Assembly (NCBI GenBank): GCA_008501735.1
Contig: QQUF01000038.1
Span: forward strand, 21,418 to 85,417
Length of the DNA stretch: 64,000 bases
Source of the DNA: Calditrichota bacterium
GTDB taxonomy: Bacteria; CLD3
Reading direction: 5' to 3'
Position numbers and translations under genes: made by a program
Shown here: piece after piece, positions 1 to 64,000 of the stretch
Position numbering within the stretch: the first letter of the stretch is position 1
Layout of the letters: the number at the start of each line of letters is the position of its first letter
The notes under the pieces: model-generated
The model's input: only the letters and a program-made list of their open reading frames with translations
Database searches by the model: none
Told to the model about the DNA's origin: nothing

Positions 1-188
1 CACATTTTACATCTTAGGTTACAAGCAGCAGTCAAGAAAAGTGAAATCGTTTCAGGAGGAGCTGAATAACCGTCTGCAAATTTATAAGTCATATACGATT
101 TGAATCTTTTTGTAAAAGCTGAGAATGCATAATCGGGTTGAGCAATTGCTCTTTTAACTGCTCGTTTGAGATTTTTCTTAGGTATCAT
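1..188 (-). CDS. Radical SAM protein, N-terminal part (cut by window edge)
   Basis: Reading leftwards from an ATG at 188 gives 62 complete codons and then leaves the window. The peptide begins MIPKKNLKRAVKRAIAQ and ends in LFLTAACNLRCKM followed by TG, the first two bases of a Cys codon in the expected place. This is the CxxxCxxC motif (LTAACNLRCKMC) that binds the 4Fe-4S cluster of radical SAM enzymes, preceded by a short basic helical N-terminus. The family generates a 5'-deoxyadenosyl radical for diverse reactions. The substrate cannot be told from this fragment, though an N-terminal cluster after about 50 residues is common in SPASM/twitch-type members. The identification rests on one motif, so the family is fairly safe and the function is open. 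Confidence 0.75.
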   Translation of the reverse strand, partial: MIPKKNLKRAVKRAIAQPDYAFSAFTKRFKSYMTYKFADGYSAPPETISLFLTAACNLRCKM

Positions 189-400
189 TTTTACTACTTT
201 CGTTTAAAGATTTAAGCAATTCTTAAAATAAGAAAAGGAAATCCAATTGTGAAAAGAAAATTCAAAATTAAAAATGTCTCGGAGTAGAGCTAAAACCAAA
301 ATTGTCTTAAAGTAGAGCATTGTGATTAAGTTCTTTAAATTTAATTACTTATGCTGTTTTTACCTGTGAAATGTATTACTGTGTCGCAAAATAACAAATA

Positions 401-414
401 AGCCAAATTTGGCT
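401..414. repeat. Perfect 14-base palindrome
   Basis: AGCCAAATTTGGCT reads the same on both strands. It has no loop and no following T-run, so it looks more like a protein-binding site than a terminator. It lies about 40 bases upstream of the possible promoter for the gene at 553. A regulatory role is only inferred. Confidence 0.35.
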
Positions 415-454
415 AAGTCTTATAAAAACAATAAAAATACAAAATGGCATTCAG

Positions 455-483
455 TTTGACACAATTTTTCAATGATAACTTTC
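455..483 (+). promoter_or_regulatory. Possible Bacteroidota-type promoter
   Basis: TTTG at 455..458 and TAACTTTC at 476..483 are 17 bases apart. They resemble the -33 TTTG and -7 TAnnTTTG elements of Bacteroidota housekeeping promoters, except that the last base is C rather than G and the spacer is slightly short. The position would give a leader of about 60 bases before the ATG at 553. Such short matches are expected by chance in AT-rich DNA. Confidence 0.25.
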
Positions 484-552
484 ATCTTTTGCAAAAGAAA
501 TTAGAGATGAATGAAAATAATTTAATTTTTAAACTTTTTTGGGAGAAAACAA

Positions 553-1599
553 ATGAAGTTTTTTACAGGTATTTTAGCACTCTGCTTAGCAGTCCTAACG
601 TTATCGGAAACTAAAGCAACAATCCGAATCGTTGACAACAATTCTTTCGACCCTGCGAATTTCACAACTTTACAAGCTGCTCACGACGGAGCAGTTAGTG
701 GAGACACACTTTACGTTATCGGTTCAGGAGCAAATTACGGAAACTTAAGTGCAACTAAACAACTTCTCATTTTTGGACCAGGATTTTTCCTTGGCGAAAA
801 TCCTCAAACCCAGGCAAATCCAGTACCAGCAAAAGTTGGTTCAATTACTTTCAATACTGGTTCTGAAAATTCATTAATGACAGGAATTACTTTTGAAAAT
901 CAAGTAACAGCCAATGCAAGTAACATTACCTTCAAAAGGAATAGGCACATTTTTGACTACGATCTCACTTCAATAATTTCAATTGGAAACAATGTCTCTA
1001 ATATTTTCATTGTTCAGTCTCACATTTGGGCAACAGATGTAACTTACGACCATAGTAGTTATTACAGTTATGCTCGTTGTATAAATGTTGGTTCAAATTG
1101 TCAAAATATTGTTATCAAAAATAACTATATTTCTCACAATTATTCAAATAGTGCTAATCATAGAGTAATCTATTCACCTAGTACTTCGTCAGTTGATTTC
1201 CAGAACAACGTTGTTTGGGGTAAGGTTACAATTTATAATTCAATTGTTTATAGCAATATTTTTAGATTCGGAGTTTTTGACGGAGGAAGTAATGACATTC
1301 AATATAACATTGGAGATGCAACACAATTTGGAACTTCAAATGGAAACCAAGAAAACATTGATATGACAACAGTATTTGAAACTTCAGGAACTTCTGATGG
1401 AAAATGGAAATTAGTTTCAGGTTCTCCAGCGATTTCTGCAGGAATTAATGGAGCTGACTGCGGAATGTTCGGAGGTCCAAATCCTTACGTTCTTTCTGGA
1501 ATTCCTGTAATTCCGTCAATTTACTTTTTCTTCGGATCATCTTCAGGCTCAAACAGCACAGGGCTTCCAATTCAAGTCAAAATTAAATCTCATAATTAA
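553..1599 (+). CDS. Secreted protein, probable right-handed beta-helix fold
   Basis: The 348-residue product starts with a signal peptide (MKFFTGILALCLAVLTLSETKA). The ATG is preceded by GGGAG at about 8 bases. After the signal the chain runs in short beta-strand turns rich in Asn, Ser and Thr, such as NNSFDPANFTTLQAAHDGAVSGDTLYV near residue 30 read in pieces, then NITFKRN, NIVIKNNYI and VDFQNNVVWG. This is the pattern of parallel beta-helix (pectate-lyase-like) surface proteins. No catalytic residues can be assigned, and no type IX sorting domain is visible at the C-terminus (it ends PIQVKIKSHN). It lies 49 bases upstream of the giant surface protein gene and may share its transcript. Function is unknown. 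Confidence 0.7.
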   Translation: MKFFTGILALCLAVLTLSETKATIRIVDNNSFDPANFTTLQAAHDGAVSGDTLYVIGSGANYGNLSATKQLLIFGPGFFLGENPQTQANPVPAKVGSITFNTGSENSLMTGITFENQVTANASNITFKRNRHIFDYDLTSIISIGNNVSNIFIVQSHIWATDVTYDHSSYYSYARCINVGSNCQNIVIKNNYISHNYSNSANHRVIYSPSTSSVDFQNNVVWGKVTIYNSIVYSNIFRFGVFDGGSNDIQYNIGDATQFGTSNGNQENIDMTTVFETSGTSDGKWKLVSGSPAISAGINGADCGMFGGPNPYVLSGIPVIPSIYFFFGSSSGSNSTGLPIQVKIKSHN

Positions 1600-1648
1600 T
1601 CTTTAGCGATTTGTAACTAAACTTTTAAAATTAATTAGCGAGATAAAA

Positions 1649-4600
1649 ATGAAGAAGTTACTACTTCTCTTTACAATTTTGGGAGTTGCGGCTCAAAGTC
1701 TGTTCTCCCAAAACATAGATTACGTTGAGTTTTTCATCGACACTGACCCTGGATTTGGAAACGGAACAAACATTCCGATTACAATTTCAGATTCTGTAGA
1801 AGTGAATTACAACGTTGATTTAAATGGAATCTCCAACGGAATGCACATATTGAACATTCGTGCAAAAGATGAAAATGGGCTTTGGAGTATTCACGCAAAG
1901 AAATTCTTCCTCAAAGAAGCAATTTCCTTTAACACCCAAATTACCGAACTTGAACATTTTTTTGATTCAGACCCAGGGTTTGGAAACGGAGCAAACGTTC
2001 CGATTCCAAGTGGTGATTCGGTTCTTGTAAATTATACTGCGGATTTGAGTTCGCTCTCTAACGGACTTCATACTTTGAACATTCGTGCAAAAGATGAAAA
2101 CGGACTTTGGAGTCATCACACAAAAAAAACATTCATAAAAGAATCAATAAGCTCAAATTCTCTAATCACTGAACTTGAGTATTTTTTCGACTCAGACCCA
2201 GGATTTGGCAATGGAATGAACATTCCAATTTCAAGTGGTGATTCAGTTCTTGTAAATTACGTCGTGGATTTGACTCCAGTGAGCAACGGGTTTCACAATT
2301 TAAATGTTCGTGCAAAAGATGAAAATGGTTTGTGGAGTCTCCTGACAAAAAAATCCTTTCTCAAGGAATCAGCGATTTCAAATCCGCAAATCACAAAACT
2401 TGAATATTTTATCGACAACGACCCAGGATTTGGATTTGCGACAAACGTTCCAATTCCGATTAGCGATGACGTTACGAAAAGTTTTGTGGTTGACCTTAAC
2501 GGAATTTCTGACGGAATCCACAAAATTCAAGTTCGTGCAAAAGACGAAAACGGCTTGTGGAGTCATTTGAACAAAAGACTTTTCCTAAAAGAAACAAGTC
2601 AAACTGCAAAAAATATCACAAAACTTGAGTACTACTACACAAAAGATTCCTCAAAATCAAATCGAATCAATTACAGTAGTTTTACACCTTCAACAGACGT
2701 TAATCTTTTTCTTTCAACTGATTTAACGAATCTTGACGCAAACACAAATTACACTCTTCACGTTATCGGAAAAGATGAAAACAACGTTCCAAGTCACTAC
2801 TTCAAACACGACTTTACGACTGAAATCGGAACTCCAAGTATTGACAATCCAACAGAGCTTTTCGCCACAAACATTACAAGTGATTCACTTGTTTTGAATT
2901 GGGCAGGAACTTCTTACGAATTTGAAATTCACCAAAATGGAGCAACAATTTACTCAGGTTCAGAAACGAATTTTAAGGTTACAAATTTAGCTCCGAATTC
3001 GACTTACAATTTTTCAGTTTTCGGCAAAGCACTCGGCACAAACACAGTTTCGCAAGACAGCATTTTACTGACTTTCACAACTCCTGATTCTGGAAACATA
3101 ATCGGAACTTACACGATTCTTGACCCAACAGAATGCGATGCGAATTACTGTTTCCACGACGAAACCAACACTCAACTCACAGACGGAATTTCTGCTTCAA
3201 CGCCTTTCAACGCAAATTTAGGAAACGGTTCTGCTTACGAATGGGTTGGTTGGACTACAAATTCTTCGCCTGAAATTATTTTCGACTTTACAAACATTCA
3301 CTACTTTTACCAACTCACAATCGGCACTTACCAAAGCACAACCGAAAATATTTTCATTCCCGATTCGCTCCAAATTTCTTACAGCGAAGACGGTGTGAAT
3401 TTTACTTTTAGCGAGACTCTACCGACAATTTCTTCTTTCACCGAAGACTCTCACAACACGATTTCCTTTTCACTTTCAGGAAAACCCGTTGGTCGTTTTG
3501 CAAAAATTAATTTCATCAAAAATACTCCAATCGGCACAACTTTAGTGGACGAAATTATTTTCAACGGCTTTCCTTACCTTTTGCCGACTGCGAATTTTGT
3601 TGCCTCAAATCCTTCTGCAAATTGCGGGACTTCGGTAACTTTTGACGCTCAAACTTCAACAAGTGGAAGTGGTTTTGGAATTTCAAATTACCAGTGGGAT
3701 TTTGAAAATGACGGAATTTTTGACGCAAACGGTCAAACTGTAATTTATCCAATTACGGCTCTTGCAGACACTGTTCACCTAAAAATTACAAATTCTGACG
3801 GAATCGAATCTGAAATCACAAAGAACTTTAGTTGGAGTTACACAGCTTCTGCACCAATCGCTGACGCAGGAAAAAATTACCAAGTCGTTGAAGGTTACTC
3901 GCTGACTTTAAACGCAAGTGCAACAACCGACTTGAACGAAAATTGCGGAACTGAATCCCTTTCTTACACTTGGGATTTGAACGGAGACGGAATTTTCGGC
4001 GAAGCAAACGGCGAAACTCCAACGGTTTCTTGGGCGACTCTTTCGGCTTTAAATTACTTTCCTCAAGTGCCTTTTACAATTTCCGTAAAAGTTACTGACC
4101 AAGACAACTTAACTTCAACTGCTTCGACAAGTCTGACGATTTTCAAAGATTCGCCGATTGCAAACTTATTGGCAAATCCTTCAAGCGTAACTTGTAGTGG
4201 GGTTTTGGAATTAGACGCTTCGGCAACAATTCACCCGAATTCTCAAAGGACAATTGTTCAGTACGATTGGGATTTTGAAAACGACGGAACTTACGACTTT
4301 ACAAACTCAAATCCACTTGTAAACACTTCTTACAACGCTTTTGGAACTTACACAGCAAAAGTAAAAGTAACTGACGACAACGGAAGTTCTGATTCAACAA
4401 CCACAACAATTCTTGTAAATCTCGGAAACACTCAGCCAATTGCAAACGCCGGCGGAAGTTATTCTTTGAATGCTTTTAACGATTTGGTTTTGGACGGAAC
4501 TGCGTCCTTTGATGCTGATTCGACTTGTGGAGATTCGATTGTTAGTTACAAATGGGATTTGAACAACGACGGAATTTTTGGCGACGTTACAGGAAAAACT

Positions 4601-7600
4601 CCGACTGTTTACTGGTCGTTAATTTCAAGTTTGAGCGTTCCGGGAACTTACCCGATTTCCCTAAAAGTTACTGACACTTTGGGTGGAAATTCGGTTGCTT
4701 CGACAACTTTGGCGATTTCACCTTCTGCGGGAACAATGGCTTGTTTTGACGGCTCAAGCAGAATTGAAGTTCCGAATTTAATCAATAACCAAACTGCTTT
4801 CACAATCGAAGCGTGGTTTAATTTTACCGACAACAATTCAACGAGATGGATTTACGGAACTGGAAGCGGTTTCACTGACGTTGGGATTGCAGTCTCTTCA
4901 ACTTCAAACAATTTGGCTTACTACGGAAAAACTGCCACAAGTTCTTTTGTTGACCAACTTGGCTCAATTTCGCTAACAGCAGGAAGTTGGAATCACATTG
5001 CTTTTGTCTTTGACGGGACAAATTGGACTGGCTACTTAAACGGCGTTCAAGACTTCCAAATCACAGAATCGGGAACTGTAACAACTGTTTCAACTCAAGC
5101 CTTCGGACAAGGAAATTGGAATTCAGGCGAAGGTTTTTTGGGCGAACTTGACGAACTTAGAATTTGGGATTCAGCTCAAACTCAAGCACAAATTCAAGCA
5201 AGAATGAACTTGCCACTTCTCGGAAACGAAAGCAATTTGGTTGCTTACTACAATTTGAACCAAATTTCTGGTCCAACTGTGAACGACGTTTCAGCAAACG
5301 GAAACAGCGGAACTTTTGTCGGAACGGAATGTTTTGTTCCTTCGACAACTCCTCTTAGCGGTTCAACAACTTTCACGAACAACAACCCAACTTTGAGTTT
5401 TGTCGGAATAGGAGGTTTTGCAAATTCAATCGTTGAGCCTGACACAGGTTCTTCCGAAACAACTTTTCAATTTGCAATTGACTACTTCGATTCTGACGGA
5501 GATTTTCCTGCAATCGGCTTTCCGAAATTGCTCTTGGACTTCAACGGAGACGGAGATTTTCTTGACAACGAAGATTTGAATTTCACAATGTTTGAAGAAA
5601 ATCCTTCTGACACAACTGTAACAAACGGAAAACGCTACATTTATTTTGCAAATGGCTTGGCTGAATCTTCAAATTGGAAAACTCAAGTCATTGCTCAAGA
5701 CGTGAAAGGCGGAAGTTCTTCGACGGCGTTTTTGACAGAACCTTACATTTCAAACGACCTTTTGGATATTTCGATTTTTGCAAACGACATTAATTTTTCG
5801 TCTTTGAATCCGCAAGTTGGTGACACAGTTACAATTTCTGCAACAGTTCACAACAACTCGGATTTTAACGCTGAAAACTTTGTTGTTTCGCTTTACGAGG
5901 AAGACACTTTTGTTTCCTCTTACACGATTCCTTCGCTTTCTTACCACTCGCAAACAACGATTTCGTGGCAACACGTTTTTTCAGTTGATAATTTTTATCC
6001 GATGAAAATTGTGCTTGATGAATCGAATGTTTTGACGGAAGACAACGAACTTAACAACTTTGCGATTCGCCCTGTGCTTGTCGGAAATTACGTGATTCCC
6101 GGAAACATTGTCGTTCAAAACGACGGGCTTTCACCTTCGACAGTTTATCCTTACTCTACAGTGCGTGTTTTTGGAAACGCTCAGTATTCGGGAGTTTTCG
6201 GAAGTGATTTTGACGTTTCGGGTGCAACTGTGAATTTCCAAATTGTTGAAACAGGTGCAAGTTTTAGTGGTAACACAAACGGAAACGGCGATTTTGGAAT
6301 TTATTTCACAGCTCCAACTCCTGGAACTTATACAATTGTCGGCACAGTTACCGATTACACTTTAACTGGGAATTTCGGACCTTTGGCTCTGACTGTTTTG
6401 CCTTTGGCAAGCGGACCTGATTTGCATTGTGAAATTAATTTGAACAATTACAGTCCGATTGTCGGAAACACTGTTAGCGGAACCGCAACGGTTACAAATT
6501 CAGGCGTTGAAGCGGCAGGAGCTTTTAATTTCCGAATTGCAAATTGCGAAGGGCTAATTGCAAACCACACAATTTCAGGACTTGCTCCGAATTCTTCACA
6601 AACTTTTAATTTTACAAGCACTTTCCCAAATGTTGGTGGTTGCTCAGTCAGTGGTTTTGCAGACAACACAAACATCGTTTCAGAGCTTGTAGAAACGAAT
6701 AATTCTTCTTCAAAAGGTGTAAATGTTTTGCCTGACCAACCTGATTTGACACCAAGCAACAGTCAAATTTATGGAAGTTACCTAACAGGTTCGACAGTGA
6801 ATTTGAGTGCAAAAATCCAAAACATCGGCGGAATCGGTTCAGGGCAATTTGACGTGAATGTTTACGACAACGGAACTTTAATTCACACTGAAAGCATTTC
6901 TGCACTTGCAGCACAAAGTCAAACAAGTTTTAGTTTTTCAAACACTTTCACGACTCTTGGAAACCACGCAATTTCTGTGAAAGTTGATGAGCCGATTGGA
7001 AGCGGTTTTGTAACCGAGTGGAACGAAAACAACAACGTTTACACAGGTTCGATTAATGTTTACCAACTTCCACCTGTTTCACCGAACTTGACAATTTCAG
7101 GCTTGAGTGTCAATCCTGCAACTCCAACAAATCCCGGAAGTTTAGATTTGATTGCGACAATTTCTAACAACGGAAGCGACGGAATTAGTGTCGGTGATTC
7201 GATTGAACTGAATTTCACAGTTAACGAAAATGGAAATTCGACAACTTACACAGTTCTTGACACATTGGGTTTTGCAAAAAAATCATCAAAACAGCTCACC
7301 TTTACAATTCCAACTCCAGTTTTTGGAAACAATCATTTGTATGCTTCGGTTGATCCAAATAATTTGGTCAGCGAATCAAATGAAAATGACAACTTGCTTG
7401 ACCGACCTCTTTGCTGGGATTTTTACAACGGAGACATTCCGAACTCGAATTTATTTTGGGAAGTGAGCCATTTTTCAGGTGAAGAAGTGAACTTGAGTCT
7501 TGGACTTTACAACAACGGACTTTACACTGGAAGCACTGTTGAAAGTCGATTTTTCGTTGACGGAAATTTTGTTGGAAGCGACACGGAAACAAACATCACT

Positions 7601-10270
7601 CCAACTTTCGGTTATTACTCATTTTTTGTAACAGGTCAAACTGTTTCTTACACTTTCCCGAGTGCAGGAATTTACACCGTCGAAGTGCAAACGGATTTTC
7701 CGAATCAGTGGACAGAGTGCAACGAAAACAATAACACTTTTTCTGTTCAAGTTACGGTTGTTGACAAAAAGCCTGACTTGCGAATTCTTTCACAACACAT
7801 TTCTCCAACCGAGTTAAATCCTGACGTGAATGAGCCGATTGGAATTTATCTTTCTTACGAAAACATCGGTGAAATCGCTTCTGACTCATTTTTTGTCCGT
7901 TGCCAAGTTGACGACATTCAGCTTGGAACAGACATTTTAGTTCCCGGACTTGCAGTTGGCGAAGACACAACAATCGCCGTAAACGCAACTTGGAATTCAA
8001 GTAATGCAGGAGCTCACATAATTCGCGGATTTGTGGATTTCTTTAACACAGTTGCAGAGTCAAACGAACTTAACAACGAAGCCTCACGAGCTGTGATTGT
8101 TGGGGAATCGCCGAATTTGAAGTTTACTTACTTGAATTTTAGTGACAACCTTCCCGAAATCGGCGACCAAATTACGATTAGTGCGGAAATTGTGAATGAA
8201 GGTGATTTGTCTTGCGATGCAGAGTTGATTTTTTCTTACCAAAATGATTTCGGAAACTTAGTTCCGATTGGAAATCAAACTGTAACAGTTCCGCAAAAAG
8301 ACACTTTGCAAATTAGTTTTCAGTGGACTGTTCTTGATTCGGTAACAACGATTAACGGAAAAATTGTGAATGCAAGTCCGCAAGAATTTAATCCTGATGA
8401 CAACGAAATTAACGAGCAACTCGGACCTGTTCCTTTTGTCCAAATGAGCATTTCCAAAACGTCTTTTGCGAAAGATTTTACCACTGGAAGTGGAGCTTTT
8501 GTAGATACTTTGGTAATTTCAAATTCTGGAACTGAAACTTTGAGTTACACAATTTTTTCAGCCTCGAATTTGATTAGCGAATCGAAAGGCTCGGGGAATG
8601 TGATTCCTTCTGGAACTGACACGGTTTTCGTAAGTCTTGGCAACGCTACAACCGATTTGGGAACTTACTATGGAACAATCGTTGTGAATTCAAACGACTT
8701 GAACGCAAGCCAAACTTTGATTCCTGTAACCTTAAATTATCACGGTTCAAAAATCGCAGTTGACATTTTGGGCGTGAACTTCGGAACAGTTTTTAACGGA
8801 ACGACAAACAGCGGACAAGTGAACATTTCTAATCTCGGAGATTTACCACTAACTGTAACTGGAATTGATGTTTTACAAAATTCACTTTCGGTTGACACTT
8901 CTGCTTTTGTCATTCAGCCAAACGCAATTCAGACTGTAAACGTTTCGTGGAAACCTTTAGGAACTGAATCTTTGCTTGAAGTTCTGACAATTCACAGTGA
9001 TGATTTTAACGACTCATTGGTAACTTTTACGGCAATTGGAAATTCTGTTGAAGCGGCACATTTTTTCAGTTTCGACCACTTGACAACCTTGCCAAACAAC
9101 TGGAATTCTAATGCAAGTGCAGGAAATCCTTGGCAGATTATGGACGAAGGAAACGGCGATAAATCCGTCCAAGCCGACGGAACAACAACGCTTGTTTCAA
9201 GCAAAAATAAAAATGGAAACCAAATTTTATCTTTGGTCGAAACAACTTTGGAAAGTCCAATTTATGATTTTACAAATTTCACAAATGTAAATTTAATGTT
9301 CTACCACAACTACATTTTGGGTTCTGAAATTTCTCCTGAAGGTGGTTTTGTTGAACTTTCGACTGACGGCGGAAACACTTTCCCGAACCAAATTGCTTAC
9401 TACAATTCTTCGACTTCAGGGAATGAAGATTTCGACATTTCGAGTTTGGTTAGTGGGCAGAGTGGAGTGCAAGTGCGTTTTAACTACAAAGTTTCAAACG
9501 GCGTTTCGTGGACGGTTGACGACTTTTTTATTGGAGACACAACGACTTTGATAAATGTTCCTCCAACACAAATCGACACTGTTTTGGTTCTCGGAACAAC
9601 TCTGACAAGTTTTGAACTTGGTTGGACTCCTTCTTACGACGTGAATTTTGACAGTTACGAGATTTTTTACGCTGAAACTTTCGACTTTGCGAATGCGGTA
9701 ATTTGGACTGTTGCGGAAGATTCTTTGCTTTCGGATTACCAAACGAACAACACGGAAATTCTGAATGTTTTCCCACGAACTTATTGGGTAAAAATGCGAG
9801 GAATTGACAAACTCGGAAACGTTAGTGCTTTTACAAATCCAATTCGAGTTGAGATGGACGGATTAATTTCTGGCTTTGAAATTTCAACTGTTGGAAGCCA
9901 AATTCAACTTTCTTGGGACGAGCCAAATTTCGCAGAACTTTTAATTTCTGGTTACAATGTTTACCGAAGTGAAGAAGCGGATTTTATCCCAAGTTTATTG
10001 AATCAAGTTACAACGAATGTTACGGACAATGACCTTTTTGCACCAAAAATTCAGTGGAACGAAACAGCGACACTTTCGGGAAGTGCTTACTTCTACTCCG
10101 TTACTGCAAACGGAACTGTGAGTTCGCCTGTTCTTAGTAATTCAGGTAATAAATTTGGGAAAAAAGGTTTCGTGAGTTCTTCGGCACAAAACCTTAGTAA
10201 GAAAATTGACCGAAGAAAAAGACAACTTGAAGTCAAAAAGATTTTAGAAAAAATGACAAGGCACAGATAA
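1649..10270 (+). CDS. Giant multidomain secreted adhesin-like protein
   Basis: This 2873-residue protein has a signal peptide (MKKLLLLFTILGVAAQSLFSQ). Four exact-length 75-residue repeats (DPGFGNG...RAKDENGLWS) follow at about 23-322, with a diverged fifth to about 395. Next come an FN3-like domain (395-480), a discoidin-like beta domain (485-640), PKD-like domains with WDFENDG or WDLNGDG motifs (645-1028), a LamG-like domain (1030-1230), seven CARDB-like units (about 1370-2260) separated in places by Ig-like strands, an Asp-box/HYDIN-like beta region (2260-2468), a jelly-roll domain (2470-2630) and two FN3 domains (2640-2835). The C-terminus is basic (KKIDRRKRQLEVKKILEKM) and lacks the type IX sorting domain of the next gene. 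These domains bind carbohydrate or protein ligands at cell surfaces, so adhesion is likely but inferred. Codons ending in C (GAC, AAC, TAC) are much commoner than in neighbouring genes. Confidence 0.85.
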   Translation: MKKLLLLFTILGVAAQSLFSQNIDYVEFFIDTDPGFGNGTNIPITISDSVEVNYNVDLNGISNGMHILNIRAKDENGLWSIHAKKFFLKEAISFNTQITELEHFFDSDPGFGNGANVPIPSGDSVLVNYTADLSSLSNGLHTLNIRAKDENGLWSHHTKKTFIKESISSNSLITELEYFFDSDPGFGNGMNIPISSGDSVLVNYVVDLTPVSNGFHNLNVRAKDENGLWSLLTKKSFLKESAISNPQITKLEYFIDNDPGFGFATNVPIPISDDVTKSFVVDLNGISDGIHKIQVRAKDENGLWSHLNKRLFLKETSQTAKNITKLEYYYTKDSSKSNRINYSSFTPSTDVNLFLSTDLTNLDANTNYTLHVIGKDENNVPSHYFKHDFTTEIGTPSIDNPTELFATNITSDSLVLNWAGTSYEFEIHQNGATIYSGSETNFKVTNLAPNSTYNFSVFGKALGTNTVSQDSILLTFTTPDSGNIIGTYTILDPTECDANYCFHDETNTQLTDGISASTPFNANLGNGSAYEWVGWTTNSSPEIIFDFTNIHYFYQLTIGTYQSTTENIFIPDSLQISYSEDGVNFTFSETLPTISSFTEDSHNTISFSLSGKPVGRFAKINFIKNTPIGTTLVDEIIFNGFPYLLPTANFVASNPSANCGTSVTFDAQTSTSGSGFGISNYQWDFENDGIFDANGQTVIYPITALADTVHLKITNSDGIESEITKNFSWSYTASAPIADAGKNYQVVEGYSLTLNASATTDLNENCGTESLSYTWDLNGDGIFGEANGETPTVSWATLSALNYFPQVPFTISVKVTDQDNLTSTASTSLTIFKDSPIANLLANPSSVTCSGVLELDASATIHPNSQRTIVQYDWDFENDGTYDFTNSNPLVNTSYNAFGTYTAKVKVTDDNGSSDSTTTTILVNLGNTQPIANAGGSYSLNAFNDLVLDGTASFDADSTCGDSIVSYKWDLNNDGIFGDVTGKTPTVYWSLISSLSVPGTYPISLKVTDTLGGNSVASTTLAISPSAGTMACFDGSSRIEVPNLINNQTAFTIEAWFNFTDNNSTRWIYGTGSGFTDVGIAVSSTSNNLAYYGKTATSSFVDQLGSISLTAGSWNHIAFVFDGTNWTGYLNGVQDFQITESGTVTTVSTQAFGQGNWNSGEGFLGELDELRIWDSAQTQAQIQARMNLPLLGNESNLVAYYNLNQISGPTVNDVSANGNSGTFVGTECFVPSTTPLSGSTTFTNNNPTLSFVGIGGFANSIVEPDTGSSETTFQFAIDYFDSDGDFPAIGFPKLLLDFNGDGDFLDNEDLNFTMFEENPSDTTVTNGKRYIYFANGLAESSNWKTQVIAQDVKGGSSSTAFLTEPYISNDLLDISIFANDINFSSLNPQVGDTVTISATVHNNSDFNAENFVVSLYEEDTFVSSYTIPSLSYHSQTTISWQHVFSVDNFYPMKIVLDESNVLTEDNELNNFAIRPVLVGNYVIPGNIVVQNDGLSPSTVYPYSTVRVFGNAQYSGVFGSDFDVSGATVNFQIVETGASFSGNTNGNGDFGIYFTAPTPGTYTIVGTVTDYTLTGNFGPLALTVLPLASGPDLHCEINLNNYSPIVGNTVSGTATVTNSGVEAAGAFNFRIANCEGLIANHTISGLAPNSSQTFNFTSTFPNVGGCSVSGFADNTNIVSELVETNNSSSKGVNVLPDQPDLTPSNSQIYGSYLTGSTVNLSAKIQNIGGIGSGQFDVNVYDNGTLIHTESISALAAQSQTSFSFSNTFTTLGNHAISVKVDEPIGSGFVTEWNENNNVYTGSINVYQLPPVSPNLTISGLSVNPATPTNPGSLDLIATISNNGSDGISVGDSIELNFTVNENGNSTTYTVLDTLGFAKKSSKQLTFTIPTPVFGNNHLYASVDPNNLVSESNENDNLLDRPLCWDFYNGDIPNSNLFWEVSHFSGEEVNLSLGLYNNGLYTGSTVESRFFVDGNFVGSDTETNITPTFGYYSFFVTGQTVSYTFPSAGIYTVEVQTDFPNQWTECNENNNTFSVQVTVVDKKPDLRILSQHISPTELNPDVNEPIGIYLSYENIGEIASDSFFVRCQVDDIQLGTDILVPGLAVGEDTTIAVNATWNSSNAGAHIIRGFVDFFNTVAESNELNNEASRAVIVGESPNLKFTYLNFSDNLPEIGDQITISAEIVNEGDLSCDAELIFSYQNDFGNLVPIGNQTVTVPQKDTLQISFQWTVLDSVTTINGKIVNASPQEFNPDDNEINEQLGPVPFVQMSISKTSFAKDFTTGSGAFVDTLVISNSGTETLSYTIFSASNLISESKGSGNVIPSGTDTVFVSLGNATTDLGTYYGTIVVNSNDLNASQTLIPVTLNYHGSKIAVDILGVNFGTVFNGTTNSGQVNISNLGDLPLTVTGIDVLQNSLSVDTSAFVIQPNAIQTVNVSWKPLGTESLLEVLTIHSDDFNDSLVTFTAIGNSVEAAHFFSFDHLTTLPNNWNSNASAGNPWQIMDEGNGDKSVQADGTTTLVSSKNKNGNQILSLVETTLESPIYDFTNFTNVNLMFYHNYILGSEISPEGGFVELSTDGGNTFPNQIAYYNSSTSGNEDFDISSLVSGQSGVQVRFNYKVSNGVSWTVDDFFIGDTTTLINVPPTQIDTVLVLGTTLTSFELGWTPSYDVNFDSYEIFYAETFDFANAVIWTVAEDSLLSDYQTNNTEILNVFPRTYWVKMRGIDKLGNVSAFTNPIRVEMDGLISGFEISTVGSQIQLSWDEPNFAELLISGYNVYRSEEADFIPSLLNQVTTNVTDNDLFAPKIQWNETATLSGSAYFYSVTANGTVSSPVLSNSGNKFGKKGFVSSSAQNLSKKIDRRKRQLEVKKILEKMTRHR
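1715..2614 (+). repeat. Four tandem 225-base repeats within the giant gene
   Basis: Units begin at 1715, 1940, 2165 and 2390, each exactly 225 bases (75 codons). The period was measured between the codons for the Asp that opens D(T/S/N)DPGFG, at 1739, 1964, 2189 and 2414. Each unit encodes a (F/Y)F(I/F)D..DPGFG strand pair, a central VNY segment and a conserved RAKDENGLWS ending. A fifth, diverged unit follows to about 2830 (GKDENNVPSH replaces the ending). The exact length indicates duplication of a folding unit. Confidence 0.9.
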
Positions 10271-10291
10271 TTCTGTAATTTTCTTGAGGCT

Positions 10292-10336
10292 GAAACCCTG
10301 AGTTAGTTAAACTGACTCAGGGTTTCTTGTTTGAAA
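10292..10336 (+). terminator. Rho-independent terminator after the giant gene
   Basis: GAAACCCTGAGT at 10292..10303 pairs with ACTCAGGGTTTC at 10315..10326. Four more inner pairs give a stem of about 16 pairs with a three-base loop. The downstream tract TTGTTTG is T-rich but interrupted. It lies 22 bases after the stop codon at 10270 and would end the transcript of the two genes upstream. Confidence 0.8.
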
Positions 10337-10411
10337 ATGTTTTGATTGCAAAATGAATAAAAAATGCTTTGATTAATTGAGAGTCATTTTGAAATTTAAA
10401 GGAAAAATAAA

Positions 10412-11890
10412 ATGAAAAATTTTGTAATCATTTTAGGAATCGTTGCCTTTTGTGGGCAAGTTTGTTTTGGACAAAGCTACCAAGATTATGTTTGGTTGAC
10501 TGATTGTGAGAGGTTAAGAGATGAGTTTGTACCTCCTGACTCAACAAATTTGATTTTTGAAGATTGTGGAAGTTCAGATAATTTTTTATTACTTAAGGGA
10601 CCAGATTGGATTCAAGGTAAAATGCATACAAATGATTTTTATTTCTTTGGTAGTAACAACCCTTCAGTAATTATTGCAGGTTGTGCAACAGCATCAAGTT
10701 TATATTATAAAAATCTTCCTGTTTCACCATCTTCTCTTCAATACCCTGAATTTCCAATTGCAAAAGTTAATTTTCTTGACCAGTGTAATTTGGGAGAAAA
10801 TGTCATTCAAGCTCCTCCTTTTTTCTTCGACAGTGAATTAAGTAATGACTTTATCTTTGATGCACAAAATGGTGGTTTGTTTCTATCAAGTGATTCGATA
10901 TTCACACAAAGAGTAGTTTTTGATACTACTGAAATAATTCTTCAATGGGCATTACAAATTGATTTAGACCAACTTGGTCCAAACGGAACTTGGGAAACCA
11001 TTAATATCTATCCTTATCCTCAAAATGGTGCTTTTTTAATAGAAGGAGATGTTTATGTAAGTGGAGTTATTAATGGAGATTTGACACTCGGAGCAACTGG
11101 AAATATTTTTATTGATAATGATCTAAAATATGAATGCTCTGACAGTACAGGATTAATTTTATCTCAAAACTGTGATGATAAGTTAGGGCTTGTTTCAGAA
11201 AAAAATATTTTATTAGAAACAAGACATATCGCAACTAACAAAGGCTATTCTTGGATAAATATTGATTCACTTTATGCACATAATAATCATCAAGAAGGAG
11301 TGATCATAAATGCTGCAATTATTGCTTTTGGTGAATCTTTTAAGGTTTTTACAGCAGACTTTCCTAGGTTTGAAGGAAGCCCTTTTCCGATATTAGGAAA
11401 TCATGGTAAGTTACATCTGTTGGGAACGATTGCTCAGAAAAGGAGAGGAATTTTAAATAGCGAAACATCAGGAGGATATGGAGGTGAAAAGTTTAGTTCA
11501 GGTTTAACAGGACCTCAAAGAGTTTTAATTTACGACGCACGTTTTGCAACTTCACCACCACAAAATTTTCCAGTAAAAGTTACTTCTGTTGAAGAAAGTT
11601 TTCAAACTCCATCAAATTTTCAACTTGAACAGAATTACCCAAATCCATTCAATCCAACAACTTCGATAAATTACGAATTAGGAATTACGAATTACGAGAA
11701 TGGTAAATTGGTAATTTTTAACATATTGGGTGAGAAGGTCAAAGAATTTGGTTTGACTGAGCAAAAGGGAAGTGTTGTTTGGAACGGCATAAACTTTAGA
11801 AACATTGAAGTTTCGAGTGGAGTTTATTTTTATAGACTTGAAACTGCAAGTGGATTCTCAAAAGTAAAGAAAATGGTGTTTTTAAAATAA
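10412..11890 (+). CDS. Type IX-secreted protein with DUF4900-like body
   Basis: The 492-residue product has a signal peptide (MKNFVIILGIVAFCGQVCFGQ) and ends in a complete type A type IX secretion sorting domain from about residue 405: FQLEQNYPNPFNP, then LVIFNILGEKV, VVWNG, SSGVYFYRLE and MVFLK. Such domains take proteins across the outer membrane and are usually removed on anchoring. The central part has a strand pattern (GDVYVSGVINGDLTLGATG, IFIDNDLKYE) like DUF4900 or pilus-related proteins in which a temporary oriented label of strands precedes IYIxDDI; that match is tentative. Several Cys residues could form disulfides. Short heptamer repeats are inserted in the sorting-domain coding sequence (11669..11696). 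It has terminators on both sides and is probably its own transcription unit. Confidence 0.8.
   Translation: MKNFVIILGIVAFCGQVCFGQSYQDYVWLTDCERLRDEFVPPDSTNLIFEDCGSSDNFLLLKGPDWIQGKMHTNDFYFFGSNNPSVIIAGCATASSLYYKNLPVSPSSLQYPEFPIAKVNFLDQCNLGENVIQAPPFFFDSELSNDFIFDAQNGGLFLSSDSIFTQRVVFDTTEIILQWALQIDLDQLGPNGTWETINIYPYPQNGAFLIEGDVYVSGVINGDLTLGATGNIFIDNDLKYECSDSTGLILSQNCDDKLGLVSEKNILLETRHIATNKGYSWINIDSLYAHNNHQEGVIINAAIIAFGESFKVFTADFPRFEGSPFPILGNHGKLHLLGTIAQKRRGILNSETSGGYGGEKFSSGLTGPQRVLIYDARFATSPPQNFPVKVTSVEESFQTPSNFQLEQNYPNPFNPTTSINYELGITNYENGKLVIFNILGEKVKEFGLTEQKGSVVWNGINFRNIEVSSGVYFYRLETASGFSKVKKMVFLK
11669..11696 (+). repeat. Four tandem heptamers inside the sorting-domain coding sequence
   Basis: The heptamer AATTACG occurs at 11669, 11683 and 11690, with the variant AATTAGG at 11676, all contiguous. 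It encodes the NYELGITNYE stretch, which lengthens the loop between the first two strands of the type IX sorting domain relative to the copy in the subtilase at 55421. A 7-base unit shifts frame with each copy, so copy-number change by slippage would alter the reading frame unless three units change together. Confidence 0.85.
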
Positions 11891-11898
11891 TAGAAACT

Positions 11899-11932
11899 AA
11901 AAAGCCTCACAAATTTTGTGAGGCTTTTTTAT
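11899..11932. terminator. Bidirectional rho-independent terminator
   Basis: AAAAAGCCTCACAAA at 11899..11913 pairs with TTTGTGAGGCTTTTT at 11915..11929, followed by further T. The stem is flanked by A-run and T-run, so it can work in both directions. It sits between the converging genes ending at 11890 (plus) and 11945 (minus). Confidence 0.92.
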
Positions 11933-11944
11933 AAGAAAATTTAT

Positions 11945-13261
11945 CTATTCGTAATAGTAGTCTAAACCTAAATGAGTAATCAAATCTTCGTCTTTTAAGA
12001 AACGAAGTGTGTTTTTTAATTTCATTAATTGAATGAAAATATCGTGTTCAGGGTAAAGGTTTGGAGCACAAACAGGGCTTTTGAAGTAGAAACTCAACCA
12101 TTCTTGAATTCCACCCATTTCGGCTCTACTTGCTAAGTCCATAAAAAGAACTAAGTCTAGAACTAAAGGTGCTGCAAGAATACTATCTCTACAAAGGAAA
12201 TCAACTTTGATTTGCATTGGATAACCTAACCAACCTGAAATGTCAATGTTATCCCAACCTTCTTTGTTATCGCCTCTTGGTGGATAGTAATTGATTCTTA
12301 CCTTGTGATAAAGTTTTCCGTAAAGGTCTGGGTAAAGGTCTGGTTGTAAAATTTGTTCTAAAACGCTGAGCTTTGAAACTTCTTTTGTTTTGAAAGAAGC
12401 AGGGTCGTCAAGAACTTCTCCGTCTCTGTTTCCTAAAATGTTTGTTGAAAACCAACCATCAAGTCCAAGCATTCTTGCTTTGAAACCTGGAGCTAAAATT
12501 GTCTTCATCAAAGTTTGACCTGTTTTGTAGTCTTTACCAGCTACAGGAACAACATTTTTCTTAGCCAAATCATCTAAAGCAGGAATATCAGCAGAAAGGT
12601 TTGGAGCTCCATTTGCAAAAGGAACACCTTCACAAATTGCTGCGTAAGCATACATCATACTTGGTGCAATATTCGGGTCGCTGTTTTTGAGACCTTCTTC
12701 AAATTTTTCGATTGTTGAATGAACGTCAGATTTTTCGATGTAAACTTCAGTGCTTCCACACCAAACCATTACTAATCTTTCACAGCCATTCTCTTTTTTG
12801 AAATTTCTAATATCTTCTCGAAGTTGATTTGCCAAGTGCCATTTATTTTCACCCGTTTTAACATTAGGTCCGTTAAGTAATTTTATGTAGTCATTGCTGA
12901 AAACAGCTTTCATTGGCTTTATTTGTTCTAGTTCGTCTTTGACTGAATTGAGTAAATCTTTTTCTAAAACTCCAGCCTTCATAGCAGCTTCGTAACAATT
13001 TTCTTCAAAAATATCCCAACCACCAAAAACCAAATCATCTAACTTTGGTAAATCAATAAAATCTTTAATTAATGGATTTTTACCTTCTGTTCTTTTACCG
13101 AGCCTGATTCTTCCCATTTGTGTTAAGCTTCCGATTGGTTTAGCATCTCCTTTACGAATTGCTAAAACACCAGCGATAAAAGTTGTACTAACAGCTCCTA
13201 ATCCAGGAAGCAAAACACCTAACTTGCCTTGAACAGGTTTTATATTTTTGTCTTTATTCAA
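11945..13261 (-). CDS. ino1: Inositol-3-phosphate synthase
   Basis: The 438-residue product matches myo-inositol-1-phosphate synthase, which converts glucose 6-phosphate to inositol 3-phosphate with bound NAD. Visible motifs are the N-terminal nucleotide-binding loop LLPGLGAVSTT, the segment MVWCGSTEVY, PVAGKDYKTGQTLMKT, GWFSTNILGNRDGEVL and the catalytic-core stretch KVDFLCRDSILAAPLVLDL. The length fits the bacterial form. The start is TTG at 13261, with GGAG eight bases upstream. It is the last gene of the purB-purC-psd-pssA-ino1 run, 79 bases after pssA with a hairpin between them. Its product would feed inositol lipids or a compatible solute such as di-myo-inositol phosphate; the window does not show which. 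Confidence 0.9.
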   Translation of the reverse strand: MNKDKNIKPVQGKLGVLLPGLGAVSTTFIAGVLAIRKGDAKPIGSLTQMGRIRLGKRTEGKNPLIKDFIDLPKLDDLVFGGWDIFEENCYEAAMKAGVLEKDLLNSVKDELEQIKPMKAVFSNDYIKLLNGPNVKTGENKWHLANQLREDIRNFKKENGCERLVMVWCGSTEVYIEKSDVHSTIEKFEEGLKNSDPNIAPSMMYAYAAICEGVPFANGAPNLSADIPALDDLAKKNVVPVAGKDYKTGQTLMKTILAPGFKARMLGLDGWFSTNILGNRDGEVLDDPASFKTKEVSKLSVLEQILQPDLYPDLYGKLYHKVRINYYPPRGDNKEGWDNIDISGWLGYPMQIKVDFLCRDSILAAPLVLDLVLFMDLASRAEMGGIQEWLSFYFKSPVCAPNLYPEHDIFIQLMKLKNTLRFLKDEDLITHLGLDYYYE

Positions 13262-13298
13262 TTTATTTCTCCAGAGAGTTTAATTTTGTAAAATATAC

Positions 13299-13320
13299 AT
13301 CTCGGCATAAACTGCGAGAT
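13299..13320. promoter_or_regulatory. Small hairpin between pssA and ino1
   Basis: ATCTCGGCA (13299..13307) and TGCGAGAT (13313..13320) form a stem with one bulged G and a five-base loop. On the minus strand it is followed by GTATATTTT, a weak T-rich tail. It could partly terminate transcription out of pssA or shape the leader of ino1. Confidence 0.35.
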
Positions 13321-13340
13321 TTTCAGATTGTTTAGAAAAA

Positions 13341-14171
13341 TTAATTTGTAGTGGTAGTAATTTCTTCTTCATCGTCTGTGTCTGTAAAAGCACTTAATAA
13401 TTTTTTGCCAAAGTAACTTACAATTGCCCAAAAAATGTAGAGCAAAGCGATAGGAAAAGCACCTTTTTGGAAACTAAAGAGAAACCAAATTGCAACAATT
13501 CCGATAACAATGCTTGCAGAAAAGAATTTACTTTTGACTGTTTTTGCACTGACACTCGAAACTTTGTAATAAGGAATGTGTGAAATCATTAATGATGAAA
13601 CCAAGATAATAGTTCCAGAAACAATGATTAAAATTGCCTCATTTGAAATGTTTTGTTCAATCATTGGTTTGACTTCAATAAAAAACAAAATAAATGTTAC
13701 AATTACAGTCGCAGAGGCAGGAATCGGAAGTCCAGTAAAGTATTGTTTAATCCCGTGAGATTCAGATTGATTTGCCATAACGTTGTAACGAGCGAGTCTG
13801 ACCGCTCCAAATGTTACTGGAAGTGAACAAATTGCTAACCCAAAAAATGTCAACCAAGAATTATTTGCAAAAGTGATTTCTTCAAAAAAGCAAAAGTAAA
13901 CAAGCATACTTGGTGCAAGTCCAAAAGAAGTAACATCTGCTAAAGAATCGAATTCAATTCCAAATTCACTTTCAGTGCCAAGCATTCTCGCAAATTTTCC
14001 ATCTAAAGCGTCAAAAAGTATTGCCAATAAAATTAGCCAACAAGCACTTTCAAAAATTCCACGAGAAGCAAAAATCACAGAAAGGAATCCACAAAGTAAA
14101 TTTCCAATTGTAAAAGCATTTGGAACTAATTTCTTTGTGTTGAGAAGTTTTAGTCTTCTTCTTTTTTTCAT
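13341..14171 (-). CDS. pssA: CDP-diacylglycerol-serine O-phosphatidyltransferase
   Basis: This 276-residue integral membrane protein carries the CDP-alcohol phosphotransferase signature, seen as DALDGKFARMLG followed by the G...D...D end of the motif (EFDSLAD) at about residues 50-80. The N-terminus (LVPNAFTIGNLLCGF) is typical of PssA, and about seven hydrophobic segments follow. The enzyme makes phosphatidylserine from CDP-diacylglycerol and serine. The next gene upstream, psd, overlaps it by 4 bases and encodes the decarboxylase that acts on its product, which supports serine as substrate. The C-terminal tail is acidic (DTDDEEE). Because ino1 is adjacent, an inositol-accepting CDP-alcohol transferase is the main alternative, but the motif context favours PssA. 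Confidence 0.85.
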   Translation of the reverse strand: MKKRRRLKLLNTKKLVPNAFTIGNLLCGFLSVIFASRGIFESACWLILLAILFDALDGKFARMLGTESEFGIEFDSLADVTSFGLAPSMLVYFCFFEEITFANNSWLTFFGLAICSLPVTFGAVRLARYNVMANQSESHGIKQYFTGLPIPASATVIVTFILFFIEVKPMIEQNISNEAILIIVSGTIILVSSLMISHIPYYKVSSVSAKTVKSKFFSASIVIGIVAIWFLFSFQKGAFPIALLYIFWAIVSYFGKKLLSAFTDTDDEEEITTTTN

Positions 14172-14812
14172 TTCAAAATGCCAATAATTGACTCACCAGC
14201 ACGAACTCGTTGTTTTGGTTTAACTTTTATTTCCGTGTCAACAGGAAGATAAATATCAACTCTTGAACCAAATTTTATCAAACCAAATCTATCACCTTGA
14301 GCAACTTCTTCATTTTCGCGAACTTTGCAAATTATCCGTCTTGCGATAAGTCCAGCAATTTGCTTGAAAACAACTGTTACTTTTTCTGATTTGATTCCGA
14401 TAACGGTTTGTTCATTTTTATCTGATGCTTTGTCATCAAAAGCTGCAAGGAATTCACCTTCCAAATATTTGTAAAAATTTACTTTACCTGAAATCGGAAT
14501 TCTGTTGACGTGGCAATCAAAGATGTTCATAAAAATCACGACAACTTTTGTTTTGCCATTTACAACATAAGGTTCGTCAATTTCTTTAACTTCCAAGATT
14601 TTTCCATCTGCTGGAGAAATTATGGAGTTAGCAACGTTTGGATTTTTTCTCTCAGGGTCTCTGAAAAACCAAAGAACCCAAGCAAAAACAATCCAGCAAA
14701 GTGTAGAAAGTCCGTTAAGGAGGTATGAATCAGGTACAAAAACAATTGAAAAAGAAAGAATGAATGAGACAACCAAAACAGAAAAGATTATTGGGTAGCC
14801 TTCTTTAGCCAA
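14168..14812 (-). CDS. psd: Phosphatidylserine decarboxylase, short (archaeal-type) form
   Basis: The 214-residue protein is of the short, roughly 210-residue decarboxylase class. Two N-terminal membrane segments lead into NSIISPADGKILEV. The FMNIFDCHVNRIPISGKV stretch holds the conserved His and Asn, and the self-cleavage site is at Gly-Ser in IKFGSRVDIYLP, where a pyruvoyl group forms. It decarboxylates phosphatidylserine to phosphatidylethanolamine. The start is TTG at 14812 with AGAGG five bases upstream; the next gene upstream, purC, ends 15 bases before it. The stop overlaps the pssA start by 4 bases (translational coupling). Confidence 0.92.
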   Translation of the reverse strand: MAKEGYPIIFSVLVVSFILSFSIVFVPDSYLLNGLSTLCWIVFAWVLWFFRDPERKNPNVANSIISPADGKILEVKEIDEPYVVNGKTKVVVIFMNIFDCHVNRIPISGKVNFYKYLEGEFLAAFDDKASDKNEQTVIGIKSEKVTVVFKQIAGLIARRIICKVRENEEVAQGDRFGLIKFGSRVDIYLPVDTEIKVKPKQRVRAGESIIGILK

Positions 14813-14826
14813 ATTAGCCTCTAAAT

Positions 14827-15531
14827 TTAAAAAACTCTTTTTAGAACTTCTTCATAAGCATTTTCAACTCCGCCCATATTTTGGCGAAATCTGTCTTTAT
14901 CTAATTTCTCATTTGTAGTTGCATCCCAAAAACGACAAGTGTCTGGTGAAATTTCATCTCCAAGAACAACATCTTTTTTAGCGTCTAAACCCCATTCTAA
15001 TTTAAAGTCAACGAGTTTAAGATTCCTTCTACTGAAAAAGTCTTTTAACAATACATTTACTTTAAGTGTGTTTCTTCTGATTTTGTCAAGTTGGTCATCT
15101 GTTGCCAATTCTTGGTCAAAAATTTCTGTTTCTGAAATGAACGGGTCGCCCAAATCATCATCTTTTAAACAGTATTCCAAAATAGGTGGATTTAAAACTG
15201 TGCCTTCTTCAACATTTTCTCTTTTTAAGTAACTTCCTGCCGCAATGTTTCTAACAATTACTTCAAGTTTGAACATTTGAAGTTTTTTGATTTCCATTGC
15301 ATTTGGGGCAGTTCTTTTTACAAAATGAGTTGGAACTTGGTGACTGTCTAAGTATTGAAATAATCTTGATGAAATTTTGTTGTTAATTTCACCTTTATTT
15401 GAAATCTGACCTTTTTTCTTGCCATTGAAAGCCGTTGCATCATCTTTGAATTCTTGAATCCAAAATGCTGGCTTAGTTGAAGGATAAATTTTCTTAGCTT
15501 TTCCTTCGTAAATCACTTCTGTGTTGTCCAA
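14827..15531 (-). CDS. purC: Phosphoribosylaminoimidazole-succinocarboxamide synthase
   Basis: The 234-residue product joins CAIR and aspartate to give SAICAR in purine synthesis. It has the family start EVIYEGKAKKIYP, the ATP-binding DDATAFNGKKKG, LEVIVRNIAAGS and KLVDFKLEWGLD, followed by the LGDEISPDTCRFWD signature. The length fits the bacterial single-domain enzyme. Translation starts at TTG 15531, with AGGAG seven bases upstream and no better ATG. It lies between purB and psd, so purine genes lead into phospholipid genes on one probable transcript. Confidence 0.95.
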   Translation of the reverse strand: MDNTEVIYEGKAKKIYPSTKPAFWIQEFKDDATAFNGKKKGQISNKGEINNKISSRLFQYLDSHQVPTHFVKRTAPNAMEIKKLQMFKLEVIVRNIAAGSYLKRENVEEGTVLNPPILEYCLKDDDLGDPFISETEIFDQELATDDQLDKIRRNTLKVNVLLKDFFSRRNLKLVDFKLEWGLDAKKDVVLGDEISPDTCRFWDATTNEKLDKDRFRQNMGGVENAYEEVLKRVF

Positions 15532-15614
15532 GATTTATCTCCTGTATTTCTATTTAAATTATTCATTTTCAAAACTTTCAAATTTACTCAAAGTAAATTC
15601 GATTTCATAATTTT

Positions 15615-16913
15615 TTAATTTTCTATTCTTGCTTGCTTAAAAATGTAATCTACATTCTTGAGACTTTTGTCGAAATCGAAACAAGAATTTATTTCATTTT
15701 CGTTTAAGTATTCGGCAATTTCAGAATCTCTTTTTAAGACAATTTGAAAGTTCTCTTTAGTTTTCCAAACTTCCATCGCATTTCTTTGGACTAATCTGTA
15801 AGCAACTTCACGTAAGCAGCCTTTTTTAGTCAAAGCCAAAAGAACTGTTTGTGAGAAAACCAAACCATTTGTGAGGTTGATATTTTTAATCATTTGCTCA
15901 GGGTAAACTAAAAGATTTTCGACTAATTTTGTAACCTTAGTCAAAAGATGATTCGCCAAAATTGTACTGTCAGGTAAAATTACTCTTTCTACAGAAGAAT
16001 GAGAAATATCTCTTTCGTGCCAAAGTGGAACGTTTTCAAGTCCTGCCAAAGCGTTCGTTCTAAGAAGTCTTGCAAGCCCTGAGACTTGTTCACTGACAAT
16101 TGGATTTCTCTTGTGAGGCATTGCTGAAGAGCCTTTTTGTTTCTTCGAGAAAAATTCTTCAGCTTCTAAAACTTCTGTTCTTTGTAAATGTCGGACTTCA
16201 ACCGCTATTTTATCCAAAGTTGAGCCAATCATTGCGATTGCACAAAGAAACTCTGCGTGTCTGTCTCGTTGAATTACTTGAGTCGAAACAGATTCTGCTT
16301 TCAGTCCTAACTTCTCACAAACAAATTCTTGGACGTAAGGCTCAAGATGTTCAAAAGTTCCAACTGCTCCAGAAACTTGACCAACTGAGACACTTTCCAA
16401 AGCTGCTTCAAAGCGTTTCTTGTTACGTCTCATTTCTTCGCACCACATTGCAAATTTTAGTCCGAAAGAAGTGATTTCTGCGTGAATTCCGTGAGAACGT
16501 CCAACACAAGGAGTCATTTTAAATTCAATTGCACGAAGTCTTAGAGCTTCGATTAAATTTTCAATATCTCGTAAAATTATTTCGCCAGCTTGTTTGCACT
16601 GAACTGCCAAAGCTGTGTCCAAAACGTCAGAAGAAGTCATTCCGTAATGAATGTGCTTGGAATCTTCGCCAACGTATTCGGCAACATTTGTCAAAAAAGC
16701 AATCACGTCGTGTTTGACTTCTGCTTCAATGTCCAAAATTCTTTGAACTTCAAAATTGCCTTTTGCACGAATGTTTTTTACAACGTCTTTAGGGATTTCA
16801 CCTTTTTCTGCTCTTGCCTCACAGGCTAAAGTTTCGATTTCTAACCAAACTCTGAAACGGTTCTCATCAGACCAAATTTTACCCATTTCTTCGCGGGTGT
16901 AACGTGGAATCAT
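15615..16913 (-). CDS. purB: Adenylosuccinate lyase
   Basis: The 432-residue product belongs to the fumarase/aspartase superfamily. The signature loop GSSAMPHKRNP is intact, as are HYGMTSSDVLDTA, VGRSHGIHAEITSFG and WHERDISHSSVER, which contribute catalytic His and Ser residues. The enzyme cleaves SAICAR and adenylosuccinate, so it acts directly after PurC and again in AMP synthesis. The start is ATG 16913. It is the first gene of the minus-strand run, with a 117-base divergent promoter region shared with the kinase at 17030. Confidence 0.95.
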   Translation of the reverse strand: MIPRYTREEMGKIWSDENRFRVWLEIETLACEARAEKGEIPKDVVKNIRAKGNFEVQRILDIEAEVKHDVIAFLTNVAEYVGEDSKHIHYGMTSSDVLDTALAVQCKQAGEIILRDIENLIEALRLRAIEFKMTPCVGRSHGIHAEITSFGLKFAMWCEEMRRNKKRFEAALESVSVGQVSGAVGTFEHLEPYVQEFVCEKLGLKAESVSTQVIQRDRHAEFLCAIAMIGSTLDKIAVEVRHLQRTEVLEAEEFFSKKQKGSSAMPHKRNPIVSEQVSGLARLLRTNALAGLENVPLWHERDISHSSVERVILPDSTILANHLLTKVTKLVENLLVYPEQMIKNINLTNGLVFSQTVLLALTKKGCLREVAYRLVQRNAMEVWKTKENFQIVLKRDSEIAEYLNENEINSCFDFDKSLKNVDYIFKQARIEN

Positions 16914-17029
16914 TTTTTACTCAAAATTTTATTTTTTAGTGTTTTAATTAAGTCATAAATTTTGTCGGAATAAAAAAAAAATTGCCAACTAATGAAACTA
17001 AAGAATAAAATCGTTTGGATTTTTAGAAA

Positions 17030-17887
17030 ATGAATAAAATTATTTGCTTCGGTGAAATTCTTTGGGATTTTTTACCAAAAGGGAAATTTATTGGTGGAGC
17101 ACCTTTTAATGTCGCTTTTCATTTGAACAAATTTGGTAACGAACCAATTTTAGTAAGCTCGGTTGGCAAAGATAAACTTGGTAAAAAAACAGTAGAGTTT
17201 CTGAAAAAGAATGAATTTCAAACTAAATTTGTTTCCCAAAATGAAAAACTTGAAACGGGTAAAGTTGTCGTTGAGTTTACAAAGCTAGGTGAACCGATTT
17301 ACAAAATTTTAGAAAATTCAGCTTGGGATTCAATTTCAGTTCCTAATGAACTTTTAAATTTAGCAAAAAATTCACAAGCATTAGTTTTTGGTTCTTTGGC
17401 TTTGAGGGAAGGGAAAAACTTAGTAGAACTACAAAAACTTTTACGGCTTGGAAATCTGACTAAATTTTTTGATGTAAATTTGAGATTTCCTTTTGTAAAT
17501 AAGAAATTAATTCTCGAATTAATGAGAAAAGTAGATTTCTTAAAAGTTAATGAAGAGGAACTTTATTATTTGAGTAACTCAAAAGGCAGAAATGAAGCAA
17601 TTGAGATTTTAAGTGAAAAAACTAAAGCGACAATTTGTGTAACGCTTGGTGAAAAAGGAGCAATTTTAGTTTCTGGCAGAAATATTTTTGAAGTAAAATC
17701 TCCAAAAGTGAAAGTAAAAGACATAATTGGAGCAGGAGATGCTTTTTGGGCTTCTTTTGTAAATTCAGTTTTGAGAAATGAAAATGATTTTTCAGAAATT
17801 TTAACGAAAGCCTGTAAGTTAGGAAGTTTAGTTGTAGCCGAAGAAGGAGCTACACCAAATTTAAATCAAAATTTGGAAAGATACTGA
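17030..17887 (+). CDS. PfkB-family carbohydrate kinase (fructokinase-like)
   Basis: The 285-residue product has the ribokinase-type fold. The N-terminal GEILWDFLP and KFIGGAPFNVAFHL stretch binds the sugar. KVNEEEL and TLGEKGAILV follow, and the C-terminal DIIGAGDAFWASFV signature contains the catalytic Asp at residue 237. The N-terminal pattern is closest to bacterial fructokinases, but substrate cannot be fixed from sequence in this family. The length is slightly short for the family. It is divergent from purB, and the lipoprotein sugar dehydrogenase gene begins 38 bases downstream; both act on sugars, but a shared pathway is only a guess. Confidence 0.85.
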   Translation: MNKIICFGEILWDFLPKGKFIGGAPFNVAFHLNKFGNEPILVSSVGKDKLGKKTVEFLKKNEFQTKFVSQNEKLETGKVVVEFTKLGEPIYKILENSAWDSISVPNELLNLAKNSQALVFGSLALREGKNLVELQKLLRLGNLTKFFDVNLRFPFVNKKLILELMRKVDFLKVNEEELYYLSNSKGRNEAIEILSEKTKATICVTLGEKGAILVSGRNIFEVKSPKVKVKDIIGAGDAFWASFVNSVLRNENDFSEILTKACKLGSLVVAEEGATPNLNQNLERY

Positions 17888-17924
17888 TAGCCTGACTCAC
17901 ACTCATTTAAATTAAAGTAAAAAA

Positions 17925-19067
17925 ATGATAAAATTCTTTCTTCTAATTCTTGTTCTAATCAACACTTCTTGCAAGTCAGAAGACAGTAATACCTCGAAAA
18001 TCGAAACTTTAAAATTCACGCAAGTATTTGAAAATGTTGCTTTGGAAAAACCTGTTGATTTCCAAAATTGTGGCGATGACAGAATTTTTGTTGTTGAGCA
18101 AGAAGGTAGAATTCAAGTCATAAACTCACAAACACAAGAGTCAAATTTATTTTTGGACATTTCGGAAAAAGTTGATGATAACGGAAATGAGGAAGGGTTG
18201 CTCGGATTAGCTTTTCACCCAAATTTCAAAAATAACGGATTTTTCTTTGTCAACTACACAGCAACAAATCCTGACAGAACTGTAATTTCAAGGTTTTCTG
18301 TTGCGAATGAAATTTCTGCAAATCCGCAAAGTGAGTTTGTAATTTTAGAAATTGAGCAACCTTACAGTAATCACAACGGCGGACAAATTGCTTTTGGAAA
18401 AGATGGATTTCTTTACATTGGAATGGGAGACGGAGGTTCTGCTGGCGACCCAAAAAATCACGGACAAAATTTGGAAACTCTTCTCGGAGCAATGTTAAGA
18501 ATTGATGTTGACACAACACAAAATGGTGAGAATTATGGAATTCCTGCGGACAATCCTTTTGTAGGAAATTCTGAAAATTTTCGTGAAGAGATTTTTGCTT
18601 ACGGTTTGAGAAATCCTTGGAGGTTTAGTTTTGACTCTGAAAGCGGAACTCTTTGGGCTGGCGACGTTGGACAAAATGCAATTGAAGAAGTTGACATTTT
18701 AGAAAATGGCAAAAATTATGGATGGAGAATTCAAGAGGGAACAAAGTGTTTTAATCCTTCCACAAATTGTGATACAACAGGTTTAGTCCAACCAATTGTT
18801 GAGTACACTCACGAAGTTGGTCGTTCAATTACAGGAGGTTTTGTTTACAGAGGAGAAAAAATAAATTCGCTTAAAGGAGCTTATGTTTACGCAGATTTTG
18901 TTTCGGGGATAATTTGGTCGCTTAAATTTGACAGTGGGAATTTGCCAATTGTTACGGAAGTTTTCCAAACTGAGAAATACATTTCAACTTTTGGTGTTGA
19001 CCAAAATCAAGAACTTTACTTTTGTGATTGGGAAAATGGAAAAATCTTTAAATTTGAAAGCAAATGA
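17925..19067 (+). CDS. Lipoprotein PQQ-dependent sugar dehydrogenase-like protein
   Basis: The 380-residue product begins with a lipoprotein signal peptide (MIKFFLLILVLINTSC, lipid-bearing Cys 16). The rest is a six-bladed beta-propeller of the glucose/sorbosone dehydrogenase family. Diagnostic stretches are GLLGLAFHPNFKNNGFFFVNY, given in part as LLGLAFHPNFKNNG, then YSNHNGGQIAFGKDG, YIGMGDGGSAGDP, GLRNPWRFSFD and AGDVGQNAIEEVD. Soluble members oxidise aldoses with pyrroloquinoline quinone and calcium. Whether PQQ is made in this organism cannot be judged. It probably sits on the inner or outer membrane facing the periplasm. Confidence 0.85.
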   Translation: MIKFFLLILVLINTSCKSEDSNTSKIETLKFTQVFENVALEKPVDFQNCGDDRIFVVEQEGRIQVINSQTQESNLFLDISEKVDDNGNEEGLLGLAFHPNFKNNGFFFVNYTATNPDRTVISRFSVANEISANPQSEFVILEIEQPYSNHNGGQIAFGKDGFLYIGMGDGGSAGDPKNHGQNLETLLGAMLRIDVDTTQNGENYGIPADNPFVGNSENFREEIFAYGLRNPWRFSFDSESGTLWAGDVGQNAIEEVDILENGKNYGWRIQEGTKCFNPSTNCDTTGLVQPIVEYTHEVGRSITGGFVYRGEKINSLKGAYVYADFVSGIIWSLKFDSGNLPIVTEVFQTEKYISTFGVDQNQELYFCDWENGKIFKFESK

Positions 19068-19138
19068 GATAAAAATTTTCATTTAGAAAATCTTTTGGCT
19101 TATCTTAGAAAAACTCAAAAATTCAATGAAATTTATTA

Positions 19139-20110
19139 ATGGCTACTAAATCTCAAAAAATTCGACTCGGGATTTTTGTTTCAGTTACTTCGGCAATTGG
19201 GATAATTATTTTAATTGCTTTGACTGGACAGAAAATCTTTGAACAACGCGACACTTACTTTGTAAAATATTCAAATATTTCTGTTCAAGGTTTGGAAGTT
19301 GGTTCGCAAGTAAAGTTTAATGGAATCTCTGTCGGTAGAGTCGAAAGCATTGAAATTGACAAGACTGATGTTGGTGCAATTGTTATGGAACTGAGTTTGG
19401 AAGAAGGGATTCCTATCAAAAAAGATACAAAGGCAACATTAGTAAGTCTTGGAATTACAGGTTTGAAAATTATTGAGCTGCAGGGCGGAACAAATGAGAC
19501 TGAACTTTTAGAAATAGGTGGATTTATTGAACCAGGTCAATCGCTTTTTGATGAAATTTCAGGCAAAGCAGAAGTAATTACCGAAAAAATTGAAACGGTT
19601 TTAAATAATTTTGTTCAGATGACTGGCGAAGGAAATCGGGAAAATATTGCAACTTTAATTGAACAATCTGCTTCTGCGATGTCAAATTTGAATAACTTAA
19701 TTAGCACAAACCAAATTATGGTTGAAAATTCTTTGGAAAATATGAATGAGCTTTCTACTAATTTGAATCAAACTGCAATTTCTCTTGACCAAACAATTCA
19801 GAGTCTTAACCGAATTCTCATTTCTGAAAACCTTAATAACACTTTTGCAAATCTTGACACAATTAGTTCAAATATAAAAGAAGTTCGTTTTGCTGAACTT
19901 TCAGAAGAAATGCAAAATACTTTAGTTCAAATGAATAAAACTATGAAAACAATTAACTCGACTGTTCAGAAAAGTCAAGCTGACATAATTGAATCCACAG
20001 AAAGTTTAAGAAGAAGTTTGCAAAATTTTGATGAGTTTACCAGAATCATTAAAGAAAATCCTTCTGCAATTATTAGAGGAGTCTCAAGTGGTGACGTTTT
20101 TGAAAATTAA
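19139..20110 (+). CDS. mlaD: MCE-domain lipid transport protein (MlaD-like)
   Basis: The 323-residue product has one N-terminal membrane segment (GIFVSVTSAIGIIILIAL). A single MCE domain follows at about 38-115 (YSNISVQGLEVGSQVKFNG, ISVGRVESI, ATLVSLGITGLKIIEL), and a long helical Asn/Ser/Thr-rich C-terminal region lies at 150-320. MCE proteins form hexameric rings that carry phospholipids between the membranes and dock on an MlaE/MlaF ABC transporter, both encoded downstream. The extended helical tail resembles the needle-forming tails of PqiB/LetB-type proteins rather than short MlaD. It opens the five-gene operon. Confidence 0.9.
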   Translation: MATKSQKIRLGIFVSVTSAIGIIILIALTGQKIFEQRDTYFVKYSNISVQGLEVGSQVKFNGISVGRVESIEIDKTDVGAIVMELSLEEGIPIKKDTKATLVSLGITGLKIIELQGGTNETELLEIGGFIEPGQSLFDEISGKAEVITEKIETVLNNFVQMTGEGNRENIATLIEQSASAMSNLNNLISTNQIMVENSLENMNELSTNLNQTAISLDQTIQSLNRILISENLNNTFANLDTISSNIKEVRFAELSEEMQNTLVQMNKTMKTINSTVQKSQADIIESTESLRRSLQNFDEFTRIIKENPSAIIRGVSSGDVFEN

Positions 20111-20747
20111 TCTAACTCGATTAATTTTACTTGTGGTTTTTCTTTTAACAATTGGTTGTGGAGGAACATCAAGTTTAGTAAGAAATTATTATCTTTTGGA
20201 TTATCCGATTGTTGTAAAAAATGAAATTAAACCCCAAAAGCCTTTTCCTATTAAAGTTGGAATTAAAAGATTTACGATTCCATCGATTTATGAAAGAGAT
20301 AACAAAGTAGTTTTTAGAAGTTCGCAATTTCAACTAAGGTACTATGCAAGAGAAGTTTACGTTGCTAAGCCAAATATTTTGATTACAGATTTAGTCGCAA
20401 AACATATAAAGCAGTATGGGATTTTTGAACAATTTGGTAAAGAATTCATAGATTCACCAGATTACGAAATCATTGGAAGTGTTGATGCAATTGAACGTTA
20501 TGATATCGGAGAATTTGGCGGAGCTCATTTTGCTATGACTCTGAAATTAGTCCACAGTAATGATTACAATGTTGTAGTTGAACATAAATTTAACATTATT
20601 GAAAAACTGTATAATCCGCAAACTTCTGCTTTAGTTAAAGAATTTAGCCAAATATTGGATTCACAAACTGATAATTTTATTGAAAAGATAAATGAGTTTT
20701 TTAAAGACAAAAAATTTCAGAAAGAGAAGGTAGAAAATGTTAATTAG
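20088..20747 (+). CDS. ABC transporter auxiliary lipoprotein of the MCE system
   Basis: The frame opens earlier at an ATG (20028), but that would put 20 polar residues before the signal peptide. GTG at 20088 (or 20091) is favoured because AGGAG lies at 20077..20081 and the signal sequence FLKINLTRLILLVVFLLTIGC with lipid-bearing Cys then starts at once. The remaining roughly 195 residues (VRNYYLLDYP, PIKVGIKRFTIP, SSQFQLRYYAREVYVAKPN) match the ABC-type transport auxiliary component family that includes PqiC. The gene overlaps the end of mlaD by 23 bases. The protein would sit on the outer membrane's inner leaflet and connect the MCE bridge to it. Confidence 0.8.
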   Translation: MVTFLKINLTRLILLVVFLLTIGCGGTSSLVRNYYLLDYPIVVKNEIKPQKPFPIKVGIKRFTIPSIYERDNKVVFRSSQFQLRYYAREVYVAKPNILITDLVAKHIKQYGIFEQFGKEFIDSPDYEIIGSVDAIERYDIGEFGGAHFAMTLKLVHSNDYNVVVEHKFNIIEKLYNPQTSALVKEFSQILDSQTDNFIEKINEFFKDKKFQKEKVENVN

Positions 20748-22590
20748 CATAATTTTTACATTCCTTTTTCTTTTTAACGGATTAGTTAATATTGAAGCTT
20801 CTCAAAAAGCAAAGTGTGGATTAATAATTCAAACTCTTGATGAAAATTTAAACTCAATAGAAATCGACTATGAAATAACCGATTCAATTGGTAAACTCAA
20901 AACAAGCATTCAAAATCAAGCTACTACAAAGTCGAAATCTGTTTGGATTTTAAATGAAGGTGAATACAAAATATTCGGTTTAGGAAGTAGTTTCGATTTA
21001 ACGAATTTTAATTTTGTTAGAGTGAATCTAAGCGATGGCGAAGTAAAAAACCTTTCTATAATTTTTAACTCAAAAACCGAAGAAGTGATTGGTGAATTTA
21101 GCACTCAAACTTGGACAGCAAAGAACCCAATTGCACAAGAAAAAGAAATTAATCCTAATTTCTCGCCAGGTGAAGGCGGTTTGTTAATTCCTGTTATGAC
21201 TGACAATGCAACAGAACCTCCTTTCACAATTGTTAATTCAGAAGGAAATAAATTTTATGACCAAGAAATGGGAAAGGTCATAAAATTAACACCCGGAAAT
21301 TATTCTGTGATTGTTGGTGAATTTATTCGTGGGCGTGAAATCGAAATTAAAAATATCGAAGTTTTGCCACAAGAAACAACGATTGTAAAGCCTACTTGGA
21401 GTAGTTTGATAATTAATGTTGTTGACAAAGACAGAAACCAACTCAACGAAGCGTATGAGATTTACAGTTTACCTGAATACTCAAATTATGGTCAAGGAAC
21501 TGGTCGTGAAGAAGGTTTTGGAGAGAATTTAAGAGTTTGGACTTTGGCTCCTGGAATTTATAAAATTATTCAAAGTGGTGAATCTCAAAACACTTACGAA
21601 AATTTCACAACAGTTCAACTTCAACAAGGTGAACTAACTCAGCTTACAGTTGTAATTGACGAAGAGACTGGAGATTTCATTGGAGCAGGAGTTTTGGACA
21701 TTGCTTCAACTAATGTAGAAATTGCAAGGAATTGGAAAGTTTTTAGAGCTCTCTACGGAAATCTCCAAATTGTAAACACAAAAGATGAATTGAGTGATGA
21801 GTCAGAAACTTCGATAATATTTTCGATTCAAGCAGATATAAACTCAAAGTATGAAAATGATAGAATTTCGTTTCTTTCCAAATTATTCATTGACGAAAGT
21901 TTTACTCGCGAAGAAGGAGCAAGATTTGAGACAACAAGAGATGAAATCCGATTTCGTAATACTGGTATTTTTAGGTTAACCAAAAGGCGATTTCTATTGG
22001 TTCGAGAACTGGGGATTTATGGCAGGTTTTACGTTACTTCAAAGGCTTTTCGCCAACTTCAAAACTTGGATTCAGAGTTTGAAGTTCTAAAAATTGACCC
22101 AGCAACCCAAGACACATTGATTGAATCAAATGTTGACCAAACTGAACTTTCTCCAAGTTTTTTCCCACTGACTTTAGAAGAAGGAATTGGATTTAATATA
22201 AATGTTATGAAAACTACAAACTCAAACATCAATTTTAGAGCAGGTTTAGGTTACAAACAGATTTACAACAAAGACTCGTATGAATTTACAAGCGATAATG
22301 AAACTCAAAAAATTTACACAAAAATTGATGACAATAAAGTTGAAGGTTTTGAATTTTCATTTTTAAATGAATTAAAACCAATTAGAAGAGTAACTATCAA
22401 CAATGAGTTCAATATCATTTTACCTTTTGACAAAGAAAAGTCGAATTCATTTGACGGTGAAAGTCAAATAAATATTAAATTATTCAAAAATACTTCTTTA
22501 GATTATACTTTTAGAATTTCTAAAGCTGAAGATGCAGACAAACCGAATTTTGAGAATATTCTTCAACTTCGATTTTCAATTATTTTTTAA
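20737..22590 (+). CDS. Secreted outer-membrane beta-barrel-like protein in the MCE operon
   Basis: The 617-residue product has a signal peptide (MLISIIFTFLFLFNGLVNIEAS). A periplasmic N-terminal half of Ig-like or carboxypeptidase-regulatory-like repeats follows (LNEGEYKIFGLGS, LTPGNYSVIVGEF and LAPGIYKIIQSGE are three parallel motifs). From about residue 330 the sequence shows alternating amphipathic strands, ending in ENILQLRFSIIF with a terminal Phe as in outer-membrane barrels. The start overlaps the lipoprotein gene by 11 bases, and mlaE begins 2 bases after the stop, so it is an integral operon member. I do not recognise a family; an outer-membrane terminus for the lipid bridge is an inference from context. 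Confidence 0.65.
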   Translation: MLISIIFTFLFLFNGLVNIEASQKAKCGLIIQTLDENLNSIEIDYEITDSIGKLKTSIQNQATTKSKSVWILNEGEYKIFGLGSSFDLTNFNFVRVNLSDGEVKNLSIIFNSKTEEVIGEFSTQTWTAKNPIAQEKEINPNFSPGEGGLLIPVMTDNATEPPFTIVNSEGNKFYDQEMGKVIKLTPGNYSVIVGEFIRGREIEIKNIEVLPQETTIVKPTWSSLIINVVDKDRNQLNEAYEIYSLPEYSNYGQGTGREEGFGENLRVWTLAPGIYKIIQSGESQNTYENFTTVQLQQGELTQLTVVIDEETGDFIGAGVLDIASTNVEIARNWKVFRALYGNLQIVNTKDELSDESETSIIFSIQADINSKYENDRISFLSKLFIDESFTREEGARFETTRDEIRFRNTGIFRLTKRRFLLVRELGIYGRFYVTSKAFRQLQNLDSEFEVLKIDPATQDTLIESNVDQTELSPSFFPLTLEEGIGFNINVMKTTNSNINFRAGLGYKQIYNKDSYEFTSDNETQKIYTKIDDNKVEGFEFSFLNELKPIRRVTINNEFNIILPFDKEKSNSFDGESQINIKLFKNTSLDYTFRISKAEDADKPNFENILQLRFSIIF

Positions 22591-22592
22591 AA

Positions 22593-23681
22593 ATGTTAAA
22601 AATCAGCCAAAATGAAAATCGAATCGATTTTGAAGGTGAATTGAGTTTCTCAGAAGTAAAACAAGCCTACGATACACTCCAAAAAATTATCAAAATTACA
22701 AACCAAGACTTAATTTTTGACTTAGAGAAAATATCAAAAATTGACAGTTCAGGAGTTGCATTTTTAGATATAGCCCGAGAAAAATTGAAGAGTAAAAATT
22801 TAGAACTAAAAATTTTTAACACATCTCAAGACATTCAAGAAGTGATTCAAACTTTTTCAGCAGGAAAAGTAGCTCTAAACTTACAGGTGAAAAAAGATGG
22901 TTTCTTGGAATCTATAGGAGATAGTTTTTATGGCTTTATTCAAAATTTAGAAAACCTGCTTTACTTAATTTCAGATATTTTTTTCTGGAGCATTGTTGGA
23001 ATTTTTAACCGAAAAGGTGCAAGAAAAGATTCTTTCATTCAGCAGGCAGTTTTAATCGGAGTAAATTCTGTTCCGATTCTTGGACTGATTTCCTTGCTAA
23101 TCGGATTAATTTTGGCTTTGCAATCTGCTGAACAGCTCAGGCAATTTGGTGCAAATATTTATGTCGCAGATTTGATTGCAGTTTCAATGACTCGCGAAAT
23201 GGGACCTTTAATAACTGCCATAATTTTGTCAGGTCGAAGCGGTTCAGCAATTGCTTCGGAAGTTGCAACAATGGTTGTAACGGAAGAACTTGATGCTTTG
23301 AAAACAATGGGAATTAATCCTGTTCGCTACGTTTACGTTCCAAAAATTCACGCAATTACAATCGTAATGCCGTTATTGGCAATCTTGTCAATTGTCATTG
23401 GAATTGCAGGTGGATTTTTGATTGGATATTTTTATTTAGATTTGAGTTTTAATGCTTACTTAAAAGAAACGTTAAGTGTTCTTTATCTCAAGGATTTTGT
23501 AACAGGAATCTTGAAAAGTATCGCTTTTGCTTGGATAATTGTGATTTCGGGTTGCTTTTATGGAAGCATTGTTCGAGGTGGAGCAGAAGGAGTTGGAAAA
23601 GCAACGACTGCTTCAGTTGTAGCTTCGATTTTTATGGTAATTCTTGCAGACAGTTTGTTTAGTCTAATTTTTTATTTCTAA
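22593..23681 (+). CDS. mlaE: MlaE-family permease with N-terminal STAS domain
   Basis: The 362-residue protein joins an N-terminal STAS domain (about 1-95; LIFDLEKISKIDSSGVAFLD is its core) to an MlaE permease domain (about 105-362). The permease shows GLISLLIGLILALQSAEQL, MTREMGPLITAIILSGRSGS and ELDALKTMGINPVRY, with five or six membrane segments. In E. coli the STAS protein MlaB is separate and stabilises the ATPase; fusion to the permease is common in other phyla. With MlaF and MlaD it forms the inner-membrane lipid transporter. Confidence 0.93.
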   Translation: MLKISQNENRIDFEGELSFSEVKQAYDTLQKIIKITNQDLIFDLEKISKIDSSGVAFLDIAREKLKSKNLELKIFNTSQDIQEVIQTFSAGKVALNLQVKKDGFLESIGDSFYGFIQNLENLLYLISDIFFWSIVGIFNRKGARKDSFIQQAVLIGVNSVPILGLISLLIGLILALQSAEQLRQFGANIYVADLIAVSMTREMGPLITAIILSGRSGSAIASEVATMVVTEELDALKTMGINPVRYVYVPKIHAITIVMPLLAILSIVIGIAGGFLIGYFYLDLSFNAYLKETLSVLYLKDFVTGILKSIAFAWIIVISGCFYGSIVRGGAEGVGKATTASVVASIFMVILADSLFSLIFYF

Positions 23682-23685
23682 TTTA

Positions 23686-23713
23686 GGGTAGAGACACAAG
23701 ACTTTGCGTCTTA
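23686..23713. repeat. Dispersed palindrome, copy 1
   Basis: GTAGAGACACAAGACTTTGCGTCTTAA contains AGACACAA and TTGCGTCT arms with one mismatch and a two-base centre. It lies between mlaE and mlaF. The motif is shared with 28882..28906 and 55384..55411. Confidence 0.6.
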
Positions 23714-23720
23714 ATTTAAA

Positions 23721-24458
23721 ATGCAAAACGTAATTGAAATTGAAAATCTTGTTGCCAAATACGGTGAAAAAGTTATCCTCGATGGAATTAACGTAAACAT
23801 TCCAAAAGGAAAAATTACGATTGTGCTTGGTGGAAGTGGTTCGGGTAAAACAACTTTTTTGAGAAGCATAATTGGACTTTTAGAACCTGCTGAAGGCACT
23901 GTAAAAATGTTGGGCAAAATTGTAAACCAACTTGACGAAAAAGAACAAGAAGAGGTTTTGAAGCAAATTGGAGTTCTTTTTCAAAATGGAGCGTTATTAA
24001 ACTCAATTTCGATTAGCGAAAATGTTTCTGTCCCTTTAGAAAAACACACGAACTTACCAAAAGAAATTATTGATAAAATTGTAGAAAGCAAACTCTCGCT
24101 TGTAAGTCTTTCTCACGCACTAAAACTTCTACCATCTGAACTTTCAGGTGGAATGAAAAAACGTGCTGCTTTAGCGAGAGCAATTGCACTTGACCCACAA
24201 ATTTTATTCTGCGACGAACCTTCTGCTGGACTTGACCCAATCACTTCTGTAAATCTTGACGAATTAATTCTCAAGCTCAAAGACCAGTTGAAAATTTCAA
24301 TTTTAATCATTACTCACGAACTTGCAAGTATTCACAGAATTGCAGATGAAATTATTTTTCTTAGCAAAGGAAAGTTGATTTTTCAAGGAACTTTAGAAGA
24401 GGCAAAAAACTCTGGAATCGAAGAAGTTGTAGAATTTTTCAAAATAGGTGAATTTTGA
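23721..24458 (+). CDS. mlaF: MlaF-type ABC transporter ATP-binding protein
   Basis: The 245-residue ATPase has Walker A GGSGSGKTTFLR, the Q-loop in IGVLFQNGAL, ABC signature LSGGMKKRAALARA, Walker B ILFCDEPSAGLDP and the switch His in ITHELAS. The LFQNGAL and LSGGM(K/R)KR forms are typical of the MlaF/Mkl subfamily that drives MlaE permeases. It is 39 bases after mlaE, with a dispersed palindrome in the gap, and completes the lipid transport operon. It powers phospholipid movement to or from the MCE bridge at the inner membrane. Confidence 0.93.
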   Translation: MQNVIEIENLVAKYGEKVILDGINVNIPKGKITIVLGGSGSGKTTFLRSIIGLLEPAEGTVKMLGKIVNQLDEKEQEEVLKQIGVLFQNGALLNSISISENVSVPLEKHTNLPKEIIDKIVESKLSLVSLSHALKLLPSELSGGMKKRAALARAIALDPQILFCDEPSAGLDPITSVNLDELILKLKDQLKISILIITHELASIHRIADEIIFLSKGKLIFQGTLEEAKNSGIEEVVEFFKIGEF

Positions 24459-24554
24459 TTTAATGACTGCTAAAGAACTGTATTTACTTGATTTTAAAAA
24501 CGCTAAGTGTTACCTTCAACCCGTTTTAAAATGCAATTAGAAAGGCAATTAACA

Positions 24555-25472
24555 ATGTTAGCATTTATTTTTCCTGGACAGGCTTCACAGTTTGTTGGAA
24601 TGGGAAATGACCTTTACGAAAAATTTAATTTAGCAAAAGAATACTATCAAAAAGCTGACGAAATCACAGGCTTAGCTTTAAAAAATATTTCTTTTAATGG
24701 ACCTCTCGAAGAACTTAAGCAAACAAAAATTACTCAACCTGCAATTTTCGTTCACAGCGTGATTCTTGCAAAGCTTTTGTCAGAGAAAGGAATTTCTCCG
24801 CAAATGGTCGCAGGACACAGTCTTGGCGAATACTCAGCCTTAGTAGCCGCAGAAGTTCTTAGTTTTGAAGATGCTTTGAAAATCGTTGCTTTACGTGGAA
24901 AATTGATGCAAGAAGCTGGTGAAAAGCAAAAAGGAACAATGGCAGCAGTTATTGGGTTGGCTTCTGACAAAATTCAAGCAGTTTGCGACGAAGCTTCGGA
25001 AGTTGGAATTGTCCAAGCAGCAAACTTTAATTCACCTGGACAAATTGTGATTTCCGGTTCAGTTGAAGGAGTTCACAAAGCAATGGAATTAGCAAAAACT
25101 ACTGGAGCAAAAATTGTCAAAGAATTAGTTGTAAGTGGTGCTTTTCATTCGCCTTTAATGAAACCTGCCGAAGAAGAACTTTCAGAAGAATTGAAAAAAG
25201 CAAATTTCCAAAATGCAAAAATTCCAATTTTTGCAAATGTAACAGCAAAAGCAGTAACTGATGCAAATGAAATACGTGAACTTTTAATCAAACAATTGAC
25301 AAGTCCTGTTTTGTGGGAAAATTTAAGTCAAGAAATGATTTCGAGTGGAGCAACAAAATTTTTGGAAGTCGGTCCTGGAAACGTTCTCAAAGGATTACTG
25401 AAAAGAATTGACCGAAGTGCAGTTTGCGAGACAGTCGGACAAATTGAAGAATATGAAAATTTAGAATTGTAG
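24555..25472 (+). CDS. fabD: Malonyl-CoA-acyl carrier protein transacylase
   Basis: The start ATG 24555 gives the standard N-terminus MLAFIFPGQASQFVGMG; an upstream in-frame ATG at 24507 would add 16 unlike residues. An AAAGG lies about ten bases upstream. The nucleophile is Ser 89 in GHSLGEYSA, and the second catalytic motif is SGAFHSPLM. The product, about 305 residues, is of usual length. It loads malonyl groups on the acyl carrier protein encoded two genes downstream. It begins the fabD-fabG-acpP-fabF run. Confidence 0.95.
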   Translation: MLAFIFPGQASQFVGMGNDLYEKFNLAKEYYQKADEITGLALKNISFNGPLEELKQTKITQPAIFVHSVILAKLLSEKGISPQMVAGHSLGEYSALVAAEVLSFEDALKIVALRGKLMQEAGEKQKGTMAAVIGLASDKIQAVCDEASEVGIVQAANFNSPGQIVISGSVEGVHKAMELAKTTGAKIVKELVVSGAFHSPLMKPAEEELSEELKKANFQNAKIPIFANVTAKAVTDANEIRELLIKQLTSPVLWENLSQEMISSGATKFLEVGPGNVLKGLLKRIDRSAVCETVGQIEEYENLEL

Positions 25473-25505
25473 TTAAGAAATAAAAAAAATTTTATAAATT
25501 TTAGA

Positions 25506-26249
25506 ATGATGAATCAAAACCTTAAAGATAAAGTAGCCGTTGTTACTGGTTCAACAAGAGGAATCGGAAAAGCGATTGCTCTTGAACTTGCTCAAGCAGG
25601 TGCAAAAATCGTTGTAACAGGCACAAACGAAGCGAAACTCAAGTCTTCTTTAGAAGAAATTCAGGCAACAGGAACCGAAGCAATTGCAATCAAATGCAAT
25701 GTCGCAGATTTTAACGAAGCGAAAATGCTCATTGAAGAATCTGTTAAGGCATTTGGTAGGATTGATATTTTGGTTAATAATGCAGGAATTACTCGCGACA
25801 ATTTGATCGTTCGCCTAACAGAAGAAGATTGGGACAGCGTAATTGAAGTCAATCTCAAAGGGGTTTTCAATTGCACAAAAGCAGTAACAAGAACAATGAT
25901 GAAGCAGCGTTATGGAAAAATCATTAACATTACTTCTGTTGTTGGTGTTTCTGGAAATGGTGGTCAAAGTAATTATTCTGCTTCTAAAGCTGGAATAATT
26001 GGTTTCTCAAAATCTCTTGCCAAAGAGCTTGCTACCAGAAACATTAATGTAAACTGTATTGCACCTGGATTTATTGAAACTGATATGACTGCTGAACTTG
26101 GAAATTCAGAAGCACTTTTAGCTTCTATCCCACTTGGCAGAACAGGAAAATCTACTGAAATTGCAAAAGCCGTTGGATTTTTGTCATCACCTGATTCAGA
26201 TTACATTACAGGTCAGGTTTTACACGTTGACGGTGGAATGGTAATGTAA
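25506..26249 (+). CDS. fabG: 3-oxoacyl-[acyl-carrier-protein] reductase
   Basis: The 247-residue short-chain dehydrogenase has the NADPH-binding TGSTRGIGKAI, the structural NNAGITRDN and the catalytic YSASKAG (Tyr 157, Lys 161). The C-terminal LASPDSDYITGQVLHVDGGM pattern (read here as FLSSPDSDYITGQVLHVDGG) is the FabG end. It reduces 3-ketoacyl-ACP in each elongation round. Two adjacent ATG codons occur at 25506 and 25509; either may be used. It lies 33 bases after fabD. Confidence 0.95.
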   Translation: MMNQNLKDKVAVVTGSTRGIGKAIALELAQAGAKIVVTGTNEAKLKSSLEEIQATGTEAIAIKCNVADFNEAKMLIEESVKAFGRIDILVNNAGITRDNLIVRLTEEDWDSVIEVNLKGVFNCTKAVTRTMMKQRYGKIINITSVVGVSGNGGQSNYSASKAGIIGFSKSLAKELATRNINVNCIAPGFIETDMTAELGNSEALLASIPLGRTGKSTEIAKAVGFLSSPDSDYITGQVLHVDGGMVM

Positions 26250-26318
26250 ATTTTACAAATAATTTTTTATTAATTAAATAACCAATCATTAGTTTTTAAC
26301 CACTTATGGAGTTAAGAA

Positions 26319-26546
26319 ATGGCAACAAACGAACAAGTAATTGACATCATTGTAGAACAACTTGGTGTTGAAAAAGACAAAGTAGTTCCAGAGGCTTCTT
26401 TCATTGATGATTTAGGAGCAGATTCATTGGATACTGTCGAGTTAATTATGGCATTTGAAGACAAATTTGGAACAGAAATTCCTGACGAAGAAGCTGAGAA
26501 AATCAGAACAGTCGGTGATGCAATTTCTTACTTGTCTAAAAACTAA
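26319..26546 (+). CDS. acpP: Acyl carrier protein
   Basis: The 75-residue acidic protein carries the phosphopantetheine attachment site Ser 36 in the motif [10 protein letters not shown]. The rest is the usual four-helix pattern, including [13 protein letters not shown] and [21 protein letters not shown] occurs about 10 bases before the ATG. It carries growing acyl chains as thioesters in the cytoplasm. A stem-loop follows the stop codon (26559..26600), which could allow higher expression of acpP than of the genes downstream. Confidence 0.97.
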
Positions 26547-26558
26547 TTTTAGAAACTT

Positions 26559-26600
26559 AAAACTTAACTTGGCAAGCTAAAATCAGCTAAGTTAAGTTTT
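26559..26600 (+). terminator. Stem-loop between acpP and fabF
   Basis: AAAACTTAACTTGGC (26559..26573) pairs with GCTAAGTTAAGTTTT (26586..26600) over 15 positions with a single G-T pair, leaving a 12-base loop. The downstream sequence TTAACTTTTAG is only modestly T-rich. It could be a leaky terminator or an mRNA-stabilising 3' end for acpP inside the operon. Confidence 0.65.
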
Positions 26601-26642
26601 TAACTTTTAGGAATTTAAAAGATACAAATCTAAGGAAAGATA

Positions 26643-27875
26643 ATGAAAAGACGAGTTGTAATTACAGGAATGGGTGCAATAACCCCAAATGGAAATAATG
26701 TCGAAGAATTTTGGCAAAATTCAATTAACGGAGTCAGCGGTGCAGGGCAAATCACTTTGTTTGACACCACTAATTTCGCTTCAACAATTGCTTGTGAAGT
26801 AAAGAACTTCAACCACGAAGGTTACTTGGACAAGAAAGAAGCCAGAAGAATGGACAGGTTTACACAATTGGGATTGGTTGCTGCTGATATGGCAATTCGT
26901 GATTCAGGACTTGATTTAGAAAAAGAAGACCTTACAAGAATCGGTGTTGTAACAGGTTCTGGAATAGGTGGAATGAACACTTTTGAAGAACAACACAAAA
27001 CATTGCTTAGCAGAGGTCCAGGAAGAATCAATCCATTTTTCATTGTAATGCTAATTCCCGATATTGTACCAGGAAGAATTTCGATTCAGCACGGTCTTAA
27101 AGGTCCAAATTATGGAACTGTCTCTGCTTGTGCAACTTCATCTCACGCTATTGGAGATGCTTTTAGAATCATTCAGTACGGAGATGCAGATGTAATGGTT
27201 TCAGGCGGTTGTGAATCTGTAATTACTCCAATTTCCATTGGCGGATTTAATGCAATGAAGGCACTTTCAACAAGAAATGATGACCCAATTAGAGCATCAA
27301 GACCTTTCGATACTGAAAGAGATGGTTTTGTAATGGGTGAAGGTGCAGGAATGATAATTTTAGAAGAACTTGAACACGCAAAAAAACGTGGTGCAAATAT
27401 TCTTGCAGAAGTTGCAGGGTTTGGAATGACAGGTGATGCACACCATTTGACTGCTCCAGCTCCAGGAGGTGAAGGTGCAAGACGTTCAATGGAAAATGCT
27501 CTTCGTGATTCTAAATTAAATACTGATGATATTGATTACATAAATGCTCACGGGACTTCAACTCCTGTTGGAGATATTGCAGAATGTGAAGCAGTCTCAA
27601 CTCTCTTTGGAACAGATAGAATTCGAATTTCCTCAAGTAAATCAATGACAGGTCATTTGCTCGGTGGAGCAGGTGCGATTGAGTTTATTCTTTTATCAAA
27701 AGCTGTTCAGAATGATGTTGCAAATCCAACAATAAATGTCGAAAACCAAGACCCAGCAATTAAGTTAAATGTGATTCCTAACGAAGCTCAAGAATTCAAA
27801 ATTCGAGCAGGAATTAGCAATACTTTTGGATTTGGTGGACATAACACTTCAATAATTGTCAAAAAATACAGTTAA
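26643..27875 (+). CDS. fabF: 3-oxoacyl-[acyl-carrier-protein] synthase II
   Basis: The 410-residue condensing enzyme starts RRVVITGMGAITPNG. It has the catalytic triad Cys 163 (SACATSSHAIG), His 303 (NAHGTSTPVGD) and His 338 (MTGHLLGGAGA). The C-terminal NTFGFGGHNTS is also diagnostic of the FabF/KAS II class. It condenses malonyl-ACP with acyl-ACP to extend fatty acids. A GGAA-type ribosome site precedes the ATG. The stop codon overlaps the rnc start by one base (TAATG). Confidence 0.96.
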   Translation: MKRRVVITGMGAITPNGNNVEEFWQNSINGVSGAGQITLFDTTNFASTIACEVKNFNHEGYLDKKEARRMDRFTQLGLVAADMAIRDSGLDLEKEDLTRIGVVTGSGIGGMNTFEEQHKTLLSRGPGRINPFFIVMLIPDIVPGRISIQHGLKGPNYGTVSACATSSHAIGDAFRIIQYGDADVMVSGGCESVITPISIGGFNAMKALSTRNDDPIRASRPFDTERDGFVMGEGAGMIILEELEHAKKRGANILAEVAGFGMTGDAHHLTAPAPGGEGARRSMENALRDSKLNTDDIDYINAHGTSTPVGDIAECEAVSTLFGTDRIRISSSKSMTGHLLGGAGAIEFILLSKAVQNDVANPTINVENQDPAIKLNVIPNEAQEFKIRAGISNTFGFGGHNTSIIVKKYS

Positions 27876-28642
27876 TGATTGAATTAATTCGGAAGTTTTT
27901 TACTTCTAAAGAATTAGAGAATCTTCCCACTAATTACGATAAAAAATTAGAAAAAATTCAGAAAGAAATTGGTTACAAGTTCAAAGATAAGAACTTACTT
28001 GTAACCTCTCTCAAACACGGCTCATTTTTGCAAACCTCATCTGAGGAAAAGACTTTTTCTTATGAAAGACTCGAATTTCTTGGTGATGCAGTTTTGGAAC
28101 TAATTGTTAGTGATTTTCTCTACACCAATTATCCTGAAACACTTGAAGGTGAATTGACGAAAATGCGTTCGCAGATTGTGAGTCGTAAATCTCTTGCTAA
28201 ACGAGGCAAAGAAATTGACCTTGCAAATTATGTCCTTATGAGCGAGAATGAAGAAGCAACTGGCGGAAGGAAACGAAACTCAATCGTTTCAAATGCTTAC
28301 GAGGCTTTAATTGGTGCGATTTACATTGACGGCGGAAAATCCAAAGCTGAAAAATTTATTTTAAGATTTGTCTTAGAAAATCATAAAGACACAATTTTGG
28401 ATAAAAGCTCAATAAATTATAAAGGCAAACTGCTTGAGTATTTGCAATTGAATAAAATCTGTGAACCACAGTACGTTGTTGTGCAAGAAGAAGGTCCTGA
28501 ACACGATAAAGTTTTTACATTAGAACTAATTATTGATGAAAAAATTTATGGCATTGGAACAGGAAGGACTAAAAAAATTGCAGAACAAAAAGCTGCTTGT
28601 GCAGGTTTAGAAAAACTTGCTTTAGAAAAAACTCAAAATTAA
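27875..28642 (+). CDS. rnc: Ribonuclease III
   Basis: The 255-residue product has the RNase III signature YERLEFLGDAVLELIVS with catalytic acidic residues near 64-71. A second conserved acidic site lies in NAYEALIGAIYIDGG. A C-terminal double-stranded RNA-binding domain occupies about 180-250 (YKGKLLEYLQ, KKIAEQKAACAGLEKL). It processes rRNA precursors and double-stranded RNA. Its start overlaps fabF by one base, and the fab-acpP-rnc order is widespread in bacteria. Confidence 0.95.
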   Translation: MIELIRKFFTSKELENLPTNYDKKLEKIQKEIGYKFKDKNLLVTSLKHGSFLQTSSEEKTFSYERLEFLGDAVLELIVSDFLYTNYPETLEGELTKMRSQIVSRKSLAKRGKEIDLANYVLMSENEEATGGRKRNSIVSNAYEALIGAIYIDGGKSKAEKFILRFVLENHKDTILDKSSINYKGKLLEYLQLNKICEPQYVVVQEEGPEHDKVFTLELIIDEKIYGIGTGRTKKIAEQKAACAGLEKLALEKTQN

Positions 28643-28664
28643 TTTTAAGAACGAAAGTTTAGAA

Positions 28665-28877
28665 ATGTTTAAATTTACCTGGACGGACTCGGAAGATATT
28701 GGAATTGCTTTGTTTGAAAAATTTCCAGAAATTGAACCGCTTACAGTTAGATTCACAGATTTACACAAAATGGTAATTGAGTTAGAGGATTTTGAAGGAG
28801 ACCCTAAAAAGTCGAATGAAAAAATATTAGAGGGAATTCAAATGGCTTGGTATGAAGAATATCAGGAAGAAAATTAG
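28665..28877 (+). CDS. iscX: Fe-S cluster assembly protein IscX
   Basis: The 70-residue acidic protein matches IscX (YfhJ) over its whole length: FTWTDSEDIGIALFEKFP, PLTVRFTDLHKMVIEL, GDPKKSNEKILEGIQMAW. In E. coli IscX binds the cysteine desulfurase IscS and modulates sulfur and iron delivery. It is normally at the end of the isc operon beside fdx; here no other isc gene is visible and it ends the fab-rnc run, 22 bases after rnc. The acidic patch used to contact IscS is retained. Confidence 0.92.
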   Translation: MFKFTWTDSEDIGIALFEKFPEIEPLTVRFTDLHKMVIELEDFEGDPKKSNEKILEGIQMAWYEEYQEEN

Positions 28878-28881
28878 GAAA

Positions 28882-28906
28882 AAGACGCACATAAGTACGT
28901 CTCTAT
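28882..28906. repeat. Dispersed palindrome, copy 2
   Basis: AAGACGCACATAAGTACGTCTCTA has arms AGACGCAC and GTACGTCT with one mismatch and a four-base centre. It falls between the converging genes iscX and the minus-strand gene ending at 28918, and could act as a weak two-way terminator. Confidence 0.6.
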
Positions 28907-28917
28907 AATATTAAAAT

Positions 28918-29580
28918 TTAATCTTCTTCATCACTGGAACTTTGAGGATTTGAATAAAGTTCATCGTCAGAAGCTGTTCCGTCATCTTCTTCAAAATCAC
29001 CATTCAGAAAATTTTCGTGCCTTGATTTAAGATTCTCAAAAGCAGCTTTTTGCAACTCAAGTTCCTTTTTAAGGCTTCCTAATTCATCTTTTGTAGAATC
29101 GGCGTTTTCACTTTTAATTCTTCTCAAAAGTTCTTCTATTCCATCAGCTTTTTCTGCGGGCGGAATTTCTTCTTTTGGAATTTTTGCTAAAGCTCCCGAA
29201 TGTGTAGGGTCTAATGCTAAAGCCTTTTCAAAAGCGTCGTAAGATTCAGGTTCAAGGACTTTTTTCTTTTTACACCAAAGTCCAAATTGGTACCAAGATT
29301 CTGGGTCGTTTTCATCAACTTTTGCTAATTTTTCTTCGTATTCACGCAAAATCTTTTCATTCGAAGTCGAAGATTTTCTAATAATTTTTTCAACATCATT
29401 TTGAGAAACTGTTAAAATTAAGACTCGCGTTCCTTTACCGATATTAATTTTGTATTCACTATTCGCTTCAGAAATAATTTTTCCTTCAAGAGAATTACCA
29501 TTTTTAAGTTTAATTATGTCTGCAAATGAGTTTTGAATTAAAAATATTAGGATTGTTAAAATAAAAATTAAAGTTTTCAT
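28918..29580 (-). CDS. Secreted acidic protein with possible TPR region
   Basis: The start is ATG 29580, because GGAGG lies about six bases upstream; an in-frame TTG at 29592 is less likely. The product of about 220 residues has a signal peptide (MKTLIFILTILIFLIQNSFA). A small beta domain follows (IIKLKNGNSLEGKIISE, the first strands of an SH3-like module). A helical TPR-like segment has DPESWYQFGLWCKKK and YDAFEKALALDP. Next is a coiled-coil-like stretch (ELGSLKKELELQKAAF) and a very acidic end. It lies 14 bases after the moxR gene and is probably cotranscribed. The periplasmic location alongside a MoxR/VWA system suggests a scaffold role, which is inference. Confidence 0.65.
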   Translation of the reverse strand: MKTLIFILTILIFLIQNSFADIIKLKNGNSLEGKIISEANSEYKINIGKGTRVLILTVSQNDVEKIIRKSSTSNEKILREYEEKLAKVDENDPESWYQFGLWCKKKKVLEPESYDAFEKALALDPTHSGALAKIPKEEIPPAEKADGIEELLRRIKSENADSTKDELGSLKKELELQKAAFENLKSRHENFLNGDFEEDDGTASDDELYSNPQSSSDEED

Positions 29581-29594
29581 TTTTTCCTCCAAGA

Positions 29595-30578
29595 TTAGTT
29601 TGGAAATTCTTTAAGTAATTTTTCTATGATTTCAGCAGAGGAAATTCCTTCTGCTTCTGCACTAAAGTTTGCTACGATTCTATGTCTTAGAATCGGAACA
29701 GCAATTTCTCTTACGTCTTCAATACTTGGTGTTGGTGAGTTGTAAAGCAAAGCTCGTGTTTTTGCTCCAAGAATCAAAAATTGTGCTGCACGAGGTCCAG
29801 CTCCCCAAGAAACAAATTCTTTCACAAATTCTGGTGAAAGGTCATCTTTTGGTCTTGTTGCTGTGATTAATTTTACAGCGTATTCGATGACGTTGTCGGC
29901 AACAGGAACAGTTCTAACTAACTCTTGAAATTGCAAAATTTCTTCTGCACTCAAAACTTTATTCACTGTAACTTTACCTGATTTTGTTGTGCGTTTAACA
30001 ATTTCGACTTGTTCCTCAAAAGAAGGGTAGTCAACAAATAAATTAAACATAAATCTGTCAAGTTGTGCTTCTGGCAAAGGATAAGTTCCTTCTTGTTCAA
30101 TTGGGTTTTGAGTTGCCAGAACAAAGAATGGCTCGGGTAAAACATAAGTTTCTCCTGCGGCAGAAACTCTGTGTTCTTGCATTGCTTCGAGTAAAGCAGC
30201 TTGAGTTTTTGGAGGAGTTCTGTTTATTTCATCAGCTAGTACAATGTTTGCAAAAACAGGACCTTTGATGAACTTGAAAGCCTTTTTCCCAGTTGAGACA
30301 TCTTCTTCGATAATTTCTGTTCCAGTGATGTCAGAAGGCATTAAGTCAGGCGTGAACTGAATTCTTTTAAATTTCAAGTCTAAAACATCGGCAAGAGTAC
30401 TGATTAAAAGTGTTTTTGCCAAACCTGGAACTCCGACAAGTAAACAATGACCTCGTGAAAAAAGTGAAATCAAAAGTTCTTCAACGACTTTTTCTTGTCC
30501 GACAATGACTTTTCCAAGTTCGGATTTAAGTTTATCAAAAGCATTCGCTAAGGCAGAAGGTGAAAGATTCTCAGACAT
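29595..30578 (-). CDS. MoxR-family AAA+ ATPase
   Basis: The start ATG 30578 is preceded by GGAG at a good distance, giving MSENLSPSALANAF; an upstream in-frame TTG at 30605 overlaps tgt and is rejected. The 327-residue protein has Walker A GVPGLAKT, Walker B FVIILADEINRT (read here as NIVLADEINRTPPKTQ), the MQEHRVS loop, sensor 1 ATQNPIEQEGTYPLPEAQLDRF and the MoxR C-terminal lid with WGAGPRAAQ. MoxR ATPases act as chaperones for VWA-domain proteins and usually neighbour DUF58 and Bat genes. Those occur here 3-8 kb away on the plus strand (33872 and 37225). It follows tgt closely. Confidence 0.93.
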   Translation of the reverse strand: MSENLSPSALANAFDKLKSELGKVIVGQEKVVEELLISLFSRGHCLLVGVPGLAKTLLISTLADVLDLKFKRIQFTPDLMPSDITGTEIIEEDVSTGKKAFKFIKGPVFANIVLADEINRTPPKTQAALLEAMQEHRVSAAGETYVLPEPFFVLATQNPIEQEGTYPLPEAQLDRFMFNLFVDYPSFEEQVEIVKRTTKSGKVTVNKVLSAEEILQFQELVRTVPVADNVIEYAVKLITATRPKDDLSPEFVKEFVSWGAGPRAAQFLILGAKTRALLYNSPTPSIEDVREIAVPILRHRIVANFSAEAEGISSAEIIEKLLKEFPN

Positions 30579-30594
30579 TTGTTCTCCAAGTTTT

Positions 30595-31758
<1,164 letters not shown>

Positions 31759-31817
31759 TTAAGGTTGGAAAGTTACTAAAATTAGAAAAAAGAAAAATGT
31801 TAAAATTCAATAATCTT

Positions 31818-33023
31818 TTAGGTTCTGTCAAAGTTTTTCAAAAACTCAACTACAAGTGCAATTCTTTCAGGAATTGTTTTCAAGTCTGCCCATTCGTTTT
31901 CTGTGTGAAGTTTTCCGCCAACAACTCCAAGTGCATCAATCGTTAAAATTCCAAGTTTCGCACAATTGCAAGCATCTGAACCTCCGCCACTTTTTGTCTC
32001 TCCGATTTGAAAACCAAATTCTTTGCCGAGTTTAATTAACTTTTGAGCTAACAAGTTTCTCTTTTCAGTTTCAAGCATAGAAGGCATTGTGATTCCACCA
32101 GAAAGTTCGGTTCTTGTTTCAATTTCTAATTTTGGATTTTGAGTAAATGACTTTGCACAAATCTCTCTGATTTTTTGTTCCTTTTCTAAAAATAATTCTT
32201 CATTCCAAAATCTGCCGTCAATTTCCGCTTCTGCATAATCCGAAACTGTATTGGCAGTGTTGATTGCTTTTAAAAGTCCAAAGTTAAAAGTAATTCCTTT
32301 TTCCAAATCGGTTAAATCAGAAATTTTTAAGATTTTTATTGCAAGTTCATTTACTGCTGAAATGCCTTTTTCAAAGGCATTTCCAGAGTGAGAATTTTTA
32401 CCGAAAACTTTGACATAGTAGTGAGCAACACCTTTTCTTGCTGTTACTAAACCTCCGTAAGGTTTGTTTCTTCCTGCTTCAAAAACGAGAGCTAAATCAG
32501 GTTTTTGTATCTTAACAATTTCATTTAAAATTACTTTTCCTGTTGGTGAGCCAATTTCTTCATCGCCTGAAAGAAAAACTTGAAGGTTAAAATTTTGGGC
32601 AATTTTAGTATCTTGTAGAAATTTCAAAATTCCAAAAATTACTACGATTCCACCTTTTATGTCTGCAACTCCAGGACCTTTTGCAATTCCTGTTTTTGAG
32701 TCAAATTCAAATTTTGTAAATTCTTTTTCTAAAGGGAAAACTGTGTCAAGGTGAGCAATGAAAAGGATTGTTGGTTTGTTTTCTTGAAATTGATTTTGAG
32801 AGGTTAAATGAAAAAAGTCTTTATCACTTTGATTTTTCAAAACGGAGATTTTTGTTTCAAAATCTAAAGTTGAAAATAGTTTCTCGCACTCAATTGCTAC
32901 TTTTTGAACTCCTTCTTGATTTTGCGTCCAAGAATTTATTTCAACAAGGTTTTTAAGAATATGGATTGCCTTAGGAAGGAACTCCTTTGTTTTATTTAAA
33001 AGTTCAGATTTATTCATTTTCAT
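31818..33023 (-). CDS. M20-family zinc peptidase (glutamate carboxypeptidase-like)
   Basis: The 401-residue product has all metal and catalytic residues of the M20 family: the His-x-Asp pair in FIAHLDTVFP, the bridging Asp in GPGVADIKGG, the Glu-Glu in LSGDEEIGSP, an Asp/Glu ligand in LVFEAGR and the C-terminal His in KLHTENEWADL. The dimerisation domain lies at about 190-300. Closest in layout to carboxypeptidase G2-type enzymes, it probably removes C-terminal residues from peptides or folates. No signal peptide is seen. The start (MKMNKSELL) overlaps the preceding membrane protein gene by 14 bases; the ATG two codons on is also possible. Confidence 0.9.
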   Translation of the reverse strand: MKMNKSELLNKTKEFLPKAIHILKNLVEINSWTQNQEGVQKVAIECEKLFSTLDFETKISVLKNQSDKDFFHLTSQNQFQENKPTILFIAHLDTVFPLEKEFTKFEFDSKTGIAKGPGVADIKGGIVVIFGILKFLQDTKIAQNFNLQVFLSGDEEIGSPTGKVILNEIVKIQKPDLALVFEAGRNKPYGGLVTARKGVAHYYVKVFGKNSHSGNAFEKGISAVNELAIKILKISDLTDLEKGITFNFGLLKAINTANTVSDYAEAEIDGRFWNEELFLEKEQKIREICAKSFTQNPKLEIETRTELSGGITMPSMLETEKRNLLAQKLIKLGKEFGFQIGETKSGGGSDACNCAKLGILTIDALGVVGGKLHTENEWADLKTIPERIALVVEFLKNFDRT

Positions 33024-33762
33024 CTTTAAGGTTTAAAATTCCGTAATAAAATCCACCGAATAGGAAACAGACTAAATTTATGTAAGTTACTAAATTTGTT
33101 CCCGAAAAAAGTACAACTGCTTGTAAGTTAAGTGGAATCATTAATCCGATGTAGATTGGAAGGTTTTGTTTAGTTTTTGAAGATTTTAGATTTGGAGCAA
33201 CTTTCGATTTCCAAAATAAAATTATTGAGGAAGTAAAAAAGATTAAGCCAAAACAAAAGATTGAGAAAAATCTTTCAATTGAAGAAATTAGTGAAAATCT
33301 TTCAATTGTAAAATGTGGAATGCAAGTGATTGTATGTCCGCAGAGTAGGGTGAAGGCTAAAAGCCCTAAAAAACTAAGTAAACTTTTAATTTCAAATATT
33401 TCACGCTTTATACAAGAAAAAATTAAACTCAAAATTCCGAATCCAGCACCAAAAAAAGAAATGAAAATTGGAATGTCGTCAGGTGCATTTAAATTTATGA
33501 AAACTGATTGCAATATTATTAGAAGTAAAAGAATCCAAGTAATTGAACTCCAAAGTAAGTTTCTAAAGGGATTCTGCGAAATGAGAAAAGGTAGAATTAA
33601 AACAAATGAAATGATGTTTGAGATGAAACTTATATTCTCAGGAAATCTGTTTCCGCCAAGATTTGTAATTGAAAGGTATATCAAAAGTGAGCTAAATATA
33701 TAAACTGAAACACCAATTAGGTTACAAAATCCAAAAGTAAATTTTATTTTAGGGCTAATCAT
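33010..33762 (-). CDS. Membrane protein of unknown function
   Basis: The 250-residue protein is almost entirely hydrophobic, with about seven membrane segments and short loops rich in Phe, Ile and Ser. It begins MISPKIKFTFGFCNLIGVSV and ends GGFYYGILNLKDENE, so the acidic tail probably faces the cytoplasm. No family was recognised. It overlaps the M20 peptidase start by 14 bases and is the promoter-proximal gene of that pair, 110 bases from divergent batA. A plus-strand open frame lying inside it (33320..33703) is its antisense shadow. Confidence 0.7.
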   Translation of the reverse strand: MISPKIKFTFGFCNLIGVSVYIFSSLLIYLSITNLGGNRFPENISFISNIISFVLILPFLISQNPFRNLLWSSITWILLLLIILQSVFINLNAPDDIPIFISFFGAGFGILSLIFSCIKREIFEIKSLLSFLGLLAFTLLCGHTITCIPHFTIERFSLISSIERFFSIFCFGLIFFTSSIILFWKSKVAPNLKSSKTKQNLPIYIGLMIPLNLQAVVLFSGTNLVTYINLVCFLFGGFYYGILNLKDENE

Positions 33763-33871
33763 TTCAAATTTCCAAAAAAAATATTAAATTGCACAATTCT
33801 TAACGCAAAAAGAGCGATAAGATTTCAAGAAAACAATTTTAACTAATTTATTTAAATCGAGATAAAAATTA

Positions 33872-34912
33872 ATGTTTAGGTTTGAAAACCAAGAGATTTT
33901 TTACCTTGCACTAATCTTTCCTTTTGTTTACGCCTTAATTTGGGTAATTAATTCCAAAAGGAGAAAAAAACTTTTAAAAAATTTCGGAACTAACGTTCTT
34001 GTCGAAAGATTGTTGGAAAATGTGATGCCTGTTTTTCGCCGTACAAAAGGAATTTTCATTGGAATTGGGATTTTCTTCATTTTACTTGCAATGGCAAAAC
34101 CCCAAAAAGGAACTGGAGTTGAAGAAATCAAAAAAGAAGGGCACGACATTTTTGTGGCAATTGATGTTTCTGAAAGTATGAATGCACAAGACGTTACTCC
34201 AAGTCGTTTGGAAAAAGCTAAGTATGAAATTAGAAATTTTATTGAAAATCTAAAAGGGGATAGAATTGGAATCATTGCTTTTGCAGGAGTTAGTTTTGTT
34301 CAATCACCTTTGACGCTTGATTACGGAGCAGCGAAGTTATTTTTAGATGTTCTTGAAGTTGGAAGCATTTCTGAAACAGGAACAGACCTAGCAGGAGCGA
34401 TTGAAGCAACTCTTGATGCATTAACGAGAGATTCTTCGCCTGCACACAAAGCATTAATTTTGGTAACTGACGGAGAAACTCACGATGCAGAAACTCTTGA
34501 ATGGGCAGAAAAAGCAAGAGACGAAGGGTTGAAGATTTTCACAGTTGGAATGGGTTCGGGAAAAGGAGTTCCAATTCCTGAATACGACATTCGAGGTCGC
34601 AGTAAAGGTTATAAAAAAGATAAAAATGGAAACGTTGTAATCACAAAACTTGATGAATCGACTCTTAGAGAAATTGGTGAAATCACAGATGGGAAATATT
34701 TTCGTGGTGAGAATAATTTATCATTTGAAGAGATTTACAAAGAAATCACAAAACTTGAATCAACAGAGCTTGGTTCAAGGAAATACACAAATTTTGATGA
34801 AAAATATCAAATTCCTCTTTCCATTGGACTTTTCTTTCTTTTAATTGAAGTCCTAATTCCACTTACAATTCGCAGAAAAAAAACAAGAAAACTCGGACAA
34901 CTTTATCAATAG
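33872..34912 (+). CDS. batA: BatA-like VWA-domain membrane protein
   Basis: The 346-residue protein has two N-terminal membrane segments (about 8-26 and 62-80) and one at the C-terminus (315-335). Between them is a von Willebrand factor A domain, whose metal site starts at Asp 98 in IDVSESMNAQD (DxSxS intact) and continues with TDGETHD. AMAKPQ follows the second segment as in Bacteroidota BatA/BatB. Bat proteins work with MoxR and DUF58 partners in envelope stress tolerance. It is directly followed (4 bases) by the methyltransferase gene, an unusual neighbour. Confidence 0.88.
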   Translation: MFRFENQEIFYLALIFPFVYALIWVINSKRRKKLLKNFGTNVLVERLLENVMPVFRRTKGIFIGIGIFFILLAMAKPQKGTGVEEIKKEGHDIFVAIDVSESMNAQDVTPSRLEKAKYEIRNFIENLKGDRIGIIAFAGVSFVQSPLTLDYGAAKLFLDVLEVGSISETGTDLAGAIEATLDALTRDSSPAHKALILVTDGETHDAETLEWAEKARDEGLKIFTVGMGSGKGVPIPEYDIRGRSKGYKKDKNGNVVITKLDESTLREIGEITDGKYFRGENNLSFEEIYKEITKLESTELGSRKYTNFDEKYQIPLSIGLFFLLIEVLIPLTIRRKKTRKLGQLYQ

Positions 34913-34916
34913 AAAA

Positions 34917-36305
34917 ATGCTTCAATCAAAAGAACAAATAGAAATTTTGAAGAAAAATAGTAAAGATTTAGCTAACTACATTCAAACAAATTTGCAAAAT
35001 AATCCGCAAATACTTTTTTTGTTAAAAAATCTTGGTAGATTACCAAATGATTTTGATGGCGAATGGCTTTATGGTTTGACTCAAAATGAGAATCCTAAAA
35101 TTAGGTTTTGGGCAATTAAGAATATTGGAAAGTTGAAATCAAATGGTGATATTAAAATTCTAAAAAAACTAATTCAGAATGAAACTGATACCGCTAATAG
35201 GAGGGAAATAATTTCTTCGATTGGAAGAAAAAGAAATTCTGTTTACAAATCATTATTGTTAGAAACTCTTGACGATAATGACCCCAAAGTTGTTTGCCAA
35301 GCAATTAGAGGGCTTTTAGTTTTTAAACTTGATGATGAAATTACAGAAAAATTAAAGGCACTTAGAAGTCATAAAAACGAGATGGTGCAAACTATAATTC
35401 GTAAAGAATTTTTTCAAGAAAAGACTTCTAAGAAAGAACTTCCACATAAAGAAACTTTTGATTATTTGAAAAATGTAGTTGTCAACGGAGATGTTTTAGA
35501 AGTTTTAAAATTAGTTCCAGAAGAAAGTGTTCATTTAACTTTTACTTCGCCACCTTATTATAATGCACGAGATTATTCGATTTATCAAAGCTATCAGGAT
35601 TATTTAAATTTTTTAGAAGAAGTCTTTCTTGAGACTCATCGAGTTACTAAGGAAGGTCGTTTTCTTTTAGTGAATACTTCACCAATAATTATTCCAAGAA
35701 TTAGTCGACAACATTCGAGTAAAAGGTATCCAATTCCTTTTGATTTACATCCTTTACTTGTAAAAATGGGTTGGGAATATATTGATGATATTATTTGGCA
35801 AAAGCCTGAAGCAAGTGTTAAAAATAGAAATGCAGGCTTTTTGCAACATAGAAAACCTTTGGGTTACAAACCAAATGCAGTAACGGAAATGGTAATGGTT
35901 TACAGAAAGCAAACGGATAAACTTATTGACTGGAATATTAAACAGTATGATTTTGAAACTGTGAAAAGAAGCAAAGTTTCAGATGGTTATGAAACTTCTA
36001 ACGTCTGGAAAATTGACCCGAAATTTGATAAAATTCATTCGGCAATTTTTCCAGTTGATTTGTGCCAAAAAATAATCAGTTACTACTCATTCGAAGGTGA
36101 TTTGGTTTTTGACCCTTTTGCAGGAAGTGGAACTTTGGGAAGAACTGCAAAAGCATTAAATCGATTATTTTTCTTAACAGAAAAAGACGAAAAATATTTT
36201 AATTATATGAAATCAAAGAATAAATCTCAAACCTTGTTTGGTGAACCTGAAACAAGATTTTTTACTTTAAAAGAATTTGATAAGGAGAAAAATGACACTA
36301 ACTGA
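34917..36305 (+). CDS. HEAT-repeat / beta-class DNA methyltransferase fusion
   Basis: The 462-residue protein has an N-terminal helical-repeat region (about 20-170) with HEAT-like units such as NPKIRFWAIKNIGKLKSNGD and DPKVVCQAIRGLLVF. The methyltransferase domain runs to the C-terminus. Motif IV is TSPPYYNARDYS at 210-221, and motif I, FDPFAGSGTLGRTA, follows near 399. The order IV before I defines the beta class, and TSPPY is commonest in N4-cytosine enzymes, though N6-adenine cannot be excluded. It uses S-adenosylmethionine to protect the site cut by the adjacent endonuclease. The gene overlaps the nuclease gene by 14 bases and starts 4 bases after batA. Confidence 0.88.
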   Translation: MLQSKEQIEILKKNSKDLANYIQTNLQNNPQILFLLKNLGRLPNDFDGEWLYGLTQNENPKIRFWAIKNIGKLKSNGDIKILKKLIQNETDTANRREIISSIGRKRNSVYKSLLLETLDDNDPKVVCQAIRGLLVFKLDDEITEKLKALRSHKNEMVQTIIRKEFFQEKTSKKELPHKETFDYLKNVVVNGDVLEVLKLVPEESVHLTFTSPPYYNARDYSIYQSYQDYLNFLEEVFLETHRVTKEGRFLLVNTSPIIIPRISRQHSSKRYPIPFDLHPLLVKMGWEYIDDIIWQKPEASVKNRNAGFLQHRKPLGYKPNAVTEMVMVYRKQTDKLIDWNIKQYDFETVKRSKVSDGYETSNVWKIDPKFDKIHSAIFPVDLCQKIISYYSFEGDLVFDPFAGSGTLGRTAKALNRLFFLTEKDEKYFNYMKSKNKSQTLFGEPETRFFTLKEFDKEKNDTN

Positions 36306-37191
36306 ACAAGTAACCAAAAGAATAATTCGTAAATTAATCAAAGGTGAAGATTACAGAATAGAGATAGTAACTTTGATTAATGCACAATTCCTACAGTACG
36401 TTATAGAGTTTTTTAAGCAAGTTGCAGAGGCTAAACTAAAAAATCAAAATATAACTGTTGATTGGTACAAGAAAGAGATGCTTTCATTAGATTTGTCGCC
36501 AGAAGAGATTGCAATTAATTCAGGTTTGAATAAGAAAACCATAACAAATATGTATAATTCTGGCACTAAAGAAATTGTAATCAACGCTTCATACGAACAT
36601 TACGACACATTGTACAAAGCAATTGAAGATTTAACTCAAGTTGAAGACTTGAACCTTTCTTTAAGTATTAAATTCAATAAAGTTAGTATTGAACTTGATA
36701 TTAATGAAAGTCTAATTGTCATTAACACATTAGCTGTAAAACGTGCAGCTTTAAGAGGCGGATTATGGAGTACTGCTGGTAAACAAGCAGAAGGACCTTT
36801 AATGCTAACTTTGTGCAAATTGTTTAAAGTCCCTAAAGAAAATTACACAGAAAAGTTAAAATCCAAAAAGGTAAAAAAAGGTAGTGTAAATCGTGAAGTT
36901 GACTTTTTCCTAAATACCGAAAAAGATGTTTTTAAATGTGAAGTAAAATTAATGGGAAAAGGTAATCCTGAAAGTGCAGATGCTGTAATTGCAAGAGATA
37001 GCAAAGTATTTGTAGCGGATAAACTTTCGGACCAAAACAAAGCTCAATTAGACGAACTTGGTGTTGAATGGGTTGAACTAAGAGAAATTAATGGTTTCAA
37101 AAAATTCAAAACTGTCTTGGATAATTTAGAAATTCCAAATTCTGACTTTTGTGAAAATCTTGAATTGGAATTAGATAGAATTTTAGCTTAA
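36292..37191 (+). CDS. Type II restriction endonuclease, possibly CfrBI-like
   Basis: The start ATG 36292 follows AAGGAG at a good distance, in preference to an in-frame ATA-coded or earlier position at 36277. The 299-residue product has an HTH-like stretch (SPEEIAINSGLNKKTIT, about 67-85). A central region contains AALRGGLWSTAGKQAEGP. A PD-(D/E)XK-type active site is visible as Asp 204 in REVDFFL and Glu 217 / Lys 219 in KCEVKLMG. The layout and the tightly linked N4-type methyltransferase recall the CfrBI family (CCWWGG), but this assignment is from memory and not tested. It lies 33 bases before the DUF58 gene. Confidence 0.7.
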   Translation: MTLTEQVTKRIIRKLIKGEDYRIEIVTLINAQFLQYVIEFFKQVAEAKLKNQNITVDWYKKEMLSLDLSPEEIAINSGLNKKTITNMYNSGTKEIVINASYEHYDTLYKAIEDLTQVEDLNLSLSIKFNKVSIELDINESLIVINTLAVKRAALRGGLWSTAGKQAEGPLMLTLCKLFKVPKENYTEKLKSKKVKKGSVNREVDFFLNTEKDVFKCEVKLMGKGNPESADAVIARDSKVFVADKLSDQNKAQLDELGVEWVELREINGFKKFKTVLDNLEIPNSDFCENLELELDRILA

Positions 37192-37224
37192 TTAAAAAAC
37201 TTTTTAACTTTTGTAAAACTAAAA

Positions 37225-38109
37225 ATGATACCAAAAGAAATACTTAAAGAAGTAAAACGCATTGAAATAATGTCTAAAGGTCTCGTGAATGAGATTTTTT
37301 CAGGAGAATACCATTCAGCTTTTAAAGGCTTAGGAATGGAATTTGCTGAAGTTCGTGAATATCAGTACGGAGATGACATCAGAACAATTGACTGGAATGT
37401 TTCTGCTCGGACTGGAACAACTCACATCAAAATTTTTGAAGAAGAACGTGAACTCACTGTGATGCTTTTGGTTGACGGTTCTGCTTCTGGTTTTTTTGGA
37501 ACTCACGAAAAATTCAAAAATAGAATTGCGGCTGAAATTTGTTCGATTCTTGCATTTTCGGCAACTAAAAATAATGACAAAGTTGGAATGATTATTTTTA
37601 CAGACAAAGTTGAAAAATTTATCGCTCCTGCAAAAGGTCGAACTCACGTTTTACGAGTTGTTCGGGAACTTCTGGCTTTTGAACCTGAATCTGAACAAAC
37701 GAACATTGGACAAGCTGTCGAGTATTTTACAAAAGTAACTAAAAGACACAGTACAGCTTTTTTGGTGAGTGATTTTCAAACAGGAATTGATTTTGAAAAA
37801 CAACTTCGTGTTGCAAATAAAAAACACGACGTAGTTTCAATTAGCATTTCAGATGCGATGGAAAAGAAATTACCAAATGTTGGAATAATCGAACTTGAAG
37901 ACTCTGAAACTGGTGAAATTATTACAGTTGATACTTCCGACAAAGATTTCAGGAAAAGAGTTTTTGCCGCTTCAATGCACCACGAAGATGAACTTCATAC
38001 TTTTTTTGCAAGAAATAAAATTGACTTTATTGAAGTTTCAACTGATAGACCTTACGTTGAAGCTCTCGCAAAATTTTTCAAAACAAGAGAAAGAAGAAAA
38101 TCTCGATAA
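37225..38109 (+). CDS. DUF58-domain VWA-like protein
   Basis: The 294-residue cytoplasmic protein starts EVKRIEIMSKGLVNEIFSG. It carries the DUF58 signature FAEVREYQYGDDIRTIDWNVSARTG (seen in full at about 47-72), followed by a VWA-like fold with LLVDGSASG and FLVSDFQTG. DUF58 proteins are MoxR clients in Bat-type clusters. Here batA lies upstream with a restriction-modification pair between them, and moxR is 6.6 kb away on the other strand. The ATG has no strong ribosome site. Confidence 0.9.
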   Translation: MIPKEILKEVKRIEIMSKGLVNEIFSGEYHSAFKGLGMEFAEVREYQYGDDIRTIDWNVSARTGTTHIKIFEEERELTVMLLVDGSASGFFGTHEKFKNRIAAEICSILAFSATKNNDKVGMIIFTDKVEKFIAPAKGRTHVLRVVRELLAFEPESEQTNIGQAVEYFTKVTKRHSTAFLVSDFQTGIDFEKQLRVANKKHDVVSISISDAMEKKLPNVGIIELEDSETGEIITVDTSDKDFRKRVFAASMHHEDELHTFFARNKIDFIEVSTDRPYVEALAKFFKTRERRKSR

Positions 38110-38146
38110 TTGCTTAAAATCTAAAATTAGCTCGAAAGGACATTTA

Positions 38147-38629
38147 ATGAAACGATTTAAAATTTATCCCGGATTCTCAATTCTGGTCGGTTTGTTTCTT
38201 AAACTTTCGCCAATCTTTTTAGGAATGGTTGTTTTTCTACAAATTATTTTGCTCACTTGGTATCCTTCACACCTACTTTTTTTCGCAATTTTAATAATTA
38301 TTGCCACAAGTTTTTCAAAATTTTATAGCAATTTACCGCTTGAAGTTGGAGTTCACCCAGAAGAAGGTTTTGAAGTTAGAGTTTGGCGAAAATTTCAAAA
38401 ATACTCTTTTGATGAAATTAATAAGGTTGTTAGCTTTTCAAAAATTCTTCCTCATTTAAATAGAAATACTTTGATTATTGACTTGAAAGACAGAAATTTG
38501 TTAGAAAGATTTATTGTTGTGAGCCTTAAAGATAAAAATCAATGTTTAGAACTTGAATTACTTTTAGAAAGAAATAATGAAATTAATTTTCCAACTTTAG
38601 GGTTCTTAGGTGAACCGATTAAATTTTAG
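38147..38629 (+). CDS. Small membrane protein of unknown function
   Basis: The frame is open from 37895 inside the DUF58 gene, but the start is placed at ATG 38147, because AAAGGA lies six bases upstream and the residues before it overlap DUF58. The 160-residue product MKRFKIYPGFSILVG has two membrane helices at about 10-33 and 38-60. A roughly 90-residue cytoplasmic beta-rich domain follows (EEGFEVRVWRKFQ, NTLIIDLKDRN, RFIVVSLKDK), reminiscent of PH-like domains. No family was recognised. It follows the Bat-type DUF58 gene by 37 bases. Confidence 0.65.
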   Translation: MKRFKIYPGFSILVGLFLKLSPIFLGMVVFLQIILLTWYPSHLLFFAILIIIATSFSKFYSNLPLEVGVHPEEGFEVRVWRKFQKYSFDEINKVVSFSKILPHLNRNTLIIDLKDRNLLERFIVVSLKDKNQCLELELLLERNNEINFPTLGFLGEPIKF

Positions 38630-38635
38630 AGAGAA

Positions 38636-38998
38636 ATGGCTGAATTTAAGAAAAAACAATTAAAGAAAATTTATCACTCAATTAGTGAGGTTAGCAGAAT
38701 TACTGACATTAAACCTCACGTTTTAAGGTATTGGGAAACAGAATTTTCCAAACTTTCGCCTTCAAAAAATAGTGCAGGGAAAAGAACTTACACGATTGAA
38801 GACATTAATTTAATCCTCGAAATTAAGAAACTACTTTACGTTGAAAAATTCACAATAATTGGTGCAAAAAAAGTTCTTAACAGCACGCAAGTCGAAAAAG
38901 AAAGATTAGAAGCAAACGTAAGCGATGACTTCAAAACCCACCTTTTAAAAGAAATCAAAAAAGAAATCGAAGAAGCGATTGACCTTTTAGAATCCTAA
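38636..38998 (+). CDS. MerR-family transcriptional regulator
   Basis: The 120-residue product has the winged helix of MerR proteins near the N-terminus: YHSISEVSRITDIKPHVLRYWETEF, quoted in part as SEVSRITDIKPHVLRYWE. Then comes the wing GKRTYTIEDINLILEIKKLL, quoted as KRTYTIEDINLILEI, and a short dimerisation helix. It lacks Cys-rich effector sites. In Bacteroidota such short MerR proteins are common, and their effector is usually unknown. It starts 7 bases after the previous membrane protein gene. Confidence 0.9.
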   Translation: MAEFKKKQLKKIYHSISEVSRITDIKPHVLRYWETEFSKLSPSKNSAGKRTYTIEDINLILEIKKLLYVEKFTIIGAKKVLNSTQVEKERLEANVSDDFKTHLLKEIKKEIEEAIDLLES

Positions 38999-39098
38999 AT
39001 TCCTTTTTCACAAAAGTAATTCACGATTTTTCCGAATAAATTTTGTAATTTCAAGACCTATTTTTAAAGATGAAAATTCTAATTTTGGAGTAAAATAA

Positions 39099-40556
39099 AT
39101 GCCATTAAAAGTTGTTTTTGCAACTTCAGAAGTTGTTCCTTTTGCCAAAACTGGCGGACTTGCTGATGTTTCTGGAGCTTTGCCAAATTACCTAAAGAAA
39201 AAAGATGTTGATATTTCTGTTTTTATGCCAAATTATGGAACTATTAAGCATTTTGATTTTAAAATTGAGCCGATTGAAGGAATGAAAAATATTCCAATTC
39301 GACTTGGCAGCAAGGTAACAACTTACTCTGTCTTTAAAGGCAAAATTCCAAATTCAGATGTTGATGTTTACTTGATTGACAATCCTTATTATTTCCACAG
39401 AGGTAAAATTTACACTCAAGATTCAGACGAAGATGAAAGATTCATTCTTTTGCAAAGGGCAATTTTGGAAACAGTCCAAAGGCTTGAGTGGAAAGTTGAC
39501 ATTTTTCACTGTAATGACTGGCAAACAGCTTTAATTCCGATTTATATAAAAACCACTTATAAATGGGACAAACTTTTTGAGAACACGAAAACTCTTTTAA
39601 GTATTCACAATATGGCTTATCAAGGTGTCTTTGGAGGAAATTCATTTCTTAAATTGAATTTGGACTCTTCTTTGATGCAAAAAGAGGGTGAATTAGAATA
39701 TTTTGGAAATGTGAATTTCCTAAAAGGTGGAATCCTTTACGCTGATGCAATTAGCACAGTTAGTCCAACTTATGCAAATGAAATTCAAACACCTGAATAC
39801 GGAAGTAATTTAGATGAAATTTTGAGAAGAAGAGCAGGGCGAATTAGTGGAATATTAAACGGAGTTGACTACGATGTTTGGTCTCCTGAAAAAGACGAAC
39901 TAATTCCTTTCAAATTTGACAAAACAGATTTATCGGGAAAAGTTGAGTGCAAAAAATATATTCTTGAACAAGCAGAATTAGATTATGACCCAAATGTTCC
40001 TGTTTTGGGAATTGTTTCAAGGCTCACTTCGCAAAAAGGATTGAAGTTAATTTCTGAAATAATTTTTGATTTGATGGAATTGGACATTAGGATTCTGATT
40101 CTTGGCTCAGGTGAAAAACCTTTAGAAGAATTTTTCAGAAAAGCTGCAAATACTTTTCCGAACAAAATCGCCTTTCACACTGGTTTTAACAATGAACTTG
40201 CACATTTAATCGAAGCTGGTTCGGATATGTTTTTGATGCCTTCGAGTTACGAGCCTTGCGGATTAAATCAAATTTATAGCTTGAAGTACGGAACAATTCC
40301 AATCGTAAGAAAAACTGGTGGTTTGGCAGACACTGTTCAGCAATTTATGCCTAAAACAGGGAAAGGAAACGGTTTCGTTTTTGAAGAATTTTCTTCACAC
40401 CAACTTTATTGGACAATTCGTTTTGCATTAAAGACTTATGGAAATCTTGTTGATTGGTCAAAAATTGTTCAAAATGCAATGTCGGAGGATTTTTCTTGGG
40501 ATAAATCGGCAGACGAATATTTGAATTTGTACAAAACAATGCAGATGTTCTACTAA
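39099..40556 (+). CDS. glgA: Glycogen synthase
   Basis: The 485-residue GT5 enzyme begins with VVFATSEVVPFAKTGGLADV, holding the ADP-glucose-binding KTGGLADV. It also has FHCNDWQTALIP, ILNGVDYDVWSP, LTSQKGLKLI and MPSSYEPCGLNQIYSLKYG, the C-terminal motif with the catalytic Glu. It transfers glucose from ADP-glucose to alpha-1,4-glucan. A GGAG lies about nine bases before the ATG. No glgC or glgB is visible nearby. Confidence 0.95.
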   Translation: MPLKVVFATSEVVPFAKTGGLADVSGALPNYLKKKDVDISVFMPNYGTIKHFDFKIEPIEGMKNIPIRLGSKVTTYSVFKGKIPNSDVDVYLIDNPYYFHRGKIYTQDSDEDERFILLQRAILETVQRLEWKVDIFHCNDWQTALIPIYIKTTYKWDKLFENTKTLLSIHNMAYQGVFGGNSFLKLNLDSSLMQKEGELEYFGNVNFLKGGILYADAISTVSPTYANEIQTPEYGSNLDEILRRRAGRISGILNGVDYDVWSPEKDELIPFKFDKTDLSGKVECKKYILEQAELDYDPNVPVLGIVSRLTSQKGLKLISEIIFDLMELDIRILILGSGEKPLEEFFRKAANTFPNKIAFHTGFNNELAHLIEAGSDMFLMPSSYEPCGLNQIYSLKYGTIPIVRKTGGLADTVQQFMPKTGKGNGFVFEEFSSHQLYWTIRFALKTYGNLVDWSKIVQNAMSEDFSWDKSADEYLNLYKTMQMFY

Positions 40557-40561
40557 GCAAA

Positions 40562-41533
40562 ATGCCGCTAATTCAAAACTCAACTTACAACCCCCCAAGA
40601 TTTTTCTCAAATGGGCATTTACAAACGGTTTATCAAACGTTGTTTCGGAAAGTCGAAGGTGTAAAATATCAAAGGGAAAGAATCGAAACACCAGACGGAG
40701 ATTTTTTGGACTTAGATTGGTCATTGGTTGACTCCGAAAAATTAGTAATCTTAATTCACGGTTTGGAAGGAAGCTCGAATGCTGTTTACATCAAAGCAAT
40801 GGTTAAAATTTTGAACAAAAATGGTTTTGACACTGTTTCGATGAATATGAGAGGTTGTAGCGGAGCGTCAAACAAACTCCTTCGAGCGTACCACAGTGGA
40901 GCGACAGAAGATTTAGAAACAGTCGTTTCTCACATTTTAAAAACGAAACCTCAGAAGAAAATTGGTATTGTGGGTTTTAGTCTTGGTGGAAATTTGACTT
41001 TAAAATATTTAGGTGAACAAGGGGAAAAAGTTGCTCCAAAAATTTGTGGAGCAGTAACTTTTTCAGTTCCTTGTGATTTATTAGGTTCTTCTTTTGAGCT
41101 AAAAAAGCCAAAGTGTAAAATGTACACAAAACGCTTTTTGATTAGACTTGGTAGAAAAATGAAAATCAAATCAGAACAATTCCCAAATAAAATTGACTTT
41201 GAAAAAGTAAAAACTTTAAAAAATTTGAGTCAATTTGACGACTTCTTTACTGCACCTGTTCACGGGTTCAAAGACGCAGAAGATTACTACAAAAAATGTA
41301 GTTCAAAGCAGTTTTTACCTAAAATTCAAATTCCAACATTGCTTGTGAATGCTGACAATGATCCTTTCCTTAGTCAAAGTTGCTTTCCGATTGAGGAAGC
41401 AAAAGCTAATAAAAATTTTTCATTAGAAATTACCGATTCTGGAGGGCACGTTGGTTTTGTGAGTTTTTCTGAAAATGAATTTTGGTATGAAAAAAGAGCA
41501 GTGGAGTTTTTGAATTCTGTTATTGTAAATTAA
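40562..41533 (+). CDS. YheT-family alpha/beta hydrolase
   Basis: The 323-residue product matches the YheT/ABHD1-3 group: an N-terminal FFSNGHLQTVYQT, LIHGLEGSSNAVYI, MRGCSGASNK and the nucleophile elbow GFSLGGN. The acid is in VNADNDPFL and the His in DSGGHVGFV. Activity in this family is mostly untested, with esterase or lipase the default. It starts 5 bases after glgA. Its 3' end overlaps the end of the converging gene at 41520 by 14 bases. Confidence 0.88.
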   Translation: MPLIQNSTYNPPRFFSNGHLQTVYQTLFRKVEGVKYQRERIETPDGDFLDLDWSLVDSEKLVILIHGLEGSSNAVYIKAMVKILNKNGFDTVSMNMRGCSGASNKLLRAYHSGATEDLETVVSHILKTKPQKKIGIVGFSLGGNLTLKYLGEQGEKVAPKICGAVTFSVPCDLLGSSFELKKPKCKMYTKRFLIRLGRKMKIKSEQFPNKIDFEKVKTLKNLSQFDDFFTAPVHGFKDAEDYYKKCSSKQFLPKIQIPTLLVNADNDPFLSQSCFPIEEAKANKNFSLEITDSGGHVGFVSFSENEFWYEKRAVEFLNSVIVN

Positions 41534-43610
41534 AACCATAAGTGTACCTAAAATTCATAAAAAGCTCAGTATAGTCTTTTTTCTTTCCTTGCGTATCGAA
41601 GTTTGATAAACCAAAAACTGTTTCAAAAATCATATTTGAAAAAAAAGAATATTTTGTTCTGAATTCTGTACCGAACCTATTTGAGGATTCTGAATTTTGA
41701 GTTTTTGATGAAAAATCATTTTTGAGTTTCAAATTTAAATCCAAATTATAACTTTTTATTTTGTATCGAAAAGTGGTATCAATCGAGTTTTGTGTTTGCA
41801 AAGTTCCTAAAGATTTGGACTCAACGCTTAAATTTATATAACTCAAATTTACTATTAATGGGAAACTAAATTGCTCGGTTAATGTAAATCCAATTGCTCT
41901 AGAAGAGTTTTCGCTAGAAGGATTAATATTGTCACTTCTTTCATTATTCGAGAAATTGAAATTTATTCCGTGTCTCAAATTAAATGCTTGAAAGTTATAA
42001 TTAACACCAAAGTTGAAAGTTGAAATAGAGTCGTCACTTTCACGTAAACCAAGACTGTCTTGTTCACTTTTACGTTTTTGGTTTCTAAGCATCAAACTAA
42101 AGCTTGGTAAATCTATCCTAGGGAAAATGAGTAAATTTCCAGATATTACTTTTGTATTACGTGAAGTTATTTGGTTGTTGGATAAATTGTCATCATAATT
42201 TTCAAAACTTAATGAGGTAGTAATTTTTCGATTCAAAATTGAGAATCTGTCTTTTAGTAAATAGCCTTTTCTATCATTTCGCAGAAAATCATTTCCAAAG
42301 GAGTTATAGGAAGTTCCTATTCTTTTATATTCAGCAGTAATTAGATTAGTTAGGAATTGAATTTTCCCTCGACCAAAGTAAGCTGTTGAAGAACCTTCGT
42401 AAATTCTTACTGGGTAAGTACTAATGTTTATTGTAAAAAAGTCTTCGTATTCTTTTGGGTCAAAAGGAAGTGTTTCATCAAATAAAGAGTCAACATCTGC
42501 CTTAGAAATTGCTCCGTTTGAGATGTCATTAGTTGTGATTGAAATTGCAACACCGCTTTCAAACCTTAAAAAGTTGTTGTTCTTCTTAAATTCTAAAGTT
42601 AAGTCGCTCCCAACAACAATATTTTCTTTAGGTGAATCACCATTTTTAATTGAAGAAGTATCATCTTTTGCCTTGAAAAAAGTAATTCCAAATTCATTTT
42701 TATTTTCAGTTCCAAATGCTAATCTTCCTGAAGTAATGTTTCTTTGGAAGCTTCCGCCGACTACGTAAGTTGAATCATCTCGCAAATTTGCAGGAGGAAA
42801 TCCTGTTGTTGGGTCATACTCAAGAACCTCTCCTTCGATTCCCCTTTGGATTTCTCCTTTTGTAAATTCAAAGGATACTTTTTTATAACGAATTTTTGCG
42901 TCAAATCCCCTGACTCTTGTACCGCTTAATACTAAATCATCTAAAGAAACATTTGTATCTCCAAAGTAAAGTTCAAAGTAATCTGAAACCAAACCTACTT
43001 GAAAACGATTTCTTGGTTGGGCATTTTGGCTTTCTTCACTTGTTGTAAAAATGCGGATTGGGATTTGGAAGTTTTTATACTCTGCCAAGCCTATAAAATT
43101 AAAATTGTTTATTGAAGAAGGCTCTTGACGTAATTCAGAACCTCTTCCTCTAATACTTCCAGAACGAGAATTTATGTCAGTTTTTCCATTTATAGTCAAA
43201 CCATTTAACCAATATTTTGTTGGTAAAGAAGCAATCTTACTCATTCCTCCTGCAAATCCTTTTACTTCAAAACTCCAAATCATTGTCTCAATCTCTTTGC
43301 CTTCTAAATTTTTAGCTACGATAATTACTCGATGTTTTCCAGAAATTAGTGGTTCAAGATAAACGAAAGAAACATTTTTGTTTTGAATCTTTGATTTATC
43401 AGTAATTTCTTTGTCATCTATAAAAATTTTTGTTAGAGAAGAACTAAGGTTTTCTCCATTATTTAAATTTGCTGTGAAGAAAAACTCTCCAGATTTTACA
43501 ATTTTTGTTTGAGGTGATATAATTGCCCAATCTGAGCTTTGAGCAAAAATTTTCTGTAAAAAAAGCAAAGAAATGACAAAGGGTATTAGAATTTTATAAG
43601 AGTTTTTCAT
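41520..43610 (-). CDS. Outer-membrane beta-barrel protein with N-terminal Ig-like domain
   Basis: The start is taken at ATG 43610 (MKNSYKILIPFVISLLFLQ, a clear signal peptide); an in-frame TTG at 43625 is less likely. The roughly 696-residue product has an Ig-like domain after the signal (SPQTKIVKSGEFFFTANL). It then shows many alternating strands with arginine- and asparagine-rich turns. The region YFELYFGDTNVSLDDLVLSG followed by TRVRGFDAKIRYK resembles the first strands of large barrels and ushers. It ends FRYTYGFNLQ. No family was recognised. It is the last gene of the four-gene minus-strand cluster, after an inverted repeat that may reduce transcription into it. Confidence 0.7.
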   Translation of the reverse strand: MKNSYKILIPFVISLLFLQKIFAQSSDWAIISPQTKIVKSGEFFFTANLNNGENLSSSLTKIFIDDKEITDKSKIQNKNVSFVYLEPLISGKHRVIIVAKNLEGKEIETMIWSFEVKGFAGGMSKIASLPTKYWLNGLTINGKTDINSRSGSIRGRGSELRQEPSSINNFNFIGLAEYKNFQIPIRIFTTSEESQNAQPRNRFQVGLVSDYFELYFGDTNVSLDDLVLSGTRVRGFDAKIRYKKVSFEFTKGEIQRGIEGEVLEYDPTTGFPPANLRDDSTYVVGGSFQRNITSGRLAFGTENKNEFGITFFKAKDDTSSIKNGDSPKENIVVGSDLTLEFKKNNNFLRFESGVAISITTNDISNGAISKADVDSLFDETLPFDPKEYEDFFTINISTYPVRIYEGSSTAYFGRGKIQFLTNLITAEYKRIGTSYNSFGNDFLRNDRKGYLLKDRFSILNRKITTSLSFENYDDNLSNNQITSRNTKVISGNLLIFPRIDLPSFSLMLRNQKRKSEQDSLGLRESDDSISTFNFGVNYNFQAFNLRHGINFNFSNNERSDNINPSSENSSRAIGFTLTEQFSFPLIVNLSYINLSVESKSLGTLQTQNSIDTTFRYKIKSYNLDLNLKLKNDFSSKTQNSESSNRFGTEFRTKYSFFSNMIFETVFGLSNFDTQGKKKDYTELFMNFRYTYGFNLQ

Positions 43611-43664
43611 AACTTCAAATCCCAAATTTGTAGAAAAAGTTAAAATGAACCTTTAGGTTTAGGC

Positions 43665-43708
43665 ATTTAAGAGCTAACAGTTTGTCAAAACTCATTAACT
43701 CTTTTAAA
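43665..43708. repeat. Imperfect inverted repeat between two minus-strand genes
   Basis: Arms built from TTTAA, GAG, TAA and AGTTT on the left (43666..43683) pair in order with AAACT, TTA, CTC and TTAAA on the right (43688..43708), with small mismatches between blocks. It lies just past the stop of the gene at 43711 and before the start at 43610, so it may act as a weak terminator within the cluster. Confidence 0.4.
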
Positions 43709-43710
43709 GG

Positions 43711-45504
43711 CTATTTTTTCTTTTTAGCTTTAAGTTTTACAGCTTTCGATTTCTTACTCTTAACATCAAATTGGCTTATTGCTTCTATTTGAAAGTTGTA
43801 GATTTCCCCATATCTTAAAGAATCTGAAACCCAAACCCTAGATTCTTTTCCTAAAGTATTCGAGTCAGCGACAAGTTTGTCATTTTGGTAAATTTGGAAT
43901 CCTTTTAAATCTTGAATCTCTTTGTAATCCCAATTTAAAGTTACACGATTGCTGTCAACTTTGAATGGCCAAATCGAAATGTTTGGCATTTTTTGAGTTG
44001 GGACTAAAACTTCAATTGTTTCTGAAAGTTCACTTTCCAAACCATTTTTAGATTCACCAACAATTCTAAATTTCCAAACTGCAGATTTTAGATTTTTTAC
44101 TTCGTAAAGGTAAGAGTTAATTTTAATTAATGGAATACTCGCATCTTTTAGAATTTCTTCACTTGAAGGTCTGCTTGAATAAATTGAATAACCATTTGTA
44201 ACTTTATCACTCGGAGATTTTGTGTTCCAATTTAAATCAATGAAATTTTTGCCATTTTTGTTAATCCATTTTCCTTGTAAACCTGTTGGAGTTGGAGGGA
44301 TTTGTAAATCTGTGTAAATCAAAACCTTTTCCCCACTGAAAGTTGTGTAATCATTTTTTACAGCAATTACTCGGTAAGAATAAGTTTGTCCTTCAAGTTT
44401 TGAATGATTATCAAAAAACACTCTTTCATTAGGACTTATCAAATTTGAAATGGATTCAAGTTTATAAATTGAATCCAAAAAAGCCCTTTGAACGTGAAAA
44501 CCATCAATTTCTTTTTCCAAAGACTTATCAAATTTCCAATCAATTTTAACTTGAACTGAAGGGTTATAAACTTGTTGAATACTTATGATTTCGGGAGGTT
44601 TGATTTCAATAGGTTTCAAAGTTGGGTCAAAAACCACAGTTGTTTTCTTTCCCTCATTTCCGAAAAAATCCACAGGAGCAATTCCATAAGTGTAAATTGT
44701 ATTCTTTTCAATTTCTTCATCTAAAAAGAAAACTTCGACATCAACTTGAGAGTAATCACGAATTATGTTTTTACTGATTTTTTTGAATTCGCTCCCTCTT
44801 TTTTTACGGTAAATCTCGAATCCAGCAAGTTCTAAATCTTTAAATTTGGTTCGACTGTAATTCCAAAGAATTTGTAATTCTTTAGGCTCGATAGTTTTAG
44901 AAGTTCTTGCTGTAATTTCAAGCCCAAAATCAACTTTTGAACTTTTAGAGAATCTAAAAGTTGAAATTGGATTATTCGCCTCTTTCCCATTATTAACAGG
45001 AAATAAGCCATAAGTGAATGAACTCGCTTTAGGTAATTTTCTGTCAATTAATCCAAAACCTTCCATCAAAGCATAATCATAATCGTATCCGAATGAACCT
45101 TGAATACTTAAGAGTGCTTTTTTATCTTTGGTAATTATTGCTAAGTATTCCTCAGTAGATGCAGGAATTATTTGCTCACTTGCAATTAAAGTTTGGATTT
45201 TATTTTGTAGTCTTGCAATTTCATTTGTGTCTTTTTCAACATTGCTAAAATCTTTGTTCGCATTTATTTCAGGAGAAATTACAGTTTGGTTTAATTTAAT
45301 CCAATCAGAGTTTCCAACTTTTCTCTTGATATTAAAACCGTCAAGATTTGTCGACCAATTGTTGACTTGCCAAAGAAGTTTTACAAAATTGTCGTTACCA
45401 GAGCCACTTAAAGTTGCAAATTTATTTTGTCCAAGAATTTGGTTAGAAAAAAATACTATTAGGATTAAAGTAAAGATTTGAAAAAAATTATTTTTTAAAG
45501 ACAT
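43711..45504 (-). CDS. Secreted multi-FN3-domain protein
   Basis: The 597-residue product has a signal peptide (MSLKNNFFQIFTLILIVFFSNQILG). It then carries a series of fibronectin type III domains, recognised by recurring W..N...DGF.I.R and Y.Y.V.A signatures (VNNWSTNLDGFNIKRK, TYSYRVIAVKNDY, NWDYKEIQDLKGFQIYQ). At least four can be placed between residues 30 and 585. The C-terminus is Lys-rich (SKAVKLKAKKKK), with no type IX sorting domain. It lies 15 bases after the 945-residue gene and is probably cotranscribed with it. Confidence 0.75.
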   Translation of the reverse strand: MSLKNNFFQIFTLILIVFFSNQILGQNKFATLSGSGNDNFVKLLWQVNNWSTNLDGFNIKRKVGNSDWIKLNQTVISPEINANKDFSNVEKDTNEIARLQNKIQTLIASEQIIPASTEEYLAIITKDKKALLSIQGSFGYDYDYALMEGFGLIDRKLPKASSFTYGLFPVNNGKEANNPISTFRFSKSSKVDFGLEITARTSKTIEPKELQILWNYSRTKFKDLELAGFEIYRKKRGSEFKKISKNIIRDYSQVDVEVFFLDEEIEKNTIYTYGIAPVDFFGNEGKKTTVVFDPTLKPIEIKPPEIISIQQVYNPSVQVKIDWKFDKSLEKEIDGFHVQRAFLDSIYKLESISNLISPNERVFFDNHSKLEGQTYSYRVIAVKNDYTTFSGEKVLIYTDLQIPPTPTGLQGKWINKNGKNFIDLNWNTKSPSDKVTNGYSIYSSRPSSEEILKDASIPLIKINSYLYEVKNLKSAVWKFRIVGESKNGLESELSETIEVLVPTQKMPNISIWPFKVDSNRVTLNWDYKEIQDLKGFQIYQNDKLVADSNTLGKESRVWVSDSLRYGEIYNFQIEAISQFDVKSKKSKAVKLKAKKKK

Positions 45505-45519
45505 TATTTTTCTCCAAAA

Positions 45520-48357
45520 TTAAAATGTAAGGTCAACGTCAACGTCGCCAGAGTAGCTTTGGTAGTTAAAAGTTAAATTTCCATGTAACCAACCGTTTCC
45601 ATTGTAGGTTCCGACTGTTAATCTTCCATTTGCAGAAAGTCCGTGCAATCTGTAAATGTGCAATGGAATTTTTATATCCATTCGACCTGAAGCGTAGATT
45701 GAAACTGATATAGAGCCGTTTAAACCTGTTTGTTTTAAATTTGCTCGCACTTGTGCAGAAAGAAGAATTCTATAAGAACCCTTAAATCCAAATCCTGCCC
45801 AATCATCACTCCAATCTGCTGTCCAATAGGTTTCTGGATTAAATCCAGTTGGGTAAGTTGCGGAGTCACTCCAATTTGCAGAAGCCAAACCACTAATTGT
45901 TCCATTCATTCTTGAACTAGTACTTAAGCGACCATAAATATCAATTGCCCCATTACTCATTACAATTTTGTCGAATATTTTTCCGCCCATATTTTGGCCT
46001 TTTGCACGCCACCATCCTTGATAAATCCAAAAATCAACATTTAAATTATCGGTTTGAACAACTGACCCACTACTAGGAACTACAATATTTGTAGAAACAG
46101 AACCATAAATTTGTTCAGCTGGTAAAGAATAATTTACATTCAAATCTCCTGAAACGAAGGTATTGTTTTTTAGAGATGCAAAATTTCCATTTAATGTTAA
46201 GACAATGTTATTTCCAATTTCAATAATTATTTCACCTCCAACTTCACAAATGTCTGCTATATCTGCAATTTTAATTCCAACACCGACAAAGTATTGCCCT
46301 TCTTGTGGAGTAGAAGCTGCTAAACTATAATTAAAACCGACTTTCCCAGAAAGTTCCGTAATTTTCAGCCCTGAGTTTCCTAGTGGAATATTTGTACCAA
46401 TAGCTAAAGCAAGTGAACCGTAAACAAAATCAGTTTCAACACCGATTAAAATGCTTCCAGAAATACTTATTTTGTTTGCGAAGTCTCCTGAAAAATTACC
46501 ATTAAAACTATTTGAAGTGAATGTTGCATCAAAATGAACTTTTACTGGAGTTTTGTTGTAATCAGCTTCAATTTTTCCAACTGTAATTGAACCTCCTTGT
46601 GAGATTTCAAATTTATCAACAGCTACTCTTGCACCACCTTGACCAACAAAGTCAATTTTTACTTCTGCACTTAAAGACAGTTTGCTATTTGCATAACTTG
46701 CATCTGAAAGAGTAAAAGTGAAGGCTTTATACTTTACATTCCCACTTGCATTAAATTCTTTTAGTTCACCGTTTTCAATCTTAAAAGGATTTACTTCAAT
46801 TTTTACATCAAATTGATTATGCTTTGCTTTTAAATCACCTTCAATAGTAGTTATATCAAAATTTTCATCAAAATCGACAGTTAGGCCAAGTTCGTCTAAA
46901 GTCATTGAAAAGGCAGTAATATTTGAGGCTGAAATACTTGCTTGACAGTTTCCGCTACTAAAAGCTAATCCAAGAGTAAATTCTCCTGTTATTCCTTGCA
47001 TATTTTTTAAGTCAACTGATCCGTTTCCATCAGTAATTTCAAAATCCCCACTGATTGAGAAGATTACTCCTAAAGATAAATCATTCATCATAACTGTAAA
47101 CCCACCAGTGTTGTAAGTTGCTCCACCAACTGCTGTGAATGTTCCTGAGAAACTTCCGTCACTTCCAAGACTACCATTATTAACTTTTGCGATTGTTGTT
47201 CCCGCTTTGACAATTTCGATGTTGATATTAGAAACTCCACCAAAATCAAAATCTCCATTCCAGTCATTTCCACCACTAAAAGTAAAATTTACACTTCCAG
47301 TAACACCTCTTTTGACAATTGCTAAACCCCCAAGTATATTTTTATCTTGGTTTAGGTTAACATTGAGTCCAACTGTTCCGTTTAAGTTTCCAGAATTGTC
47401 AACTGTAAGAGAAACAGAAGTTGCTTTGAGGCTTAAAAAATTAATATCTGCGATAGCTTTGTTCCCATTCCAAGAAATTGTTACGTCTTTAAACTCACCA
47501 GTTTGGCAATTTTTCTTAAATGAAACATTTGCTTGAGTGAGATTTGCTCCTCTTTCTACAACGCCTTTCATTGTTAGTCCAAAAGAAGCATTTGTTGCAT
47601 TATAGCTACAAAACCCATCAGAATCAGGAGAGTCGAAATCAGGAGGGGAAGAAAAGTTTAAAGAAATTGGACCAAAAGTTTCACCTGTTTCAATTATATC
47701 ACATTTACAATCATTTACTTTAACGACTCCGTTTGCAGTGTAAGAAACTCCTTCGATCGTGAATTTGCAAGAAATCGGCTCTACTTTTGCCGTTGAGTCA
47801 ACAACTGTTACTTCAACAGTTCTTTGGTCAATATTTGTCAAAGTTATTCTGTTGCTTGAAGTCGTCCACTCATAACTCCCACCATTTGAAGGGAAAGTTG
47901 TTGAAGTAATTGAAACTGTTCCCATTTGGTCAACTAATGTCGTGTCAGGAATTTGGCATTTTATGCTATAAATTGTAAAATCTATTGTTTGTTGCCCAAC
48001 TTTTGTAGTATCGAACCCTTCACCAAAGTAATGCAAATTATAATCTCCGATAATACTTGCACTTTCAGTGTTTCCAGCCGTTGGACCACCAGTTGCTGAA
48101 ACTGTTCCTGTCCAACTTTTTGTTTCATTTGGACCCATCGAAAATTCGGGTGGATTGACAGAAATTGAGATTGAACCTGATGTGGAAAGAGTTACTGAGC
48201 CTTCTTCGTGTGCATCAGAAGTGTAACTTCCATTTCCTGTCCACGAACTTGTTTCTCCTGTTTGAGAACTATAATAAAGAGGTGATTGGGAAAAAGAATT
48301 ATTTGTTAATAATAAACAGGAGAGAATGAGAGCGAAATTTAAAAGTATTTTTTGCAT
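45520..48357 (-). CDS. Large secreted beta-strand-rich protein of unknown function
   Basis: The 945-residue product starts best at ATG 48357 (MQKILLNFALILSCLLLTNN), seven bases after AGGAG; the ATG two codons earlier is only one base from that site. After the signal peptide come an Ig-like region and a Cys-containing segment (NDCKCDIIETGE). Hundreds of residues of regular amphipathic strands with Gly/Asn turns follow (TLNGNFASLKNN, SGDLNVNYSLPAE). The pattern could be a long beta-solenoid or groove, but no family was recognised. Trp-rich stretches near the end (WTADWSDDWAGFGF) may bind carbohydrate; this is a guess. Confidence 0.7.
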   Translation of the reverse strand: MQKILLNFALILSCLLLTNNSFSQSPLYYSSQTGETSSWTGNGSYTSDAHEEGSVTLSTSGSISISVNPPEFSMGPNETKSWTGTVSATGGPTAGNTESASIIGDYNLHYFGEGFDTTKVGQQTIDFTIYSIKCQIPDTTLVDQMGTVSITSTTFPSNGGSYEWTTSSNRITLTNIDQRTVEVTVVDSTAKVEPISCKFTIEGVSYTANGVVKVNDCKCDIIETGETFGPISLNFSSPPDFDSPDSDGFCSYNATNASFGLTMKGVVERGANLTQANVSFKKNCQTGEFKDVTISWNGNKAIADINFLSLKATSVSLTVDNSGNLNGTVGLNVNLNQDKNILGGLAIVKRGVTGSVNFTFSGGNDWNGDFDFGGVSNINIEIVKAGTTIAKVNNGSLGSDGSFSGTFTAVGGATYNTGGFTVMMNDLSLGVIFSISGDFEITDGNGSVDLKNMQGITGEFTLGLAFSSGNCQASISASNITAFSMTLDELGLTVDFDENFDITTIEGDLKAKHNQFDVKIEVNPFKIENGELKEFNASGNVKYKAFTFTLSDASYANSKLSLSAEVKIDFVGQGGARVAVDKFEISQGGSITVGKIEADYNKTPVKVHFDATFTSNSFNGNFSGDFANKISISGSILIGVETDFVYGSLALAIGTNIPLGNSGLKITELSGKVGFNYSLAASTPQEGQYFVGVGIKIADIADICEVGGEIIIEIGNNIVLTLNGNFASLKNNTFVSGDLNVNYSLPAEQIYGSVSTNIVVPSSGSVVQTDNLNVDFWIYQGWWRAKGQNMGGKIFDKIVMSNGAIDIYGRLSTSSRMNGTISGLASANWSDSATYPTGFNPETYWTADWSDDWAGFGFKGSYRILLSAQVRANLKQTGLNGSISVSIYASGRMDIKIPLHIYRLHGLSANGRLTVGTYNGNGWLHGNLTFNYQSYSGDVDVDLTF

Positions 48358-48359
48358 TT

Positions 48360-49817
48360 TCATTCTCCTGAATTAGAGTTTTTAGGTATTCCAAAAACTT
48401 GCTCAAGCAAATTTTTAACATTTAGTGATGTTCCTTCCCACCTTAAAGTTACAGTCGCGAAATCTTGGATTTCACCGTACTTAGCAACGATTGCAATACT
48501 CTTTGGTCGATAAGCAGCAATGAAAAGACCATTTTCATTAATTGTTCCAGCATCAGAAGGAATGACCTTCCACTCGGGCTTAATGTTAATTAATTCATCA
48601 TTTTTATCATATCCTAGAGCTGTAAATAGAAAAGTACTTCCAGTATTTAGCTCAATCTCTTCAGGCAGAATTTCAATACTTTTTAGAGCGATTCCGCCAC
48701 TACCTGTTTCAGAATCTGAGCTTGTTTTTAATGTAAACCAAAAGACTTCACTACTCAAAATCTGCTCACCTTGACTTGTAGAGATGTGTGCAAAAATTTG
48801 CCAAGCGTAAGTTTTACCAGCTTTAAGTTCTTCAGCAAAATTTGGATAGAGAAAAGAAGTGTTTGATAACTCCTTTTGTTCAAAAATAGGTGTGTTTTCA
48901 GTAATTAATTTTGCAGAGGTTTGTCCCTCAGTAACTGGGTAAACAATCAAATCGTATGAGGTTGCTTTTGCAAACCATTGGAAAAATGGATTTGGGTTGT
49001 AGATTTCTTCGGGTTTCTGACTAATTGCATTCCCAGGAGCAATTACTTCTAATTCGGTTGTAGGATTTGTTGTTGTATTACTACCATCATCTTTGGCAAC
49101 ATTTTTTCCATTTTGGTCTTTTATTACAATGTCAATTATGTAATTATCAGGTGGTAAAATTCCAGTTGCAAGTGCGTCGTAAAGTAAATCTTCTCCATTT
49201 GGCGTTGAAAAGAAATCATCAAAATCTCTGTTTGTAAAACTTATAACTTGATTTGGTGCAACAGTCCCAAAATCTTTTATTCCTGTTACTAAACTTCCGT
49301 GTTTTTCAGAATTGAAGACTAAGTCTGCCTTTAATTTTCTTTCCAAATTATCATTTGTCAAAGTTGCAGTAAAAAGTAATGGTGCAGAAGAAATATTACT
49401 TGGGTCAAAATTAGAAATGTAAAGGACATTGACAGGAATCATATCAACTTGAAGGTCAACTCCTGAACTTGTCGGCTCAATGACCTCAAAAATATTTTGT
49501 GCAGAAGCAATCTCATTATTTGTTGTTATACTTAAATCTCTTGAACCAAGATTTGAACTTGCATCAATTGAAACTCTCGCAATAGCAGTTACACTACTTG
49601 AAATATTTAAACTTTCAATTGTTATCCCTTCACCAAAGCTTGCCGTAGAAATTCCATTGACAAAATTTGTGTTGCTACCACTGATTATCATATCTAGTGT
49701 TTCACCTTGTTCACCTGAGTTCGGAACAACGCTAATAATTTGTTGACTCAAAAGAACTTTTGGTAAAAAGGCTAAAATTAGGAAAGTCGAAAGTAATGAC
49801 TTTATTATAAGGTTCAT
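48360..49817 (-). CDS. Secreted protein with IPT/TIG and Ig-like domains
   Basis: The 485-residue product has a signal peptide (MNLIIKSLLSTFLILAFLPKVLLSQ). The first mature domain is IPT/TIG-like (ISVVPNSGEQGETLDMIISG, then FGEGITIESLNIS). The middle holds an FN3-like domain with FQWFAKATSYDLIVYPV and GKTYAWQIFAHIS. The C-terminal part is a BIG2-like domain (IEILPEEIELNTGSTFLF, TVTLRWEG). It lacks a type IX sorting domain. It is the first gene of the cluster, preceded by GGGAG about eight bases before the ATG, and its stop sits just before the next start. Confidence 0.75.
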   Translation of the reverse strand: MNLIIKSLLSTFLILAFLPKVLLSQQIISVVPNSGEQGETLDMIISGSNTNFVNGISTASFGEGITIESLNISSSVTAIARVSIDASSNLGSRDLSITTNNEIASAQNIFEVIEPTSSGVDLQVDMIPVNVLYISNFDPSNISSAPLLFTATLTNDNLERKLKADLVFNSEKHGSLVTGIKDFGTVAPNQVISFTNRDFDDFFSTPNGEDLLYDALATGILPPDNYIIDIVIKDQNGKNVAKDDGSNTTTNPTTELEVIAPGNAISQKPEEIYNPNPFFQWFAKATSYDLIVYPVTEGQTSAKLITENTPIFEQKELSNTSFLYPNFAEELKAGKTYAWQIFAHISTSQGEQILSSEVFWFTLKTSSDSETGSGGIALKSIEILPEEIELNTGSTFLFTALGYDKNDELINIKPEWKVIPSDAGTINENGLFIAAYRPKSIAIVAKYGEIQDFATVTLRWEGTSLNVKNLLEQVFGIPKNSNSGE

Positions 49818-50007
49818 TACAATTCTCCCATTTTAATTATTAATTAATGCCTTATGGCTTATTTTGCTTTTGGTGAACTTATAGTTAGAAAATCAGTTTT
49901 TAAAAATGAGGTAGAAAAGTTTACAATTTTCAAATTAAGTTTGGGGTTTAATTATCAAGTTCGAAAGTCAAGTTAAATTCGATTGAGTTTCTGATTGTGA
50001 TTTCAGA

Positions 50008-50033
50008 CAAATATAAAAATATTTTTTCCCAAA
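50008..50033 (-). promoter_or_regulatory. Possible promoter of the four-gene cluster
   Basis: On the minus strand TATATTTG (50015..50008) matches the -7 consensus TAnnTTTG exactly. A TTTG lies 14 bases upstream (50033..50030), which is closer than the usual spacing. Transcription would start near 50001, giving a leader of about 180 bases. Confidence 0.3.
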
Positions 50034-50169
50034 TGTGCGTAAGGTCATATTTTTTCTCGACTTTTTGTAATCTGTGTCACAAAATATTGCAGGTTTAGAA
50101 AAAATAATTCTAAACTTTTCTTTTAAAACTACTGAGTTGTGCATACTTTTTATGAGGTATTGAACCAAA

Positions 50170-50195
50170 ACTTAGCATTCAAAAAAATGCTAAGT
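50170..50195 (-). terminator. Stem-loop after the sigma-factor remnant
   Basis: ACTTAGCATT (50170..50179) and AATGCTAAGT (50186..50195) form a perfect ten-pair stem with a six-base loop. Read on the minus strand it is followed by TTTGG, so it would terminate transcripts coming from the ECF remnant, probably the original terminator of that gene. Confidence 0.6.
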
Positions 50196-50280
50196 ATGAA
50201 GGGAGCTCCTTCTGAAGGAAAATAAGTTTGCTGATATTTTCAGTATTTTTGTAAATCCTTCGACACTAAGCGTAAATTTG

Positions 50281-50445
50281 TTAGAGTAGAGGTTTAATAT
50301 TTTGTGGGTTGTAATAAATTTCTTTTTCCCAAATCTTTAGAAAAACTTCTTGTGCAATATCTGATGCAAGTTCAGTGAAGTAAACAAAATTTCGAATTGA
50401 GTCAAAGTATTGGTCGTAAACGAGTTTAAAGTCTTCTTTTGTCAA
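50281..50445 (-). pseudogene. ECF sigma factor remnant (region 2 only)
   Basis: The minus strand encodes LLTKEDFKLVYDQYFDSI, then RNFVYFTELASDIAQEVF and LKIWEKEIYYNPQNIKPLL, then stops. This is region 2 of an ECF-type sigma-70 factor, including the DIAQEVFLKIWEK helix that binds the -10 element. The frame has no ATG (a TTG at 50445 is the only start-like codon), and nothing like region 4 follows in any nearby frame. Intact ECF factors have about 170-190 residues, so more than half is missing. A stem-loop 85 bases downstream may be the old gene's terminator. It is most likely a deletion remnant rather than a working small protein. Confidence 0.7.
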
Positions 50446-50460
50446 TAAAGTTAGTCAAGT

Positions 50461-50496
50461 TAAAAAGGCTGAATTTCAATTAGAAATTCAGCCTTT
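50461..50496 (-). terminator. Rho-independent terminator of the repeat lipoprotein gene
   Basis: AAAGGCTGAATTTC (50464..50477) and GAAATTCAGCCTTT (50483..50496) form a perfect 14-pair stem with a five-base loop. The minus strand continues TTTAACTTG after the stem. It starts 4 bases past the stop codon of the gene at 50501. Confidence 0.88.
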
Positions 50497-50500
50497 AAAG

Positions 50501-51499
50501 TTATTTTTTCTTTAAATCATTAATGCTGAAAGTTTCAACAGTTCCGTCAGGAAAAGTTTTTGTAGCCAATTCGTCGCAAGTCCCATCTCCGTAATCTATT
50601 GTTGCAATTACAACTCCATCTTTTAAAAATTGAATTGTTCCTGATACAGGATAATCACAGTTTGCATCTTTAATTATCGGATTGACAATCACTTTTTCAA
50701 AACCATCTTTTTCATTTTTATCATTAATGCTGAAAGTTTCAACAGTTCCGTTAGGAAAAGTTTTTGTAGCCCATTCGTCGCAAGTTCCATCTCCGTAATC
50801 AATCGTTGCCACAAGTGTTCTTCTGTTTTCGTAAATTTCAATAGTACCTGAAACGATGTAATCGCAACCATCAATTTTTACTAATTCTTTAGTAACAACG
50901 CGACGAAAATTATCATTTTTATCTTTTTCATATTTATTGCTTTTTCTATGTTTTCTACGCCATTCATCTAAATCAATAATTTTGTATTCGCCGTCAGAAC
51001 CAATAATTTCTGCCAAATTATCACAAGTTCCATCACCAAAATTTATTGAAAATTCTAACACACCGTTTTGGTAAAAATTAATTAATCCTGAAACAGGATA
51101 ATCGCAATCATCAGTTGTTACAATCGGTTCAATAATAACTTTCTCAAATTTCGAATCTCTGTCATCTCGATGCCTAAGTCGTAATTCAGTGCTTTTTCCG
51201 TCTTTACTAATCATTGCAATTTCATCATTCTCACCATTTCCAAAATCTACTTCCGCTTCTACTTTTCCATACATTTTATACTCAATTACACCAGAACTGT
51301 AAATCTCTCCTGAATTTGAGGTTAATTCTTTGGAGATATTTTTTTCAAAACCAGAAGCAGAAAAGTGAATGTTTGATTCTTCTGTAAAAGAGGCTTCGTT
51401 GAAAGTTTCTAAAGAATCAGAATCATTATTTTCACAAGATGCAAAAATGAACATTGAACTTACTGCTGTTAAGGCTAAGATTTTGAGTGAAGATTGCAT
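50501..51499 (-). CDS. Tandem-repeat lipoprotein of unknown function
   Basis: The 332-residue product has a lipoprotein signal peptide (ILALTAVSSMFIFASC, Cys 22). It is built of about four related units of the form CDYPVSGTI..., a FLKDGVV-type strand, ATIDYGDGTCDELATKTF and PDGTVETFSIND. The Cys pair in each unit may form a disulfide. The last two units are in exact 68-residue register and nearly identical in part. Between units 2 and 3 lies a charged insert (DEWRRKHRKSNKYEKDKND). DGDGTCD-like motifs suggest calcium or surface roles, but no function can be assigned. Similar repeat lipoproteins occur in Bacteroidota. Confidence 0.75.
   Translation of the reverse strand: MQSSLKILALTAVSSMFIFASCENNDSDSLETFNEASFTEESNIHFSASGFEKNISKELTSNSGEIYSSGVIEYKMYGKVEAEVDFGNGENDEIAMISKDGKSTELRLRHRDDRDSKFEKVIIEPIVTTDDCDYPVSGLINFYQNGVLEFSINFGDGTCDNLAEIIGSDGEYKIIDLDEWRRKHRKSNKYEKDKNDNFRRVVTKELVKIDGCDYIVSGTIEIYENRRTLVATIDYGDGTCDEWATKTFPNGTVETFSINDKNEKDGFEKVIVNPIIKDANCDYPVSGTIQFLKDGVVIATIDYGDGTCDELATKTFPDGTVETFSINDLKKK
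50519..50926 (-). repeat. Two 204-base tandem units in the lipoprotein gene
   Basis: The block ATTAATGCTGAAAGTTTCAA starts at 50519 and recurs at 50723, exactly 204 bases (68 codons) later. The first roughly 85 bases of the two units are almost identical, while the rest has diverged to encode different residues. This mosaic suggests recent duplication or gene conversion of one segment only. Confidence 0.8.
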
Positions 51500-51596
51500 T
51501 TTATTGTCCTAAAATTTGTGGTTTGACAAGTTAATTTACTTATGAACCGTTTGAGTAAGAAATTACCCTACTTTTATTTTAGAAAAAAGAAAAAAA

Positions 51597-52598
51597 TTAT
51601 TTTTTGAAAGAGCTAAAGAATTGTAAAATCGGAGGATATAGATTTTCTAAGTGAAACTCCAAAGCTTTTGGTTCAGGGTTAAAAATAGCAACATCGCAAA
51701 AAAGAAATTCCCAAATGTGGTCGTAAATATTTTTTGGAGCAGAAATTTCTAACAAAATAGAAGGAATTTGATTTTCCAAAAGCCAGTCGTCAAAAGTTCC
51801 GCAGATTTTAGTTGTTCCTCTAAGTGTTTTCAGTACAAATCGTTTCAAAGCAGTTTCTCGCCAAAAATCAGCTCCTTGAATTGGAGTGTAGTTTTCTTTG
51901 CCAAATTTTAAAGATTCAGCAATTGCTCTAAATTTTGATTTTTCCTGAGAGTAAAAACTCGGGTAGAGTAGAACATTTGAAAAACTGTGCAAGTTTACTA
52001 CTGCTTTAAAATTCTCTTTTAAAACATAATCGGAAATTGCTTTTGCTTCATTTTCGGAAAGAGGAAATTCACCAGAATACTCAAGGCTCATTTTAGATTT
52101 GTAAGTTCTGTACTTTGATTCTGGTCTTTCAGGTGGAAAATTTCTATTTAAATCTACACCATTTGGATTTGTTCTTTGGTTTCTGCCAAAGATTTTTTTG
52201 TTCTTTAATTTCTCAGTATTTTTAACAAAAGAATCAGGATTTAAAACGGGGATAAAATGAACTTGAAAATTTTCATTTTGGTAATTTTTAGAAAAGTTTT
52301 CGGCGATTCTTAAGCAAATTTCTCCGGAAATAAATTCATTTCCGTGAATCAATCCTGTTACTAAAAATTTGTTTTGAGATTCTAAATTACCGATTTTTAG
52401 ACCCAAAATTTCATTGCCTAAAGTTGACTTTTGGTCTAAAATAATTTTTTTTGAATTCAGATTATTTTTTGAAATTAAATTAACAGTTTTGCTAATTTCG
52501 TCAAAATCTCTATAAGAGTCGAAAAGTCTTGAGTAAGTCTCTTTTCTCTTTCCAAACAGCAAAGAGAAAAGATTAGAAGTCGATTTGACTAATCCCAT
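51597..52598 (-). CDS. M14-family zinc carboxypeptidase
   Basis: The 333-residue product carries the M14 metal site: His and Glu in GLIHGNEFISGE and a third ligand in VNLHSFSNVLLYPSF. The substrate-binding region is NPNGVDLNRNFP, and the catalytic Glu is in ILLEISAPK. The N-terminus (GLVKSTSNLFSLLFGK) has no clear signal peptide, so a cytoplasmic site is likely. Its natural substrate, peptide or cell-wall fragment, is unknown. It lies 6 bases downstream of the TPR gene and is probably cotranscribed with it. Confidence 0.88.
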   Translation of the reverse strand: MGLVKSTSNLFSLLFGKRKETYSRLFDSYRDFDEISKTVNLISKNNLNSKKIILDQKSTLGNEILGLKIGNLESQNKFLVTGLIHGNEFISGEICLRIAENFSKNYQNENFQVHFIPVLNPDSFVKNTEKLKNKKIFGRNQRTNPNGVDLNRNFPPERPESKYRTYKSKMSLEYSGEFPLSENEAKAISDYVLKENFKAVVNLHSFSNVLLYPSFYSQEKSKFRAIAESLKFGKENYTPIQGADFWRETALKRFVLKTLRGTTKICGTFDDWLLENQIPSILLEISAPKNIYDHIWEFLFCDVAIFNPEPKALEFHLENLYPPILQFFSSFKK

Positions 52599-52604
52599 TT
52601 TATT

Positions 52605-53354
52605 TTAGAACTTAGCTAATTTTTCCGTAGCTATTTGTTTATAGACTTTTTCTTTTGCTGATTTTGGTTCTAAAGAAGAAGCTATCTCTAATTCCTTTTT
52701 TGCTAAATCTTTTTGACCCATTAGTTTATAAGTTTCAGCAAGTTCTAAATGATGATTGTTATAATCAGGGTCAATACTAATCGCTCTTTGGAAAAGTTCT
52801 ACAGCTTTCTCAAAACTTGCTTCTGGAAGTCCGTCATAAATTACTTTAATTGCCATTCTTTTCATCCAACTCAAGTTTGTAACTTCTCTGTTCCAACGTG
52901 CTAACGTGTGGTAAGCCAAATCATTTTTTGAATTTAACTGAATAGCTTTTTCTGCATAACTCTTAACATCTTTTGAAAGTTGGAGTTTTTCTTTTCCACC
53001 TTTGAAAATCGCCATTCTTCCACTCGAAATCGCAAAGTAAGCAAATCCCATATCGCCTTGTTTGTTAAGTTCAGTCGCTTTTTTAGCATTTTCTAGTGCA
53101 CTTTTGTAAAGCTCCTCTTTTTTATCTTCATCATTTAAAGAATTTCCAAACTCACATTGGGCTTGGGATAGTCTCCACAAAGACTCATAATTAAATCCTT
53201 CTTTTGCCAAATTTTCTTCAAAAGTATTGATAGCTTTTTGGTACTCACCATTTTGGTAGTAATTTTGACCAATTGTAATATGGTTGTTTTGGGAAAAAAC
53301 TAAACTTGAGATTGTTAAAAGTAAGATTAGAAATGAAGGGTAAGATTTTAGCAT
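52605..53354 (-). CDS. Secreted TPR protein resembling RMDN proteins
   Basis: The 249-residue product has a signal peptide (MLKSYPSFLILLLTISSLVFS) and then TPR helices throughout (YQNGEYQKAINTFEENLA to KDLAKKELEIASSLEP). The middle part, LAYHTLARWNREVTNLSW followed by YDGLPEASFEKAVELFQRA, matches the characteristic block of regulator-of-microtubule-dynamics (RMDN/FAM82) proteins; bacterial homologues of unknown role exist in Bacteroidota. In this context it is a periplasmic scaffold candidate, cotranscribed with the M14 peptidase and divergent from the DUF547 gene. Confidence 0.75.
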   Translation of the reverse strand: MLKSYPSFLILLLTISSLVFSQNNHITIGQNYYQNGEYQKAINTFEENLAKEGFNYESLWRLSQAQCEFGNSLNDEDKKEELYKSALENAKKATELNKQGDMGFAYFAISSGRMAIFKGGKEKLQLSKDVKSYAEKAIQLNSKNDLAYHTLARWNREVTNLSWMKRMAIKVIYDGLPEASFEKAVELFQRAISIDPDYNNHHLELAETYKLMGQKDLAKKELEIASSLEPKSAKEKVYKQIATEKLAKF

Positions 53355-53489
53355 TTTGTGAATTCCAATTTTTTTAAAACAAAATTATCTATTAATATCA
53401 GTTCTTATTAATTTAATCATCAAACTTAGTAGTTATTTTTATAAATTAAAACAAAATTTAAAGTCCTAAAAAAACTGTGGAGATATTAA

Positions 53490-54221
53490 ATGAACTTTAA
53501 GACACTAGTACTTACAATAATCTTAAGTTTATCAACTGTAGTTGCAAATGCTTTTGACCATTCAAAATTTGATTTAATTCTTAAAACTTATGTCAAAGAT
53601 GGTTTTGTCGAATACACGAAATTAAAAGAGAGTAAAGAAGATTTAGCAAAATTTAGAAGTTATTTAAAAGAATTAAATTCTGCAAAAGTTGGAAATTTGG
53701 AAGAGAATGAGAAACTTGCTTTTTGGATAAACGCTTATAATGCTTACACAATTGAATTGATTTTAACGCACTTACCTGTTTCGAGCATTAAAAAAATTGG
53801 AAACTTAATTAATGGACCTTGGGACCAAAATATTTGCAAAGTTGGTGGCGAAACTTACACTTTGAATCACATCGAACACAAAATTCTTAGAGTCGATTTT
53901 AAAGAACCAAGGATTCATTTTGCAATTGTTTGTGCTTCAATTTCTTGCCCAAAACTTCTTTCAACAGCCTTTACGGCAAAAAATGTTGAAGAACTTTTAG
54001 ACGTAGCAGGAAGTGATTTTATCAATGATTCTTCAAAAAATATATTTGACGCTAAGGAAGGTGTTTTTAAAACTTCTAAGATTTTTAGTTGGTTTGGAGA
54101 AGATTTTGAATCTATGGGTGGAGCAATCGGAGTTTGGAATAAATACACGAAATCGAATCAAATTTCAAAAGACTCTGATATTGATTTTATGGATTATGAT
54201 TGGGGTTTAAACGGAAAATAG
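53490..54221 (+). CDS. DUF547 secreted protein
   Basis: The 243-residue product has a signal peptide (MNFKTLVLTIILSLSTVVANA) and the full DUF547 core: GFVEYTKLKESKEDLAKF, the conserved FWINAYNAYTIELI, GGETYTLNHIEHKILR and RIHFAIVCASISCPKL. DUF547 proteins are widespread, often secreted, and lack a proven activity; the conserved His, Asn and Cys suggest a peptidase-like or transferase-like site. GTGGAG precedes the ATG. It is divergent from the TPR/M14 pair, and a glycosyltransferase follows 38 bases downstream. Confidence 0.88.
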   Translation: MNFKTLVLTIILSLSTVVANAFDHSKFDLILKTYVKDGFVEYTKLKESKEDLAKFRSYLKELNSAKVGNLEENEKLAFWINAYNAYTIELILTHLPVSSIKKIGNLINGPWDQNICKVGGETYTLNHIEHKILRVDFKEPRIHFAIVCASISCPKLLSTAFTAKNVEELLDVAGSDFINDSSKNIFDAKEGVFKTSKIFSWFGEDFESMGGAIGVWNKYTKSNQISKDSDIDFMDYDWGLNGK

Positions 54222-54259
54222 AATTTTGGGATTTGGAAGTCTAACTTTCACTCTAAACT

Positions 54260-55387
54260 GTGATCTATACACTAATTGAACAAATTACATTAATTTCCTC
54301 TATCACTTATTTGGGCTTTGGAATGATTCTTTTAATCGGACTTTTGAAAAGAAAGTCCGATAATTCTTATACCCAAAATATCTCTTCCGAAAAGTCTGTT
54401 TCTGTTATCGTTGCAGCAAGAAATGAAGAAGAAAACTTACCTTTGTTGATACAAGATTTAGCTAAACAATCTTATGAAAATTTTGAAATTATTGTCGCAA
54501 ATGACCGCTCAACAGACTCCACACAAAAAATATTAGAAGAATTTTCACAAAAATTTAACAAACTAAAATTTGTAAACATCGAATCTACTCCTCAAGGTGT
54601 TTCTCCTAAGAAAAATGCCTTAACTCAAGCAATCAAAAAAAGTAACGGAGAAGTTTTACTTTTTACTGATGCTGATTGCCGAATTGGCGATTTTTGGGTA
54701 GAAAAAATGGCTGAAAATTTCAATTCTGAGAAAACATTTGTAATTGGCTTTTCAAGTTTGACTCATAATCCTAATTCAAAATCAAAACTTTTGCAAAAAC
54801 TACAAATCTTAGACTTTCTTGTTTTGATGGCAGCTGCTAAAGGGGCAAATTTTATTGGATTGAATTGGGCTTGTACTGGACAAAATTTGGCTTATTCAAA
54901 AAAATTATACGAAGAAGTTGGTGGTTTTGAAAAAATTAAAAACAGAATTTCAGGCGACGATGTCTTGATGCTCCAACTTGCGAGGAAAGTTAAAGGTGTT
55001 GAAATAAAATTTGCAATTAATCCGCAGACTTTTTCGACAAGTTTTGCAATGCCAGATTTTAGCTCATTTTGGAATCAACGTAAAAGGTGGGCAAGTAATT
55101 CAAGTTTTCAAATTACAAATAACCCATTGTTTTTTCTTTACTTGTTGAGCGTTTCGCTGACTCATTTGGGAATAGTTTTTAGCTTTTCCTTAGGTTTATT
55201 CCAAACTTTCGCATTTGTATTTTTAGCAAAATTTTGTTTTGACTTTATTTTCTCATTTGTTTCTTGTCAAAGTTTTAAGAAAGAAGGACTTTTAAAATAT
55301 TTTCCAATTTGGTTTTTAGGGCAATTTCCTTACATAATTTTTGTCGGTTGGTTTGGACTTTTAGGAAAATTCAAATGGAAAGAGTAG
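54260..55387 (+). CDS. Membrane glycosyltransferase, family 2
   Basis: The 375-residue product starts at GTG 54260; no ATG gives a complete N-terminal helix. One membrane segment (about 8-28) precedes the GT-A domain with VIVAARNEEENLPLLI, ANDRSTDSTQKIL, FTDADCRIG (DxD-like metal site), GDDVLML and the acceptor motif WNQRKRWASN. Three membrane helices follow from about 290. This layout is that of processive-type GT2 enzymes, such as those making surface glycans or glycolipids. The sugar and acceptor are not predictable. A dispersed palindrome overlaps its stop codon. Confidence 0.88.
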   Translation: MIYTLIEQITLISSITYLGFGMILLIGLLKRKSDNSYTQNISSEKSVSVIVAARNEEENLPLLIQDLAKQSYENFEIIVANDRSTDSTQKILEEFSQKFNKLKFVNIESTPQGVSPKKNALTQAIKKSNGEVLLFTDADCRIGDFWVEKMAENFNSEKTFVIGFSSLTHNPNSKSKLLQKLQILDFLVLMAAAKGANFIGLNWACTGQNLAYSKKLYEEVGGFEKIKNRISGDDVLMLQLARKVKGVEIKFAINPQTFSTSFAMPDFSSFWNQRKRWASNSSFQITNNPLFFLYLLSVSLTHLGIVFSFSLGLFQTFAFVFLAKFCFDFIFSFVSCQSFKKEGLLKYFPIWFLGQFPYIIFVGWFGLLGKFKWKE

Positions 55388-55411
55388 AGACGCAATGAAT
55401 TGCATCTCTAC
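55384..55411. repeat. Dispersed palindrome, copy 3
   Basis: GTAGAGACGCAATG and AATTGCATCTCTAC form an almost perfect 28-base palindrome that overlaps the stop codon of the glycosyltransferase and separates it from the converging subtilase gene. It is the best-preserved of three copies in the window. Confidence 0.75.
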
Positions 55412-55420
55412 AAATATTTT

Positions 55421-58336
55421 CTATTTCAAGAAAGTCATTTTTATTGTTTTAGAAAAAGTGCCTGATTCTAATTTATAAAAATAAACTCCACTCGAAACTA
55501 AATTTCCAAGCTCATTTGTTCCATTCCAATTAACAGAACCAACAGATTTTTTCAATTCAAATTCCTTAACATTTTTACCGAGAATGTTGAAAATGGTGAT
55601 TTTACCTTTTTGGTTTTGCGGGATTTGATAATTAATCACTGTCGAGGGGTTAAAAGGGTTTGGGTAATTTTGCTCTAAAACGTAAGTTTTTGCCAAGTTT
55701 GAATTTTCATCTACATCAACAGTCAAACTCAAGAAATTTATTAAATTATCGAAAATTGTTTCAGGAGGAGTAACAGAAGCGGCAGTTTGTTTCAAAGAAG
55801 CTAAGTCAAAACCCATAAAAATTGCACGTCCAACAGAACTTTGTGGATTATGGAAAGCTGCAATCGCATCACCGTCAATTCCATTAAATCCATAACCTGC
55901 AATTGCCGTTGCGTTTCCAAAAGTCCCAATTATTTCTTTTGAACTTTGTAAGTTCTGGTCATTTGCTCCAACAGAATTCATTACCAAATTATCTAAAGGA
56001 GAGTTTGCAAATCCTTTCAAAAATCCAGAAGTTCCTGTAAAATCAGAGTCGTAATTCACACCAATTAAGTTCATTAGAGTTCCTCCACTCTCAGAAGAAG
56101 CAATGTTTTGACCAGAAATTAAAACTCTTCCACCTTGATTTAAAACATCAACTAAAAATTGTTCCTCAGCATTTGTCAAGACATCTCCAGTAACATTGTC
56201 AGAGTACCAAACAATAATTCTTGAACCACCAAGTTGTTGGTATTCATTCATTGATGGCAAAGTTCCGCCTGTTTCCCAATAAAAATAGGAATCACCGTTT
56301 GCGTTTGCTAATTGTTGGTAAATTGTATCAATTGCAGTTGATTCATCGTCGTCCATTAAAAGGATTTCAGCTGGATTTTCAGCATAATTAATTGATTGAT
56401 TTTGACCACCAACTACATTAAAAATTTGAGAATTTTTTTCAGGAAATGGAAAGTTAGGAATGAATTTTAAGTAGTAACTCTCTTCGGGTAACGTAAATGA
56501 GTAATTTCCATTAACGTCTGTAGAAACTGAACTTAAAAGATAATCGTCATCAGGAGAATTAGCATAGATTTCGATTTCTGCTTGAACAGAGTTACTTGAG
56601 TTTAAATCCGAAACTGAACCGCTAATAATCGCAGTAGGATTTGAAACCAAGGTAAAATCTTGGTTGATTGGATTCCCAGAAGTGAGTTGTGGAATGTTTG
56701 TGTAAGTTTGGGTTTGGTAACCAAAAGCTGAAACCTCCAAAGTAATTGTATCAACAAGTGGTTTTACAGTAAAAGAGCCATCAATTGGTGTTATAAAAGT
56801 TTGTTCGGTTTCAACAACTTTGAGTTGACCAAATGCAATTGGGTTTTGTGTGTTTGAATCTGTTAGGCTTCCATTCACAGCAAAAGGAGCAACTTCTCCA
56901 GCAGCAGCGAGAACGTCAATTCTTCCCATTCCAAAACTATTGTCATCTCCTGGAGAACCAAAGTCAACAGCTGTGTTTAAGAGTGCTAATTTAACTTCGT
57001 CAGGTGTTGCTAAGGGATTGATTTGTTTGAGTAGTAAAATTGCTCCAGAAACTAAAGGAGCTGAAAATGAAGTTCCATCAACAAATTCAGTTCCACCTCC
57101 TTGGTATGCTCCTTTTGCAACTTTGATGTTTTCACCTTGAGCACAAACTTCTGGTTTTATTCCATATAAAGCATTGTGTGGTGGTGGAACAATTGGTGAA
57201 ATCGTACAACCTGATGGACCTCGTGAACTAAAACCTGCAATTGTATTTTGGGTAACTTGCAAAGCTCCAACTGTAAAAGTATTGACAGAAGAAATCGCTC
57301 CGCCACCGACTTCACCAACAGTCTGCGGATTTGGTCCGTCGTTTCCAGCAGCATAAATCATTGTTACGCCAGTTAATTCGACGTTTGTTCTTAAATTAAA
57401 ATCATTGATTGTTGCACAACCACCAACATTTCCTCCGTAAGAATTGTTTGCAACATCAATTAGGTCAAAAACAGAATCAGGTAAAGTAATCATCCATTGC
57501 ATTGCTGTTTCTGCACTAAAAATTCCTTGTTGTCCGTCAGGAGTATGCTTTGAGCCAATCCAATTTGCTCCTGGAGCGATTCCAATTGTGTCAACTAAAG
57601 TATGACCAACAATCATACTTGTAACTCCTGTTCCGTGAGTCAAAATATTTTTATCTTCTGGAAAAGTTGTGCTTCCAACTGCATCAAACCAAGCATTAAA
57701 CCAATGATTTGGGTCTAATTGATTTCCATACCAATAATTTGCTAAATAAGGATGATTCCCGTCAACTCCTGAATCAATTGTCATTGAAACTCGTCCACTT
57801 CCGTTAAAACCTAAATCCCAAAGTTTATGAGCGTTTGTGGCTTTGATTGCTGCCGCAGTTTGTGAAGTTTGATTTTGATTCTTTTTTGAAGTTGAACTTA
57901 CAGGTGTAGGAATTTTGTAAATTGGCACTAAAGTTATTGTTGCGATTTCTGAAAACTCAGCTAATTGGTTAATCAATTCAAAGTTAGCACCAAAAATTTT
58001 AATTGTGTTTGGTCCCCAAAAACTCTCATAGCTTTTGAAATGATTTTTCTGAGATTCTAAAAACTTAATTGCATTTACTTGTGAATTTTTTGTAACTCTT
58101 TTCATTTCAGCTACAAGAATCTTTCTTCGTTCAAGTTTTGTAGCATTTTCTCGTTCAAATTTTGTCTTAAAAAATTCAGAATCAACTCGTTCTGCAAAAA
58201 GTAAGTGAAGGTCGAAAGTCTCACCAATTTGAGAGTTTCTGATTTTCTCTTGCAAAGGTTGACTTAACTCTGTTGAATAAACGTTAGTTCCAACTACTGA
58301 AACTAATGCTAAGGTCAAGAATTTGTTTTTTAACAT
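55421..58336 (-). CDS. Type IX-secreted subtilisin-like peptidase (S8)
   Basis: The start ATG 58336 is preceded by GGAG nine bases upstream and gives the signal peptide MLKNKFLTLALVSVVGTNVYS; an earlier in-frame position at 58366 is rejected. The 971-residue product has a prodomain (about 20-160) and the S8 domain with Asp 188 (IDSGVDGNHPY), His 234 (LTHGTGVTSM) and Ser 423 (DGTSFSAPLVSG). Two carboxypeptidase-regulatory-like domains follow at about 490-660. A region with LLMDDDESTAI and IIVWYSDNVTGDVLT may be a ThuA-like domain. The type IX sorting domain at the end runs from LEQNYPNPFNP to KMTFLK. Confidence 0.92.
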   Translation of the reverse strand: MLKNKFLTLALVSVVGTNVYSTELSQPLQEKIRNSQIGETFDLHLLFAERVDSEFFKTKFERENATKLERRKILVAEMKRVTKNSQVNAIKFLESQKNHFKSYESFWGPNTIKIFGANFELINQLAEFSEIATITLVPIYKIPTPVSSTSKKNQNQTSQTAAAIKATNAHKLWDLGFNGSGRVSMTIDSGVDGNHPYLANYWYGNQLDPNHWFNAWFDAVGSTTFPEDKNILTHGTGVTSMIVGHTLVDTIGIAPGANWIGSKHTPDGQQGIFSAETAMQWMITLPDSVFDLIDVANNSYGGNVGGCATINDFNLRTNVELTGVTMIYAAGNDGPNPQTVGEVGGGAISSVNTFTVGALQVTQNTIAGFSSRGPSGCTISPIVPPPHNALYGIKPEVCAQGENIKVAKGAYQGGGTEFVDGTSFSAPLVSGAILLLKQINPLATPDEVKLALLNTAVDFGSPGDDNSFGMGRIDVLAAAGEVAPFAVNGSLTDSNTQNPIAFGQLKVVETEQTFITPIDGSFTVKPLVDTITLEVSAFGYQTQTYTNIPQLTSGNPINQDFTLVSNPTAIISGSVSDLNSSNSVQAEIEIYANSPDDDYLLSSVSTDVNGNYSFTLPEESYYLKFIPNFPFPEKNSQIFNVVGGQNQSINYAENPAEILLMDDDESTAIDTIYQQLANANGDSYFYWETGGTLPSMNEYQQLGGSRIIVWYSDNVTGDVLTNAEEQFLVDVLNQGGRVLISGQNIASSESGGTLMNLIGVNYDSDFTGTSGFLKGFANSPLDNLVMNSVGANDQNLQSSKEIIGTFGNATAIAGYGFNGIDGDAIAAFHNPQSSVGRAIFMGFDLASLKQTAASVTPPETIFDNLINFLSLTVDVDENSNLAKTYVLEQNYPNPFNPSTVINYQIPQNQKGKITIFNILGKNVKEFELKKSVGSVNWNGTNELGNLVSSGVYFYKLESGTFSKTIKMTFLK

Positions 58337-58461
58337 TATAATTTTGCTCCGTGTAAAAATTTCCAATCCGTTATTTTTAAGGTAACCAAAAAAACAATTT
58401 TTTTATTTGTTAAAAATGACTAAGATTCGGCAGAAAATTCTATAAAAAAATAAAAATTGCG

Positions 58462-58713
58462 ATGACGAATATCAAAATAGACATTTATTCAAAAGAAGAT
58501 TGCTCACTTTGTGAAGTTGCAAAAGCCGAAATTCTAAAGTTTAAAGGAAAATACAATTTCCAAATCAATGAAATTGACATTACAAAAGACTCGGAAATTT
58601 TTGAGAAATTCAAATACGAAATTCCTGTAATCTTTGTAAATGGTAAAAAATTGTTCAAGTACAAAGTCGAGCCAGAAAGATTAGAATTTCATCTAAACAA
58701 TGAAAGTAAGTAA
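58462..58713 (+). CDS. Glutaredoxin-like protein (DUF836)
   Basis: The 83-residue protein has a thioredoxin-type fold with the redox pair CSLC in IYSKEDCSLCEVAKAE and the cis-Pro in YEIPVIFVNG. It matches the small glutaredoxin-like DUF836 family (YbbP/Pfam 05768 type). It may reduce disulfides, or mixed disulfides with glutathione or thioredoxin, in the cytoplasm. It is divergent from the subtilase, with 125 bases between starts, and 86 bases before the ABC permease. Confidence 0.85.
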   Translation: MTNIKIDIYSKEDCSLCEVAKAEILKFKGKYNFQINEIDITKDSEIFEKFKYEIPVIFVNGKKLFKYKVEPERLEFHLNNESK

Positions 58714-58799
58714 ACTTTAATTGTTTTGTTGAAACAAGAATTTTAACTTCCGTAACATCTGAAAACAGAATCCTGATACACAATTTGTAAAGAAAATTT

Positions 58800-61316
58800 A
58801 TGCTTTGGCTTCTAAAAATGGCTTGGCGAGACAGCCGAAATAACCGAAAACGACTTTTGCTTTTTATCTCTTCGATTGTGCTAGGAATTGCTGCACTTGT
58901 TGCGATTAGCTCCTTTGGCGAAAATCTTGAGAAAGCGGTGAACGAGCAATCAAAATCATTACTTGGTGCAGACTTAAGTATTCAAAGTTCGATTCCTTTT
59001 AACAAAAATACGAAATCACTTTTTGACTCACTTGGCGGAGAACAAGCAACTGAAATATCATTCTCCTCAATGGCATTTTTTCCTAAAAATGATGGAACAA
59101 GGCTTTCGCAAATTCGAGCTTTAGAAGGAAAATTCCCATTTTATGGGAATCTTGAAACTGAGCCAAAATCAGCTTACAATGAGTTCCTTCAAAAAACAGG
59201 TGCATTAGTTGATTACTCTTTAATGCTTCAGTACGAACTTGAAAAAGGAGATTCTGTTAAACTTGGTGAAAAAGTTTTTGAGATTTTAGGAGAATTAAAA
59301 AAGGTTCCTGGTCAAGCAGCTGTTGGTGGAATAATTGCACCAAGAATTTACATCCCATTTTCAGATTTAGAAGAAACGAATTTGGTACAATTTGGGAGTA
59401 GGGCGACTTACAAACAATTTTTTAAATTTGATTCCGAATTTCAGACTGATTCTTTGGTTAAGAAAATTCAACCAATTCTGGCAGAAAATCAACTCCGTTC
59501 AAGAACTGTCGAAAGTCAAAGAAGACGGTTTGAAAGAGTTCTTGGAAACCTTTACCAATTTCTGAGCTTAGCAGGTTTCATTGCATTAGTTCTTGGAAGC
59601 ATTGGAGTTGCGAGTTCAGTTAATGTTTACATCAAACAGAAAATTAACACAATTGCAATTTTGCGTTGTCTTGGGGCAGAAATTGGACAGACTTTTAATA
59701 TTTATTTAATCCAAACAACTATTATGGGATTTGTCGGTTCACTTTTGGGTGTAGTTCTCGGGGTTGCGACACAAAACCTAATTCCATTTGTTTTGAAGGA
59801 TTTTCTGGTAGTTGACATTGAGTTTTCAATTTCTTTGGTAACAATTTTAAAGGGCTTTACTGTCGGACTTGGAGTTACTGTTTTGTTTTCGCTTTTACCT
59901 TTGATTTCAATTCGCAAAGTTTCACCTTTAACAGCTTTGAGAAATTCATTTGAAACTCAAGACGGCAAAGATTTTTTAAAGTGGGTTGTTTACGGAATAA
60001 TTATTGTCGGAGTAACTTTATTTGCAATTTTTCAAACTCAAGATTTAGTTAAAGGATTGGCTTTTACAGCAGGTTTGGGTGTTGCTTTTGGAACTTTAGC
60101 TGGATTTTCTAAATTGATAATTTACCTAATTAAGAAATTCTTCCCAAAATCTTGGAACTACGTTTTTCGGCAAAGTTTGGCGAATCTTTACAGACCAAAC
60201 AATCAAACCTTGATTCTGACTTTGGCAATCGGTTTAGGAACTTATTTGATTGCAACTTTGCAACAAACTCAAGACACTTTGTTAAACCAAGTTTCGCTCA
60301 CAGGAAGTAAAAATCAACCTAATTTAGTAATCTTCGATATTCAAACTGACCAAAACAAAGAATTAAATTCTTTGTTGAAAAGTGAGAATTTGCCATTAAT
60401 TGAAAATGTTCCAATTGTTACAACAAGGCTAAAGTCAGTCAAAGGAATTGAAGTTGAAATTTTGAAAGAAGATTCATTGCGAACAATTCCACGTTGGGCT
60501 TTAAGACGAGAATACAGAGTAACTTATCGAGATTCAATGACTTCTGCGGAAGAACTTTTGCAAGGAAATTTTGTTACGGAAAAAATCACAGAAAATGACA
60601 GTATTTTTGTTTCGCTTGAAAAAGGAATAGCAAAAGATTTAAATGTAAATTTGGGTGATGAGATTACATTTGATGTTCAGGGAATTCCAATCCAAACTTT
60701 TGTTGGAAGTGTAAGAGAAGTTGATTGGCAAAAGATTCAGCCAAATTTTTTCGTAATCTTTCCAAAAGGAATTCTTGAAGCAGCACCACAAACTTTTGTA
60801 ACTGTAACGAGTGCACCAAACACAGAAGTTGCGGCAAGTTTTCAGAAAAAAGCTGTAAAAGATTTTCCAAATGTTTCGGTGATTGACTTAGCTTTGATTT
60901 TGAGAACGGTTGATTCGATTTTGGAAAAAGTCTCGTTTGTTATTCAGTTTATGGCACTTTTTAGCATTCTGACGGGATTAATTGTTCTAGCTTCGGCAGT
61001 AATTACAACACGATTCCAAAGAGTTCGTGAAAGCGTTTTACTTAGAACTTTGGGTGCAAGTAAAGCTCAAATTCTTACGATTTTGCACCTTGAGTACCTT
61101 TATCTTGGAGCTCTTTCAGCTTTTACAGGTATTTCACTTTCGCTAATTGCAAGTTGGGCTTTGAGTGAGTTTGTTTTCAAAACAGTTTTCATTCCATCTT
61201 TTGGGACTCTTGGTTTGGTTTTTCTCACTGTAGTCTTTCTTACCATTTTAATTGGGATGCTTAATAGTCGCGGAATTGCTAAACGACCTCCATTAGAAAT
61301 TTTAAGAGAAGATTAG
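58800..61316 (+). CDS. ABC transporter permease of the YbbP (FtsX-like) family
   Basis: The 838-residue protein starts WLLKMAWRDSRNNRKRLLLF with an N-terminal membrane helix and a large periplasmic domain. Two FtsX-type blocks of three helices each follow (FIALVLGSIGVASSVNVYI..., NLVLASAVITTRF near residue 720), with another helix pair around 395-430. YbbP works with the YbbA ATPase on envelope lipoproteins or toxins in E. coli; the ATPase is not in this window. The C-terminal AKRPPLEILRED is typical of FtsX-type permeases. A stem-loop follows the gene. Confidence 0.85.
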   Translation: MLWLLKMAWRDSRNNRKRLLLFISSIVLGIAALVAISSFGENLEKAVNEQSKSLLGADLSIQSSIPFNKNTKSLFDSLGGEQATEISFSSMAFFPKNDGTRLSQIRALEGKFPFYGNLETEPKSAYNEFLQKTGALVDYSLMLQYELEKGDSVKLGEKVFEILGELKKVPGQAAVGGIIAPRIYIPFSDLEETNLVQFGSRATYKQFFKFDSEFQTDSLVKKIQPILAENQLRSRTVESQRRRFERVLGNLYQFLSLAGFIALVLGSIGVASSVNVYIKQKINTIAILRCLGAEIGQTFNIYLIQTTIMGFVGSLLGVVLGVATQNLIPFVLKDFLVVDIEFSISLVTILKGFTVGLGVTVLFSLLPLISIRKVSPLTALRNSFETQDGKDFLKWVVYGIIIVGVTLFAIFQTQDLVKGLAFTAGLGVAFGTLAGFSKLIIYLIKKFFPKSWNYVFRQSLANLYRPNNQTLILTLAIGLGTYLIATLQQTQDTLLNQVSLTGSKNQPNLVIFDIQTDQNKELNSLLKSENLPLIENVPIVTTRLKSVKGIEVEILKEDSLRTIPRWALRREYRVTYRDSMTSAEELLQGNFVTEKITENDSIFVSLEKGIAKDLNVNLGDEITFDVQGIPIQTFVGSVREVDWQKIQPNFFVIFPKGILEAAPQTFVTVTSAPNTEVAASFQKKAVKDFPNVSVIDLALILRTVDSILEKVSFVIQFMALFSILTGLIVLASAVITTRFQRVRESVLLRTLGASKAQILTILHLEYLYLGALSAFTGISLSLIASWALSEFVFKTVFIPSFGTLGLVFLTVVFLTILIGMLNSRGIAKRPPLEILRED

Positions 61317-61340
61317 TTTTAAAATTTACTTTTAATTTTA

Positions 61341-61372
61341 TACAAAAACTTTTCGCATTCTAAGTTTTTGTA
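61341..61372. terminator. Stem-loop after the ABC permease gene
   Basis: TACAAAAACTT (61341..61351) pairs perfectly with AAGTTTTTGTA (61362..61372) around a ten-base loop, 24 bases after the stop codon at 61316. There is no pure T-run after it (GGTTACCTTTAATTTTT), so it is a weak terminator candidate. Confidence 0.45.
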
Positions 61373-61431
61373 GGTTACCTTTAATTTTTAGACCATTTGA
61401 AAACAAAAAAATAAAACCAGTTTTAAAAGAC

Positions 61432-63348
61432 GTGAAATTGAATAACAACCCAAATTTTCAAAATGCAATTAAAATTGTAAATTCATCATTTCAAGATGCT
61501 CAAAACAAGTTAAAATCGAGCCCAACGGAAGCGATTGAAATAATAAATAAAACCTTAGGGTTAGCTGAATCTGAGAATGATGAGATAGGAATTGTTAAAG
61601 GGTTAACTTTGCTTGGAATTGCTTATTACGAAAAAAATGAGTATGAAGAAGCTTTAAATTTTTCTGAAAAAGCATTGGCAAAAGCTGAAGAAACAGGTTA
61701 CAAAAAAGGTAAAGGAAGGGCATTGCTCAGAATTGGTTCTATTTACGATAAATTAGGGCGTTACAACGATTCTTTGTGTAATTATTTTAGAGCAATTCGG
61801 GTTTTTAGAAGAGTTAAGGAGGATAAAGATTTTTTAAGAACTTTCGGAAATATCGGAAACTGTTATTACAATTTAGGAGCTTACGACAAATCATTAAAAA
61901 TTAGTTTTAAAGGCTTAAAATTCGCTGAAAAAATTAATGATGAATATTTTCAAGCTCATTTCCTAATTAATTTAGGGATTGAGTATCAAAGGTTTGTAAA
62001 GAATAGTAAAAAGGCAGATGAATTTTACTTGAAGGCTATTGAAACTTCTAAAAGAATAAAAAATAATTATTTACTATCTCTTGCCTATGAAAATTATGGC
62101 ACAAACCATTTAGGGCTTGGCAATTATGAGGAAGCTTTAAATGCTATTGAAAGTTCAATTGAGCTAAAAAGACAATCGGGTAATTTAAGGGATATTGGGC
62201 TTTCCTATTTAAATTTTGCAGCAATCTTTTATTACTTAAAAAATTTCAAAGATGCGGAGATTTACTACCAAAGAGCACTGGAGATTTTTAAAAAAATTAA
62301 ATTTCAGTTGGGTATCTCGCATTCTTATTATGGCTTAGGCATTACAAACAGAAAATTTAAAAAATTTAGATTGGCATTTAATAATTTCAAAAAATCTTTA
62401 AAGATAGCTGAAGAAATAGGAGCTAAAATTGATATTCAAAATAACTCTAATGAATTGTATGAACTTTATCTTGAAAGAAAAAATTATAAGTCAGCTTTAA
62501 AGTATTTTTCACTTTTTCAAGAAGTTAAAGAAGATATCTTTACTGAGAAAAAAGCCCTCCAAATTAGTGAGTTAACAACTAAATACGAAACTGAAATTTT
62601 TAAGTTAAAGAACTTACAACTAACTAAATTAAATGAACGTCTTAAGAAACTTAATCAAGAAAAAAACGAAATTTTAAGTATTGCAGCTCATGACCTTAAA
62701 AACCCCTTAACAGTAGTAGCGACGACTTCTTCTTTGGTTAAATATTTATCTGAAAATTCTGCTCCAAGTATCGTAAAACATATGGAAACAATTGAGACAA
62801 CTGCTATCAGAATGAGAGAAATTATAACGAAGTTATTGGACGTAAATGCTATCGAATCTGGTAAATTGAACTTGACTTTAAAAATGGTTAGTATTTCAAA
62901 TACAATTGATTTTGTAGTAAATGATTATAAAAAACCAGCACGTAGAAAAGATATAAATATTTTTTGGGAAAATTTTGAAAACGTTGATGTCTTTGCTGAT
63001 AAAACAGCTTTACACGAAATTTTAGACAATCTTATTTCAAATGCTGTAAAATACACACCTTATGGGAAGAATATTTTTGTCCGTCTAACAAAAAGACCTC
63101 GAAGTATTGTTTGTGAGATTCAAGATGAAGGTTTGGGAATTAGTGAAGAAGACAAAAAGATGCTTTTCCAACGTTACCAAAAATTGTCTGCAAGACCAAC
63201 AGGAGGCGAAAGTTCAACAGGACTTGGACTTTCAATAGTTAAAAAATTAGTAGAAGAAATGAATGGGATCGTAACTTGTGAAAGTAAAGACGGTTATGGT
63301 TCTCTTTTTACAATCGAATTGCCAAGCGAGCCGAATTATAAATTTTGA
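61432..63348 (+). CDS. TPR-containing cytoplasmic sensor histidine kinase
   Basis: The 638-residue protein begins at GTG 61432 and has no signal or membrane segment. Residues about 10-360 form TPR repeats (YEEALNFSEKALAKAEETGYK and later similar units). A coiled-coil link leads to the HisKA H-box with phospho-acceptor His 420 in IAAHDLKNPLTVV. The HATPase domain has NLISNAVKYTPYG (N-box), DEGLGISEEDK (G1) and GESSTGLGLSIVKKL (G2). TPR-type kinases sense protein or peptide partners. No response regulator is adjacent, so its partner is unknown. The ATP-grasp gene begins in its stop codon. Confidence 0.93.
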   Translation: MKLNNNPNFQNAIKIVNSSFQDAQNKLKSSPTEAIEIINKTLGLAESENDEIGIVKGLTLLGIAYYEKNEYEEALNFSEKALAKAEETGYKKGKGRALLRIGSIYDKLGRYNDSLCNYFRAIRVFRRVKEDKDFLRTFGNIGNCYYNLGAYDKSLKISFKGLKFAEKINDEYFQAHFLINLGIEYQRFVKNSKKADEFYLKAIETSKRIKNNYLLSLAYENYGTNHLGLGNYEEALNAIESSIELKRQSGNLRDIGLSYLNFAAIFYYLKNFKDAEIYYQRALEIFKKIKFQLGISHSYYGLGITNRKFKKFRLAFNNFKKSLKIAEEIGAKIDIQNNSNELYELYLERKNYKSALKYFSLFQEVKEDIFTEKKALQISELTTKYETEIFKLKNLQLTKLNERLKKLNQEKNEILSIAAHDLKNPLTVVATTSSLVKYLSENSAPSIVKHMETIETTAIRMREIITKLLDVNAIESGKLNLTLKMVSISNTIDFVVNDYKKPARRKDINIFWENFENVDVFADKTALHEILDNLISNAVKYTPYGKNIFVRLTKRPRSIVCEIQDEGLGISEEDKKMLFQRYQKLSARPTGGESSTGLGLSIVKKLVEEMNGIVTCESKDGYGSLFTIELPSEPNYKF

Positions 63349-64000
63349 AAATTGGATTAGCGACATTTAGTGGTATTTCGGAGCTAAACGAAGACGACAA
63401 AATTTTAGCAAAAACTCTTATTGAAAATAATTTTGAAATCGAAGTTGTTGACTGGGAAGATGAAGACGTTTATTGGGAACAATTTGATTTAGTTTTAATC
63501 AGAACTTGTTGGAATTATTTTAAGAAACCTAAAAAATTTCTTTCTTGGCTAAAAAGCCTACAAGAACAAAATATCAAAATCCAAAATTCTCTTGAAATTG
63601 TTGAATGGAATATCAACAAAACTTACCTTAAATACTTTGCAACAAAAGGATTTAAAATTACTCCAACAATTTGGTTTGAAGGCAAAAAAGATTTTCAAAT
63701 TTTTACTGTCCTTCGCGAAACAGGTTGGAAAAAAGTTGTTGTCAAACCAATGATTTCAGGTGGTGCTTTTGAAACTTACGTTGTATCCAAAGAAAATGCT
63801 CTTGAACTCAAACCAAAACTTGAAGATTCTGCAAAAAAGACTGGGATTTTAGTTCAAAGATTTTTGCCTGAAATTCAGACAAAAGGCGAGTGGAGTTTAA
63901 TTTTTTTTGGAAATGAATTTAGTCACGCAATTCTTAAAAAAGCAAAACAAGGTGATTTTCGAGTTCAATCAGATTTTGGAGGAAGTGTAAACGTTGAAAT
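63345..64000 (+). CDS. ATP-grasp enzyme, N-terminal part (cut by window edge)
   Basis: A frame starting at TTG 63345 overlaps the kinase stop (TTGA) and stays open to the window edge (218 complete codons). It encodes KIGLATFSGISELNEDDKIL, then LVLIRTCWNYFKKPKKFLSW, EWNINKTYLKYFATKGFKI, KKVVVKPMISGGAFETYVV and KGEWSLIFFGNEFSHAILKK. These are the lid and ATP-binding strands of RimK/glutathione-synthetase-type ATP-grasp ligases, which activate a carboxylate as acyl phosphate for amide bond formation. The closest pattern is the uncharacterised group annotated glutathione synthetase-like. The last catalytic part is beyond the edge. Confidence 0.85.
   Translation, partial: MKIGLATFSGISELNEDDKILAKTLIENNFEIEVVDWEDEDVYWEQFDLVLIRTCWNYFKKPKKFLSWLKSLQEQNIKIQNSLEIVEWNINKTYLKYFATKGFKITPTIWFEGKKDFQIFTVLRETGWKKVVVKPMISGGAFETYVVSKENALELKPKLEDSAKKTGILVQRFLPEIQTKGEWSLIFFGNEFSHAILKKAKQGDFRVQSDFGGSVNVE

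What the first reader, a model, noticed from the sequence alone, without database searches (positions are those of the whole stretch)
41520..49817. Four-gene cluster of secreted and outer-membrane proteins with no known family
Tightly packed minus-strand genes encode, in order, an IPT/FN3/BIG2 protein, a 945-residue beta-rich protein, a multi-FN3 protein and an outer-membrane barrel with an Ig-like domain. All have signal peptides and none has a type IX sorting domain. The pattern suggests a surface structure with its own outer-membrane partner. This is the strongest candidate for an undescribed system in the window.
Basis: inference. Interest (0 to 1): 0.6.

Follow-up and report, generated by a model that had tools for sequence, protein, structure and literature searches.

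The report
Split TANFOR-type cluster with outer-membrane barrel
Four neighbouring bacterial genes form a conserved set of exported proteins built around one large outer-membrane barrel, and barrels of the same family sit beside a known class of giant secreted Bacteroidetes toxins whose way out of the cell has never been found, so the barrel is a testable candidate for that missing exit or anchor.

Summary
A (48360-49817), B (45520-48363), C (43711-45504) and D (41520-43610) are tightly packed minus-strand genes with signal-like N-termini and no type IX sorting domain. D models as an Ig-like domain plus a 26-strand barrel (pLDDT 87). B is the only part without a relative of known kind.

The neighbourhood is conserved. 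Two Bacteroidota-type genomes carry A-B-C-D in the same order and orientation (B 43-44%, A 36-39%, C 31-35%, D 28% identical). Three more carry parts.

The D family forms three clades, each with its own gene company: (I) A-FecR-D-CHASE2/cyclase in about 78 loci from several phyla; (II) A-B-C-D, the window; (III) D-giant TANFOR protein-C in Bacteroidota (24 of 26 loci fetched). A's core matches the TANFOR+FN3 N-terminus profile to profile (98.9%, through the type I family). The window cluster is therefore a split, non-classical TANFOR-type locus. TANFOR proteins were described in 2020 as polymorphic toxins of unknown export route.

Best explanation: D anchors or exports a TANFOR-like surface protein (A) with modular cargo B and FN3 accessory C. 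Module and kinship are well supported (about 0.85). Export or anchoring is inference (about 0.5). No toxin domain was found here.

The parts
48360..49817 (-). Gene A, 485 aa: signal peptide, IPT-like domain, TANFOR-like + FN3-like core, Big_2-like domain, short C-terminal FGIP-type motif
   Evidence: homologues; core vs type I A family hhalign 100%, type I A vs TANFOR N-termini 98.9%
48717..49469 (-). A core, residues about 117-367: TANFOR-like then FN3-like domain, shared by all A-family proteins
45520..48363 (-). Gene B, 947 aa: beta-rich secreted protein with no database family; overlaps A by 4 bp
   Evidence: 43-44% identical full length to L256 and L255
47644..48363 (-). B N-terminal module, residues about 1-240, shared with proteins that have at least two other C-terminal regions
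43711..45504 (-). Gene C, 597 aa: multi-FN3 secreted protein
   Evidence: fn3 4.3e-07; same family follows TANFOR giants in Bacteroidota
41520..43610 (-). Gene D, 696 aa: outer-membrane barrel protein with N-terminal Ig-like domain
   Evidence: AlphaFold2 model, pLDDT 87, pTM 0.72; family of 80 loci
43260..43529 (-). D Ig-like domain, residues 28-117, predicted periplasmic
41526..43199 (-). D barrel, residues 138-695, 26 predicted strands

Best explanation
The cluster is a split TANFOR-type surface/secretion module. Shown: A, B, C and D are a conserved unit; A's core is a TANFOR-like plus FN3-like head; C is the FN3 protein that also follows TANFOR genes; D is predicted with high confidence to be a 26-strand barrel with an Ig-like domain; D-family barrels go with A-like or TANFOR proteins across several phyla. 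Inferred: all four are exported by Sec; D is inserted in the outer membrane with its Ig-like domain in the periplasm; A (and B carried by or docked to A) is held on, or passed through, D to the cell surface, with C as periplasmic or surface accessory; B's modular C-terminus does the variable job (surface contact or effector). In the sister type I operon the same A-D pair is joined to a periplasmic FecR protein and an inner-membrane CHASE2 cyclase, so the state of the surface complex could be reported to the cell as a cyclic nucleotide; the window cluster lacks that branch.
For: Complete A-B-C-D in the same order and orientation in L255 and L256; identities A 36-39%, B 43-44%, C 31-35%, D 28%. 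D tree of 68 proteins: type I, type II (window) and TANFOR-type each one clade, SH-aLRT 97, 99, 100. In 24 of 26 Bacteroidota loci picked by the D profile alone, a TANFOR giant is adjacent (23 directly downstream, gap mostly about 10 bp); in 15 of 17 with room the next gene is C-family. TIGR02542 found in 19 of 40 genomes with a D hit and 0 of 40 without. A family vs TANFOR+FN3 N-termini, hhalign 98.9% over 256 columns; vs TANFOR alone 95.4%; controls under 10% except one 35-column match at 57%. L279 and L199 have the order giant-C-D, matching A(+B)-C-D. D's best full-length fold match is the 26-strand MtrB sheath, Z 17.9 over 448 residues. No T9SS sorting domain on any member although the genome has T9SS cargo. 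B has one shared N-domain and at least three kinds of C-terminus. A published precedent has the cargo in the gene next to the TANFOR gene (PMC7073777).
Against: No direct evidence of export, binding or location. Window A scores no hit to TIGR02542 itself. Window-type A against the TANFOR domain alone is weak (20.9%); the link runs through the type I A family. B shows no convincing similarity to the bodies of TANFOR giants (best 58%), so 'split giant' is an argument from gene order, not from B's sequence. No toxin domain was found in A-D. B's model is unusable (pLDDT 33). The intact four-gene cluster is rare: 2 of 189 genomes in the family searched and one in the window's small phylum.
Confidence: 0.55

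Rival explanations
1. Static surface structure: D only anchors an adhesive or S-layer-like coat of A, B and C; nothing is secreted through it and there is no cargo.
For: A and C consist of Ig-like and FN3-like domains typical of adhesins; no toxin domain in B; the Foldseek list for D includes S-layer barrels SlpA/SDBC.
Against: Kinship with TANFOR loci, whose proteins carry toxin domains (PMC7073777); modular B C-termini.
Confidence: 0.22
2. Signalling receptor: as in type I, the D-A pair senses something at the surface and passes it inward; the window version signals to one of the CHASE2 cyclases encoded elsewhere in the genome.
For: Type I operons join A, FecR and D to a CHASE2 cyclase: FecR next to D in 67 of 69 loci with room, cyclase next in 65 of 72; the genome has two CHASE2 cyclases elsewhere.
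Against: The window cluster has no FecR or cyclase, nor does any type II locus seen; no FecR or cyclase was detected beside the barrels of the TANFOR-type loci, with one weak distal cyclase match in L272.
Confidence: 0.13
3. Type IX secretion cargo: A-C leave through T9SS, as proposed for TANFOR proteins, and D is unrelated to export.
For: Jana et al. 2020 found T9SS cargo enriched near TANFOR genes and T9SS in more than 95% of TANFOR genomes (PMC7073777); T9SS-tagged proteins exist in this genome.
Against: No sorting domain on A, B, C or D; a dedicated barrel accompanies the family in every clade.
Confidence: 0.08
4. Extracellular electron conduit: D sheaths a cytochrome as MtrB sheaths MtrA.
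For: MtrB is D's best Foldseek match.
Against: A, C and D of the window have no cysteine and B's nine cysteines form no CxxCH heme motif; no cytochrome gene in the cluster.
Confidence: 0.02

Closest known systems
TANFOR (TIGR02542) polymorphic-toxin loci of Bacteroidetes (Jana, Salomon, Bosis 2020, PMC7073777)
   Same: TANFOR-like + FN3 head at the N-terminus of a Sec-exported protein, an FN3 gene next to it, cargo sometimes in the adjacent gene, no sorting domain, and (found here) a D-family barrel next door
   Different: Window A does not hit TIGR02542; head and body are separate genes (A, B); IPT-like and Big_2-like domains added; no toxin domain found; the sections of the paper read here name no barrel
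Type I operon A-FecR-D-CHASE2/class III cyclase (found here; no description found in the papers searched)
   Same: Homologous A and D; one copy of A-FecR-D also exists in this genome (contig C50)
   Different: FecR and cyclase replaced by B and C; window D lacks the extra N-terminal domain
LysM/FecR + CHASE2 histidine kinase 'BiofilmReg' operon (Burkholderia contaminans, PMC5192318)
   Same: FecR protein next to a CHASE2 sensor, as in type I
   Different: Kinase instead of cyclase; no A- or D-like gene described; not the window's arrangement
MtrB 26-strand sheath (PDB 6r2q, PMC7198977); also LptD and FimD/PapC ushers
   Same: Very large outer-membrane barrel of the size used to house or pass proteins or polymers; 26 strands in MtrB and predicted in D
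   Different: No sequence relation detected in the PDB profile search, no heme partner; D has a predicted periplasmic Ig-like domain

Membership tests
TANFOR polymorphic toxin class | TIGR02542 domain at the N-terminus | tested here: not met
   No NCBIfam hit for A at E<=1 other than an unrelated weak one
TANFOR polymorphic toxin class | TANFOR-like + FN3 lineage by profile comparison | tested here: met
   Type I A family vs TANFOR N-termini 98.9%; window-type A vs the same N-termini 97.4% and vs type I A 100%
TANFOR polymorphic toxin class | C-terminal or adjacent toxin domain with immunity gene | tested here: not met
   No toxin or immunity family in A-D by Pfam or NCBIfam
TANFOR polymorphic toxin class | FN3 protein gene in the neighbourhood | tested here: met
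   C; C family follows the giant in 15 of 17 loci; COG3401 enriched in PMC7073777 Table 1
T9SS substrate | Por_Secre_tail / CHU_C sorting domain | tested here: not met
   None at E<=1
T9SS substrate | Export depends on the T9SS translocon | not testable with these tools
   Needs mutants
Type I A-FecR-D-CHASE2 cyclase module | Homologous A and D | tested here: met
Type I A-FecR-D-CHASE2 cyclase module | FecR protein and CHASE2 cyclase in the operon | tested here: not met
   No such gene in the cluster; cyclases lie on contigs C55 and C16
MtrAB-type conduit | Multiheme cytochrome partner (CxxCH) | tested here: not met
   No CxxCH in A-D
MtrAB-type conduit | 26-strand barrel | tested here: met
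   model only

The most novel reading that the evidence does not exclude
D-family barrels are the translocon of an undescribed two-step protein export route, dedicated to TANFOR-type proteins, found across Bacteroidota, Ignavibacteria, Calditrichota, KSB1, Neomarinimicrobiota and Gemmatimonadota relatives, with one branch (type I) that reports secretion or surface state to a CHASE2 cyclase.
Probability: 0.2. Interest if true: 0.88.

Novelty: new variant of a known kind. Interest (0 to 1): 0.64.

Why it matters
TANFOR proteins are a described class of Bacteroidetes toxins with no known exit from the cell. The barrel found beside them, invisible to domain-based surveys because no database family searched here covers it, makes the export or anchoring question directly testable by one gene deletion. 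The same barrel ties a TANFOR-like surface protein to FecR and a CHASE2 cyclase in many poorly studied phyla, giving a candidate surface partner to a sensor domain whose signal is described as unknown (PMC5192318).

Tried and rejected
Family libraries (Pfam, NCBIfam) for A, B and D: nothing above cut-off. B against TANFOR giants by HMMER and hhalign: inconclusive, best 58%. B against solved structures: no match. B structure with a two-sequence alignment: pLDDT 33, discarded. B in 386 genomes, most from other lineages: only one 51-residue match at E 9.5e-4. G094 looked like another type II locus but is not. Electron conduit rejected for lack of heme motifs. D's profile hit to peptidylarginine deiminase concerns the extra N-terminal domain of type I members, mostly absent from window D. 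B's weak YhdP match (E 0.027) was not taken as evidence. In the VIA-align list smaller porins tie with MtrB in Z but over fewer residues, so no family is assigned from fold. PHROGs and PADLOC were not searched.

Full report
OBSERVATION. The four minus-strand genes are real and compact: A 48360-49817 (485 aa), B 45520-48363 (947), C 43711-45504 (597), D 41520-43610 (696 from the ATG). A and B overlap by 4 bp, B and C are 15 bp apart. All four start with signal-peptide-like segments and have no other membrane helix. None carries a type IX sorting domain, although the same genome has T9SS-tagged proteins, one of them 5.6 kb away in the window. Pfam and NCBIfam give nothing above cut-off for A, B and D; C has fn3 and a marginal DUF7359 hit.

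D IS A BARREL. AlphaFold2 on window D with 33 homologues gives pLDDT 87 and pTM 0.72: an Ig-like domain (28-117), a loose linker, then 26 strands (138-695) with short turns on one side and long loops on the other. With the N-terminal Ig-like domain in the periplasm, the even strand number fits a closed barrel. Foldseek ranks MtrB first (6r2q_B, E 1.6e-9), with FimD/PapC ushers also high; the second aligner gives MtrB Z 17.9 over 448 residues at 4.8 A, tied in Z with smaller porins that align over fewer residues. MtrB is a 26-strand sheath around a cytochrome, described as similar in size to the secretion barrels LptD and FimD (PMC7198977). Similar fold shows no function; here no heme motif exists.

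TYPE II: THE CLUSTER IS CONSERVED. A scan of named species genomes with the D family found two loci with the window's type of A directly before D: L075 (labelled Bacteroidetes bacterium) and L076 (Chitinophagaceae bacterium). Searching 396 genomes of L076's order found three more. In L256 and L255 the whole A-B-C-D set occurs in the same order and orientation, with full-length identities to the window of 36-39% (A), 43-44% (B), 31-35% (C) and 28% (D). In L254, B and D are adjacent; in L076, B lies divergently beside A. The full cluster is rare: 2 of 189 genomes in the family of L256's genome.

TYPE I: A WIDESPREAD SISTER. Of the 80 loci from the scan, 78 belong to another arrangement: A-FecR-D-CHASE2 cyclase, from Ignavibacteria, Calditrichota, KSB1, Neomarinimicrobiota, Balneolales and others. 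FecR is next to D in 67 of 69 loci with room, the cyclase in 65 of 72, A upstream in 46 of 62. The window's own genome has an A-FecR-D copy on another contig without a cyclase, and relatives in its class have D followed by the cyclase. G014 has a cyclic-nucleotide-binding protein next to A.

TYPE III: TANFOR LOCI. Weaker D hits in the order of L076 are barrels of about 570 residues. Fetched by D score alone, 24 of 26 loci have a giant protein with a TANFOR N-terminus beside the barrel, 23 of them directly downstream and within 150 bp. After the giant comes a C-family FN3 protein in 15 of 17 loci with room. TIGR02542 was found in 19 of 40 genomes with a D hit and in 0 of 40 without; the two groups were not matched for genome size. 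Locus L279, and L199 outside that set, have the order giant-C-D, which parallels A(+B)-C-D.

A IS TANFOR-LIKE. The type I A family aligns with the TANFOR+FN3 N-termini of the giants at 98.9% (256 columns) and with the TANFOR part alone at 95.4%; window-type A aligns with the same N-termini at 97.4% and with type I A at 100%; controls stay under 10% but for one 35-column match. Window A alone does not reach TIGR02542 and window-type A against the TANFOR part alone is weak (20.9%), so I do not file it as a member of that class.

TREE. In a maximum-likelihood tree of 68 D proteins, type I, type II and the TANFOR type are each one clade (SH-aLRT 97, 99, 100); the root is not known.

B. B has no relative of known kind. 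Its first 240 residues recur in L076, L254, L252 and L253 with two other kinds of C-terminal region, a modular layout. In L076 and L252 the short form is followed by a related small exported protein. Its model failed, and similarity to the bodies of TANFOR giants is not established.

MECHANISM. Shown by sequence and prediction: a conserved module; D a barrel; A a TANFOR-like head; C the same FN3 partner. Inferred: Sec export of all four; D in the outer membrane; A, with B, anchored on or exported through D. Jana et al. 2020 showed TANFOR proteins to be polymorphic toxins, noted that cargo can sit in the adjacent gene, found FN3 domains enriched nearby and left export open, suggesting T9SS (PMC7073777). 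The word 'barrel' does not occur in that paper's main text, and a domain-based survey could not see one without a database family. No toxin domain is seen in the window, so B may equally be a surface protein.

VERDICT. A new variant of a known kind: a split TANFOR-type locus with its barrel. The broader result is the constant company of this barrel family and TANFOR-like proteins. Confidence about 0.85 for module and kinship, about 0.5-0.55 for the anchoring or export mechanism.

Noticed in passing
window 50281-50436 (minus): Remnant that reads like an ECF sigma factor (EDFKLVYDQYFDSIRNFVYF...DIAQEVFLKIWEKE..., then stop) about 460 bp upstream of gene A; looks like a decayed regulator gene (recognised by eye, no family search).
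   Followed up: partly
L025 6094-10324 (own genome, contig C50): Type I paralogue A-FecR-D without a cyclase, followed by a nucleotidyltransferase; the same gene order as in relative G001 (L026).
   Followed up: yes
L076 5716-8268 and L252 4736-7329: Short B proteins each followed by a related 301-312 aa exported protein (E 1.7e-57), a possible two-gene effector or accessory pair.
   Followed up: partly
L200 and L199: Further arrangements: D (533 aa) and A (621 aa) next to a CHASE2 cyclase on the other strand; and a 1632-aa A-like protein, then C, then D (534 aa).
   Followed up: no
window 55421-58366 (minus): Subtilase with carboxypeptidase-regulatory domain and T9SS sorting domain.
   Followed up: no
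window 1649-10270 (plus): 2873-aa surface protein with six CARDB stretches, PKD, laminin-G and FN3 domains.
   Followed up: no
window 50501-51499 (minus): 332-aa lipoprotein-like protein with repeats of a D-Y-G-D-G-T-C-D motif and no family match.
   Followed up: no
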